A stretch of 64,000 nt of DNA, taken from positions 37,976,401 through 38,040,400 of the forward strand of contig CM049317.1 of NCBI GenBank assembly GCA_026874595.1, written 5' to 3'. A program made the position numbers and the translations under genes. This DNA comes from Sipunculus nudus (lineage: Eukaryota; Annelida; Sipuncula; Golfingiida; Sipunculidae). The notes under the pieces were generated by a model. The model searched no databases, was not told the origin of the DNA, and saw nothing but the letters and a program-made list of their open reading frames with translations. Below, piece by piece: positions 1-64,000 of the stretch. Numbering within the stretch: the first letter of the stretch is position 1; every line of letters starts with the position of its first letter.

Positions 1-2324
1 TATTGTCCCAAATATAATTTTTATTAAAAATAATAAGAGAATCATATGATTTTTTAAAATGAAATATAACTGATATGATTATTAAAATAATATTAAAGAA
101 TATATTCATGAATGCATTCATGAATACATTTTGAAAGTATTTGCACGAGTATTCACATACTTTCATTTTTACCTGAATTCCCATTCTTTATGCAAGAAAT
201 TTTATAATGGAGTACATAATCATATTCGTATTTAAATACAATTACAAAGTATTTGCACCATGTCTGGTATTTATTCAATTTTCACCAAACAATGATGTTG
301 AGAATCCAGAATATACAAAATTCACACATTTAAATAATGATCATAAGTACCTGGTTTTATGGCTTTTATTTATATTAAAAATAACTGTAAAAAATTCATT
401 TTAGACTAATTTTACATCAATGTACACACTAGACACAGTAGAATCTAGATTAATATTATCAACTGCATCTTTGTCTATCATTAATTTCCTTCATATGATC
501 CCTAATGATTAGTAATAAAAAATATGATTTACTTCTTTATCATTAAAATTGAACTGAAAAATGCCATAGGTGACTGCATGGTGTTATTTGGAATATGTGA
601 CATTCTACCCATCGATACAAGATTCTTATATCATCAGTAATTGCAAGTTAATTTCCTGTTATTATAAACTAACAAATTCCTTTTCTATTTTTCTTTAATT
701 TGTTATTAAAAACCAATAAAAATTTATTAATTTGTTGTTTATTGTTATGTTGTTGGTTAAAACTACTAGATGAGTTGGGTTGGACACCTGGATCAACTGT
801 GGCTGGCCATAAGCTGCCTGGATTCCTGTATGCCTCGCCTCAAGCGTGCAAAATTTGATGAAAGGTCAACAAGGTCAACATACAGGTGACTCAAGAGGGG
901 CTGGAGAGAGCCAAAGTCTGACAGGGTCTCATAAAAAACATTAATAAAAGCTACAATTTTTGGCCAATTTCTTTCAGCTTTCTAAACTAAAAAGCTGAAA
1001 TCCTTATGTGTGCATGATATGAAAATTATATCAACAGTGCTCATGGGAAACAAACGTGCCATGGTCACAGTTGGGCAAAATTTAAGGTACTAATTTTATA
1101 TTTATACTAATAACTTATAAAATTTGAAAAATTCAGAACTAATTTTGGGTATTCAATTGAATCTTGATTGAATAATGTGACATCCCTGACAAAAAAAAAT
1201 ATCTAGCAATGCCCTTGTTAAGGGAGTAAATATATTTCTTGATTTTTTACAAAGTGCATTAAGTTTGGGCCCATAACTTAAAACAATTACGCAATACTGA
1301 CATCATTCTGGGATGTGCATAGAGAATGAAAAATATGTATATTGTTTATGATTAAAGTCAGATCAGTGGTTTTGATATTAGGCAGTCTTGAAGTGTAACA
1401 ATGGGTTTTTAATGGAAAAATGAAGTTTTTCATTAATATCTCGAAGGTATTAAGTCCTAGTGACCAAATTCTTGGCATGGTAGGGGATTTTGGAGACATC
1501 TAACTGTATGCTGAATTTAAGGAACTTAGAGCTGAAGCTGGGGAGCTGAGCTTTTGCAAACTGCATAACACTAGCTTGATGTAAACAATATGTTACAAGG
1601 TGCTTGAAAACTTGATTAATATCTACAGTTTTTGATCAACTGGTTTCAAATTTTTGGTGTTAACAGTTGAAATGCTGACAAAAACATGCTGTGAAAATTA
1701 AATCCACAGTACGTACAGGAAAAAAACGTGCCATGGTCAAAGTTGGGCAAAATTTAAGGTACCAATTTTTTATTTTTATTAATATTTTAAAAAATTTAGA
1801 AGATTTTCATCTAATTTTGGGTATACAATTTAATTTTGATTAATTAAAGTTATATTACTGGAAAAAAGGTCCACAGCTTTAACATTTTTTGTGTTAAGTG
1901 ATCAAATATCTTTCCTTATTTTTTTCAAAATGCATTATGTTTGGGCCCAGAACTTTTTTAAATTAAATAATACAGACATAATTTCTGGCATGTACATAGG
2001 AACTATATAGAGGAATATTTATGGTAAATATGAGGAAAAACAGATGAGTGGTTTTGATATTAGGCAGTCCTAAAGTGTGAAAATAGGTTTTTAATAAAAA
2101 ATTGAGGTTTTTCCTTAATTTCTCAAAGGAACGAAGTTGCAAAGACCCAGTTTTCGGCTTGGTAGGAGATCTTTGGGACATCTAACATTATGCCGAATTT
2201 TGGATTCCTAGGTCTTACGGTTTCAAAACGTGCCACATCTACGGACGGACGGACGGACAGACGGACGGACGACGGACAATGGACCACGACTATAGCTCAG
2301 ATGACTTATAGTCAGCTGAGCTAA
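1..2324 (+). mobile_element. Helitron-like element (family A), 3' part, cut by window edge
   Basis: The segment ends in the hallmark of this family: GGACGGAC tracts, then a hairpin made from AGCTCAG and CTGAGCT arms, then CTAA. Its interior is shared with 16,530-17,760 and 23,520-25,270, for example the TTGTTTATTGTTATG and GAGTTGGGTTGGACA blocks. The family's left-end motif (CAAGNGACCCATGGG) is not seen here, so the start lies outside the window or is lost. No protein is encoded. Classing it as Helitron-like rests on the 3' hairpin plus CTAA and on insertion without target duplication at better-preserved copies. Confidence 0.6.
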
Positions 2325-4773
2325 AAATTAACAGATTTTGATCTAATTTTTGGTAAACAATTAAATTTTGATTAATTAAAGTTGTATTACTTAAAAAAAT
2401 CCCTACCTTTAACACTCTTGGTCTTAAGTGACCAAATATATTCCTGATTTTTTTACAAAGTCCATTATGTTTGGGCCCATAACTTTTTATTAAACAAGGG
2501 ACCTATGGGTCACTGTGCTCAGCTGATGTTAACCTTGAAGGTAAAAGTCTAAAATAATATCAAATGGAGATAAAGTGTAAGAGGAAGAGGTAATAAAGGC
2601 CATGGTTGGTTTATATGATTGGTTTGTATTGATGAACAAGAAATTGTTGCAAAAAATATTTTGTGACCTGACCATGTGTTTCCTAATGTTAAAACTAAAG
2701 CATGTGAGCAGTTTGTGAACAAATGATCTGTACTATTACCATGATCATTAGTTGGTTTTTCGATTAACTGTAGACATTTCAGTAGTTTACACATTTGTTC
2801 AATTGGATCTATTTTTTTGTATAATATATATTATTAAATATATATGTATTTTTTTAATGATATGTATACAGTTGAAATAGAGCTAATAAACAACATAAAA
2901 CGGGGCAAACAAAGCCTGATCTCAAATCCTGCTGAGGCAGGAAAATAATGAACAAATGTTTGTATTAAATCCTGATTTTTTTATCACATCAATTATTTTC
3001 TAATTTAAGTTTATATTTCTATACATTTCCAATTTAACATATATATCTGAATATAAAAGTTGATTCATAATTCTCAATTGCATCATCATAAATCTCAATC
3101 TTGTCAGATAACACAACATCATGCATACAAATGTTTATTTATTTTTTACCACAAAAATATATCTTTTAAATCTGCAAAACAATAAATATCTAAAAATAAT
3201 ACTTGATTTAGATTTCACAATTTTTAATTGTGTCTTTATTTATCCATAATGTGCTTCATATTTTATTATAATTTAAGCAAACTGATGGGTCCAATAATAT
3301 TTGTTAAAATCATTTAAATGAAAATTGATTTCTTTAAAAATGCTACAATACACAACATTGCATCTTTTGCATTACACCTTGAATTATTTTTTCAAGGAAA
3401 GTTTTTGCATATCCGAGTGAAAACAGCATTAGAATTAAGGAGATACAGTGAAAACAATAACAATTACTGCATAACACTTGGTGGGTTGGGTTTGCGGGGG
3501 GGGGGGGGGGGGGGTTGATTTGGGTGGTGAAATGAGAATAACTGTACACCTGTCACAGCAGGGGATCTCCCCCAGTGACTGTAACAAATCAGAAACCCTG
3601 GCATAGCTGACTTCCAGTGACCTGGAGTGGGACCCTGCATCTGTAATCAAAGCAAGTGACTACAGAAAAAAAATCAATAACTAGCTTAATTTTCAAGCTT
3701 TTATTTTCAAATTTCAGATTTAGACAAACTAAATATTTATGTTTACATGCTGTGAAAATTAAATCAATGGTGCTTACAGGAAAAAAACGTGCCATGGTCA
3801 AAGTTGGGCCAAATTTAAGGTGCTGATTTTTTTTTATGCTAATAACTTAAAAAATTTACAAAATTCAGATCTAATTTTGGGTAAACAATTGAATCTTAAT
3901 TAAACATAGTTATATACTTGAGAAAATAGACTCTAGTTTCAAAATTTTTCATGTTAAGTGAGTTATTATTTTTCCTGATTTTTTACAAAGTCCATTATGT
4001 TTGGGCCCATAACTTAAAGAATTTATATTTTACAGACTTAATTTCTGCCATGTACATAGTAACTATATAGAGGAATATTTATGGTAAATATGAAGAAAAA
4101 CAGATGAGTGGTTTTGATATTAGGCAGTCCTGAAGTGTAAAAATAGGATTTTAATAAAAAATTGAGGTTTTTCCTTAATTTCTCAAAGGAATGAAGTCGC
4201 AAAGACCCAGTTTTCGGCTTGGTAGGAGATCTTGGGGACATCTAACATTATGCTGAATTTTGGATTCCTAGGTCTTACGGTTTCAAAACGTGCCACATCT
4301 ACGGACGGACGGACGGACGGACGGACGGACGGACAGACGGACGGACGACGGACAATGGACCACGACTATAGCTCAGATGACTTATAGTCAGCTGAGCTAA
4401 TAATACTGACTTAATTTCTGGCATGTACATAGGAACTATATAGAGAAATATTTATGTTAAATATGAAGAAAACCAGATGAGTGGTTTTGATATTAGGCAG
4501 TCCTTAAGTGTAAAAATAGATTTCTAATAAAAAATTGAGGTTTTTCCTTAATATCTCGAAGGAACAAAGTCCTATTGACCCAATTTTCGGCATGGTAGGA
4601 GATTTTGGGGACATCTAACTGTATGCCGAATTTCAGATTCCTAGGTCCAACGGTGTCAAAACGTGCCAGTCTTACGGACGGACATCTAGACAGACAGACG
4701 GACAGACAGACGGACGGACGACGGACAATGGACCACGACTATAGCTCAGATGACTTATAGTCAGCTGAGCTAA
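2325..4773 (+). mobile_element. Outer family-A element, split by an inner copy
   Basis: Bases 2,325-2,494 and 4,401-4,773 join to give sequence paralogous to 27,740-28,280. The segment ends in the family hairpin followed by CTAA. The interruption at 2,495-4,400 is a complete inner family-A element. The left end of the outer copy is not visible because another family-A end (2,324) abuts it. It appears non-coding. Confidence 0.6.
2495..4400 (+). mobile_element. Complete nested family-A element (1.9 kb)
   Basis: The left end is CAAGGGACCTATGGGTCA followed by GCTCAGCTG, and the right end is CAGCTGAGCTAA. The flanks are ATTAAA and TAATACTGAC. The paralog near 27,907 reads ATTAAACAATACTGAC, which is the same length as the joined flanks with one mismatch, so the insertion is precise with no target duplication. 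The interior carries a 19-base poly-G run (3,496-3,514) and a GGACGGAC tract. No transposase or helicase coding sequence is present, so this is a non-autonomous copy. Confidence 0.75.
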
Positions 4774-4938
4774 AAAACCACAGTGATACAACCACAATGA
4801 TACAAACCACAGTGATACAAACCACACTGATACAAACCACAGTGATAAAAAACAAAATTATAAAAACCACAATGATACAAACCACAATGGTACAAACAAC
4901 AATGATAAAAACCACAGTGATACAAACCACAATGATAA
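4774..4938 (+). repeat. 15-bp minisatellite (ACAAACCACAATGAT), left part
   Basis: About ten imperfect tandem units of ACAAACCACAATGAT follow directly after a family-A end. The unit length is a multiple of three, so the array is open in several frames on both strands, and those reading frames should not be read as genes. The same array, longer and uninterrupted, lies at 33,870-34,690. Confidence 0.9.
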
Positions 4939-7298
4939 CAAGTGACCCATGGGTCATGACGCTCAGCTGCCAAGCATGACCTGTGACATCATGGACTGAG
5001 ATTCACAACTTCCAGAACCAATTTGCCAATTTGTTGAAAATTTTCTATGACAACAGAAATATATATCACCTATGTCTGGTTAAAACACAGTGAATTGATG
5101 GTCTGAGGAAAATGCATGATTGTTAAGCTATTAGGAACTATTCCAACAGCTTGCTTGAAATCTGTCAGTCTCAAAAGGAACACCACAAAGGGCAAATATA
5201 AGATCAAAATATATAGCAAAAATCAAGTAAAGAACATGCAAGAATTATTGAGAAACAGGTGCTTCTGTATGAATTTTTATTCAATACAAGCCAACTGTAC
5301 TGCACTTTTATCAATGATGGTAATATTTATTCAGAAATATTTGACCCAATCCTTTACAAGATTACATAAATATACAACCAACTGCATTCACTTTAACTGT
5401 TCTTGAGATAATATGATCAAAAGGAATTAAAAGATGGTTGCCTGGTGGCCATATTGGACTTCTGACAAGTCTGAAATAAGACAACAAACATTCTCTAAAT
5501 CGGACCAAACATTAAAGAAAAATTACTGAAACTGCACTGAAGAAAGAATTTCTAAGGTGGCTAACTGGCAGACATAATGGATTTCTGACAAGTATGACAT
5601 TTGATATCCCACATTCTCCAATAAGAGACCAAACTTGGGGCAAATTATCCAGTAATAAATGCCCAAAATAATTCAAAAGGCATGTCCAGGCCCTCATATC
5701 AGATTTATAGATATGCAATTGTAAAAAGTGTAAGTCCAATATTTTTTATTATCACTCTGCTTTTCAATGGGGTCAGCAGGGTAGGTAAACTGCCAAACCT
5801 GCAAGAAAAGAAATGCAGAAAGCATGACTAAGAGTCTTGAAATAAAACAAAAAGCCATCCTAAATCAAGGTACACATCCACATATTATGAGAACAAACAC
5901 TTGCTTTTATATGTGGTTATATATATTAAAATATTCAGATATCTAGGAAACTAAGTTTATTGCTAGGATTCCATAAAATAAACTGCAAAATGTTCCAATC
6001 ATCTTATAAATCAGTAGCTAAACCTTAATACTATACTCTCATAGTCTTAATGCCTGGCTGAAGCATTCTGACAACAGTGTTTTTGTTATGAAGTAACGAG
6101 GTACTTATCACTGAGCCTTATCACTTAATAGGCTGATACAAAAGGGAGTCATATGTCACCAGTGTCACTCACAATTACAGCCACACAGGCAGATGTACCA
6201 GCTGGAGTGGGATGGTTATATATACAAGAAAAATAGAGACGGCCTTTTGCCCATATATCAACTGGATTCTTTCTAAATGATGGGTAACTACTGACCACAT
6301 AAATCTGGTGTAATTACTTGGCAACCAATGGGTGAATAACTTTGACCTGCAACCTTTAACCTGCTGACCACCTGACCCCAAAATCAATAAGTTATTTATT
6401 CAAGCAAAAAGGCCCATAAATATGAAGTTTGAGTCAAACTGAGTGATGCATAGATGTGGCTTATGTGAAAGACTGAAGGTTTGGGTTGAACAGTTACACT
6501 TGAAATATGCTCACAAGCATTTAGAACAATTAAATATTGTGACCTTGACCTTTGACTTTTTGACCTCAACATCAATAGGCTTCTTCCCTTATTGGTAGGT
6601 AAGCCATATATGACAGATGGAAGGTACAGATTGAAAAGATTGCCTGAAAATGACTCCACGCAAGAAGTGGGTGCTGTGAACTTGACCTTTGACCTCAAAA
6701 TCAACAGGTCTTTTCCCCTGTTGGCAGAGAAGAGATATCAGTGCTGGAAGGTTTGGAATGAAAAGTCTAGCTTGAAATGTGTCCACTACCTTTTCAAAGA
6801 AGTGGATCCTGTGACCCTGACCTTTGACCTTGTGACCTCAAAATCTATAGGATTCTTCTCCAACTTAGTAGGTGAGCTATATGTGAAAGATCAAAGAATT
6901 GGGATGAAAGGGTTGGCTTAAAATGCATCCACAGGCTTTTCAATGAAGAGGCTCCTGTGACCTTGACCTTTGACCTTTTGACCTCAAAAAAATTATGGTT
7001 CTTCCCCTGTTGGTAGGTGAGCTGTATGTGAAAGATGGAAGGTTTGGGATGAAAATTTTGTCTCAAAGAGTTATTTCAGGGGGTGCAAACACACCCCATA
7101 ACTTAGAGAATATAGGTCGCAGTGACCTAATTTCAGGTTTGCAAGGAGATCTTTTTATAACCTCTAAGACTGCATAGGGTTCATGGCCCTAGCCCCTACG
7201 GTTACAATTTGTGCCCTGCTAAAGGACAGACAGACGGAAGGACGACGGACAAAGACCCATGGCTATAGCCCAGCATGACTGAAAGTCAGCTGAGCTAA
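4939..7298 (+). mobile_element. Complete family-A element with nuclear-receptor-like repeats (2.36 kb)
   Basis: It begins CAAGTGACCCATGGGTCATG with GCTCAGCTG just inside, and ends CAGCTGAGCTAA. The flanking bases join as GATAAAAATCAG, and the paralog at 34,688 reads GATGAAAATCAG at equal length. That locus is therefore the empty site. A near-identical copy lies at 18,930-21,007. The interior has about 140-bp repeats with TGACCTTTGACCT, and just before the end a GGACAGACAGACGG tract. It is non-coding. Confidence 0.85.
6540..6990 (+). repeat. Tandem ~140-bp units carrying TGACCTTTGACCT
   Basis: Four diverged units each contain GTGACCTTGACCTTTGACCT or a close variant, followed by a conserved block such as GGTAGGTGAGCTATATGTGAAAGA. 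TGACCTTTGACCT is the reverse complement of AGGTCAAAGGTCA, the DR1 arrangement bound by several nuclear receptors (RXR heterodimers, HNF4, COUP-TF). Whether any receptor binds here is not shown by the sequence. Confidence 0.7.
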
Positions 7299-7518
7299 AA
7301 ATCAGAATGATTGTAACTGATCTGTCAGACCACAATGATACAGTGCTATCAGAAGGCCATAACAGTTTATCAACTGAACAGTGATGTCTGTTACCTGATC
7401 TTAAGGAATAATTGCCCCTGTAAAACAATTAAACCTGTCTGGTTGCCATGCCTTTCCACATGAAATGGTAAAACAGATAGTTACTGATATTTCATTTAGT
7501 GTTGGAGCATATTCAACC
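7299..7518 (+). repeat. Paralogous flank of the minisatellite locus
   Basis: This 220-bp stretch matches 34,690-34,916 closely (AATGATTGTAACTGATCTG and onward) and diverges at the poly-T of the next LINE remnant. With 4,774-4,938 it forms one duplicated locus split by the 4,939-7,298 element. Confidence 0.8.
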
Positions 7519-7521
7519 CAT

Positions 7522-8140
7522 CTTTTTTTTTATTGAACGAAACACAAACATACATAAATACACATATATGCACAGACATGTTACAAAAACAGACTAAACA
7601 ATGTCAAAACATTCAAGTCACATTAGACACGGAACAATGTGCAAATCCAAACCATTGTTTGGATACATCCATGGCTGACAATATTTATACTTACAGAAGG
7701 CAAATGCTTGATATTAAATATAATGTTCATGTAAAGGAAACGATTTTACAATTCTCTTATTTTAACTTCTCTATCAATTCTTTCCATTTTTTCTCATGGG
7801 TGGTTATATTACCCTGTCTTCTAGCAATATTATCCTCAATACTGTAGCATTCTTTTACATACAGAATAAAGTTGTAAAATTCAGGCAAGCTGTTCAGGCA
7901 TTAACATCTATAAATGAATCTTTTACCTAACAATAATAATGTGTCAATTAATGGATCATTTGTCATATTCAATATAATACTTGCTTCTGTAAACTTATCA
8001 TTGCAGATAGCTATTTATTGCTCTATCAACCATTTTTTTAACTGTGAAATAAATCTCTGTACATTACTACAATAATAAAATTAATGAATATGTTTCTTTT
8101 TCCTCTGCACAGAAAAAGCATAATATGGAATATTGCCAAT
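7522..8140 (-). pseudogene. LINE ORF2 3' tail remnant (L1/Tx1-type)
   Basis: Read on the minus strand, this encodes the typical end of an L1/Tx1-type ORF2: a leucine-rich LLLLGKRFIYRC segment, then YVKECYSIEDNIA and KKWKELIEKLK before a stop at 7,757-7,759. A poly-T at about 7,524-7,534 is the poly(A) tail on the minus strand. One in-frame stop follows the FIYRC codons. Upstream RT and endonuclease parts are absent, so this is a heavily 5'-truncated copy. It lies directly against the minisatellite locus. Confidence 0.7.
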
Positions 8141-9085
8141 GCACTCTCTCATGTACATAGATGAGAAAAACCACTGACTGGCACAGCCAGATGTCCATTT
8201 ATGCAGGCAAGTGTGATTCAGCCAGATGATCATTAGCACTGTCTTATCTGACCATCCCCACTATATCAGTTAATAAACGCTGCTGACTCTGTCTATTTTA
8301 TGTGGTCATTTAACAACTATGAAGCTGCAATTGATTGTTGGTATGCTGCAAGGAAGATAAAAGGAAACTTGCAAAACCTAAGGTTTATCTGTTAATGAAA
8401 GACAATGTGTAGCTTTACCCTGAATTATTATGCGAGTCCCTTGATACAAGATTACGTTCTAATGCAGTATGTTATTTCTAAGCTTTTTCACGTTCATGCT
8501 ATACCATATTAGATTAAGCTTAACAATAGACAATTAAGGCAAGGCCATATTAAATTTCATGATAATTTGTAATGAAAAGCGCTTTGCTCAGTGCACAAGT
8601 AGCTGTATTGAATGAAGGACTGGCTCACCGCCAGGGGCGCTAGTTGTTTGCCTGCAATTTTTGAGGCAGGCAGGCATATTTTACCTCCACGCACAAGAGT
8701 TTAGGTATTAATGATATCCCGTATTCCCTTTCAACTTTACCCGATTTCAGTAAGAATGGATTAAGTAGTATAATTCCATGTAATAATCTATACTGAAACA
8801 TTCTTTGATCTTCTGATGGTGAAATTTTTTTAATGTTTTTAAATGCCTCATAAACAGCACTTTACATATTCAGCTGTAACTCAGCACACCATCTGTCTAT
8901 TGCCTGTAGAGGTTCTGTGCATTTATTTTCCACCAATTCCTCATAAATATTTTTTTGTTGACATCCCTTTTTCAACTAGAATACAGGTAGTCAACAAGCG
9001 ACTGTGTGTATCCACCAAAATCAGAGTAGGACGGTTGAAGTAAGGCATGTATTGAGTGGCAAGGGGAAATAGAGTTACATGTGTT
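8141..9085. other. No recognisable gene or repeat
   Basis: AT-rich sequence. The short open frames look random. One small CCAGGGGCGCTAG block near 8,632 and a GGCAGGCAGGC tract are visible but not assignable. Confidence 0.5.
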
Positions 9086-9090
9086 ACATA

Positions 9091-10134
9091 TTAGAATAGA
9101 TTTCTGCCACGTAAACATGATTGTAGGTGGCGCCACCTGTTATTTGAACAAGAAACTATCCAAGATGTATACACATGCAAAATTTCAAGTGGAAAAGTCA
9201 AACCATGAGTGATTTTATCCCACAGCAGACAAACAGATGGAAGCTGTGTGAAAATGGCTGCAGGTGGCACCATCATTTTTTGGTGTATGTTATAAAGCTA
9301 TCCAAGGGCTACATTTGTGTAAAAAATTCTTCCTGATTGGTCTAATGAGTCTTGAGATATATGCATGGATGTCTACAGTGTGAACATCAATTTAGGTGGC
9401 GCCACCTGTCATAAAATCAAGAAAGCAATGCAGGATGTATACATATGCAAAATTTCAAGAGGAAAAGTCAAACCACTGAAGAGATAAGAGTGATTTTAAC
9501 CCAAGGCCAACAAACAGATGGAAGCTGTGCAACAATGGCTGCAGGTGGCGCCACCATTTTTGTGTATGTTATAAAGCAATCCAAGGGCTATATTTGTTTA
9601 GAATCGTTTCCTGATTGGTCAAATGGTTCCTGAGATATGAGCTTGGATGTCTGCAGCATGAATGTGAATGAAGGTGGCGCCACCTGTCATAAAATCAAGA
9701 AAGCTATCAAGGATGTATATGCATGCCGAATTTCAGGTAAATTAGTCAAACAACTGCAGAGATATGAGTGATTTTAACCCAAGGCAGATGAACCAATGGA
9801 CACTGTGCAAACATGGTTGCAGGTGGCGCCACCATTTTTTGTGTATTTTATAAAGCTATCCAAGGGCTACATTTGAACAAATTTTTTTCCTGATCGGTCA
9901 AATGGTTCCTGAGATATGTGGGTATATGTGTGGAAACAGACGCACAAACAGACGCTGGGCAGAGAGGAAAAGTCAGAGGTCAAAGCCAATTGGTGACCCG
10001 ATAATTGGTGTAAGTTTCAGAAAAATCCGTCCAGTTCTCTCAGAGGAGTTCTCCGGAAAAGAGCACGGCGGCAGCTGCCGTGGGGGAACCAGGTCAAAAA
10101 CATAGTATCCGCAAAATTTCGTTTTGGCGGATAC
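9091..10134 (+). repeat. ~280-bp tandem array with GGTGGCGCCACC palindromes
   Basis: The 12-bp palindrome GGTGGCGCCACC, or a near match, recurs at 9,126, 9,263, 9,395, 9,544, 9,673 and 9,822. This gives a repeating unit of about 280 bp with two palindromes each. The conserved blocks between them include AAAATCAAGAAAGC and GGTCAAATGGTTCCTGAGATA. The array ends in a GTATCCGC/GCGGATAC hairpin (10,105-10,134), suggesting it is the body of a non-autonomous mobile element. It is non-coding. Confidence 0.75.
10105..10134 (+). other. Terminal-type hairpin GTATCCGC...GCGGATAC
   Basis: The stem is GTATCCGC with AAAA paired to TTTT and closing GGCGGATAC, followed by AATAAT. It resembles the hairpin at 12,418-12,442 (GTATCCC...GGGGATAC followed by AAT) and probably marks the 3' end of a second non-autonomous family (family B). 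Confidence 0.55.
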
Positions 10135-10347
10135 AATAATAATATCTCTTTTGTCCTGAAAATTTTCAGCTGGTGAAGCATCACTTTTTTCCAGCTTTGA
10201 GGAACAGCATCAGTAATACTCATATACTGCAAGTATTTTATATCTTTTTCTTAGATTTTAGATCTGCCCTAGTTATAAAGGTTGACCTTTCCGAGTTTAT
10301 TTCCAAGATATCATATATTTTAACTAGACATTTCTTGCGGTGCCAGA

Positions 10348-12442
10348 GTATCCCCAGACGTAGTACGCTCCCCCCCCCCCTTTAAGAATAGGCCCCCATT
10401 TTTAGCAGTATATACTGACACTTTGCAAGCAATTATTGTTTCTTCCATCTATCAATCCACAATCTTTTTGAAGATGTTGCTCCTGTGACCTTGACCTTTT
10501 GGCACATCACAAGGCTATCCAAGATCTTCTGTCACCTTGATTTTGGGACCAATCCATGCAAACGATCTTGAGATATTAAAGGGTTTGTGTAATTTTCAGC
10601 AGAAATGGACCTATTCAAGGTCAAGGTCACTCTCTTAGCAAAGGTCATGACCCCATTATAAATAAGGTTCGTCCTCTTACCTATATCTATACATATGGAA
10701 AGTTTGATAAAGATCCGTGAAATTTTTTTGAGTTATCTTGCTCACAAGATTTTTCTGTGGCAGGACATTCATGAAACCAAAGTATCCCGACCTCACAATT
10801 GACAGGCGTCTTCCTCTATTGGCAGGGGAACTGTATGTGCAAGATGAAATGTCTGAGATGAAATGTTTGGCTGAAAATGCATCCACAATCTTTTTAAAGA
10901 TGTGTACTGTGACCTTTGACCTCATGACCCCAAAATCAATTCCAGTCTTGCTTTTCCAATGGGACATATACAAGTCAAGTTTGAAATCCATACATCAATA
11001 AAAGCAGGAATTATCATCGAGAAAATAATTTTTGGACAGATGGCTCCTGTGACCTTCACCTTTGACCTTGTGACCTCAAAATTGATAGGGGTCTTCCACT
11101 CTTGCCACGTGAACTATATGTGCAAGATGAAATGTCTGAGATGAATTGTTTGGCTGAAAATGCATCTACAATCTTTTTAAAGATGTGTCCATTGACCTTG
11201 ACCTTTGACCTCATGACCCCAAAATCATTTTGAGTCTTGCTTTTCCAATGGGTCATATACAAGTCAAGTTTGAAATCCATACATCAATAAAAGCAGGAAT
11301 TATCATCGAGAAAATAATTTTTGGACAGATGGCTCATGTCACCTTCACCTTTGACCTTGTGACCCCAAAATTGATAGGGGTCTTCCTCTATTGGCAAATG
11401 AACTATATGTGCAAGATAAAAGGTCTGAGATGAAATGTTTGGGTGAAAATGCATCCACAATCTTTTTAAAGATGTGTCCATTGACCTCAACCTTTGACCT
11501 CATGACCCAAAAATCAATTGGAGTCTTCCTTTTTCAATGGGACATATATAAGTCAAGTTTGAAATCAATACATCAATAAAAGCAGGAATTATCATCCAGA
11601 AACTAATTTTTGACAGATAGCTCCTGTGACCTTGACCTTTGACCTTGTGACCCCAAAATTGATATGGATCATCCACTATTGGCATGTGAGCAAAATATTC
11701 AAGATGGAAGACCTCGGATGAAAGTTTGGCTTAAAATGCATCCACAGTATCTTTTAAGATGTGAATCCAGTGACCTTGACCTTTGACCTCATGACCCTAG
11801 AACCTATAGGGTTCTTACTTTAGTGGTGGGCCATATATAAGTCACGTTTGAAATCCACATGGCTATCAACACTCATAAGAGGTGTGTGATTTTCACCAAA
11901 TATGGACACATTAAAGGTCAAGGCCACTCTCATGGTAAAGGTCATGACCCAAATGTAAATAGACCTCATCCCATAACCCATCTCTCTTCATGTGCATAAT
12001 ATGAAAGAAATCTGTCCATTAGTTTTTGACTTATAATGCTTACAGTACTGTCAAGTGGCAATTATGGGGGTATTAAAAGGCGTAAAAACAAGAAAAGTAT
12101 AACAGGTGGCGCCAACAGTGTCCGGTATATCACAAGGCCATCCAAGATCTTCGGTCACCTTGATTTTTGGACCAGTCCATGCAAGCTTATTTGAGATATT
12201 TAAGAATTTGTGTTATTTTCAGCAAAAATGGACCTATTCAAGGTCAAGGTCACTCTCCTAGCATAGGTCATGACCCCATTTTAAATAGGCTTCTTCCCCT
12301 TACCTATATCTATACAAATGTAAAGTTTGAAAAAGATCAGTGAAATATTTTTTGAGTTCAGCTCGCAAGGTTTTTCTGCGGCGGCAGCGGCGGCGGCAGG
12401 ACCGTCGTGAAACCATAGTATCCCGACTTTGTCTGGGGATAC
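10348..12442 (+). mobile_element. Family-B element with DR1-type arrays
   Basis: The left end carries GTATCCCCAGAC (10,348-10,359). The right end is a hairpin finishing in GTCTGGGGATAC (12,431-12,442), so the ends are inverted. Between them are about six units of 140-145 bp, each with GTGACCTTGACCTTTGACCT or a variant, plus one GGTGGCGCCAAC block at 12,105. The interior modules are shared with family-A copies although the ends differ. No coding sequence is seen. Confidence 0.6.
10880..11790 (+). repeat. Six-unit DR1-bearing tandem array
   Basis: Units recur near 10,909, 11,049, 11,193, 11,339, 11,481, 11,627 and 11,771 with the core CCTTTGACCT followed by TGTGACCYC or CATGACCCC. Adjacent units alternate between two forms, so the true period is probably a dimer of about 290 bp. 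Confidence 0.75.
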
Positions 12443-13038
12443 AATTATACCTGCCGAATGCAGCCTTTTATTATATATTATTTTTTCATCTTGATGAAAG
12501 TTGAAGTTACACCATATTTCTAATACGTCATCGAGAAAGGTCTTCAATGTTCATGTATTTTTTTTAGTATCTCTGAATTTTATGTAACCTCTAAAGAGTA
12601 ATTCCCCCTTCACTTTAAACTTTGTATTTACGAGAGAGAGGGGGCGCTAGTGTTCCAGTGCACACACATGTTAATGAGCTCTCAATGAAATTTAATATTT
12701 CTTTTGGAATTCATCATGTTGTGAGCTGAAAGGTAGATGGACAGTACCTGAGGAGTTAAGCCATCAACTCCAAAGGGCAGAAAAGTTGGTATTTGCTTAT
12801 AATACAAGTATAAACTTGTTGTAAAAGGAAATCTCTGTGGACATTGTGCACCAACAGTTATGTACACATGTACCTGCCGCCGTGAACCAATATGTGCATG
12901 GAAAAAATTAGAGTCATCTATTGATGCTGAGGAACACCTATCCCCCACTGCAAGGTATTTATCAATGTATACATTTTGATAAAATTGAAATTACAGGCCT
13001 GTAGCAAATTATGTGTATGATACTACATGCTGAGGAGA
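12443..13038. other. No gene seen; may include LINE-A 5' UTR
   Basis: This contains a short GAGAGAGAGGGGGCGCTAG block near 12,635 and no convincing coding sequence. The 5' boundary of LINE-A probably lies somewhere in here, but no target duplication could be defined. Confidence 0.4.
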
Positions 13039-13855
13039 ATGGACAAAAAGAGAACCAGAAATAATAACCCCAGCACCTCCTCCACTGACTCACAAATTGA
13101 TCATAAAAAGGGCAAAACAACTTTTATCTATGAGTTCTGTAGATGAAAGTTTTGAAGACGGAAAAATGTCTGAAGAAAAATTAACAAAATCAGATATACA
13201 AGAAATGCTTGATACATTGAGGTGCCAGATTGTAATACAATTAGAAGAAAAATTTGATAAAAGATTTGGCTTGATAGAAAATGCGGTCTTTGATTTGAAA
13301 AGAGAAAATGAAATTTTGAGAGAAACTGTTAAAAAGTTAAATGAAGAAAATAAAACAAATAAGGAACAGAGTGAACAAGCACTGAATATGGCAAAAGAGG
13401 CAAAAATAAAAACAGTTGAAAATGAACAATATTCAAGAAGGGCAAACTTAAAAATATTTGGAATGGAAGAACAAAATTTTGGTGATTCAGAGGAGGACTC
13501 CTGCAGAATTGTATTAAATTTGTTTAAAACGGATGACATTGAGGCCTGTCACAGAGTCGGTAAAAAGCAAAACAAAAACAAACCCAGGCCCGTTCTTGTC
13601 AGATTTAAATCCAGGGACCAGAGAACCAGTGTGCTCAAGGCCAGGAGCAAATTGAAAGGCTCAAGAAAGTTAATTGTTGAGGATCTTTGTCCAGACTTAC
13701 AAATGGTGTTCAACAGAGTGAAAAAAGATCCCAGGGCCCAGCAAGCCTGGACATGGAATGGGAATGTGTTCTTCTCTGATCCAGGTGGCACAGTGCATAA
13801 GGTGCCTTTTGGACAGACCATTGATGAAATACTTGAGGAAGAAATTCAGGCCTGA
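13039..13855 (+). pseudogene. LINE-A ORF1 (L1-like nucleic-acid-binding protein), frameshifted
   Basis: ORF1 proteins of L1/Tx1-type LINEs bind the element RNA and act as chaperones in the retrotransposition particle. The predicted start is ATG at 13,039 with a basic, Ser/Thr-rich leader (MDKKRTRNNNP). A one-base expansion of a T run near 13,116 puts this leader out of frame with the main body, which is open from about 13,097 to 13,855 (first ATG 13,130). The body has a long coiled coil with heptad-like Leu/Ile and Glu/Lys spacing (about 13,200-13,430). The RNA-binding core follows (YSRRANLKIFGM, then EACHRVG, RPVLVRF, VEDLCPDLQ), and a tryptophan-containing C-terminal domain (AWTWNGNVFF) closes the protein. 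ORF2 starts 207 bp downstream on the same strand. Confidence in the family is high, in exact function moderate. Confidence 0.85.
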
Positions 13856-14062
13856 CTAGTGACTCTTATTATGGACATGATTTGGATACCTTGTTTTATA
13901 TGTTATGTGGTGTCTTTATTATGTGTAGAGATGAACAGATTGTCAGGAATATTTGAGACTCAAATTCTTACAGGTAAGGACACTAATCTTATTCATGTGT
14001 TGTCAGGAACAATGGCTCTCACTTGTAAATATGGTACTATTATGGTCTTTGTAGATTAACTT

Positions 14063-15859
14063 ATGTTGAACAGTTCATTTAAATTTACAATTCTTTCACT
14101 TAATGTTAGAGGATTAAGGGTGTATAAAAAACGCAGAAAAATATTTAATTGGGCATTTAAGCATGGATGTAATGAAGGTATTATGTTTTTACAAGAAACC
14201 CACAGCAATATTAATTGTATAGGACCCTGGGGTCACCAATGGCACGGACTAAGCTACTCTGGTCATGGGTCAAATTTAAGCAAAGGAGTGTTAACTTTAA
14301 TTGGAAGTAAACTAGAATTTTCACTTTTAAAAAATATTATTGATAGAGACGGAAGATATATTATTACACATTGTCTTATTCAAGGGAATGAATTTTTACT
14401 TATAAATATATATGGGCCAAATTTAGAGCAAATGCAAATGAAATGTTTGAAGAAAATAGTTGAAATCATAAAATTTACATTAAAAGAACCTATTCATATA
14501 ATCTGGGGTGGTGACTTTAACTTCTGTTTCACAGAAGAAGATGCAGATGGTGGTATTTGAAATTAAAGAAAAATATCATATCCTTCATGCACGATGTATG
14601 CGAAAGTTTAAATATTCATGATATATGGCAAATTAGAAATCCAAATGGAAAAAGGTTTACTTGGAGAAGATATAACCCTCTAACACAGAGAAGGTTCTAA
14701 CGACTTCTTTTTAACTTCAACTGTCTTACAGCCATTTATTACACATTGTGACAAAATAACATCAGTTGAATCAGATCATTCTGCAATAATTATGAAAATC
14801 TGTTCACTACCTGAGCAAAAAGATGGTTCAGGGATATGGAAATTAATAATTCTCTGCTGTCTGACAGGGGATATACACAAGAACTTAAGACAGCAATCAA
14901 TAAATGGAAGTTGGAATTAGAATGTAATCCAAAGGAAAAGTGGGAATATCTAAAGTATTTAAAAAAACAATTCACTATCAGGTACAATAAAACTAAATCA
15001 AGGAAATTCAAGGCTGAGTATAAAGAACTGGAAAAACTTGTAAATAATCTTGAACCAAAAATTAACGAATCGTCTGACACATTGAAAGAATATTTAGAAA
15101 CAAAACAGAAACTTGAAGATTGCTATCATGACAAACAATAAAACCCCTGGGAATGATGGGTTATCTAAAGAATTTTATGTGTTTTTCCTCTCTGATATTG
15201 GAACTGAATTACTAAATTGTAATAACTATTGCTTTGAGATGAAACAAATGACACCCAGGTAAAGACAAGCAGTCATTACATTAATAGAAAAACCTGGAAG
15301 GGACAACTGGTTAATTAAGAACTGGCGTCCAATTAGTTTGATAAATGTGGATGTGAAAGTTTTGAGTAAGATAATCAGTAACAGATTAAAAAAGGTTTTA
15401 CCATTACTGATACATGAAGATCAAAATGCCTTTGTTCCTGGTAGGATTATAGGAGAATCTGTGATATTAATTACAGATATGATGGAATATACATACACAG
15501 AAAATAAAGGTGGAATAATCATGGCTGCAGATTTTGAAGCTGCTTTTGACTCTGTGGATCACTCATTTATGTTTGCTGTCCTTGAAAAATTTGGTTTTGA
15601 AGAATCTTTGATAAATTGGATTAAATTAATGCATAATAACTTAGAAAGTTGCATTATAAACAATGGTAAAACCACTAGGTATTTTCAAAAAGAATGGGGT
15701 ACAAGACAAGGGGATCCATTAGCTCCATATTTGTTTATTTTGGTAATTGAAATTTTAGCCTGTATGGTCTGTCAGAACAGAAATTTATATATGGTTTTAA
15801 TGTTTGGGGTACAGAAATAAAGCAATGTATATTTGCTGATGATTGCACATTTTTCTTAA
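14063..15859 (+). pseudogene. LINE-A ORF2, 5' portion: endonuclease and reverse transcriptase start
   Basis: ORF2 would nick the target and reverse-transcribe the LINE RNA. From ATG 14,063 the apurinic/apyrimidinic-type endonuclease is readable: LNVRGL, FLQETH, NIYGPN, IWGGDFN and, after two frameshifts (about 14,555 and 14,700), the SDH triad in VESDHSAI. The linker follows (14,836-15,125). A deletion near 15,126 then joins it directly to the RT entry motif NKTPGNDGL, so the usual stretch between endonuclease and RT is missing. An in-frame TAA lies near 15,262. The RT core is present at 15,338-15,859: ADFEAAFDSVDHSF, RQGDPLAPYLF and, after another frameshift near 15,790, the catalytic FADD at 15,832-15,843. 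Reading stops abruptly at 15,859 where a family-A element is inserted. Confidence 0.9.
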
Positions 15860-16344
15860 CAAGAGGCCCATGGGCCATGACGCTCAGCTGAACTTGAATT
15901 ACAAGCATGTTTTGCATGCAAAATCTAATGAATATGTAGTCATCAGACATTAGTTTTAACTGGTATTGCAAGAATTAAATTTTGCTGGTAACAGCATGTT
16001 GCGCATACAGACTAGAAATAAAGTGGAACTGCAAGGTTTTTTTTTGTTCTGGAATGCACAGACAATGAATGTCAAGGCCCAGATCGCAATCTAGACGGAT
16101 CTTAGATCTGTCCAGCCCAAACTGCGATCACAGTTCAGGCCGGCCCAAACTGCGATCGCAATCCAGGCTGGCCAGATCTTAGATCCATCCAGCCTAGATT
16201 GCAATCGCAGTTTAGTCCGGCCCAGACCGCGATCCTGTCTTTCTTGCTTCAGGAATGCAATCTGGTCTGGACAGATCTAAGATCAGTCCAGCCGAGATTG
16301 CGATCCTAAACTTGACCAGCCCATATTGCGATCCATGCTTTTAC

Positions 16345-16525
16345 GATCACAGGAGTGAAACATTGGTTGTTTTACCAACTCATTTGGTATTGCATTGTAC
16401 CATTTTCCCATAATAAATACAATTATAATACAGAAAGGCAATTTTCACTCCTTCATATCACAGGAGTGAAACATGGGATGTTTCACCAACTCATTTAGTA
16501 TTGCATGGTTGTTGAGAAAAGGTAA
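16345..16525 (+). repeat. Tandem duplication of ~114 bp
   Basis: The block ATCACAGGAGTGAAACAT...ACCAACTCATTTGGTATTGCA at 16,345 recurs at 16,459 with a few changes. It lies between the left foldback arm and the inner family-A start. Confidence 0.7.
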
Positions 16526-17804
16526 CAAGGAACCCATGGGTTTTAAATGCTCACATAAAATGATTTGGAAGAGGAGGTAGGCAAGTGCAGGTTTTGTGTG
16601 GTAATATAAGCTGCATTATGAGCTGATGGTGTTTAACTCAAGTTATGTAAGATTATAATTATATCCTTGGAGACAGGGAAGAGGATTGATGTCATTTATT
16701 TTATATACAGCTGGAAATGGTGTGCTGTTTTCACATAGGTTTGGACTTGGCCATATAACTTTATCTACATTGCTCTAGAATTATTTGAAAAATAAACCTG
16801 TCCATTATCAGTCATGGTAATTCTGATTTTTACAAATGAGAACTTTTATTTAATAATTTCTGGTTATTCCTACCCAAGAATAAAACTTAAATAATATAAC
16901 TATTATAAATTAATAACAAATATTGTGTCAAATATAATTTAAATTAAAAATAATAACAGCATCATATGAAAAGATCTTTAAATAATATAATCAAAATAAA
17001 TGATTATTAAAATAATATTATAGAATATATTCATGAATACATTCATGATTACATTTTGAAAGTATTTGCATTTGTGTTCAAATACTTTCATTTATACCTG
17101 TATTCCTATTTTTATGCATGAAATTATGAAGTACATATATTCATATTCGCATTCAAATATATTTGCAAAGTATTCTTATCATGTCTGGTATTTATTCAGT
17201 TTCAGCAAAACAAAGTTCTTGAGAATCCAGAATTTACAAATTTCACAAATTGATCATAAGTATGATCATAATGATCATAAGTACCTGGTTTTATGGCTTT
17301 AATTTATATTTAAACAAAACTATTATATTCACTTTGGACTACTTTCACATCAATCTAAGCACTAGACATAGCAAAAGTCTTATGACAATTATCAACATTA
17401 CAGAAATATTAATGAGAACTTGTCTAAGATCTGATTTTTTATCATATTTAAACATTTTTATTTAAAAAATGTAAAAAAAATTAAAAGCAATCTCAGCTAT
17501 GAAACCATTATAAGAATAAAAAATAACTCAAGCATAAGAACATTCTTTAAATTGTACAAGGAGAAAACTAGAGATGGGCAAGTTTAATTTTATTAACATA
17601 AATTTAGGAACCAGCAATACAGATTTTGATTATTTACATAGTCTTGTGACAGCTGATACAGCCACGAGTCTTAACATTATTGGTGAAAAATATTGACATA
17701 TTTAATCAGTACTTGTCTGAGTAAAATTTTAAAATTTTGACATATTTTATTTACAAACTGAAATACTTGGAACGCATGGATCGCAATATGGGCTTGTCAA
17801 GTTT

Positions 17805-17861
17805 AGGATCGCAATCTTGACTGGACAGATCTTAGATCTGTCCAGTCAAGATTGCGATCCT
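17805..17861. other. Perfect hairpin, 27-bp arms and 3-nt loop
   Basis: AGGATCGCAATCTTGACTGG and the bases after it, up to 17,831, are followed by TTA and then the exact reverse complement ending at 17,861. It sits inside the right foldback arm. The left arm lacks this full palindrome, so the two arms differ here. Confidence 0.9.
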
Positions 17862-18929
17862 GAAGCAAGAAAGACAAGATCGCAATCTGGGCCGGACTAA
17901 ACTGCGATCGCAATATAGGCTGGACAGATCTAAGATCTGGCCAGCCTGGATTGTGAACGCAGTTTGGGCCGGCCTGAACTGCGATCGCAATTTGGGCTCG
18001 ACAGATCTAAGATCCGTCCAGATCGCAATCTGGGCCTTGACAAATATATGATAAATCAACACACCAAACTTGAGCACATAACCTGGTGTTGAGAAATGGA
18101 ACAACTATATTTTTTCTAGTGTAAAACAACAAGGCCTCGAAGTCCATGGTTACGATTTGTGCCTGGTTAACAGACAGAGAGACAGGCGGACGACGGACAA
18201 AGAGTGGTCACTATAGCTTTAATGACATTCAGTCAGCTGAACCAAAAAATCTTAAAAAATCGAAAGAATACATGTGGTGCCACCAGTCTGCAGAAACTGA
18301 TGGAACATTCCATGACCAATATCCATGAAAAGAATTATGGTGATCAATGCATTAGTTTATCAGATACTTAAGCTTTTGTATCAAATTTTCCATTATTCTT
18401 GGGGGTACTTCGGAGCCCCATAGCTCAGAGATTTTGGGTAACAGAGACCTAATTTCAAGTTTCCATGGAGACTTTTCATGGGTCTCCCTGTCTGTTAAGA
18501 ATGAAGATTCTAGGTCCAGTCGTTATAATTTGTACCCTGTTGACAGATAACTACATCCTTAAAGGTCTAAAAAAATTGGAGAAAAAAAAATTGTGAAAAT
18601 TTGAAAAAATACAGGTGGCACCACCAGTCTGCAGGAACTGATGGAACACCTCTTGATCAATATGTATGCAAAAAATCATGACCATCAGTGTTGTAGTTAT
18701 TGAGAGTTGCAGTTTGTTTTTATCAAATTTTCCATTATTCTGGGGGCTAATTGGGAGCCCATCACACAGCTCAAAGTATATGGGTAACAGAGACTTTATT
18801 TCAGGTTTCCATGGAGACTTTTCATGGACCTATCAGTGTGTCAAGAATGAAGATTCTAGGTCCAGTCTTTATTATTTGTGCCCTGTTCACATTTTTAAAT
18901 GTCTCAAAAATAGAGAAAACAATTCGTAA

Positions 18930-21007
18930 CAAGTGACCCATGGGTCATGACGCTCAGCTGCCACGCATGACCTGTGACATCATGGACTGAGATTCACAAC
19001 TTCCAGTCAAATTTTGAAGAACCAATTTGCCAATTTGTTGACAATTTTCTATGACAACAGAAATATATATCACCTATGTCTGGTTAAAACACAGTGAATT
19101 GATGGTCTGAGGAAAATGCATGATTGTTAAGCTATCAGGAACTATTCCAACAGCTTGCTTGAAACCTGTCAGTCTCAAAAGGAACACCACAAAGGGCAAA
19201 TATAAGATCAAAATATATAGCAAAAATCAAGGAAATACATGCAAGAATTATTGAGAAACAGGTGCTTCTGTATGAATTTTTATTCAATACAAGCCAACTG
19301 TACTGCACTTTTATAAATGATGGTAATATTTATTCAGAAATATTTGACCCAATCCTTTACAAGATTACATAAATATACATCCAACTGCATTCACTTTAAC
19401 TAAGGAATTAAAAGATGGTTTCCTGGTCGCCATATTGGACTTCTGACAAGTCTGAAATCAGACAACAAACATTCTCTAAATCGGACCAAACATTAAAGAA
19501 AAATTACTGAAACTGCACTGAAGAAAGTGCAATTCTCCAATAAGAGACCAAACTTGGGGCAAATTATCCAAATAAATGCCCAAAATAATTCAAAAGGCAT
19601 GTCCAGGCCCTCATATTAGATTTATAGATATGCAATTGTAAAAAGTGTAAGTCCAATATTTTTTTATTATCACTCTGCTTTTCAATGGGGTCAGCAGGGT
19701 AGGTAAACTGCCAAACCTGAAAGAAAAGAAATGCAGAAAGCATGACTAAGAGTCTTGAAATAAAACAAAAAGCCATCCTAAATCAAGGTACACATCCACA
19801 TATTATGAGAACAAACACTTGCTATTATATGTGGTGATATATATTAAAATATTCAGATATCTAGGAAACTAAGTTTATTGCTAGGATTCCATAAAATAAA
19901 CTGCAAAATGTTCCCATCATCTTATAAATCAGTAGCTAAACCTTAATACTATACTCTCATAGTCTTAATGCCTGGCTGAAGCATTCTAACAACAGTGTTT
20001 TTGTTATGAAGTAACGAGGTACTTATCACTGAGCCTTATCACTTAATAGGCTGATACAAAAGGGAGTCATATGTCACCAGTGTCACTCACAATTACAGCC
20101 ACACAGGGAGATGTACCAGCTGGAGTGGGATGGTTATATATACAAGAAAAATAGAGATGGTCTATAAAATAAGTAATTGTGAACATCCCTGACCTATGAC
20201 CTTGGCCTTTTGCCCATATATCAACTGGATCCTTTCTAAATGATGGGTAACTACTGACCACTTAAATCTGGTGTAATTACTTGGCAACCAATGGGTGATT
20301 AACTTTGACCTGCAACCTTTAACCTGCTGACCAGCTGACCCCAAAATCAATAAATTATTTATTCAAGCAAAAAGACCCATAAATATGAAGTTTGAGTCAA
20401 ACTGAGTGATGCATAGATGTGGCATATGTGAAAGACTGAAGGTTTGGGTTGAACAGTTACACTTTAAAAATATGCTCACAAGCATTTAGAACAATTAAAT
20501 ATTGTGACCTTGACCTTTGACTTTTTGACCTCAACATCTATAGGCTTCTTCCCTTATTGGTAGGTAAGCCATATATGACAGATGGAAGGTACAGATTGAA
20601 AAGTTTGACTGAAAATGACTCCACGCAAGAAGTGAGTGCTGTGAACTTGACCTTTGACCTTTTGACCTAAAAAAATTATGGTTCTTCACGTGTTGATAGG
20701 TGAGCTGTATGTGAAAGATGGAAGGTTTGGGATGAAAATTTTGTCTCAAAGTATTTCTGGGGGGTGCAAACACACCCCATAACTTCGAGAATATAGGTCG
20801 CAGTGACCTAATTTCAGGTTTGCAAGGAGATCTTTTTATTACCTCTAAGACTGCATAGGGTTCATGGCCCTAGCCCCTACGGTTACGATTTGTGCCCTGC
20901 TAACGGAAGGACGGCCGGCCGGCCGGCCGTCCGGCCGGACAGACGGAAGGACGCCGGACAAAGACCCATCGCTATAGCCCAGCATGACTGAAAGTCAGCT
21001 GAGCTAA
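18930..21007 (+). mobile_element. Family-A element nested in the 335-bp array (2.08 kb)
   Basis: It is a close copy of 4,939-7,298 with several internal deletions, including loss of some TGACCTTTGACCT units. The left end is CAAGTGACCCATGGGTCATG and the right end CAGCTGAGCTAA. The joined flanks read CGTAAAAATTGAAAAATACAGG, matching the array unit at 21,677 (CGTAAAAAATCAAAAAATACAGG), which is an empty site in the same array. A GGCCGGCCGGCCGG tract lies near 20,912. Confidence 0.85.
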
Positions 21008-22582
21008 AAATTGAAAAATACAGGTGGCGCCACCAGTCTGCAGAAACTGATGAAACATCTCATCATCAATACATATGCCAAAAATCATGACCATCAGCGA
21101 TGTAGTTAATGAGATATTGAAGTTTTTGTATGAAATTTTTGACAATTCTGGGGGGTAATTTGGGGCCCCATAGCTTGAAGGATATGGGTAGCAGAGACCT
21201 AATTTCAGGTTTCCATTGAGACTTTTCATGGGTCTCTAAGTGTGTCGAGAATGAAGATTCTAGGTCCAGCCGTTACGATTTGTGCCACGTTAACAGATGA
21301 CAGCATCCTTAAAGGTCTCAAAAATAGAGGAATAAATCGTAAAAAAATCTAACAATACAGGTGGTGCCACCAATCTGCAGGAACTGATGGAACATCTCAT
21401 GATCAATATGTATGCCAAAAATCATTACCATCAGTGATGTAGTTATTGAGATATTGAAGTTTTTGTAAGAAATTTTTGACTAATCAAGGGGGTACTTTTG
21501 GGCCCCATAGCTCAAAGGATATGGGTAACAGAGACCTAATTTCTCATTTCCAAGGAGATTTTTTCATTGACCTCTCAATGTCTCAAGAATGAAGATTCTA
21601 GGTCTAGTCTTTACGATTTGTGCCTTGTTAACAGGTGTTCACATTATTAAAGGTCTCAAAAATAGAGAAAAAAATTCGTAAAAAATCAAAAAATACAGGT
21701 GGCGCCACCAGTCTGCAGGAACTGACGGAACATCTCATGATCAATATGTATGCAAAAAATCATGACCATCAGTGATGTAGTTAATGAGATATTGAAGTTT
21801 TTGTATGAAATATTTTACTTTTCTGGGGGGTACTTTGGGGCCCCATAGCTTGAAGGATATGGGTAACAGAGACCTAATTTCTGGTTTCCAAGGAGATTTT
21901 TCATGGAACTCTCAGAATGCCAAGTTACAAGGTTCTAGGTCCAGTGGTTACGATTTGTGCCTGGTTAACGGACGGACAGACGGACGGCGGACAAAAAGTG
22001 ATCGCTATAGCTCAGATGACTTTCAGTCAGCTGAGCTAAAAATTGAAAAAAATACAGATGGCGCCACCAGACTGCAGAAACTGATGAAACACCCCATGAT
22101 CAATATCAATGCTAAGAATCATGGTGATCAATGCATTAGTTGTTCAAATACTTGAGCTTTTGTATCAAATTTTCCATTATTCTGGGGGGTACTTCTGAGC
22201 CCAATAGCTCGAAGAATATGGGTAACAGAGACCTAATTTCAGGTTTCCAAGGAAACTTTTTATGGGCTTCTCTGCATGCCACCAGTCTGCAGGAACTGAT
22301 GGAACATCTCATGATCAATATGTATGCAAAAAATCATGACCATCAGTGATGTAGTTAATGAGATATTGATGTTTTTGTATGAAATTTTTTACTTTTCTGG
22401 GGGGTACTTTGGGGCCCCATAGCTCGAAGGATATGGGTAACAGAGACCTTATTTCTGGTTTCCAAGGAGATTTTTCATGGACCTCTCAGAATGCTAAGTT
22501 ACAAGGTTCTAGGTCCAGTGGTTACGATTTGTGCCTGGTTAAAGGACGGACAGACGGACGACGGACAAAGAGTGATCGCTAT

Positions 22583-22611
22583 AGCTCAGATGACTTTCAG
22601 TCAGCTGAGCT
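22583..22611 (+). other. Family-A terminal hairpin
   Basis: AGCTCAG pairs with CTGAGCT and TGAC with GTCA around a TTTCA loop, with one A-G mismatch. CTAA closes the element. The same structure ends the copies at 2,324, 4,400, 4,773, 7,298, 21,007, 22,039, 28,280 and 48,990. A short 3' hairpin followed by CTRR is a known Helitron feature, although here the hairpin abuts the end more closely than usual. Confidence 0.75.
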
Positions 22612-22613
22612 AA

Positions 22614-23206
22614 AAACTGAACAATCTTTCCAGCTCATGATGAAGACATTGGAAATTTTCTCCAAATATTCTTCAATTAAAATAAATTATGATAAATCAG
22701 AGATTGCCTGGATAGGTCATTGGAAAGACAGAACACACCATATAGGTGACGTGACTGTAAATGGGTTAATCTAAATAATAAAAGTTTGAAAATACTTGGA
22801 GTTCATTTCACATACAACACACAATTATTTAATACTCTTAACTTTCGAAAACCTGAGAGAGATTTTAAAGCATTTCTTAACCTTTGGTCAGGAACACAAT
22901 TAACTGTCTATGGAAGGATTAAGGTATTGAAGTCACTGGCATTGTCAAAACTGTTGTATATTTGTAATTTGTGCACAATTCCAAATGGGTTTATAAAAGA
23001 TATACAACAGGTATGTAACAGGTTTATTTGGAAAGGAAAACGACCCAAAGTGAAATTTACAACAGCAATAGGAAATTATAATAATGGAGGTTTGAAAATG
23101 CCAGATGTAAATGCAATCATACAGACACAAAGGATAAAATGGATAAACAGGTTACTGAATGGAAAGTGTAAAAAGTGGAAAGCTATTCCATTATTTTATT
23201 TGGAAA
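22614..23206 (+). pseudogene. LINE-A ORF2, middle portion (RT thumb and connector)
   Basis: The reading frame resumes right after insertion I with TEQSFQLMMKTLEIFSKYSS and INYDKSEIAWIGHW, the RT region downstream of the FADD box. A frameshift near 22,765 follows. Then comes KILGVHF, the GRIKVLKSLALSKLLY helix and FIWKGKRPKVKFTT, the typical connector. The segment stops at FYLE where insertion II begins. It confirms that 15,859, 22,614 and 28,281 belong to one original LINE. Confidence 0.9.
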
Positions 23207-25284
23207 CAAGGGACCCATGGGTCATGGCGCTCAGCTGTTATATGTGATCGCAAAATATGATATGGAAGAGGAGGTAGACAAAGGCTGGTTTTGTGTGGTA
23301 ATATAAGCTCTATTATGAGTTGACAGTGTTTAACTAAAGTTATGTAAGATTTTGATAATACCCTTTGAGCCAAGGAAGAGGATTGATGTCCTTTATATTA
23401 TTTACAGTTGGATTTGGTGTGCTATTATCACACAGGTTTTGACTTAGCCATAAAACTTTACCTACATTGCAGCAGAATTATTTGAAAAGTTAAACTATTT
23501 ACTAAAATTAATAACAAATATTGTGTCAATATAATTTAAATTAAAAATAATAACAATATCATCTGTTTCCTTTCAGCAAAGATTTTTTAATAATATTATC
23601 AAAATAAATGATTATTAAAATAATATTATAGAATATGTTCAACTATTGTCTTATGACAATTATTAACATTACAGAAATCATAATGAGAACTTGTCTCAGA
23701 TCTGATTTTTTATCATATTCAAATTTTTTTATTTAAAAAAATGTATCAGAAAATATTTGAAGTAATCTCAGCTATGAAAGCATTATATGTGTAAAAAATA
23801 ACCAAATGATATGAACACCCTATAAATTTACAAGGAGAAATCTATAGATGGGCAAGTTTAATTATATTAACTGAAATATAGACACCAGTAATATAAATTT
23901 TGATTATTTACATAGTCTTATGCAAGCTGTTACAGCCACATGTCTAAATGTCATTAGTGAAACATTTTGACATGTTTATTCTGTGCTTGTCTGAGTAAAA
24001 TTTAAAAATGTTGACATATTTAATTTTTTTTTTAAATTTTGAAATAAATATAAATTAACAAGCTGAAACACTTGGAATATACCTGGAAATTTAGACTAAT
24101 ATTATCAACTGCATCTTTGTCTATTGTTAATTTCCTTCATACAATCACTAATAGTATAGAACAATATAATTTAATTTTTTTTTTAATTATATAACTAAAA
24201 AGAAAAATACCAAAGGTGACTCAATGGTGTTATTTGGAATACATTTTCATCCATCCATACAAAATGAATAAAACATCAGTAACTGCAAGGTAATTCCCTG
24301 TTACTCATCAACTGTCAAATTCCATTTCTACTGATTTTTTTTAAAGTTGTTGTTATAGACCTATAAAATTTTATTTATTTATTGTTTATTGTTATGCTGT
24401 TGGTCTAAACAACTAATAGATGAGTTGGGTTGGACATATGGATCAACTGAGGCAAGCCATAAGCTGCCTGGCTGACTAGTATATGCCCCGCCTCAAGCAT
24501 GCATAATTGGCCTGAGAGTTCAACTAGGGGACAAACAGGTGACTGAAGAGGGACTGGGTAGATCCTAGGGTCTGACATGGTCTCATAAAAACTATAATAA
24601 AAGCTACAGTGTTTGGCCAATTTCTTTCAACTTTCAAAAGTAACAAGCTGAAATCCTAATTTCTGCATGATATGAAATTTATATCAACAGTCCTTACAGG
24701 AAACAAACATTCCATGGTCAAAGTTAGGCAAAATTTAAGGTACCGATTTTATATTTATGCTAATAACTTGTAAAATTTGAAAAATTCAGAACTAATTTTA
24801 GTATACAATTGAATCTTGATTAAATAATGTTATATCCATGACAAAAAAAATCTCTAGCTTCAGCAATTCTCATGTTAAGGGAGTAAATATATTTCTTGTT
24901 TTTTTTTACAAAGTGCATTATGTTTAGGCCCATACCTTAAAACAATTTCCCAATACTGACATCATTTTTGGCATGTGCAAAGAGTATGAATAGAAGAACA
25001 TGTATATTATATGTGATGAAAGTCAGATCAGTTGTTGTGATATTAGGCAGTCTTGAAGTGTAACAATGGGTTTTTTTAATTGAAAACTGATTTTTTTCTT
25101 AATATCTCGAAGGAATGAAGTTTTAGTGACCAAACTTTTGGTATGAGGTTTGGGGGACATCTAGCTTTATGCCAAATTTTGGGAGCAGAGATGGCCTGGG
25201 AAGCTGGGGAGCTGAGCTCTAGCCAACTGCATAATACTTGCTTGATCTAAACAATACTTTGAATGGCGCTTGAAAACTTGAATA

Positions 25285-28280
25285 CAAGGGACCCATGGGT
25301 CACGGCGCTCAGCTGATCGTGATTGGACTATAAATGTTTCTCCACTGTGATACTATATGGAGTCGAAAAAGCTTATGAATATCATGGACATGTTGGGCTA
25401 TTATAAAGGAATGTAATGTAATTTGTGAGTAAATGATAAATGAAATTACCTGACTGATGGATTAATAGAGTAAAATATAGTGGTTTATTTTTATTTATTT
25501 AGGAGGGGTTGAAAATCGTGATATATGTGAGCAAATATGAATGCAATGACAGCAGTAATAAGCAGTAGTAGAATGATGATAAGGCTATTTGTTGAAGGAT
25601 CTAAAGTGTATGGTAGTCTGCAAGCTTTCAGTTTGACAGATATGAAGTTATGGTTAACTATGCTGATGAAGTGATTTATAAATTTGTGACTGTATGACAC
25701 AATATCTCTTTAGTCTTGACAAGGTACATTATTGTGATGCCCACTATGTCTACATATTACACAATATTGACATAATTTCTGGCATGTACATAGGTACCTA
25801 TGGATGAATAGTTATACAAATTCTAAATATATGATTGCAAACTAATACTCTGACAAGACTGTCATGAAGAAAGTCTGTCAGTAAAGTTTTGAGATACTGT
25901 GATGCATATGAAAATTTACAGATGGACAGGCAAGTGGACAGAATGGACTAATACCTTTATTTCACTTTCAAGGGAATAATGCATTTAAGTTTATATATAA
26001 GCCTATTTGTTTTAAGCATATCCACTTTTTCCATTAAGAAGTTTTCATCTGAATCAATTTTTTTTATTTACAGGTTTTATAAAATTTTAATAAAAAACTG
26101 AAAATATAAGTTAAAATATTAGAATAGTTGCAAAAGTTGCAATCATTATATATACAGAGTAAAAAACTGAAACTATAAGTTTAAATATTAGAATTGTTGC
26201 AAAAGTTGCAATCATCATATATCCAGAGTGTAGCTCATACTGGGTCATATTATGCATACACATATATTTTATTATTTTTAAATCATAAATGTTTAAACTG
26301 AATTTATAAGAAAATAATGCCACAACATGGCATCTACAAGAATATTCCTTGAATCACTATTAAAAAGTTTTGCACACTGGAGTTTTCAGTACGTGCTTAA
26401 TTTTATTCACCAAAATAAAATAAAAGATTCAGTAAATTTGATAAAATAAAACATCTTTTCAAATAAAGTATACACACTGTTGGTTGAATGAGGGACAAAC
26501 AATATCATTGTGCTAATTACTATCCCAGTTTTAATTTATTACTGGAATTAATAGTCAATTTCACACCTGGTGAAGTTTTTACTCTTCTGAAGTAAGGAAT
26601 TACTTATCTGATAAACATCCACACTTTCACAGCAATACACCACTTTGTGGACACAATTTAATGTACACTTTAATCATTGTAACCCTGGTGGTACAATACA
26701 AAATCTAAAAAGTAGCATAGCCTAGAATAAGAATGAATCAAATACAGAAAATAATAACATTCATCTAGTTTATACACCATCTGGGGGGGGGGGGGAGTGC
26801 AGGGCAGAGGGGAAGCCTGCTGGTAGTGGCCAAGCTTAGCCAAGGCAAGCTGGGTGGGCTAGATGTAAACAACACTTGACATGGTGTATGAAAACGTGAA
26901 TAAAAGCTATTCTTTCCAATCAATTTCTTTGAAATTTCAGATTTTAAAAGATTAAATCCTTATGTTTATATGCTGTGAAAATTAAATCAACAGTGCCAAA
27001 GTTGGACAAAATTTCAGGTATTGATTTTTTATTTATGCAAATAACTTGAAAAAATTGCAAAATTCATATCTATTCATTGGGTAAACAATTGAATCTTGGT
27101 TAAATAAAGTTATATTCCTGAAAAAAAGTCTCTAGGTTCAGCAATTCTCATGTTAGGTGAGTAAATAAATTTCCTGTTTTTTTTTAAAAACTGCATTATA
27201 TTTTGGCACATAACTTCAAAATAATACCCAATACTGACCTAATTTTTGGTATGTTCATAGAAATGTATGAAAGAATGTGATTACTAAATATGATCAAAAA
27301 CAGATCAGTGGTTTTGATATTAGGCAGCCTTGAAGTGTAACAATGGCTTTTTTTATGGAAAATGGAGGTTTTTCCTTAATATCTCAAAGGAACGAAGTCC
27401 TAATGATCTAATTTTCGATTTGGTAGGAGATTTTGGGGACATCTAAAATTATGCCAACAGCCTGGGGAGCATAGAGATGTGCACTGAATGACCTACAGTC
27501 ATCAAAGTGGACTGCTTGACAATGTAAGGGAATACAACAAGAGCCTCTAAAAAATTCAATTACTAGCCTAATTTTGCAGCTTTTATTTTCAAATTTCAGA
27601 TTTTAACAGATTAAATCCTTATGTGTACATGCTGTGAAAATTAAATCCACAGTACTTACAGGAAAAAAAACGTGCCGTGGCCAAAGTTGGGCAAAATTTA
27701 AGGTACCAACTTTATATTTTTGCCATTATTTAAAAAAATTTAACAGATTTTGATCTAATTTTTGGTATACAATTAAATTTTGATTAATTAAAGTTGTATT
27801 ACTGAAAAAAAGTCCCTACCTTTAACACTTTTGGTCTCAAGTGACCAAATATCTTTCCTGATTTTTTTACAAAGTCCATTATGTTTGGGCCCATAACTTT
27901 TTTAAATTAAACAATACTGACTTAATTTCTGGCATTTACATAGGAACTATATAGAGGAACATTTATGGTAAATATGAAGAAAACCAGATGAGTGGTTTTG
28001 ATATTAGGTAGTCCTGAAGTGTAAAAATAGATTTCTAATAAAAAATTGTGGTTTTTCCTTAATATTTCGAAGGAACGTAGTCCTATTGACCAAATTTTCG
28101 GCATGGTGGGAGATTTTGGGGACATCTAACTGTATGCCGAATTTCAGATTCGTAGGTCCAACGGTGTCGAAACGTGCCAGTCTTACGGATGGACATCCAG
28201 ACGAACAGACAGACCGACGGACGGACGACGGACAATGGACCACGACTATAGCTCAGATGACTTATAGTCAGCTGAGCTAA
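25285..28280 (+). mobile_element. Second family-A left end and shared 3' body
   Basis: CAAGGGACCCATGGGTCACG with GCTCAGCTG starts at 25,285 after the flank CTTGAATA. The paralog near 1,604 runs through CTTGATTAATATCTACAG without interruption. Bases 25,320-26,850 are specific to this copy. A 13-base G run is at 26,783. From about 26,900 the body is the common 3' module. Confidence 0.7.
26093..26230 (+). repeat. Tandem duplication of ~71 bp
   Basis: AAAAACTGAAAATATAAGTT...GTTGCAAAAGTTGCAATCAT occurs twice in a row with small changes. It is non-coding. Confidence 0.7.
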
Positions 28281-29326
28281 AAATAGGTGGTATTAATGCT
28301 ATTTTGCATAATTTCGAAGTAACAGCTGTACCAGGCAAAATTCCACTGTTTTATAAGGAAGGTTTTAGAGACTGGGCTTCATTTAATAGTAAAACTCCAG
28401 AAACCTATCAAGAGGTTTTGAGAGAGCTACTCTGGAATAACAAATATATTTTAGTTAACAAAAAGAGTATATTTTACAGAGAACTCAGTGAGAGTGGAAT
28501 TAACTATGTATCTGACATTTTCAGCCATAATGGACATATGCTTAAAGTTGAAGAGGTTTTAAATCAGTATCAAAGTATACCAAACATTACTTATTTCAAC
28601 TGGGTACAAATATACCACTCATTACCAATATCGTGGCTAAGGATACTTAAAAATGAAAATTACCTTACTGATGTTACCAATGATCTTAAGCATATATCTG
28701 ATACTACTTCACTTATTACCAAGACTATATATGAAAAGATAATTGAAAAGAAATTAGAGTCTTCATCAGCATTTTATTTTTGGAAGAATAATCACAAACT
28801 GGATGAAAAACGGTGGGGGTATTGCTTAGAAGCAATTTATGGGGTCAGTATAGATGCTTATTCCCGTGAGTTCCAATATAAACTGCTAAATAATTATTTG
28901 CCTCTAAATCAAATTTTATTTAAATGGAATCTAAAGGACACTGATAAGTGTTCATATTGTGTAGAAACTGCAGAATCAGTACAACATCTATTTTATGAAT
29001 GTAGTAGAGCCACTTCTCTTTATATTAGAATTTTTAAATATTTTTCTGGCAGCAAAGTAATATTACCAGAATGGAAACTTCATGTTGCATTGTTTGGTTG
29101 TGTACCTGTTAATAATGATAATCTGTTAGTTAACCAAATTTTGCTTGTAATGAGGATAATATTGTATAAAAATCGTGAATCAACTCATGGAAATTTAGAA
29201 AGAGCAGTTGTACAGCTGCTCCATAAATTTTTACAATACTTGAAAAATATATATATGATAGAGATTAGAATTGCAAGAAGACACAACATATTGAATTTCA
29301 TCAAGAAAAATGGGAACCTGTTTTAA
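28281..29326 (+). pseudogene. LINE-A ORF2, C-terminal portion
   Basis: This is the longest intact LINE piece, about 345 codons to the stop at 29,326. It starts with IGGINAIL, followed by LPLFYKEG-like and DWASF blocks typical of the region after the RT. Near the end is a CCHC-type zinc motif (CSYC, then QHLFYEC) characteristic of L1/Tx1-type ORF2 proteins. The final LLHKFLQYLKN helix and a basic tail close the protein. It lies immediately after insertion II and is the continuation of the frame left at 23,206. Few changes disrupt this part, so the LINE itself is not very old. Confidence 0.9.
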
Positions 29327-29575
29327 ACCATTTATTAAAGAATATTAATATATTATTTTTTTTCTTAGTTGAAACATGACACGTTTTAAGTACAAGCTTT
29401 CTAAACCTACATGTGGTTGTATGTGTAGTTTGTGTATTTTCCATGTTTTTGTAAATTTATGTTTCCATGTTTTCCCATGTATGTTTTGTAAACTTGTAAT
29501 ATGTGAAACAGCTGAAAGTGTATGTATTGGTTTATGAAATAAATATATGTAAAAAAAACTAAAAAAAAAAAAACT
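29327..29575 (+). other. LINE-A 3' UTR and poly(A) end
   Basis: AT-rich sequence follows the ORF2 stop, with AAATAAATATATG at about 29,538. An A-rich run interrupted by C (about 29,552-29,573) is the poly(A) tail. Immediately after it, minus-strand LINE-B coding sequence begins, so LINE-A integrated into or at the edge of LINE-B. Confidence 0.8.
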
Positions 29576-31018
29576 GTGCATTTACAATTTGTCTCAAGCC
29601 TTCCTGTAAGGAATCTGACAGAAATCTTTTGACCCAAGAGATTTTGATTGCTTCTATCTTTGACTTCGGTGAATCATGTTTAAACCACCTTTTTCTAGTG
29701 GTGACAGTAAATTAGATCTCTGAATCTTTCCTTTTTTACCCCATATGAATTTAAAAAATGTTTGTTCTACTTGTTTTATAAAGTTCATTGAAGGACTGGG
29801 CAGAACCTGAATTATATACATAAGCTGAGACATTACAAGTGACTTGATTACAGTAATTTTTCCAGACAATGACATGGTTCTTTTTGACCATGTATTAATA
29901 ATAACTTTTATTTTACATAAGATTTCTTTGTAATTTAACTCTTTCATTATCCGCCAATTGGGGTGGATTAAAATACCAAGCATATTTATTGGACCGGGAC
30001 ACCAACCAACCCCTTTTCATGAATTTTGTTTTTATTGCTCGTGCTTTCAAAATAGGCATCACCACTGTTTTGACTATGTTCACCTTAAGACCTGAAATTT
30101 GCTAATATTTATTGAAAATGGTCATGGTTTCCTGGATTGAAGAGGTACCTCCTGTTAATGTGAGTGCTGTGTCATCAGCATATTGTACGATCTTGTGTTC
30201 TTTTCCAGCAATCATTACACCATATATATTTGGGTCATTTCTAATTTTTAAGGCTAGAATTTCTGATGCAATTATAAATAGATAGAGAGAGGGCATCCCT
30301 ATCTCACTCCTCTTTTAATTGGGAAGTATTCTGTTGCCCAGCCTCTGTTGAAAATGCTGCTACTGATATCTGTATAAAGTAGATTGATCCATTTCCTAAA
30401 ACAAGACCCAAAATTAAATACATTTAAAGAATTTTGTATGTGCGACCACTGCAAAAAATCAACGCCTTTTCAAAATCAACTGATATAAAATAACTGGTTG
30501 ACTTTTGTTTCTTAAGATATGCAATTATATTTGAAATTTTTATCAAGTTTCCCCCTATAAATCTTTTTTTCATGAAACCTGTCTGACGCATGGATGGTGG
30601 TATATGGTTCATTTGAAAAGAATAATTTATAGCACTTATAAAATAATTTTTTTGATCATTCCAGAAAGTTTTGTAGAATTCAGCAGGAAAACAATCTGGC
30701 CCTGGTGACTTATTAAATTTCAAAGTATTTAGAGTTTTGTGTTTTTATTTAGAGTTTTTTTTTTTTAGAGTTCTATTTCAGAGACTTCTTCGTCACACAT
30801 TTTTCTTTCTTCATCAGTTAGGATATTATGTCTGTCTTGGTTAAAGAATTCTTGTTTATGTTTATCATTTACATTTGCAGCCTTTTATAATAATTTATAA
30901 TAATTAAGCTCCTCATTTAGGATAGATTTGTTGTTTGTGGTTATATTTCCTGAGCTGTCCTTTAATCTTGATATAGATTTTTTCTGAAAATTCCTCTTTT
31001 CACGATTCAAACAGTATC
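29576..31018 (-). pseudogene. LINE-B ORF2 remnant (RT and downstream)
   Basis: On the minus strand from about 31,018 come a linker (SISRLKDSSGNITT), then the RT entry motif NKSPGPDCFPAEFYKTFW, then VDFEKA. After a deletion and frameshifts follow LYLFIIASEILALK and the catalytic YADD (30,171-30,182). Next come the connector (SGKITVIKSLVMSQLMYI, FKFIWGKKGKIQR) and EAIKISWVKRFLSDSL running up to the LINE-A poly(A) tail. Several frameshifts and stops make it a clear pseudogene. The endonuclease and the C-terminal zinc region are missing. It is diverged from LINE-A but of the same L1/Tx1-like type. Confidence 0.85.
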
Positions 31019-31026
31019 ATGTAGGT

Positions 31027-31235
31027 TTATTGCCTTCCTATCTTCATTACCTTCTTATCATCAGTGCACCTGAACCAGAGGTTGGCACTGCATGGATTAT
31101 TCATTTGGACAGGCTCTGACATTGGTATCCCAATGACCAGTGGCGTCAATTTTTCTTCCGGGGGGGGCGGATGACTTTGTATACACACACACACACATGT
31201 ATATACCTTTTTCAGCATTTCTGAGTGACATATTC

Positions 31236-31282
<47 letters not shown>

Positions 31283-32530
31283 ATATTATATATATATATA
31301 TATATATATTATATATTATATATATATATATATATATAATGAATGTATAATTTTTATTATTATCATTATATATACTAAATATTATATTTCAAATTTTGAA
31401 TAATAATAATGATTTAGAAAAAATAAGTTATTTTGTGAATCCTAAGCAAGGTTTAGATATTACACTGATTATAGTCCGCCACGTACGGACTCCATTTATC
31501 TGTGAGAGAGAGAGTTATCTGGCGGTGAGAGTTCAACCTGCGGTACATGGAGGGACCTGTAACATGAAATACCACTGCTTGTTGGGCGATAGAGAAGCAG
31601 TCTTGTATTTATATATAGAATTAAACTTATTATGTATCAAATTAAATTGATATATCACCTTTATGTGCACCTGTAAATGTTTTTTATCCTTTAAACTGCC
31701 GGGGTTTAGTTGTTGCATGCGCAACAGGACACCGCCGGTTAAGGAATCCCATGCAAATTAGGTGGGCAATCTATGCAAAAGAGGAATTCAGGGAGGCTTT
31801 TCCCAGGAATGCCAGTGTCGTGCACTATGATAGACCATATTTTCATAAGCATCCTTCCCATCATACATAGCGTGTCATCAATTATGCTAATTGCCTATTG
31901 GCTCTTTAAACTTGAAGGCTCTAGTGGCCCGACGGAGACGAAGTTATATCCATACTTTATTACATACTGATCATTCAGCAAAAGTTTGGTCCCAACGGGG
32001 TCCAAGCATCTGTAACAATAATAATATTTGGGGTTTGACTGGTGTCCTCACGTTACACAAGGCATTTTCATATCTTAGGGGTTGTACGGATCCATACAAC
32101 CTTGGATAGTATAGACTCTCCCCGCCAGAGGCTGCAGTGCTTGATCATTGTTTACTATAATAATTAATATATGTCAGCTCTGCAAGACTGCAGCAACATT
32201 GATTAGTAAATGGATCGAAAGTCTTTAATTCCATTAGTTAATTTATTTCATTTGCAATATTATTAAATTATTCTCTGAAAAGTGGGGGATGATTACATTG
32301 ACCATCCGCCCCTTGCCAAAAAGTGGGTGGTATATATACACCCCCCCCCCCCTCCCCCCCCCCCCCCTCCATATTGACGCCCCTGCCAATGACTATGTTA
32401 CCTACCCCGTGCGAGGATGTTGACATGATCCGAGGGGGTACAATTTTCCTTGTTGACTTAGAATTCCTAAATAACTGGTAAAAATTAGACTTAGCCAACA
32501 AATGTCTATGGAGGATACGTTCATGGATAG
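31027..32530 (-). pseudogene. Unassigned open frame split by the hAT element
   Basis: On the minus strand an open frame runs from about 32,530 (ITIHERILHRHLLAK) to 32,386 and, once the hAT element and one target copy are discounted, continues in the same frame from 31,137 to a stop at about 31,027. An AATAAA lies just after the stop, and a GTAAGT lies upstream on the minus strand. It might be an exon or retrocopy of a gene or an unrecognised LINE-B segment. No known domain was recognised, and chance cannot be excluded for about 85 codons. Confidence 0.3.
31138..32385. mobile_element. Non-autonomous hAT element with 8-bp target duplication
   Basis: The ends are CAGTGGCGTCAAT and ATTGACGCCCCTG, an imperfect terminal inverted repeat of the CAGTGGCGT type common in hAT elements. 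Both flanks carry the identical 8-bp duplication CCAATGAC (31,130-31,137 and 32,386-32,393). Inside are poly-G/poly-C runs next to both ends, a long TA microsatellite (31,241-31,339) and no transposase. The 1,248-bp length fits a deleted derivative. Confidence 0.92.
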
Positions 32531-32791
32531 TAATGTCCTCTGGTGATATTTACAACTTACAGCTCCTCTGTTGATAAGTCCCCGAGCGATAAAGCGGCAG
32601 CTCAGTTTGTTGCATTATTCACAGTCTCTCTTATCCAGAAGCCGAGAGCAAACGAGGATATCGAAAATTGCCGACTGCTCTCTTTGTAGCGCCCCCTTTG
32701 TCAGTCTTTGAAAACCAAAGTAAATTGATAAGGCGGGAACAGCGTGCCCCTAAATCCCATTGTGGAAACAGGTTCACACAGCGGTCATCAC

Positions 32792-33775
32792 TCAGACTGG
32801 TGCTGAGGTTTCCTCAATCGGAGTTTCATTACCATTGATGATGAGGCGCCCGCGCCAGAAACGGACTTTCTTGTGGTCTCGGTGCGCCTGGTGCATTTGT
32901 GTAGAAGCTTTCTTCTTCATGATGTAGAGGCCTAACGTTCTTTCACCAGGTCCTCCACGAAGAAAACGTCACCTCGGTCTCTCGGGATTTTGTTCTCCTT
33001 TTGTGCTCGGAGAACAGAATTTCTTACCGGCCGACTACAGAGTTTTGCAATTATGTGTTTGGGAACACCTTGAATTTTCTTCCGAGTCCTGTGCGCTATC
33101 TCTATGGCCCCCATCGTATCCTCCTTGCTCATATCTCCGAGTAATTTATTTTCAATGATAGTCTTTGCCACAATATTTTTCCAGTTTTCACCAGATTGTT
33201 CAGTAACCCCCAAGAGTCTGAGGTTATATTCTCGAGAGTGCCGTTTTTGTCCAGAACTTTCGATTTAACTATAGTGAGCTTCCGTTGTATCTCTTGTTTT
33301 TCTGTTTTCAGTTTGCGAATTTCTTCTTTCAGGGACTTGTTTTCTCTTTCAATAATATGTCTTTTCTTGTGTTTAGCTTTTCAACATCGTTCCGAGTATA
33401 TTGAAGGCTCTTTAATGCTCCATCTACTCTCTCAACCAAACTGGAATGATTATTTTCTATTGCTTGCACTTGGGATTTTATATTCTCCAGATCAGATAAC
33501 AGTGACTCTAAATTGCTGTATAATTAATCCCAGTGTTTTTTCTAACCTTTCACATTTTGTGTCCACGACTGCTACAACTGCATCCCAGTGTTTTTTCTAA
33601 CCTTTCACATTTTGTGTCCACGACTGCTACAACTGCGTCGTTCATCAATGCTTGGTGAACTCATGCTTAGTGAACCTGAAGTGACTTTTCCTCTTTTTTG
33701 GACAGTTCAAAACATTTTTCAATACCATTTTTTTCACGGTCGGTTGAATCTGACTTACTCTTCGATCTGGTCTTC
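32792..33775 (-). pseudogene. LINE-B ORF1 remnant
   Basis: On the minus strand the probable start is MKTRSKSKSDSTDREKNG near 33,775. A frameshifted coiled-coil region follows. The clearest part is 33,213-32,932 (MGVTEQSGENWKNIVAK, AIEIAHRTRKK, VFFVEDLVKER). After a frameshift near 32,930 comes the C-terminal domain (LYIMKKKASTQMHQAHR, KVRFWRGRLIING) to a stop at 32,792. These are features of L1-like ORF1 proteins. A 55-bp tandem duplication (33,529-33,638) disrupts the coiled coil. Orientation matches the ORF2 remnant at 29,576-31,018, so both probably come from one element. Confidence 0.8.
33529..33638. repeat. 55-bp tandem duplication in LINE-B ORF1
   Basis: The block starting CCCAGTGTTTTTTCTAACC occurs at 33,529 and again at 33,584 with almost no difference, so the duplication is recent. 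Fifty-five is not a multiple of three, so it also shifts the ORF1 frame. Confidence 0.9.
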
Positions 33776-33869
33776 ATATATAACCTCTCTGACATATTTC
33801 GCAGGGAATATCCTTCACATTTGGTGCAAGCTCACGTCCGTGAGTGCTACTATGCATCCATATTGAACC

Positions 33870-34690
33870 GGAATGACACAAACCATATTGATACAAACCA
33901 CAATGATACAAACCACAATTATACAAACAACAATGATACAAACCACAATGATACAAACACAAGATAAAAACCATATGATGAAAACCACAATGATGAAAAC
34001 CACATTGATACAAAACACAATGATACAAACCACATTGATACAAACCACAATGATAAAAACCACAATTATACAAACAACAATGATACAAACCACAATGATA
34101 CAAACACAAGATAAAAACCATTTGATTCAAACCACAATGATACAAACCACAATGAAACAAACCACAATGATAAAAAAAACCACAGTTATACAAACCACAT
34201 TGATACAAACTACAATGATACAAACACCAATGATAAATAACCACAATGATATAAACCCAAAGATACAATCAATGATTCAAACCAGAATTATACAAACCAC
34301 AATGATAAAAAAAACAATGATGCAAACCAGAATGATGCAAACCAGAATTAAAAAAAAAATGATAAAAACCACAGTTATACAAACCACTATGATACAAACC
34401 ACAAAGATACAAACCACAATGATACAAACAACATTGATACTAACTAAAATAATAAAAACCACAGTCATACAACCACAATGATAAAAACCACAATGATACA
34501 AACCACAATGATACAAACCACAGTGATACAAACCACAATGATACAAACCACAATGATACAAACCACAGTGATACAAACCAAAATGATAAAAAACCAAAAT
34601 GATATAAACCACAATGATAAAACCACAATGATACAAACAACAATGGTACAAACAACATTTTTAAAACCACAGTGATACAAACCACAATGA
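33870..34690 (+). repeat. 15-bp minisatellite (ACAAACCACAATGAT), long array
   Basis: About fifty tandem units with scattered substitutions and one-base changes are visible. All long reading frames here, on both strands, are repeats of five codons (for example IQTTM on plus and CIIVV on minus) and follow from the unit length. The array sits at the 5' end of LINE-B ORF1 and continues into the segment paralogous to 7,299-7,518. Confidence 0.95.
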
Positions 34691-34916
34691 TGAAAATCAG
34701 AATGATTGTAACTGATCTGTCAGACCACAATGATACAGTGCTATCAGTAGGCCATAACAGTTTTATCAACTGAATGGTGATGTCTGTTACCTGATCTCAA
34801 GGAATAATTGCCCTGTAAAACAATTAAACCTGTCTGGTTGCCATGTCTTACCACATGAAATGGTAAAACAGATAGTTACTGATATTTCATTTAGTGTTGG
34901 AGCATATTCAACCAAT
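34691..34916 (+). repeat. Paralog of 7,299-7,518 with an empty family-A site
   Basis: The minisatellite end and this flank are contiguous here (GATGAAAATCAG at 34,688), whereas at 4,939 a family-A element separates them. It therefore shows the pre-insertion state of that locus. Homology ends near 34,916. Confidence 0.85.
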
Positions 34917-35158
34917 CTGAACAAATTTAAAAGTTGTGTACTTGTGCAAAAAGTAATATAACACTTATGATAACCCAAGTTACACACCAATGAAATGTAT
35001 TCAAACGATTGCAACTTTTTGAATAGTGAATTGAATTTGAATTGATTCAAAATCAGTTGGTATTTTTCTCCAGTACATTGAATAGGATTGAATTGGAATT
35101 AAAGTCTTATAAAGTTATATAATAGGAATTGAATTACAAATTTTGAATTGACCCCAGG

Positions 35159-35218
<60 letters not shown>

Positions 35219-35276
35219 CAGGTTTTTATGCGGTAAAACTTTCATGTGTCGAATTGGAAGGTACTTCATAAAGCTT
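34917..35276. repeat. Non-coding spacer with TA microsatellite
   Basis: AT-rich sequence with GAATTG repeats is followed by an uninterrupted (TA)n run at about 35,163-35,216. No gene is seen. Confidence 0.7.
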
Positions 35277-35935
35277 AATGGGGCTGTCCCACTTAGGCGA
35301 CTCTACAGGCGACTTGGAGCGACTTCAGGCGACTACACGCGACCATACAGGCGACCACCCGGCGACCATGAGGCGACAGCCTGGTCGCGTGTAGTCGCTT
35401 GAAGTCGCTCCAAGACGCGTGACCTCGAAGCTGTCGCCTCTAGATTTTCAACATGTTCAAAATTCTCAGGCGACAGCTTTTTTGTCGCCAGTGAGTATAG
35501 CCTGTCTTCTTCTGGCGTAGGTGCTGTCGTAGGCTGTCGCCAGCTGACGCGGGTTGTCGTAGGTGCTGTGGTAGGCTGTCGCCAGCTGACGCGGGTTGTC
35601 GTGTGTGTTGTCGCGGGCTGTGGTTACTTGAAACAAGGCCCATCCTTGTGTCCGGCTGCTCACATGGCACATGATAGAGAATCGTCGAAGTTTGTCGCGG
35701 GTGAACGTAGCAAGAATTCTGGTGTCGTAGGTTGTCGTAGGTGAATGTCCTTTGTCGCGGCGACTGTGTCGCCGGTTGTCGGCAGCTTGTCGTAGCTTGT
35801 CGTCAGACAGTCGCCAACCATTTGTAGCTTGTCGTAGCTGAGGTCCTGTCGCCTGTTTTTCGGCGACCATGAAGCGACAGCATGGTCGCCTGTGGTCGCC
35901 CATAGAATCGCCTAGGTGGGACATGCAGCTCCATT
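35277..35935. mobile_element. MITE rich in GCGAC/GTCGC repeats
   Basis: The ends are AATGGGGCTG...TCCCACTTAGGCGA and its imperfect inverted copy finishing GGGACATGCAGCTCCATT. The 659-bp body is unusually GC-rich for the window and consists largely of short direct and inverted GCGAC and GTCGC words. Long reading frames on the minus strand follow from this repetition. No clear target duplication was found, so the superfamily is open. Confidence 0.7.
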
Positions 35936-37272
35936 AGACTTATCCGAGGTTCGACATTATCGGGTTTGTAAACGTGCTATATACGTTATATACAGTTAGT
36001 TACATTAAAAAAAAGGACCGCAGTCTCTTGTTTTTAAGACAATTCCATTAAACATCACACACTTACATGTTGACAGTTGTTGTGTTGTAAGCACAGGCTT
36101 CCGTCACCGAGAGTTATACTGTTGTGTGTACTTGGTGTATCATTTTATCATCAAGCCGGCGGCGGGCCGAGCACGGACTTTGACCGTTTTTTACTAGAGG
36201 TGGGCTCGTGTACAATTGATGTGATCAATACACAATCAGTTGTTGTGACTACTTCCTCAGCGATGCTGATGGGGATGATTAAATAAGTCAAGTTAACAGA
36301 AGGGAGGCCTACCGAGGTAGAGAGCAAACAGTCCGTCACATCTGAACACAGACTTAAATACCCATATTTCAAGAAGGACAGTTTTCATTTATATGTCTGG
36401 AATGCTGGAATGCCAAATGTTAATTAAAAAAAGACAACATTTATACACACACCACTGGCAAGCCGCTGCCTCGCAGCCCAGTTCTGAATGGTTTACAGGA
36501 ACATGTGTGGAAGTACAGAAAAAACTAAAACTTAGTAGTGTAGCAGCCAGTAGAATTGTTCTTGTTTTCTGTGGAATTTGTTTACCCGAATATCGGGTGT
36601 AAAAATCATGGTCCTTGTTTCAAAGGCGGGCTCGGGGACATATCTTCCACTCTCTCTCATGGAAATAAAACGCATCATTTTCAGTGGCGGATCCGAAATG
36701 TTCCTTTTTTTAGATATCTTCTTTTTATCCTCCAGCAATTAAATTGTTAGGTTATCCACATTTAATGATTCTAGGATATTACTGACCAGCACTGCACCCC
36801 CCCCCCCCCCCCCATGCCCTTTAGAGACAATAACCCTGTGGCAGAGACCCAGTCAGGAGCAGATATTTTGATCATGATAAGGCACGAAATGAAAGACATT
36901 GAGACAGCAGAAGATTTATGAATGTCACCTTGATATGGAAACAGAAACTTTTGATTTGGAATAAGGATCAATATCATTCACTATTATAGTGACTAAATCA
37001 TATTGGTCATTATTCCAAAATCACCAGTTACACCAGGTAAACCTGTGCAAATAAAGAATATATTATCAATATGATTATTATTTGTTCAAAATTTTTTCTT
37101 GATATTTCCCCCTTCATATTTCATTGTTTTACACAAAAATCAGACGGGCCTGTAATTTTTTCATGCTGGCTTGTGAAAACCGTATTCTACAATCCTCGCT
37201 TTGCCTGTAAATTTCAAAATTAATTTCGTAGCCTGCATATGTATTGTACATGTATAAGTATTATATATGTAT
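35936..37272. other. No recognisable gene
   Basis: Short random open frames are present, with a 17-base C run at 36,797-36,813 and no repeat shared with other parts of the window that I could see. Confidence 0.5.
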
Positions 37273-37997
37273 GTTGGAGCCTGTCTGCGGATCTGGCCCA
37301 TCTGCCAATGGGCTTGCCCATATGAGGATCAGTTATTGGGCTGCCTATCTGCAGATGGGCAGCCCAATAACGGATTTGATACCATGCACTTTCTGGCCCG
37401 TCTGCAGATGGGCTTTGCCCAATAACCGATTTTAGTTTTTATTAGTTTTACGTTATTTTTTATTATCTTGATGACTTTTGTACTCAGACAAACATTTCTC
37501 AGAAAAAATTAAATGGATTTGCCTGCTCTTGGGGTGTCCTACACACTTGTTATTCCCCTAAAGCCAAGCTCAGAGTGGAGGTCAGCAAGTATTTACGGGT
37601 AGTCCCTGTTGATATATAGTCTGTTTAACGTCGCCAAGAACATCCACGAGAGGGAGGTGGACCATGCAGGATATCGAAAGACCTTTGCCCATGTTAGTGC
37701 TTCATTTATCATGTAAGGTTTATCCGATATTAAGTTGGTGAATTGGTCATACCTAAATGCGTTTACCCTTAAGTGTTATTAAAGTGTTAGTGATAATCAA
37801 GATAATACAATAATATCGTATTACTAACAAAAACTAAAATCGGTTATTGGGCCAAGCCCATCTGCAGATGGGCCAGAGAGTGCATGGTATCAAATCCGTT
37901 ATTGGGCTGCCCATCTGCAGATGGGAAGCCCAATAACGGATCCTCATATGGGCTAAGCCCATCTGCAGATGGGCCAGATCCGCAAACGGGCTCCAAC
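37273..37997. mobile_element. Inverted-repeat element with CCCATCTGCAGATGGG palindromes
   Basis: The ends are GTTGGAGCCTGTCTGCGG and its inverted copy ending GGGCTCCAAC. Arms of about 165 bp (37,273-37,437 and 37,834-37,997) each contain several copies of the 16-bp palindrome CCCATCTGCAGATGGG or close variants, alternating with CCAATAACGGAT. The central ~400 bp is unique and non-coding. No target duplication is evident. Confidence 0.8.
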
Positions 37998-38349
37998 AAA
38001 AAGTTTACCTGTTATTGGTTATGTGACATAATCATTGGGACACGCTGGTTCTTATCCTTCAATTTAATGACAAACTTGCTGATCAGATCAGACTGGCACC
38101 AAAGAAACATACGTAGGGGTGAACCCATACTTTTGAGCACTATAATGAGGCTTCTCTGCTACGTATCAAATAACTCATTCACGGTTGAGCGGTTGACTGT
38201 TATCGAGGCACTCGTCAAGAGACAGGAACATTTGATGTCAACGGTGGACGCTCAATTAGGCCACTGACCATTGCGGCTCTTACTGGCCTGCGGGACCGGG
38301 ATACGGAACAATGGAGTGTCCGCAATTCACAGTGTTACGAAGAAAATTT

Positions 38350-38440
38350 TTTCAGGGGAAAATACTGGTCCGATCCGGGATTCGAACCCATAACGGTGGC
38401 ACACAAGCTCGGCGTACCAACCGCTTCGCTAGAAAAGCAA
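38350..38440 (-). repeat. tRNA-derived SINE-like fragment
   Basis: On the minus strand TAGCGAAGCGGTTGGTACGC resembles an internal A box (38,412-38,431) and GGGTTCGAATCCC a B box (38,377-38,389). The spacing suits an RNA polymerase III promoter, but no acceptor stem pairs, so it is not a functional tRNA. It is probably the head of a SINE. Confidence 0.5.
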
Positions 38441-38509
38441 GCTTCACTAGCGAGACAGTTCGGTCCGCTTTTATGTCACCCCGTAACAACAGTCAAATGA
38501 ATAAGAAAT

Positions 38510-38632
38510 GTAACGGTGGTAAATTCGGGACCAGAAGGTCTGATCGTTATAGAAGCTCTGACCGTTAAAGAGGAGCAACCGTTATAGAAGCTCTGGCCGT
38601 TATTGAGGAGTCACCGTTATTGTGGAGTGACC
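38510..38632 (+). repeat. Degenerate short tandem repeat (ACCGTTATAGAAGCTCTG)
   Basis: Four to five diverged units of about 30 bp contain ACCGTTAT followed by GAAGCTCTG or GAGGAG. It is non-coding and directly follows the SINE-like fragment. Confidence 0.5.
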
Positions 38633-38639
38633 GTGAGCA

Positions 38640-40663
38640 GGAGTTCTACTGTAGTCTGGTATGAATGGTTGATAATTAATTAGCCAACTGGTGTAGTTGG
38701 TTCATTGATATCTTGCGTTCGTCTCCGTTCGCGCGCGCGTGTGTGTGTGTGTGTGTGTGATTTTGTTTGTTCACAACATAACTCTTCAATCATGAACAGA
38801 ATCTCATGAAATTTTCAGGGCATTTCGGAATTTGTCAAAATAAAGAATCTATTAGATTTTGGTGCATGAGGATCCAGGTCATGATCCAGATTCAGTCATC
38901 GAAAAATATTCACAAATGTACAGTAACTTATGCACGACTGAATTCTAGTTTATATTAAGATTTTCTGATTTGTTACATATTAAAACAAGTCTCAATCTTA
39001 ACAATCAGCGTTATATACTGACAAGCACAGGGCCCTTGAACATTAAAACATGGGATATGAGCTCATTGACAAAAGAACCTATTAACCAAAGTTGATTCCT
39101 TTGCTGGATTTCATGCAACTTTAGCAAAAGATAATTTGCTCTTTTGAGTCTTAACAGAGAAGAATCAAATTGTACAAAGTTAGAAAATAACGATCATGTA
39201 CTATGTAAATAACGTATAATAGACGTAAGCGGATTCAAAATATCGATGTGTCTGTCAATCAGTTGTCGTTCTCGGGACAAAATTAATGTTTTCTCGGTAT
39301 GTTGTCATTAGCAAAATAAAATCTATAATCCCCACATCTTTAACCTCTACATCATATACTTTATAAGCTCGTTGTGACGTATTTACAATTTTGATTTGGA
39401 TACAGCAGGCGTTCGAATTGGAGCTGTCTAGGTGTCTGTAATTAGGGTTCGAATGCTGGCGGTGAGTAACACAACCACTGATCTGATGTGTTCTCACTTG
39501 TAGAGGTCGTAGGCTTTGTTGCACTGGGCGTTATTGAATCTCGTCTCACTCTCAACTCGCGTCACTCCCGCTGTTTCCTATGAACCTCCCTTATTCACAA
39601 GAATGACGTCAATCCATTGTCATGGTGCCGTACCGTAATGCAGCTTCAGAAAGCTTATGGATTAGCAAAACAATATGTTCAAATGCCATAACCAAACCTA
39701 ACATAACAACGTCAAGGGGAATAAAAACTTCAAACGTGTAAATTAAAAAAAGATGTTGCTGTGCGATAACCACTTAACCTTTCATTGAAATGAAATCTTG
39801 ACCCGAACTTTCAGGATAAAGTGCCTTCAGGAAACCGCCTTTAGCCATTTTCGAATAAAATTAATCGGTTTTGTTAATATGTGACAATGATAGGAGGAAC
39901 AATGAGGAATGCAAGCAATTTTATCACGTAGCTATATAATTCGGATTACACCGACAGGTAGCTTCCGGCCGACTTGTTTGTCTCTTTTAACAAAATTAAA
40001 ACAAACTCCACATCTATTGTGTCCTATTGATCGTATTAACGCCATGTTTCACTTGCCATTCAAGACAATCCAGAAAGAATGATCAGGTTCACCTGAATCG
40101 GATATCACCGTGCACTCACTGAAAGGCTTTATAATGGGATCATGGCACATCCCTGGTTGCACACGGCACTGTTAATAATTACATCGCCTGCATACTGCGC
40201 CGGAAAAACTGCTTCAAAACAGATTCCGGTTCATCGGTCTCAAGGGAGTGAAACCCGGTAAAATATACAAGACGTGCCTTTGATTTTCCTGATTATTATC
40301 TGACATTCACGAGGGATAATCAACCAATCGTTATAATCTGGTCCTACCACATTCAGCAGACATGTTTTCAGGTTTTCATACCTGGGGCAGCAAAATAATG
40401 TGTCAAAATTATATCTTTGGCTAAAAATCGAACCTTGGATTCTCTGGAACAAAAAAAGTCTCAAAGTATTAAAGACCATTACTGGCGTCATCTATCATTT
40501 CTATCTGGATGTTCATTGAACAAGCCATTATAACACTTAATTGTTATTTACATTTCCATATGCTTCTTGCATAGTTTTGGTCTCTGACAGGTCCGCATGT
40601 CCAATAAACTCATTAACAGACTAGATCTCTATTCGTACTCATAATATAATAATCCAGGATTAC

Positions 40664-40715
<52 letters not shown>

Positions 40716-40740
40716 TAATATAATAATAATAATAATGAAA

Positions 40741-40773
<33 letters not shown>

Positions 40774-41016
40774 AAGAATATAAAAATAACTTATGTAAAA
40801 ACATGTTTTTATATGATTGCGACATTTTTATAAGCCATACAGGCACAAAACCCCAAGTAAAATACAACAATATTCAGGTTTAAAATTCCACACCTTAAAT
40901 TATATTTAAAGCATAGACAATAAATTTCTGTTGCATATGTTGCCATGCATCGATCATCACCAATGTATCTCTTCTGAATGCAAGTTATACTATTTGTATT
41001 GTATTACTTTTTATAG
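38640..41016. other. No recognisable gene; microsatellites
   Basis: A (CG)n(GT)n tract lies at about 38,731-38,759 and (TA)n followed by (TAA)n/(TTA)n at 40,667-40,771. The open frames are short and resemble nothing known to me. Confidence 0.5.
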
Positions 41017-41807
41017 TGTTATGGAACCTTATATCAACAGATCACGTAGTCGTGACGAGCATAAATTTAGTTATGGAGATAAAACAAAATCAGATTCTGT
41101 AACACTAGGCAGCGTGAAATGTCTAAGGGAATGAATAAAGAAGTCAGTGTTTTTTTTTTTTGTTAACAAATAATTATAATTTATTCTTTAAAAAATCTTA
41201 ACATTACAATACACTAAATCAATACAATTTTACAGTATAACAACAGTGCAACAGTAAATCAATACAAGTATATAAATAAAGTGTACAGTACCTGGATACT
41301 ACCACTGTCACCGAGACAAAAAGTCCTTTAAAGCATATAGTCCAGATGAACAGTTCACATAAATCTTCTCAGAGAATAACAGTCCAGTTCAATCACATAA
41401 TCAATTCGTTGTAATCCAAAAGTGAAGTCCACAAACTGGCTAACACTCTTCCGTGTACGCTGGAATATTTCTCTCTTCTCCCTACCGGCTCTAAACACAG
41501 CCACTTATTTATAACTTATCGCCTCAAGCCGAGAACTTTCCATTTCCCGAACACTCTAAAGAAACCAATAATACACACGTTACAGGAAACATCTAGAACA
41601 ACGAACATTGTGTTTCTACATATCAGGGTTCACACGTGGGCCTGGCCGGCTCGACCAGACGAGAAAGCCCCAGACTAGCATGACCGCTGTGTTTACGCGT
41701 CAGACCCCATGCGTGGGCCGGGCTAAGCCGCCATAGCAACGGACAATGCTAACGCTGCACATACACATGTAAGACTGCTGCATACAATAACAGAGACATC
41801 TGTAACA
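41017..41807 (-). repeat. Solo LTR of the Gypsy family at 58,215, with ATAG duplication
   Basis: On the minus strand it starts TGTTACAGATG and ends in TAACA, and aligns over its length with the LTR at 58,215-59,015. Perfect 4-bp duplications (ATAG, 41,013-41,016 and 41,808-41,811) flank it. It includes a TATA-like TTATAAATA and an AATAAATT poly(A) region. It arose by recombination between the two LTRs of an integrated copy. Confidence 0.92.
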
Positions 41808-44176
41808 ATAGAATAGCGAAACAATGAAGAAGGCACGATTTTGCACTTGGCACTGTGTAACCTTGAATAATTTGACGCCTTGATTTGACCTACAGTTGTA
41901 AAAATGATATCAAATAAACTTAACATTTCAATTGTCTATACGTGTGATGACATTTTCTAAAAAAAAATATTACCAAAATTGTTATAATGTGATGAAACGA
42001 AAATAAGTTTTTGCGAATTAATTTTTAATTATACCAGATTCATTTTGTTTTTTTTTAAATTAAAATGTAGTTTTCCTATTACAGAAATCAGCTTTACAGG
42101 CAATAAAGCAGTCAACCGAATCCACGCTTTACACAGTCTTGCACTGTGGACATTCGCCACTTGTGTCCATATCACCCACGATATACCTGTTATTTACTGT
42201 GCTGCCAGCTCTGCTTTAATGCTTTCACTTATGTTCACGGATATATGTCTAAAATGAGACCTTTCATCGTATAATTAAAATATCTAACATAATTTATAAA
42301 ATTATATAGAAATATCTAAGTTGAAATAGGCTACTTTGCCTAATTTAATTTACAAGTAGAAAACAGCCCTTTATTCGGATACAATAAGTTATCTTCTGGC
42401 CAGGAAATAAGCTGCCACAGACTGTATAACAGCTTTAAGAAGACGGAATTGCAGGAATGAATTTGATATACGACAGAAAATACAAGCAACGAACAATAAA
42501 AGATGAAAAGGAAAATAACCAGACGAAAATGTATTTATTTATAACAGTATATTTCAACAAGATAGCTAATTCAGCAAGCGTTGATTTCCAATGGGGTACT
42601 GCTACAATTTTAAACATAACATTTATAATCGACGTCATCATTGCATGAAAATATAGAAGAAAATCATATGCATGATGTCGATATAATAATGATCCAACAA
42701 TCAAATAAATCTGATAACTACATAGGCCATCGGAAAAAGCTCAAGTTGTAACTTGGAAAATAGTATTTATAAAACAGAATGTACACTCTAATAAATATTT
42801 CATGTAAAATCGGATAAGGGATATCAAAGGTTTAAAGCAATAACAGAATTTACTTTTCCTGGGTTGCGCGTTTCGACATGCTCTTTAAAGAAGATAGAGT
42901 TTTTGGTCACGGATTTGAGTATCGAGTCTGACCGTTCCACACTGCCCAGCTAGAAGAGGTTCGTTGTGTAAAAAGTTGGTATGGTCTTGGTTACACAGTT
43001 TCTGTACGTTTGTATTCTATACAGTTGAGTGTGCCATTAGTAAGTAAGAACTTTTTTTACAGTTTGTAGCTTATTGCAAAATCTTTGCACAATCTTACAA
43101 ACTTAGATTAAATTTAAATCTTTTTGCATTTGTTTGCTTAAATGAACAGGAGATTTGAAACAATCTTTGCAAAATCGCCTACATTCGAATCTTCAAAAAT
43201 TTGTTGTTAAATGATATATCGTTTATGTTCTATGGTAAAGATCACATAATAATCACTTAAGGCAATAGCGATAACACCAGGCACCATGTGATATTCAGAA
43301 ACAGTCGAGAAAATAAGATCCACACTGGTTGTCATTCTGTCACATGATTAATAAATTTAGCTAAAGAGAAGGGCGGAATATAAACGTTATATTATAGGAG
43401 TGGTTTGTATCCTAACTTTATAAATTTAACATTCAGCTGAACCTACATCAATATCAATAAATTCCGCACATAACGATTGCTTTATATAGAATTAAATCAA
43501 CCTGGTGCCGCTTACGATCGAGTCTATAGTGTGTATTACCATCTATAGCGCTCTAAACCTCGTAAATCGTCCAATTTAACTAAGTTTTGGACAAAGCAAA
43601 ATTTAAGTGCATTACAGTGAAATTGTAGTTCCTCAAGAATACACTTTAGCCTTTGCATTTTGTCTATTCATATAGAGAACTAATACAATATAAATTTCGT
43701 ACATTGGCACAAATTAAACTTTGAGATGTAGCGTGTTCTATACCTGCACGTGTTACGATGTGGATTTGTTTAACTATATGGATTGATTCAAAAATGCTAA
43801 ATGTATTATGTAGTTGACAAACATGTTGACATGTGTCAGAATTAGATTGTAGAGTTTACTTCCGATTTTGTCTTGACAGATATGGCATGTCAATATTGTC
43901 TAAGAATGGCCAATCATATTTTTTTTCAGACCATATTTCAGTAGCTCCTGATTTTACGAGCTCAATTATCCACAATTTCTGTGTTGATAGAACTGAAGAC
44001 AAAGTTTCTGAAACAACTGTTGGACTTTATTCTGTTTCTTATCTTCGAAATTTCAAAATATCTTCTGTAGGTGATTCATTGTTAGTATTGGTGCCTACCA
44101 AACTATGATGGCACCAGCTTTGACACAGGGTATACGTTTGACATTTTTTTCCAAGTTAAACAATATGAGTCTTTTG
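41808..44176. other. No recognisable gene
   Basis: AT-rich and apparently low in repeats. An open frame of 91 codons (43,833-44,108, plus) has no recognisable domain and no strong coding signal, so I do not call it a gene. Confidence 0.45.
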
Positions 44177-44860
44177 TCACTTTTCTTGAAGCACTGAGTA
44201 CTTTGGTATCAGGGCGTTTTGTGATAGAGTCACCCGAGAATGTGAGGTCTGACTGACTGATGTTGGCTCTGTCTGTCCGATCTGGTTGTTATTAGATATA
44301 ACCCGCCATACAACGTTAATCCAAAGACAAACGACGGAAAAAAGTTCCAGAAACTTCGAAACATATATTTCCCACGGGGCTTTAGGCTTCACAAAATATT
44401 CAACTGAGACACAGCACCTGTAAAAGAAACATGCAGCAATAACAGATACGCATAATAGCAAACTAATGGCAAAACGAAACAAACAAATTAAACATTGTAA
44501 CTTCTGTAAAGTTAGAAATTCTTTGTTATTTCTGCTGTTATTTAAAAATTCAGCAAGCATGATAATTGAATTACTAGTCACTGAAGCATTAACATCTCTA
44601 AACAACATTATTGATAAACATTTGTCAAATATAACCTTCGGTTTAATACACATCATTCTCAGCCTGACCAGAGATCAGCCACTATGTAACAGTTCCAAAA
44701 TAAATGTATTAAAGTCTACAGTTCCTCATCGCAAAATGTACATTGATCGGAATCTTTAATTTTCCTTTTTTGTAACCAATAATTATTGAACAGACAATTA
44801 ATATAATTAGAAATTATACTGAAATACCTGTGATCTTACACCCATGCAAACTGTAGCTGG
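44177..44860 (-). pseudogene. LINE ORF2 C-terminal remnant
   Basis: On the minus strand, ISNYINCLFNNYWLQKRKIK is followed by DSDQCTFCDEE, TLIHLFWNCY and VADLWSG, the CCHC-type C-terminal zinc region of L1/Tx1-type ORF2 proteins. Stops and a frameshift then lead into the open frame 44,656-44,177, whose NNSRNNKEFLTLQKLQCLI part resembles the final LINE helix. The hydrophobic stretches further on look like membrane segments but are more likely decayed LINE 3' sequence. Confidence 0.65.
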
Positions 44861-45259
44861 TAGAGAACATATATTCTTGATAAAACTGTCATAAAAGAAA
44901 TTCGCTTAACATAGTTTACACTGTTAAAAGTTGCACGTAAAATAACGGTGCTTTGCACCGGCAGCAAAGTTGACAGTGCAATGCACCGTTATTTTACGTG
45001 CAAAGAAATAACGCAGTGCGTTAAATAACGTCGCATTGCACCGTAATTTTACAGCGCTTTGGGACGTAAATAAACGGCGCTTAGCCACGGGAAATAACGG
45101 GCATCTGTTATTTTACGGGACAATATGCCGTTATTTTACAGTGCTAAGAGACGTGAATAAACAGTGATTTAAACTGGAATCAGGGCATTGCACCGTTATT
45201 TCACGGTGCTTTGATATGTAGAATAACAAAACATTGTTACTTTAATAAATAACAGTGCT

Positions 45260-45556
45260 TTGCACTTGGAGCTAGACACTGTTACAGGTTTCCATAATCT
45301 TTCTCAAAACGTTTCTGTCTTGTCACTCCGGACGAACCCTTTATTTGTATCTGTGTACTTCAGGTTTCTCATAACATGTTTTTTAGATTTTACCAGTAAA
45401 AATATTACGAACGAAGTCAGACCTCCTTATGATGATAGAGTTGTAACTTTCTGTTTGACAGTCAAGTGTCCCGAAAATCAAATCAGGATATCCACAGAGG
45501 GAAATGCATCTTGGCTAATTTGGGAAATGGCATTAAAAATGCATGCTCACACATAA
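45260..45556 (+). CDS. Conserved 98-codon open frame in TIR element copy 1
   Basis: The open frame MHLELDTVTGFHNLSQNVSV...WEMALKMHAHT is also open in copy 2 (56,206-55,859, minus) with only a few differences and no frameshift. It runs opposite to the main presumed transcript and starts just inside the subterminal repeats. No domain was recognised. A hydrophobic stretch (FVSVYFRFLITCFLDF) is present. Preservation in two young copies is weak evidence for coding. Confidence 0.3.
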   Translation: MHLELDTVTGFHNLSQNVSVLSLRTNPLFVSVYFRFLITCFLDFTSKNITNEVRPPYDDRVVTFCLTVKCPENQIRISTEGNASWLIWEMALKMHAHT

Positions 45557-46270
45557 TATCACACCACTTCTTTATTGTATGAAATATTCAACAGGTCATC
45601 AACATGTACAACACGTGTACTTAATGTATATAGATATTCAGATTATATTGATCTTCCAAAAGGCATCATTAGGAAGCAAACATATTAAAACATTTTGACC
45701 ACACTGCCTGGCAGTTAAATCGTCTCCAACTAAACGTATAACATTTGGCAATTAGTGCAATATTATTATGATTACTATTATGAATGCTGTGTGTAATCTC
45801 ATTAAGTTTGCTGATCTTTTTAACAATAGGGCCCAAATCTATTTATAATGTATCTTTGAAAAATAGATAAAAGTGCATTAGTAAATTTATAGTGTTGTAA
45901 ATTAATGGTATCTTTAAAGTAAAAGATGGTCAGAACACAAGTCAAACAATTGAAATGGATTTAACTTATATGTCACCAAATCTTTCTACAGTAAAGGCAT
46001 CTACTTTGTGTGAAGCTTCTGATAATGAATTCCAAAATAAAGGTCCTTGGTAAATAAATGATTTTTGCATCAATTAAATTCGAACTGGAGGGAGTTGAAG
46101 AGAATGCCTACACTGTAACAAGGGTGCAAATGTAAACGTTTTTCCATTAAAAATAATAAGATAATTACCTGATTTAATTAAGGTACTTAAACACAAGAAT
46201 ATTAAAAGTGAAATAGTCGTTAAATGATATTTCCTATATTGTTGAATATATTATAGAGGAAAATGCAGCA

Positions 46271-46600
46271 TTAAAACATTAAATCTGACCAACAAGCTCT
46301 ATTGACAGTGGGAGGGCAGTTAGAGGTGCATTCAATGACCCCAAAATCAAGAAACCTGAAGGTCTTTTTAGTCCCTTGGGATACTCCAGGGTAAATATCC
46401 AAAATGACGCATAGCAAGCCTCCAGTGGAAGTAGAAATAACTTGCATGGGTTGAGTTTCTGGCCATCCACCATATGTTACACTGATGTTACAGTCCCCAT
46501 CTTGAACATTCACAGGTGTTGGAGATCTCATTCCCTGCATACAAAATAATAAACAGAAAAGAGAGATTGTAAATGTAAGAAACATGAGAGAAATATGCAA
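46271..46600 (-). CDS. Last-exon open frame of TIR element copy 1
   Basis: A splice acceptor (TTTTGTATGCAG) at 46,535-46,546 precedes GMRSPTPVNVQDGDC, which stays open for about 86 codons (VTYGGWPETQPMQVISTSTG, then ECTSNCPPTVNRACWSD) to a stop. In copy 2 a two-base insertion breaks the same frame. Joined to the preceding 81-nt block (46,948-47,028) the frame continues with DTAFTVWRMQGYGIADGGE, although a stop lies near the start of that block in this copy. The product is unknown. It may be a fragment of a captured cellular gene. Confidence 0.35.
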   Translation of the reverse strand: MHISLMFLTFTISLFCLLFCMQGMRSPTPVNVQDGDCNISVTYGGWPETQPMQVISTSTGGLLCVILDIYPGVSQGTKKTFRFLDFGVIECTSNCPPTVNRACWSDLMF

Positions 46601-46947
46601 GACTATAGTTCAGTGCAATTATCCCTTTAATTTTTATATTTTTTTAGATTTTTTTCAAAGTCTGACGCTCTATCAATTTACATTACAGAAAATAAACTTT
46701 TGTTCTTTCTTCACAAAATACAAACAATAGGGAACCTTAAAAAGGGAAAATAATTATACATTATTATATCAAATATATCTTTACATTTACATTACAGACA
46801 ATAACTGGCCAAGCTTTGTTCTATCTCCGAAAAAATAAACAATTTCAACATTTTTCTTTATATATGTATTTACTTAAAAAAGGTTAAAACTATCTTTAAT
46901 ACTTGCTGAATATATTAACACAAATATAATAGTTTTGAAAGAATTAC

Positions 46948-47028
46948 CTCTCCTCCATCTGCAATCCCATATTATCCTTGCATTCTCCAAACAGTGAAGG
47001 CAGTATCCTGTATATAGGAGCTTTACTT
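46948..47028 (-). other. Exon-like block B, copy 1 (81 nt)
   Basis: The block is bounded by TTTGCAG upstream and GTAATT downstream on the minus strand, with the identical boundaries in copy 2 (54,354-54,434). Twenty-seven codons fit exactly. All three frames remain partly open, so the coding frame is unresolved. Confidence 0.45.
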
Positions 47029-47056
47029 CTGCAAATACAAATACACAGACAATGCA

Positions 47057-47060
<4 letters not shown>

Positions 47061-47103
<43 letters not shown>
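47061..47103. repeat. TA microsatellite in TIR copy 1
   Basis: An uninterrupted (TA)n run lies upstream of block B. The inverted counterpart is at 54,277-54,321 and has a similar length. Confidence 0.9.
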
Positions 47104-47107
<4 letters not shown>

Positions 47108-47969
47108 GTGATACGAATCAGTTTTAAAATCATACTCAATGACTGAAAGTTGATCGATTAATAATCAATTTTTTTCATTTTATGTGCCATATTATTAACA
47201 TAAAATCTGTTGTATAGATAGCTAAATATTGACAGAGTAAATTAAGCCTAGCATGTACATCACACTGAAAGGTCAAGACTATACTTGTTAATACTTATTC
47301 ACTGCATAAAGATAACATTTATACTGTTTCCTGTTAAGTGTCCATCTTTCTAAAATCTATGAGAGAGTTAGAATATTTCATTGGAATAAAGAGACTTCTT
47401 TTGAATGTGCACACCTGATCGTATATGAAAGCTTATGGAAAAAAATACATGATTTGATGATTTAATTATGAAATGTCCTTTTCCAGAATGATTTCTACCG
47501 ACAATAGACCTGACGATGTATTTTTAAAGGCACAAATGAAAGTATGTGTAAATATGAAGTAATTAACAGTAAGGCTATGGGCTTGGATTTTATTTATTGT
47601 AACTGTAAATAATTATATTATGAATATTTAATAACCAGAATATCTGCAATGTTTTATAGGGAGTAATATAATATAATGTTCCAAACTGCATACAATTAAA
47701 AAAAATAGCCAATAATCAGCAGGTTTGACAAATGACACTGTAAGGTTAGAGATGGTCAGGTTAGCGTGGCTCAGCTCCAAGCAGCAAGCCAAAAAGTTTA
47801 TTAGAATAAAAATGAATGGAGAGAATGAGAAACAGGCAGGCGAATTTAGCTCAGCATCACTGCTAATGTTCAATATGTAAGATACTTGTTTCACAGATTA
47901 TTAAACTCATCAGCTTATTCAAATTGCCATGGACTTTACAAAAGAAAATATGATCAAATTCAAACTTAC

Positions 47970-48152
47970 CTTGGTGTACCTTTTCTGCATTGTTCTCTGC
48001 TAGGAATTTACCCTGCAACTGCTTGCCAGTGTAGTTGTGCACCTTGCACATCTTGCATTTGTACTTTGTTCACAGCTCTAAGTTTGGTAAGGCGTGGAAC
48101 ATTTACGTCATCTTTCCTCTAATCATTGATGCATGTATAGCTCTCTGAACAC
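47970..48152 (-). other. Exon-like block A, copy 1 (183 nt)
   Basis: The block follows ACTTGTGCAG and ends at AAG/GTAAGT on the minus strand, a strong donor. One frame reads KCKMCKVHNYTGKQLQGKFL, with a CxxC pair. Copy 2 has the same block at 53,230-53,412. In-frame stops upstream of that stretch suggest decay or a different reading frame. Confidence 0.45.
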
Positions 48153-48485
48153 CTGCACAAGTAGAACAAATTCTAGGAGTATATAAAAACAGAACTGATA
48201 AACATGTAACCAACGAAAGACAATATCAGCACCAGGCATATTAAAAATATTTACAAAGTGCAGGTATATAAATTAATAAACAAAAGTGCTATATTGCATA
48301 TAAAAATAGTAAATATTGGGTCAACAAATGTTTTTACTCAGTGTATAAACAGAAAGGTGCAAAAACAGCATCACATGTGTACAAGGATTTATAAATAGGA
48401 AGCAATATATGCAGTACAGCCTTTATATTACAAAATGATGTAACATTTGTAATTGCATTTACATATACTAGCTATTATAATATAA

Positions 48486-48990
48486 CAAGGGCTACAGGCA
48501 TAATGCAAACCTGCGTAATCTTTCCGGGTTCCCTGATGATAAACTTGACTATTATTTGAAAAGTTATTATTTTTTAAGGTGTGACAAGTACATGTATAAA
48601 GCAATTTTGAATCTTAGTACAAGTATAAATGCGCTCAGTCTGATGCATACTGATGGATGAGATGTGGTATACCCCATTACAAAGGCCTATATGTGAGTGA
48701 GGGAGTGTAAAAAAATCCCATCCAACCCACATTATGAAAGGAAACTGCAACCATGTACAACAGAGTTGGGGGGGGGGTGTCTCTGGCAAATTTTTAGTTG
48801 AGCAAACCTGGACATTACAGATGGTTTCACTAGGCCTTGCTAGAACAATTTGTGTGTGTGTGGGGGGGGGGATCAATGAGCTATGTTTTCCAACAAAAGT
48901 TCAATAACTTTAGTACTGGTATCAGTGAACGACAGTGACAGAGGTGGTGTCTTCCCTGTAGCTCAAATGACTTACAGTCAGCTGAGCTAA
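48486..48990 (+). mobile_element. Short family-A element inside TIR copy 1
   Basis: It starts CAAGGGCTACAGGCATAATG and ends with the family hairpin plus CAGCTGAGCTAA. It lies in the intron between blocks A and the 93-nt exon. The matching inverted copy is at 52,378-52,889, so the insertion predates the duplication of the TIR element. Confidence 0.75.
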
Positions 48991-49026
48991 AAAGGCAGTA
49001 TATTATTATGTGATGTTTAAACTTAC

Positions 49027-49119
49027 ATAATTCCTATTCTTAAGAAATAGGAAAGTTGCCATGATGGTATCCAAATCTTCTTTGAATTTGCCACACTGAT
49101 GGAAATGCTTGATCATTTT
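49027..49119 (-). other. Exon-like block, copy 1 (93 nt, 31 codons)
   Basis: The minus strand reads KMIKHFHQCGKFKEDLDTIM and onward to KNRNY, flanked by CAG before and GTAAGT after. Copy 2 (52,249-52,341) differs by one residue (I to V). Both boundaries are phase 0. This is the most convincing single exon in the element. Confidence 0.55.
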
Positions 49120-49492
49120 CTGAAAACATAAACAGTATTTGGCTGTGCCTTAGCAGCCTTAATTTTCAGGCTCTCTCTCCCCCTCTCTCTCTCTCAAAAA
49201 GACTGGCTAAAATGTTAGCACTTTGGCTAGCATGGTATGTTTTTTTTCTTCTAAAACATGTTAAGAAATTTAGGAAATTGTCTCAAAGCTGTTAATTATT
49301 TGTTTAGTTTGTGTTTACTCTCTGTTTAAGCATCTGTTAAAAATATTTAAAAAAAAATAAAAAGACTTTGATATCTTAATTTCTCTGGTTGACATGTAAG
49401 TGGGAAAACCTTATTCAAGGCCTCATTTAAAATCTAGTAAATAAATAATTCAAAACTGTTTTCAGTGGTGCCTTTACCAATATTTCACCTTT

Positions 49493-49499
<7 letters not shown>

Positions 49500-49545
<46 letters not shown>
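49500..49545. repeat. TA microsatellite in TIR copy 1, intron 1
   Basis: A (TA)n run has its counterpart at 51,834-51,871 in copy 2. A 15-base G run follows at 49,619-49,633. Confidence 0.9.
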
Positions 49546-49547
<2 letters not shown>

Positions 49548-50548
49548 CATGTATATTTATACCATTCATGCATGATATACACCCAGACATGGCCAGGTGT
49601 GTGTGTTAGTGGGTCGGAGGGGGGGGGGGGGGGTTTGCTTCCTTTTTCCTAATTGGCAATTCCCTGAAACTAAAAAAGCCTTTATCATTAATGATAAACA
49701 TTGGCATCAATGCAGGGAATGGGGGTTATATATCCCCCCTCCCCACTTTTTTAACAAGGGGGGATTGGGCAATGTAATCATCCCCAACACTGATATTGAG
49801 CAAGTATAACAATTACTTTTATATATTGGACATGTAATATATTATTAATTAGAAAACTTGACTTTGTTTCCATTTCTGAGTTAACTGAAATATAAGGTTA
49901 TCTAATAATCTAAACATGGTTTAGAGTTGACATTTAATGGAAACATAAAACCTGCACTTAATTAATATATAATATCAACATCACACAAATATCACACATT
50001 ATAAAAGGTGTATATATATAATATATATACACATATATACATAATATATATTTCCATTTCAATCACTCTTCTACCCCTGCCAGTGACAGTCGCCCCCCCC
50101 CCCCCCAACTGAGGGAACACACGAACGAGACTGGCCTCGTACCACTATACCATTACCAACGTACACTATACACCAGTATTAGAATAACAACTAACACAGT
50201 AAACAGGTTTATGCCTACATATTAAAGAAGAACATTTTACCAATGAAGATGCTGGGTAACTTCTGCGACTTTCAGCAGCCAGCAGACGGACAAAAATGGC
50301 TCCTCTTCCCGCCGTGGAGTCAAAAGATCCAGGATGTTGACGTCATGAGTGGCCCCGCTGATCACATGACGCGCGGTTTATTTCATCTGTACCGTCTGCT
50401 TTACACACGTGTCACACCATTTTCACAGACGCTCATCATTTTACGTTGCATTTGCGCGTTATTCAACGCACAAGAGCGTCTACATTGCAAAGCGGCGTAA
50501 ATTTACAGTCTTATGCGCCGTTATTTTACGGTAATTTTTAACAGTGTA

Positions 50549-50825
50549 GAGTGTTTGGTTGGCTTCCATGCAGTCTTTCCTTTTAAACCTTGCTACCCAA
50601 GTGCCGGAGATTTCCGTTTTAAATCTGGCAAACGTCTGTTTTCAAAATGATCTAAATTCCGCTTTTTCCAGCAGTATTTACTGAAGCGCGGGGCAAACAG
50701 TGTTAAATTACAAATCATAAGCATTAATACATTGTTTCATGAGCTTATTTTAATACATGTATTTGTATCATTTCAAGTGCTCTTGGCAAGATCCAACAAG
50801 CGGCATCCAAATACTAAAACAGTCG
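50549..50825. other. 277-bp unique spacer between the inverted elements
   Basis: This is not repeated in the window. It separates two independent TA target duplications, showing two insertions rather than one long hairpin element. Confidence 0.8.
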
Positions 50826-51829
50826 TACACTGTTAAAAATTACCGTAAAATAACGGCGCATAAGACTGTAAATTTACGCCGCTTTGCAATGTAGACGCTC
50901 TTGTGCGTTGAATAACGCGCAAATGCAACGTCAAATGATGAGCGTCTGTGAAAATGGTGTGACACGTGTGTAAAGCAGACGGTACAGATGAAATAAACCG
51001 CGCGTCATGTGATCAGCGGGGCCACTCATGACGTCAACATCCTGGATCTTTTGACTCCACGGCGGGAAGAGAAGCCATTTTGTCCGTCCGCTGGCTGCTG
51101 AAAGTCACAGAAGTTACCCTGCATCTTCATTGGTAAAATGTTTTTCTTTAATATGTAGGCATAAATCTGTTTACTGTTTTAGTTGTTATTTTAATACTGT
51201 GTAATAGTGTATGTTGGTAATGGTATAGTGGTACGAGGCCAGTCTCGTTCATGTGTTCCCTCAGTTTGGGGGGGGGGGGGGCGACTGTCACTGGCAGGGG
51301 TAGAAGAGTGATTGAGTTGGAAATATATATTATGTAGGCTATATATGTGAATATATATATTATATATATATACACATTTTATAATGTGTGACATTTGTGT
51401 GATCTTGATATTATATATTAATTAAGTGCAGGTTTTATGTTTCCATTAAATGTCAACTCTAAACCATGTTTAGATTATTAGATAACCTTACATTTCAGTT
51501 AACTCAGAAATGGAAACAAAGTCAAGTTTTCTAATTATTGATATATTACATGTCCAACATATGAAAATAATTTTTACTTGCTCAATATCAGTGTTGGGGA
51601 TGATTACATTGACCAATCCCCCCTTGTTAAAAAAGTGGGGGGGGGGGATATATAACCCCAATTCCCTGCATTGATGCCAATGTTTTTCATTAATGATTAA
51701 GTCTTTTTTAGTTTCAGGGAATTGCCAATTAGGAAAAAGGAAGCAACTCCCCCCCGCCCCCGACCCACAAACACACACACCTGGCCATGTCTGGGTGCAT
51801 ATCATGCATGAATGGTATAAATATACATG

Positions 51830-51876
<47 letters not shown>

Positions 51877-52248
51877 AAAGGTGGAATATTGGTAAAGGCA
51901 CTATTGAAAACAGTTTTGAATTATTTATTTACTAGATTTTAAATGAGGCCTTGAATAAGGTTTTCCCACTTACACATGTCAACCAGAGAAATTAAGATAT
52001 CAAAGTCCCTTTTTTTTTAAATATTTTAACAGATGCTTAAACAGAGAGTAAAACACAGACCAAACAAATAATTAACAGCTTTGAGACAATTTCCTAAATT
52101 TCTTAACATGTTTTAGAAGAAAAAAACATACCATGCTAGCCAAAGTGCTAACATTTTAGCCAGTCTTTTTGAGAGAGAGAGAGAGAGGGAGAAAGAGCCT
52201 GAAAATTAAGGCTGCTAAGGCACAGCCAAATACTGTTTATGTCTTCAG

Positions 52249-52341
52249 AAAATGGTCAAGCATTTCCATCAGTGTGGCAAATTCAAAGAAGATTTGGATA
52301 CCATCATGGCAACTTTCCTATTTCTTAAGAATAGGAATTAT
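52249..52341 (+). other. Exon-like block, copy 2 (93 nt, 31 codons)
   Basis: TATGTCTTCAG precedes and GTAAGT follows. It reads KMVKHFHQCGKFKEDLDTIM and continues to FLKNRNY. If spliced to 53,230 in phase 0 the frame ends after VFREPYMHQ, which would give a protein of about 40 residues. Alternatively an exon is missing. Confidence 0.55.
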
Positions 52342-52377
52342 GTAAGTTTAAACATCACATAATAATATACTGCCTTT

Positions 52378-52889
52378 TTAGCTCAGCTGACTGTAAGTCA
52401 TTTGAGTTACAGGGAAGACACACCTCTGTCACTGTCGTTCACTGATACCAGTACTAAAGTTGGTATTGAACTTTTGTTGGAAAACATAGCTGATTGATCC
52501 CCCCCCCCCCCCACAAATTGTTCTAGCAAGGCCTAGTGAAACCATCTGTAATATCCAGGTTTGCACAACTGGAAATTTGCCAGAGACCCCCCCCCCCCAA
52601 CTCTGTTGTACAGGGTTGCAATTTCCATTCATAATGTGGGTTGGATGGGGTTTTTGACACCCCCTCACTAACATATAGGCCTTTGTAATGGGGTATACCA
52701 CATCTCATCCATCAGTATGCATCAGACTGAGCGCATTTATACTTGTACTAAGATTCAAAATTGGTAGTACTTGCTTTATACATGTACTTGTCACCCCTTA
52801 AAAAATAATAACTTTTCAAATAAAAGTCAAGTTTATCATCAGGGAACCTGGAAAGATTACGCAGGTTTGCATTATGCCTGTAGCCCTTG
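52378..52889 (-). mobile_element. Short family-A element inside TIR copy 2
   Basis: Inverted counterpart of 48,486-48,990, beginning TTAGCTCAGCTG and ending in AGCCCTTG. Poly-C runs are at 52,499 and about 52,590. Confidence 0.75.
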
Positions 52890-53229
52890 TTATATTATAA
52901 TAGCTAGTAAAAATAAAATGAAATTACAAATGTAACATCATTTTGTAATATAAAGGCTGTACTGCATATATATTGCTTCCTATTTATAAATCCTCGTACA
53001 CATGTGATGCTGTTTTTGCACCTTTCTGTTTATACACTGAGTAAAAACATTTGTTGACCCAATATTTACCATTTTTATATGCAATATAGCACTTTTGTTT
53101 ATTAATTTATATACCTGCACTTACTTTGTAAATATTATTAATATGCCTGGTGCTGAGATTGTCTTTCGTTGGTTACATGTTTATCAGTTCTGTTTTTATA
53201 TACTCCTAGAATTTGATCTACTTGTGCAG

Positions 53230-53412
53230 GTGTTCAGAGAGCCATACATGCATCAATGATTAGAGGAAAGATGACGTAAATGTTCCACGCCTTACCAAAC
53301 TTAGAGCTGGGAACAAAGTACAAATGCAAGATGTGCAAGGTGCACAACTACACTGGCAAGCAGTTGCAGGGTAAATTCCTAGCAGAGAACATTGCAGAAA
53401 AGGTACACCAAG
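53230..53412 (+). other. Exon-like block A, copy 2 (183 nt)
   Basis: Acceptor CTTGTGCAG, donor AAG/GTAAGT. The frame from ATG 53,280 reads KYKCKMCKVHNYTGKQLQG. In copy 1 the same frame has a stop just before this stretch. Confidence 0.45.
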
Positions 53413-54272
53413 GTAAGTTTGAATTTAATCATATTTTCTTTTGTAAAGTCCATGGCAATTTGAATAAGCTGATGAGTTTAATAATCTGTGAAACAAGTAT
53501 CTTACATATTGAACATTAGCAGTGATGCTGACCTAAATTCGCCTGCCTGTTTCTCATTCTCTCCATTCATTTTTATTCTAATAAACTTTTTGGCTTGCAG
53601 CTTGATGGAGCTGAGCCACGCTAACCTGACCATCTCTAACCTTACAGTGTCATTTGTCAAACCTGCTGATTATTGGCTATTTTTTTTTTTTATTTTATGC
53701 AGTTTGGAACATGTTTACTCCCTATAAAACATTGCAGATATTTTGGTTATCGATTATCAATAATATAATTATTTACAGTTACAATAAATAAAATCCAGGC
53801 CCATAACCTTACTGTTAATTACTTCATATTTACACATACTTTCATTTGTGCCTTTAAAAATACATTGTCAGGTCTATTGTCTGTAGAAATCATTCTGGAA
53901 AAGGACATTTCATAATTAAATCATCAAATCATGTATTTTTTTCCATAACCCTTCATATACGATCAGGTATGCACATTAAAAAGAAGTCTCTTTATTCCGA
54001 TGAAATATTCTAACTCTCTCATAGATTTTAGAAAGATGGGCACTTAACAGGAAACAGTATTAATGTTATCCTTATGCAGTGAATAAGTATTAACAAGTAT
54101 AGTCTTGACCTTTCAGTGTGATGTACATGCTAGGCTTAATTTACTCTGTCAATATTTATTTATCTAGACAACAGATTTTATGTTAATAATATGGCACATA
54201 AAATGAAAAAAATGATTATTAATCGATCAACTTTCAGTCACTGAGTATGATATTAAAACTGATTCGTATCAC

Positions 54273-54325
<53 letters not shown>

Positions 54326-54353
54326 TGCATTGTCTGTGTATTTGTATTTGCAG

Positions 54354-54434
54354 AAGCAAAGCTCCTTTATACAGGATACTGCCTTCACTGTTTGGAGAAT
54401 GCAAGGATAATATGGGATTGAAGATGGAGGAGAG
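54354..54434 (+). other. Exon-like block B, copy 2 (81 nt)
   Basis: Acceptor TTTGTATTTGCAG, donor GAGAG/GTAATT. In this copy the frame joining to the last exon is open (QSSFIQDTAFTVWRMQGYGI). Confidence 0.45.
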
Positions 54435-54881
54435 GTAATTCTTTCAATACTATTATATTTATGTTAATATATTCAGCAAGTATTAAAGATAGTTTTAACC
54501 TTTTTTTAAGTAAATACATATATAAAGAAAAATGTTGAAATTGTTTATTTTTTGTGGAGATAGAACAAAATCTTGGCCAGTTATTGTCTGTAATGTAAAT
54601 GTAAAGATATATTTGATATAATAATGTATAATTATTTTCACTTCTAAAGGTTCCCATTGACCATAAGAAAACTATTTTTGTAGTTATTGTTTAAATTTTG
54701 TGAAGAAAGAACAAAAGTTTATTTTCTGTAATGTAAATTGATAGAGCGTCAGACTTTGAAAAAAATCTAAAAAAAAATATAAAAATTAAAGGGATAATTG
54801 CACTGAACTATATTCTTGCATATTTCTCTCATGTTTCTTACATTTACAATCTCTCTTTTCTGTTTATTATTTTGTATGCAG

Positions 54882-55147
54882 GGAATGAGATCTCCAACAC
54901 CTGTGAATGTTCAAGATGGGGACTGTAACATCACTGTAACATATGGTGGATGGCCAGAAACTGTCAACCCATGCAAGTTATTTCAACTTCCACTGGAGGC
55001 TTGCTATGCGTCATTTTGGATATTTATCCTGGAGTATCCCAAGTGACTAAAAAGACCTTCAGGTTTCTTGATTTTGGGGTAATTGAATGCACCTCTAACT
55101 GCCCTCCCACTGTCAATAGAGCTGGTTGGTCAGATTTAATGTTTTAA
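54882..55147 (+). pseudogene. Last-exon open frame, copy 2, frameshifted
   Basis: The acceptor TTTGTATGCAG is followed by the same frame as copy 1 (MRSPTPVNVQDGDC). A two-base insertion near 54,961 then shifts it, and the original frame resumes as PMQVISTSTGG to the stop at 55,147. Differences between the copies include replacements such as S to T, G to V and C to G, which do not suggest strong protein-level constraint. Confidence 0.35.
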
Positions 55148-55858
55148 TGCTGCATTTTCCTCTATAATATATCAACAATATAGGAAATATCAGTTAACGA
55201 CTATTTCACTTTTAATATTCTTGTGTTTAAGTACCTTAATTAAATCAGGTAATTATCTTATTTTTTTATGGAAAAACGTTTACATTTGCACCCTTGTTAC
55301 AGTGTAGGCATTCTCTTCAACTCCCTCCAGTTCGAATTTAATTGATGCAAAAATCATTTATTTACCAAGGACCTTTATTTTGGAATTCATTATCAGAAGC
55401 TTCACACAAAGTAGATGCCTTTACTGTAGAAAGATTTGGTGACATATAAGTTAAATCCATTTCAATTGTTTGACTTGTGTTCTGACCAGCTTTTACTTTA
55501 AAGATACCATTAGTTTACAACAATATAAATTTATTGATGCACTTTTATCTATTTTTCAAAGATACATTATAAATAGATTTGGGCCCCATTGTTAAAAAGA
55601 TCAGCAACCTTAATGAGATAACACACAGCATTCATAATAGTAATCATAATAATATTGCACTAATTGCCAAATTTTATATGTTTAGTTGGAGACGATTTAA
55701 CTGCCATGCAGTGTGGTCAAAATGTTTAAATATGTTTGCTTCCTAATGATGCCTTTTGGAAGATCAGTATAATCTGAATAACTATATACATTAAGTACAC
55801 GTGTTGTACATGTTGATGATCTGTTGAATATTTCATACAATAAAGAAGTGGTGTGATA

Positions 55859-56206
55859 TTATGTGTGAGCATGCATTTTTAATGCCATTTCCCAAATTAG
55901 CCAAGATGCATTTCCCTCTGTGGATATCCTGATTTGATTTTCGGGACACTTGACTGTCAAACAGAAAGTTACAACTCTATCATCATAAGGAGGTCTGACT
56001 TCGTTCGTAATATTTTTACTGGTAAAATCTAAAAAACATGTTATGAGAAACCTAAAGTACACAGATACAAATAAAGGGTTCGTCCGGAATGACAAGACAG
56101 AAACGTTTTGAGAAAGATTATGGAAACCTGTAACAGTGTATAGCTCCAAGTTCAAAGCACTGTTATTTATTATAAAGTAACAATGTTTTGTTATTCTACA
56201 TATCAA
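55859..56206 (-). CDS. Conserved open frame in TIR element copy 2
   Basis: Counterpart of the frame at 45,260-45,556 with 17 extra N-terminal codons (MICRITKHCYFIINNS). It overlaps the 3' end of the main transcript only at its edge and is convergent with it. The function is unknown, and it may be fortuitous. Confidence 0.3.
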   Translation of the reverse strand: MICRITKHCYFIINNSALNLELYTVTGFHNLSQNVSVLSFRTNPLFVSVYFRFLITCFLDFTSKNITNEVRPPYDDRVVTFCLTVKCPENQIRISTEGNASWLIWEMALKMHAHT

Positions 56207-56500
56207 AGCACCGTGAAATAACGGTGCAATGCCCTGATACCAGTTTAAATCACTGTTTATTCACGTCTCTTAGCACTGTAAAATAACGGCATATTGTCTA
56301 GTAAAATAACAGATGCCCGTTATTTCCCGTGGCTAAGCACCGTTTATTTACGTCCCAAAGCGCTGTAAAATTACGGTGCAATGCGACGTTATTTAACGCA
56401 CTGCATTATTTCTTTGCACGTAAAATAACGGTGCATTGCACTGTCAACTTTGCTGCCGGTGCAAAGCACCGTTATTTTACGTGCAACTTTTAACAGTGTA

Positions 56501-58214
56501 AGCAATTTTAGACATTTAACAGTGTGAGATTTCAATGCTACCGTAATGCTAGAAACCAGGCTTATTTTTTTACAGATTATTTCACAAGAGGGTTAACGCA
56601 CAAAATCCGGGGTTCGTCACCTGAAAACGTCTGCATTATTTATATAATTATTACCCGCTACTGGATTTATTGTAAGCGAGGTGCCATCCACGAGCTTCCG
56701 TGTACATGTCAACTGTTAACCTCTGCAGTCACCCGTGAACATTTACGCGCTAAATACGGCACCCTGTGAAAGAGTCACCTGTTTTAATATGTATATTAAC
56801 TGCTGCTTGATTGATTATTGCTACTTTCCTAGCCTTCTTTGCGCGAGTGCTGTGCACCACATAAGAGCCAGTAGGGACTTTCACATCTGTGGGCAGGGAC
56901 GCTGTCAGCCACATCGGACGATCATATTACTGTACGCACGTTTCATGTGATTTGTAAAAGATAGTTTACGGCAAAAATTACATTACAACTACAAATTTTT
57001 TCGCGGTCGCGGAATATCACTGGCTCAACAAGCGGCAAGTCGCTGTCTCTGATTAGGTTTTATTTAACCCAAATAAGTGCCATCCCCGAACCAAAGTCGT
57101 TTGTACAACTTGAACCCAAGGCGCAACAGGAGACCATCTTTTCTGTTTTGTTTTGACACGCTGTTACAAAGAAAGCATGCAGTATGCATACAGCGAGCAC
57201 TGACACAAAGCAAACAGCGTGCAGCCAGCAGTGCTTACGGCCCGGCGTGGCTGCTAATCACAGGTCACACATACAATGGTGATACGTACATCTCTGATCT
57301 TAAGAAACTCATTTTTGCATGACAGAAGTAACGGCAACATTGTACTACTTAAATAAACTTTGCACCAGTTTAAGGAAATATTTAATATATGTTCTAATAT
57401 GCATGTATTACAAAAAATGTGCACTTCTTATATCTTTGCATGTGTATGAATCATACATTGAGAGAAATTTAATCATGTTAAACTGATTACATTTCCATCT
57501 GTCATTTGTAATAAATGAGACAAATACTGGCATAAATATGTATTGAATTATTAAAAAATCGCCAATAAAGATGTTACTTTGTTGAAAAATTGTTAGAAAA
57601 AGATATGCAGATCAATACTTTTTTATTATTTTTTGTTTCCGGACCCTGACTGTTTGCCATTTCAAATCCTTATTTAAATGCCCTTTATTGGATGTGCTGT
57701 GGAATATACATTTTGTACATTCTTCGTTTACCTGTGGAAACTGAACTGTTCTGGATAAATGATCAAGGAGTCAATATTCATTGAGTATACCTTTCTATCC
57801 ATAAGAAATATTTACGCAATGGGCTTTATCAGATGAATATTTTATTTTATACACACTGATACATGGTTTGATCACATTTGCAATTATTTATTCATTACTA
57901 GTATGAAAATGTACGTTTAAATATCATTATACCAATATATTACTATATTGATCGAATTACATAATATGTCCTAGAAATGTATTTCACAACAAAGAGCTAG
58001 ACACCCATTATCAAACTGTACAAAACGGAGGGACATTTAATTGTATATACAGCAAAACTTGTATAAGTTCCCTGTAATATACATGGCATATGCAAGAAAT
58101 GTAGCTGAGACCAACAGAAAATAGCAAATACAAGGTAACCCTGTATGTAAGAGGCATTGAGCTAGTGGGAGTGAGCGGGACGTTGTATAATTAACTCCTT
58201 TGACCTGATCATGT
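56501..58214. other. No recognisable gene
   Basis: A stray AACAGTGTGA just outside the TIR element (about 56,518) may be a remnant of an older end. The remainder is AT-rich with short open frames only. Confidence 0.45.
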
Positions 58215-59015
58215 TGTTACAGGTGCTCTTTTTATTGTGTGACACGGGCATAACTCCTGTTGTTACACCCTCGCCGGGCCGTTTGTTGCATTCGCAGTTT
58301 AGTCCGTACTGGTTGAACTCTCGTTGTCATGTTAGCCTTGGGCTTTCTCGACATGTAGACACACACACAGCGATGTTCTTCTAGATGATTCCTTTAACGC
58401 GTGTTTACTGTGTTGTGTAAGATCTTTTAGACTGTTCGAGAAGTGGAAAATTCTCGGCTTGGGGTGAAGAGTATATAAAGGGGCTGTGTTTTAGAGCCAG
58501 GAGAGAGAGCAGAGAAGCTTTCCAGCGGACGCAGAAGCGTGTGTGTCGGTTTCTGGGACCTTATCCGACGAGTGCGGCAATTATAGATTTTCTTCAGACT
58601 TTCTCCTGGATTTTTATGACGAGTCTTGTTTGGACTTCAGTTTACTTTTTGGATTAATACAAGAGCTTTACATGAGACTGTCATTCTCGAGAGTATACAT
58701 TTAAAAAACTTATCGTTGTGACGGTGGTGGTATCCAGGTACTGTGCACTTTGTTTATTTTACTGTGTGATTGTATTGATTTGTTGTTATACCGCTGTTTT
58801 ACTGTATAATTGTATTGATTTTGTGTATTGTATTGTTAGGGTTGTTTTAAGAATAAATTGTGGTTATTTGTTAACAAAAAACCACGGACTTCTTTATTCA
58901 TTTCCCCAGACATTTCACGCTGCCTTGTGTTACAGATTCTGATTTTTTTTATCTCCATTACAAAATTTTGAGTTCATCTCGCATACATGATCTGTTTATA
59001 ATAGGTTCCGTAATA
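58215..59015 (+). repeat. 5' LTR (801 bp)
   Basis: It starts TGTTACAGG and ends TTCCGTAATA, a one-base change from the expected terminal inverted GTAACA. It contains a TATA box (TATATAAA, 58,472-58,479) and a poly(A) signal AATAAA at 58,852-58,857, so it would drive and end transcription. Confidence 0.9.
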
Positions 59016-59021
59016 TAAAAT

Positions 59022-59037
59022 TGGGGGCTCCTCCGGG
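59022..59037 (+). other. Primer-binding site, tRNA-Pro type
   Basis: TGGGGGCTCCTCCGGG, six bases after the LTR, matches the tRNA-Pro primer-site pattern TGGGGGCTCGTCCGGG except at one position. Such sites prime minus-strand DNA synthesis. Confidence 0.85.
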
Positions 59038-59181
59038 ATGCTTAATAGTTTTGACAATTTATTAGGCCTTGACCTGAACATTGTTTTATCATACATTGTT
59101 TACAAGACTGCATATTGTTTAAGGAACATTGTTCACAGGATTTATCTCAGTGTTTTTTTGGTATTGTTTTGACATCTTAAC

Positions 59182-60715
59182 ATAGCAGATTTCAAACCTG
59201 AGACTTTTGTTGACGATCCCGACCATGATCAACTTGAACAGTTGTCAAAAGAACAGTTGTTGCGTTTCGGACAACACTTAAGGCTTAGTGTGAAGAAAGC
59301 TTTGAGAAAGCCTGATATCATTGCTAAAATCATGCAAGATCTAGTTAGCAAAGGTTTAATTGAAGAGACTGAAGTTGAAACATCAAAAATTGACAGCCTT
59401 GCTATGCAATTAGAATTTAAACAGTTGGAAATGCAACATCAGTTAGCATTAAAACAGTTAGAAAGAGATAAGGAAAAACAGAGAGGAGAGAGTGAAGAAC
59501 GTGAAAGGTTAGAAAATGACAGACTAAAAAATGAAATAGAGAAAAACTAGAAAAAGAAAAAGAAATTGAGTTAAAACGACTTGAGTTAGAAAGACTTAAA
59601 GTAGAATATAGTCTAAGTGCTGCCCCAACTCACGGTTTTATTGTTACTAAACACATCAGACTTGTCCCACCTTTTCAAGAAAAATAGATCGATAAATATT
59701 TCTAACACTTTGAAAAGGTAGCTGAAAATTTAAAATGGCCTAAGGAAAATTGGACTATGCTGTTACAAAGTGTATTGACTAGCAAGGCCAGATAAATTTA
59801 TACAGAGCTTTCAATAGAAGCTGCTGCTGACTATGACCTGGTAAAATGGTTAATCCTAAAAGGTTATGAGTTAGTTCCGGAGGCTTACTGCCAGAAATTC
59901 AGTTGTTGGGAAAAGCGCAAAGAACAGACCTATGTCGAATTTGCTAGGACAAAAGAGCAGTTGTTTGATCGCTGGTGTAGTTCTAAAAATGTGATGAAAG
60001 ATTATGACAATTTGCGCCAGTTGATTTTGCTTGAGGAATTTAAGCGCTGCATTAACGCAGATGTTAAAACTTTTCTTGATGAGAAAAGTCCTGAAACACT
60101 TGACATTGCTGCTCAATTAGCTGATGATTATTCATTAACACACAAAATGTCCTTTACTAGCAAATCAAACCAGTCATTCACAAACAAGAATGTAAATCAG
60201 TATGTTCAAAAGAAGTTTAAAGCGCAGTCATCCAGTACTAGTAGTCCTGATAGTTCAGCAAAGTCCATTACTACACCTCAGCCCACGTCCACTGTGTCCA
60301 AGTCCAACAAAGACCAGTCATTTTCAAAGAAATTTGTAATTACTGCAAGAAGGAAGGTAATCTAATATCTGAATGCTGGAAACTTGCAAATAAACCAAAT
60401 AGCAAACCTTCTAGTTTTCTTTCAAAGTCTATGTATAGCATAGTACAAGAGCCAGGCTCTTTTCATGTAAATAAGGGGTACAACTCCTTTATTGACTCCA
60501 ATAAAGAGTTTGATGCTACGGAGGCCCAAGTGCCGTCTGAATCCAAACAAGAATCCGTAGCTTGGGGGGTAAAAACCTCAGTTGATTCCTGCGAGGAATT
60601 TAATAAGGCTAGGTCTTTTCAAGACTCCTGCGAGGAGTATCCTCTAAATCAGGCTAAGTCCTTTTATGACTCTTGCGAGAGTATTTCAAATGAGGCCAGG
60701 TATCAAACACATTAA
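59182..60715 (+). pseudogene. Broken gag with SCAN-like capsid region
   Basis: The codon at the expected start is ATA (59,182), followed by ADFKPETFVDDPDHDQLEQL and a Glu/Lys/Arg-rich coiled coil. A frameshift near 59,545 and three in-frame stops (about 59,685-59,795) interrupt the next part. The capsid region that follows (HFEKVAENLKWPKENWTMLL, YELVPEAYCQKF, YVEFARTKEQLFDRWC) resembles the capsid of Gmr1-like Gypsy elements, from which the vertebrate SCAN domain is thought to derive. After another one-base shift a zinc knuckle reads CNYCKKEGNLISEC, with Asn where His is expected. The tail has acidic DSCEE repeats. It cannot make a full protein. Confidence 0.8.
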
Positions 60716-60761
60716 AGGGAAAGACAATGTAATTTCTGATTGCTTATCGAGATGTTTATGA
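60702..60761 (+). pseudogene. Last codons of RNase H (pol fragment)
   Basis: IKHIKGKDNVISDCLSR followed by a stop is the conserved end of Gypsy RNase H. It overlaps, in another frame, the last codons of the gag-like region, marking the deletion junction that removed most of pol. Confidence 0.7.
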
Positions 60762-60823
60762 AATGTTGTAAACAGGATGTTTATGTAATGTTGTAAATAA
60801 GATGATTTTTGAGATGTTGTAAA

Positions 60824-61107
60824 GTACTGTGCACTTTGTGTATTTTACAGCGTGATTGTATTGATTTGTTGTTATACAACTGTTTTATTACTGTGTAATT
60901 GTATTGATTTTGTGTATTGTAATGTTAGGGTTGTTTTAAGAATATATTATGGTTATTTGTTAACAAAAAAACACGGATTTTTTTTTATTTATTCCCCTAG
61001 ATATTTTACGCTGCCTAGTGTTACAGAATCTGATTTTTTTTTATCTCCATTACAACATTTTGTGTTCATCTCGCATACATGATCTGTTTATATTAGGTTC
61101 CGTAACA
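60824..61107 (+). repeat. Truncated 3' LTR (284 bp)
   Basis: It aligns with 58,738-59,015 of the 5' LTR and ends correctly in GTAACA, but the first ~520 bp, including the promoter, are missing. The deletion begins after the RNase H stop. Confidence 0.88.
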
Positions 61108-62563
61108 ATGTTCTGATATACATCTAATGAATGGACTCTTATATGACGAAATAAAAAAAAATGTCCTCGCGTATACGGTATGTTAAATTCTAAGTACGTC
61201 AAATGAGCCCCTGTAAATATACCCAAAGGAATAAACTGCAAACATCATTATACGTGGAATGGGTAACATATTTGGTGCAGACACAGACCAGATGCCCTTC
61301 CATTTCAAACACAAGGGAGTCGCCTTTAACATGCTTTATTGCATAAAGCTGGCGTTCTGAAATTACAGAAACAATAAACAAGTCCTTAAAACCACATACT
61401 GACTTGTTGTGACCCTTACTGTTTATAATATAAAGACATATCTGTATGAGTGTACCGTAACATTCTATACTCTAAGCAAATAGTCTCTGAAATATCCATA
61501 ACTAGAGTCCTATATAGATAGACAGCTTTAAGTTGAATTACAAAACATCAGTCCTATTGCAAGTATTATATCATACACTCCCTATTATTCAGTTTACCTA
61601 AACATTAATGTGCATGTTCAAATTGCAGTTATATTTACCTATGGAAACATTAATGACATATATAGCCATATAATAACGTTCTCTTTCTGGAAGAAGTTAA
61701 ACTTAATCATAAATATTTAGAGCACTGTGAATCCTGACAATTAAATAATATAAGAGTCTCATATAGTCTCTGGTCTTACAGGTGTTATCATAATGAAAAC
61801 TATCAATTAAGCAATTACCACAAATAAGCACTACAACACAGAATGATGTAACCTGTGAAATATTTAAACCACTTGAATGTAATATGACATATTGACAAGC
61901 CTGTATGCATCCTACATGCATTCAATTTAATGTGAAAGCCTTCTTACAATCTTAAACAATACCCCCAAATGCTCAGTCAAATATTCCAATACAGACAGAT
62001 AAACAATGTGATTAAATTTACTGCCGGTATACAAAGTCTCAAACGATATAGTAATCTACCCTGATTTACCTTTGGTACAGACATCAAACGAATAATATTG
62101 CCAGAATACATGAACAGCACAGCAAACAAACATCTCGGAATACTTAAATTCGTCCTCAGTGTCAAACTCGCATATTAAATTAAGCTTTAATGCTGACAAC
62201 CGTATGAAACTCATCCTCGGCGTCAAACTCAAACATATTAAACTCGACCGCAGTACAAAGTGGGATTCTTATGATTTCACATTTAAAGCATAACGTTTAT
62301 AACTCACAGAGATGCAGTTTCACCGCACAATGCACACAAAATCAATAACAAGGCCACAATACCTGAGGAGTGAGTCTCCCTCGGGCCCGAAACCACAAGA
62401 AATCGTCACAAGTGATGAAAAAGCGCCGCTGGACCGCTCACGGGTCCCGCGCCCCAAACCCCTCGACCTTCACCTTCCCAAACTCGCATTAAAACAAAAG
62501 GGGAGCGGTCCCAAAACCCAATTACGCGGGACCATTCTCACTATGAAGTCGCGCTATACGAAA
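61108..62563 (-). other. Probable 3' UTR/LTR of the BEL/Pao element; no gene seen
   Basis: Bases nearest 62,563 follow the integrase gene and a purine tract, so the 3' LTR of the BEL element should start here and run toward lower coordinates. Its ends could not be fixed, because the 5' LTR is outside the window. The 62,370-62,480 part is GC-rich. The open frame at 62,312-62,662 on plus is a shadow. Confidence 0.45.
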
Positions 62564-62572
62564 CCCCCTCCG
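62564..62572 (-). other. Polypurine tract of BEL/Pao element
   Basis: GGAGGGGG on the minus strand, 20 bp after the integrase stop, is in the position of the plus-strand primer next to a 3' LTR. Confidence 0.55.
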
Positions 62573-62591
62573 GGGGCCAGAGATGGACGGA

Positions 62592-64000
62592 TTATGACTC
62601 GGCTTCCAATAGCAGACAACATCTTTGGACTGACCGTTTGTATTCTCCGTTCTTGGTTCTGACCTTGACGTTCCTGATGATGCCGTCCTGCCCCGGATAG
62701 ACCTCGAGAAGTCTGCCCATGTCCCACCTGCCTCGTGGCGCTGCTGAGTCTACGAGCAAGACAACATCTCCGGGTTTCAACTGTCGCCCCTTTGTTTTCC
62801 ATTTGACTCGTCTGGTCAATGTCGGTAGATATTCTGATATGAAACGTTGCCATATCCGTTTGACCATGGCTTGTACGAATTCGAATCGCTTGTGTAAGTT
62901 CTTTGTTTCCTCAAATGGGCCTTGTGGTATGTCAACAGTAGCTCGTCCCGACAGAAAATGGTTTGGTGTTAGTGGCTGTAAGTCGTTTGGATCATTCGGA
63001 GAATAACCTATGGGTCTTGAATTTAACAAAGCCTTAACCTCTGCGAAAACTGTAGACATCTCGTTCCATGTCAGCCTTTGGTCTCCCATTACTTTCATTG
63101 CACGTTTTACCTGCTTTATGAGGCTTTCGTAGAATCCCCCCTGATTCGGACTAAGTGGTGTGATAAACTTCCACGTCACCGAATGTAGCATCGCAAATTC
63201 CTTGAGTTCTTGACGCCCTGCTTGCACGAGTTTTTTAAGTTCCTTTTCTGTTCCGACGAATGACGTCCCATTGTCACTAATAATTGTAGTCGGCCATCCG
63301 TGCGTGCTAACAAAACGCCTGAGAGCCTGGAGGAAGGCCTGGGTTGATAAGTCGTCGACAATCTCCAAATGAACCGCGCGGACGGTTCCACACGTGAAAA
63401 TTGCTCCCCAAGCCTTTCTGGATTGGGTCCTTCCGAACTTTAGGTTGAATGGCCCAAATAAGTCAACGCCTGTTGTTGTAAAGGGTGGTGATTGCACCCT
63501 CATTCTCTCTGGGGGAAGATCCGCCATGAGTGTAGTGTGTGGTGGTTGCCTTAACTTCCGACAAACAATACATTTCCTGACAATTAATTTTGCTAAATTC
63601 CGCCCTCGCGTTATCCAGTACCTCCGTCTTGCTTCACATAATGTCCTTTCTGCTCCTGGATGGATCGCCTTTGAATGGGCATCAGCCATGACCAACTTCG
63701 CTATATGGCTTGAGCCTGGTAACAGAACTGGATGCACTTGGTCATACGACAAATTTGAACGTTTAAGCCTGCCTCCTACTCTTACAATCCCTTCCTATTC
63801 AAATGGGGAAAGGTCACTGTATTGTTGCCTCCAGTCACCCAAGTCCTCTTGGGCTTTCAAGATCCAGTGTCTCTCTGATGTCTCAATTTCGCGCGGTGAT
63901 AATGTGTCCCTCCGCTTATCCTTATTTCTGGCATTGTGCAGAAACCTGTAACACCAGGCTGTGACTCGAAGCATCTTATGCCAATCAGAAAAATCTCTGC
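62592..64000 (-). pseudogene. BEL/Pao pol, integrase end
   Basis: This would encode the integrase that inserts the retroelement DNA. From 63,752 to 62,592 there are 386 open codons. They contain an HHCC zinc-binding module (H26, H31, C61, C64 counted from that segment), the DDE catalytic core (D97 in GVDLFGPF, D160 in SDNGTSF, E209 in GGFYESLIKQ) and a C-terminal DUF5641-like region (KWKTKGRQLKPGDVVLLVD, then GRWDMGRLLEVYPG). The frame continues upstream to the window edge (RETSERHWILKAQED-like region), with a single TAG at 63,795-63,797. All catalytic residues are present. One nonsense codon makes this copy probably inactive unless it is read through. RT and gag lie beyond the window. Confidence 0.92.

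Follow-up and report, generated by a model that had tools for sequence, protein, structure and literature searches.

The locus consists of two copies of a 5.65-kb element arranged head to head in opposite orientation, which together form a near-palindrome of 11.6 kb (Table 1). Copy 1 matches copy 2 in a single full-length inverted alignment of 5,710 columns with 95.2% identity when gaps are counted (blastn). Aligned with MAFFT, the arms show 157 mismatches over 5,590 aligned bases (97.2% identity, K2P 0.0286) and 35 gaps, with identity ranging from 94.0 to 99.6% among windows of 250 columns. All four arm ends read TA followed by CACTGTTAAAA, or its complement, and outside the TA the flanks of the two copies are unlike each other. 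In these respects the preliminary description of the locus, which proposed two full-length inverted elements with the same ends and a TA of their own, is borne out. The spacer between the arms is 281 bp long, or the 277 bp originally given once the two TAs are subtracted, and has no match elsewhere within the window (the whole 64-kb stretch of DNA analysed). The microsatellites said to take part in the full-length match are indeed common to both arms, but their lengths are unequal. Against the rest of the window, copy 2 yields two TA-microsatellite matches to 31251-31355 and one 50-bp match (84%) to 32282-32330, and a AGCTCAGCTG-type stretch near 52375-52415 gives matches of 27-41 bp to several other repeats. 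The term 'family-A element' is a label coined in the preliminary description.

Table 1. Features of the inverted pair, in window coordinates
Feature	Position	Strand	Basis
Copy 1 of 5.65-kb element, inner (promoter-like) end at 50546	44919..50546	-	End-to-end inverted match to copy 2
Copy 2 of 5.65-kb element, inner end at 50828	50828..56498	+	End-to-end inverted match to copy 1
Spacer, 281 bp, including one TA per copy	50547..50827	.	blastn, window comparison
TA, copy 1 outer flank (2-bp target duplication)	44917..44918	.	Flank reading
TA, copy 1 inner flank	50547..50548	.	Flank reading
TA, copy 2 inner flank	50826..50827	.	Flank reading
TA, copy 2 outer flank	56499..56500	.	Flank reading
Copy 1 outer end: TIR and subterminal repeats (GTAAAATAACG / CGTTATTTTAC)	44919..45220	.	
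Copy 2 outer end: TIR and subterminal repeats (GTAAAATAACG / CGTTATTTTAC)	56200..56498	.	
Promoter-like segment of copy 2: GTCATGTGA, TGACGTCA at 51029-51036, GCCATTTT	50958..51167	+	
Promoter-like segment of copy 1	50207..50416	-	Position by symmetry with copy 2
Exon-like E2, copy 2 (AG...GT)	52249..52341	+	
Exon-like E3, copy 2, decayed frame	53230..53412	+	
Exon-like E4, copy 2	54354..54434	+	
Exon-like E5, copy 2	54882..54928	+	
AATAAA, in 23/23 aligned copies	55839..55844	+	

The promoter-like segment contains GTCATGTGA, TGACGTCA and GCCATTTT, which we take to be promoter-type motifs. It falls within the 200-bp windows in which the subfamilies differ least, and it is mildly unusual that this should be the most conserved stretch of the family. 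For the exon-like segments, divergence between subfamilies is 7.5% (E2), 7.1% (E3), 8.4% (E4) and 16.3% (E5), against 7.4% for the whole element. E2 alone is less divergent within the main subfamily (1.1 vs 2.8%), so some constraint on it is possible. E3 shows two weak Pfam matches below the cut-off (SF3a60_Prp9_C at 14.3 bits and T4_baseplate at 13.2), the exon-like segments show one weak PDB match (AIR2, E 0.14), and the exon-like frame has a stop common to the 20 covered main-subfamily copies. A captured gene was rejected as the source of these segments on the sub-cut-off matches, which point to no particular source gene, the shared stop and an exon divergence close to that of the whole element. 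In each arm the exon-like segments and the promoter-type motifs run outward from the spacer. Read-through transcription from facing promoters had been expected to give long double-stranded RNA. However, the promoter-like inner ends are directed outward, so this anatomy does not imply hairpin RNA, and promoters arranged in this way are predicted to yield two transcripts of the same sense. For a hairpin to form, transcription from outside would have to cross the spacer, or divergent transcription would have to be antisense. Each arm is probably a decayed transcription unit of its own, read outward from the spacer, and the pair itself probably does nothing.

The family to which both arms belong comprises ~120 intact-ended copies. 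Copies run from CACTGTTAAAA to TTTTAACAGTG and carry subterminal repeats. Exact ends number 242 genome-wide and inner ends 118, as against 6 and 0, respectively, in the control; copies were retrieved via their ends, such that any copy with different ends would be missed. TA flanks 175 of the 242 exact ends (0 in the control), confirming that the genome holds other TA-flanked copies, and accompanies 31 of the 40 outer ends that were scored. The initial 19 flanks were TA through selection and are uninformative on target choice. All 11 TA-lacking copies that were read at both sides carry another matching 2-bp duplication (AA, CA, AA; CT, CA, TC, TT, TG; CA, TG, AA). The target duplication is thus 2 bp, with TA preferred but not obligatory; the TA flanks emphasized in the preliminary description reflect a favoured target, not a fixed one. 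Within copy 2, GTAAAATAACG/CGTTATTTTAC has one occurrence in the inner 700 bp and three in the outer 700 bp, and is absent both from the middle of the copy and from the window outside the arms. A natural 96-bp derivative of the family is present on C6. Among the papers listed as containing the literal end sequence, no title describes such a transposon, and among those listed on bivalve or mollusc CACTA families, no title describes this family.

Distances were obtained for 28 aligned copies of the ~120, a sample with which the nearest relatives and the terminal branches vary. In this alignment copy 1 lies closest to L034 (p-distance 0.0022), then to L037 (0.0048) and L035 (0.0066); L034, its nearest sampled relative at 0.22%, sits 8 Mb away. 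The nearest sampled relative of copy 2 is L033, on another contig, at a p-distance of 0.0154 (1.5%). The distance between the arms themselves is 0.0274, at the 41st percentile of 325 main-subfamily pairs. The tree joins copy 2 with L033 (support 1.0) and copy 1 with L034 (support 0.99), and places copy 1 together with L034, L035 and L037 (support 1.0). Since the arms are not sisters and their distance is average for the family, they point to two insertions rather than a duplication, a foldback or a local hop. Of the two origins first suggested, separate insertions as opposed to a single hairpin agree with the closer relatives that each arm has elsewhere, and local transposition is contradicted by them. 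The palindrome is very probably the product of two independent insertions of one multi-copy family, oppositely oriented and with 281 bp between them, and is ordinary and accidental rather than a special structure. In this mechanism, a non-autonomous DNA transposon family would have inserted at the locus twice by cut-and-paste, in opposite orientation and at this spacing, each insertion duplicating 2 bp of target with TA favoured. Copy 1 may be the younger arrival, because its terminal branch is five-fold shorter than that of copy 2 in the sampled tree.

If insertion were uniform, 0.005 pairs within 700 bp would be expected, so plain chance is an incomplete account of the spacing. Copies are spaced closer than uniform insertion predicts, which is mildly unusual. 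New copies could be steered beside old ones, for example by open chromatin at the promoter end, with inverted pairs as a by-product, although we consider this rather unlikely. Two pairs lie within 12 kb where 0.09 are expected (P 0.004), and four within 100 kb where 0.76 are expected (P 0.008), in a test that covered 100 of the 118 inner ends (those listed), assumed uniform insertion and 1.25 Gb, and dropped one member from each of two presumed local duplications. However, these P values depend on the uniform model and on thresholds chosen afterwards, and the window pair motivated the test; without it, one pair within 12 kb is left. On C4 a related 2-kb element lies ~75 bp from a 5.6-kb copy, and there, as in the window, one element has its inner end towards the gap. 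In the second inverted pair, 638 bp apart on C1, it is the outer ends and not the promoter ends that face each other, and no further head-to-head pair of inner ends occurs among those listed (100 of 118). Clustered insertion has already been reported for MITEs such as carrot Stowaway (PMC3695323). The family resembles such clusters in having non-autonomous copies near each other, but its elements are 5.65 kb long, with the one 96-bp derivative. A more specific proposal, that in a CACTA-like element with no recognisable transposase selection keeps a host-type Pol II promoter while the exons decay and that its open chromatin draws later copies beside earlier ones, seems improbable; if true, the life cycle of the family would regularly give rise to facing pairs.

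The prevalence of TA at outer and exact ends recalls Tc1/mariner, in which TA flanks are the rule, or another strictly TA-targeting superfamily. Such an assignment is very unlikely, as all 11 copies above have a matched duplication other than TA, and copy 2, searched in six frames, gave no Pfam match at E up to 5 and no transposase domain. Tc1/mariner was rejected on these other matched dinucleotides in copies fetched without a TA requirement. ISL2EU (PHIS superfamily) likewise has a 2-bp duplication, but duplicates AT and usually has ends that begin with GG (PMC4482050). Both it and PIF/Harbinger (AT or TWA) were rejected on 2-bp duplications other than AT. In a comparison by eye, none of 150 scored matches to PF13359 (DDE_Tnp_4; 701 candidates) adjoins any TACACTGTTAAAA site among the 100 (of 478) that were listed.

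In its CAC..GTG ends and its subterminal repeats, the family is similar to non-autonomous elements of the EnSpm/CACTA type, within the CMCT (CACTA-Mirage-Chapaev-Transib) group. Subterminal repeats are a hallmark of plant CACTA elements. In one account (PMC12730594), CMCT ends are CA..TG, and those of EnSpm/CACTA specifically CAC..GTG, with target duplications of 2-5 bp across the group. The unfixed 2-bp duplication of this family falls within that range, but differs from the 3 bp of the fungal EnSpm families in the same account. Unlike EnSpm/CACTA elements, the family has shown no transposase within the element, and no autonomous partner with its ends was found. Animal TRC elements (SmTRC1 and relatives) of the CACTA superfamily share the 2-bp duplication, but have ends beginning with CCC and encode Transposase_21 (PMC1636069), whereas this family begins with CACTG (CACTGTTAAAA) and shows no Transposase_21. 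The genome contains 7 Transposase_21 matches, and a TRC-type element of 13.7 kb is present on C8, to which an element on C2 is closely related. Other Transposase_21 loci lie at C5:65.96 Mb and C12:5.84 Mb. The C8 element, the sole Transposase_21 locus resolved at both ends, carries CCC..GGG and not CACTG, and its relative has CCC at one end. CACTGTTA is absent from the short stretches around Transposase_21 matches (L041-L047), and CACTGTTAAAA from the 9.9-kb stretches L048-L050. No Pfam match above the cut-off was obtained from the extra 1.3-3.1 kb of L010 and L012, read in all six frames, or of L019, read on the minus strand, where CR_prot_dom_plant (E 0.074) is a single weak match. The inserts correspond to dispersed repeats elsewhere in the window (1-2323, 24088-28284 and 11883-12443). 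An insert in L014, of a related 2-kb family, contains long frames that, judged by eye, resemble those of non-LTR elements. It is moderately likely that an EnSpm/CACTA-type (CMCT) transposase moves the family in trans.

Local transposition or inverted duplication, in which one arm was copied on the spot from the other and diverged later, fits the very short spacing and the inverted orientation, but is highly improbable given the relatives and arm-to-arm distance described above and the flanking dinucleotides that each arm has of its own. The members of the C1 pair are likewise non-sisters (0.0287, 54th percentile). Such an origin is already contradicted, and its rescue needs whole-length gene conversion from a third copy. 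A false join of two copies during assembly is scarcely credible: near-identical inverted repeats are difficult to assemble, but the arms differ at 157 positions and 35 gaps, fall in different clades, and have matched flanking dinucleotides and a separate spacer.

With two independent insertions as the preferred reading, the eye-catching 11.6-kb palindrome becomes a pair of separate insertions. The target-site rule is corrected from TA to a 2-bp duplication preferring TA, and the likely superfamily changes accordingly. With its very similar copies (0.22% apart), its 96-bp derivative and its conserved promoter-like segment, the family could be useful for studying how elements without a transposase of their own remain mobile, and whether their copies attract each other.

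The two arms match each other in inverted orientation over their full length, with 5,710 columns at 95.2% identity by blastn and 157 mismatches and 35 gaps over 5,590 aligned bases by MAFFT, as the preliminary description had proposed. The differences are scattered over the entire length. Both copies show the described ends CACTGTTAAAA...TTTTAACAGTG with a TA at each flank. The 281-bp spacer between them has no match elsewhere in the 64-kb window. The inner end of the element (facing the spacer) and the outer end are unlike each other, with an imperfect terminal inverted repeat. In copy 2, three exact GTAAAATAACG/CGTTATTTTAC motifs occur in the outer 700 bp and one in the inner 700 bp. A third TTTAACAGTG lies 16 bp beyond the outer end of copy 2, with no attached element recognised. 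Further along the window are a frame with a SCAN domain and another that matches DUF5641 and an integrase zinc-binding domain, plus rve below the cut-off; both appear retroelement-like.

Coordinates of the features discussed (window positions unless a contig is named)
Feature	Position	Strand	Remark
Window	C12:37976401-38040400	+	
Copy 1	44919-50546	-	inner end 50546
Copy 2	50828-56498	+	inner end 50828
Exon-like segment E2	52249-52341	+	
Exon-like segment E3	53230-53412	+	
Exon-like segment E4	54354-54434	+	
Exon-like segment E5	54882-54928	+	
Third TTTAACAGTG	56515-56524		
Dispersed repeat	1-2328		
Dispersed repeat	24088-28284		
SCAN-domain frame	59796-60365		E 2.9e-12
DUF5641 frame	62592-63794		
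Second copy of C1 pair	C1:99348237-99353923		duplication CA
Short derivative (L060)	C6:65616260-65616355		96 bp
Tandem repeat (L020)	C2:93589306-93599300		
Transposase_21 element	C8:57.45-57.47 Mb		L049/L051/L053
Transposase_21 element	C2:44.91-44.93 Mb		L050/L052/L054
Ninth non-TA match	C9:59614563		

The arms are not sisters. In a 28-copy alignment anchored on copy 2 (smaller copy sets gave the same picture), they fall in different clades, and their distance of 0.0274 lies at the 41st percentile of 325 main-subfamily pairs. Copy 1 is 0.0022 from L034, a copy 8.1 Mb away on the same contig, 0.0048 from L037 and 0.0066 from L035, while the distance of copy 2 to L033 on contig C5 is 0.0154. A local duplication or local hop predicts that the arms are each other's closest relatives and is not compatible with this placement, so that of the two origins first offered, the local transposition is not supported. 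The palindrome, as assembled, is real and built from two separate insertions, each with its own flanking TAs, rather than a single hairpin. Of the two, copy 1 probably inserted later, because its terminal branch is shorter (~0.002 versus ~0.010), an order that depends on the copies sampled.

In the 1.43-Gb assembly TACACTGTTAAAA occurs 478 times (301 for the reversed control), frequently as facing pairs ~5.6 kb apart among the 100 sites listed. TACACTGTTAAAARTTRC and CACTGTTAAAARTTRC occur 175 and 242 times (0 and 6 in the controls); for the inner end CACTGTTAAAAATTRCCGT the count is 118 (control 0). Based on these counts of exact ends, ~120 copies retain intact ends. Of the first 20 stretches analysed, 16 are members of the 5.65-kb family; three (L014, L015 and L018) belong to a related family of 2 kb that shares the CACTGTTAAAA ends, and one is an unrelated tandem array. 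This array (L020) has a period of ~6.5 kb, with copies 99.9% identical across the 3,450 bp compared. In L014 an insert of ~5.6 kb contains three frames (929, 458 and 383 residues) that are non-LTR-like by eye.

Copies with TA flanks, as anticipated, are common, with TA at 175 of 242 exact ends (72%). The first 19 flanks read were all TA by selection, since the query contained it. When the genome was searched with the outer end, 31 of 40 scored matches (147 first-look candidates) started at TA and nine did not, and both flanks were read for eight of the nine. Matched dinucleotides flank L032, L033 and L034 (AA, CA, AA), as well as L031 with L036, L037, L038, L039 and L040 (CT, CA, TC, TT, TG; one flank of L039 is covered by three bases only). 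Three further copies found by position have CA, TG and AA. The ninth match lies 16.5 kb from L037, a spacing that suggests a local duplicate of that copy. A 2-bp duplication is therefore present in 11/11 copies lacking TA, which speaks against a strictly TA-targeting element: TA is preferred but not required.

Copy 2 yielded no Pfam match in any frame (E up to 5). Four exon-like segments with AG/GT borders lie on the strand running from the inner to the outer end, and the borders are retained in every covered copy, bar one acceptor in one copy. The E3–E5 frame is interrupted by a stop common to 20/20 covered main-subfamily copies. Divergence between subfamilies is 7.5, 7.1, 8.4 and 16.3% for E2 to E5, about that of the whole element (7.4%). 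Some constraint on E2 is conceivable, because its divergence within the main subfamily is lower (1.1 versus 2.8%). The most conserved 200-bp windows of all between the main subfamily and the divergent one (L001 and L016) start 130–150 bp from the inner end, with 0.5% fixed differences versus 5.6% overall. Positions 120–330, picked by eye before the scan and compared with this one divergent lineage, hold 2/208 fixed differences (binomial P 0.0006). This region contains TGACGTCA, GTCATGTGA and GCCATTTT in 23/23 copies and CACGTG in 22/23 (the stretch covering L031, the remaining copy, is truncated), motifs which we take to be CRE, E-box/USF and YY1 sites. AATAAA occurs near the outer end in 23/23 copies. 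In one 96-bp derivative (L060), which has AA at each flank, ~30 bp from the inner end are, by eye, joined to 66 bp from the outer end. Some family copies (L010 and L012) carry inserted dispersed repeats with internal tandem repeats, like two at other positions in the window; that in L012 has a AGCTCAGCTG-type start. These are reminiscent of satellite-carrying elements, oyster Helentrons among them (PMC7492417).

The family is probably moved in trans by a transposase that recognises its short ends together with the subterminal repeats and makes 2-bp staggered cuts. With CAC..GTG ends and a 2-bp duplication, the family is compatible with the CMCT group (PMC12730594). In the CACTA superfamily, animal TRC elements share the 2-bp duplication, but their ends start with CCC (PMC1636069), whereas those here start with CACTG. 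Two ~13.7-kb elements on C8 and C2, mostly 97–98% identical, have subterminal repeats and open frames of 973 and 858 residues with Transposase_21. The C8 element has CCC..GGG ends and is flanked by AC at either end. The C2 element has CCC at one end and differs from its relative at the far end. Both are animal TRC-type CACTA elements. The CACTG family's own transposase partner was not found, so that membership in CMCT fits but is not proven.

Other copies also lie close together. On C1, a second copy lies inverted 638 bp from L007 with outer ends facing, and the two are again non-sisters (distance 0.0287, 54th percentile). A 5.6-kb copy on C4, with TG as its duplication, lies ~75 bp from the 2-kb element L018, and both point the same way. 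Two C9 pairs look like local tandem duplications, one spaced exactly 1,000 bp and read in sequence, the other judged from its 16.5-kb spacing. With one member of each C9 pair dropped and 1.25 Gb assumed, the 100 listed of 118 inner ends include one pair within 700 bp (0.005 expected, P 0.005), two within 12 kb (0.09, P 0.004), two within 20 kb (0.15, P 0.01) and four within 100 kb (0.76, P 0.008). The window pair is the only head-to-head inner pair among these 100. Clustering is suggestive only, because the window pair prompted the test, thresholds were post hoc, and insertion was assumed uniform without regional variation.

The facing inner ends had been expected to yield long double-stranded RNA by read-through transcription, a prediction that does not follow from the layout. 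Both promoter-like inner ends point outward from the spacer, each into its own arm, and if active these putative promoters would therefore yield two same-sense transcripts. A long hairpin RNA would require divergent antisense transcription or a transcript spanning the entire locus.
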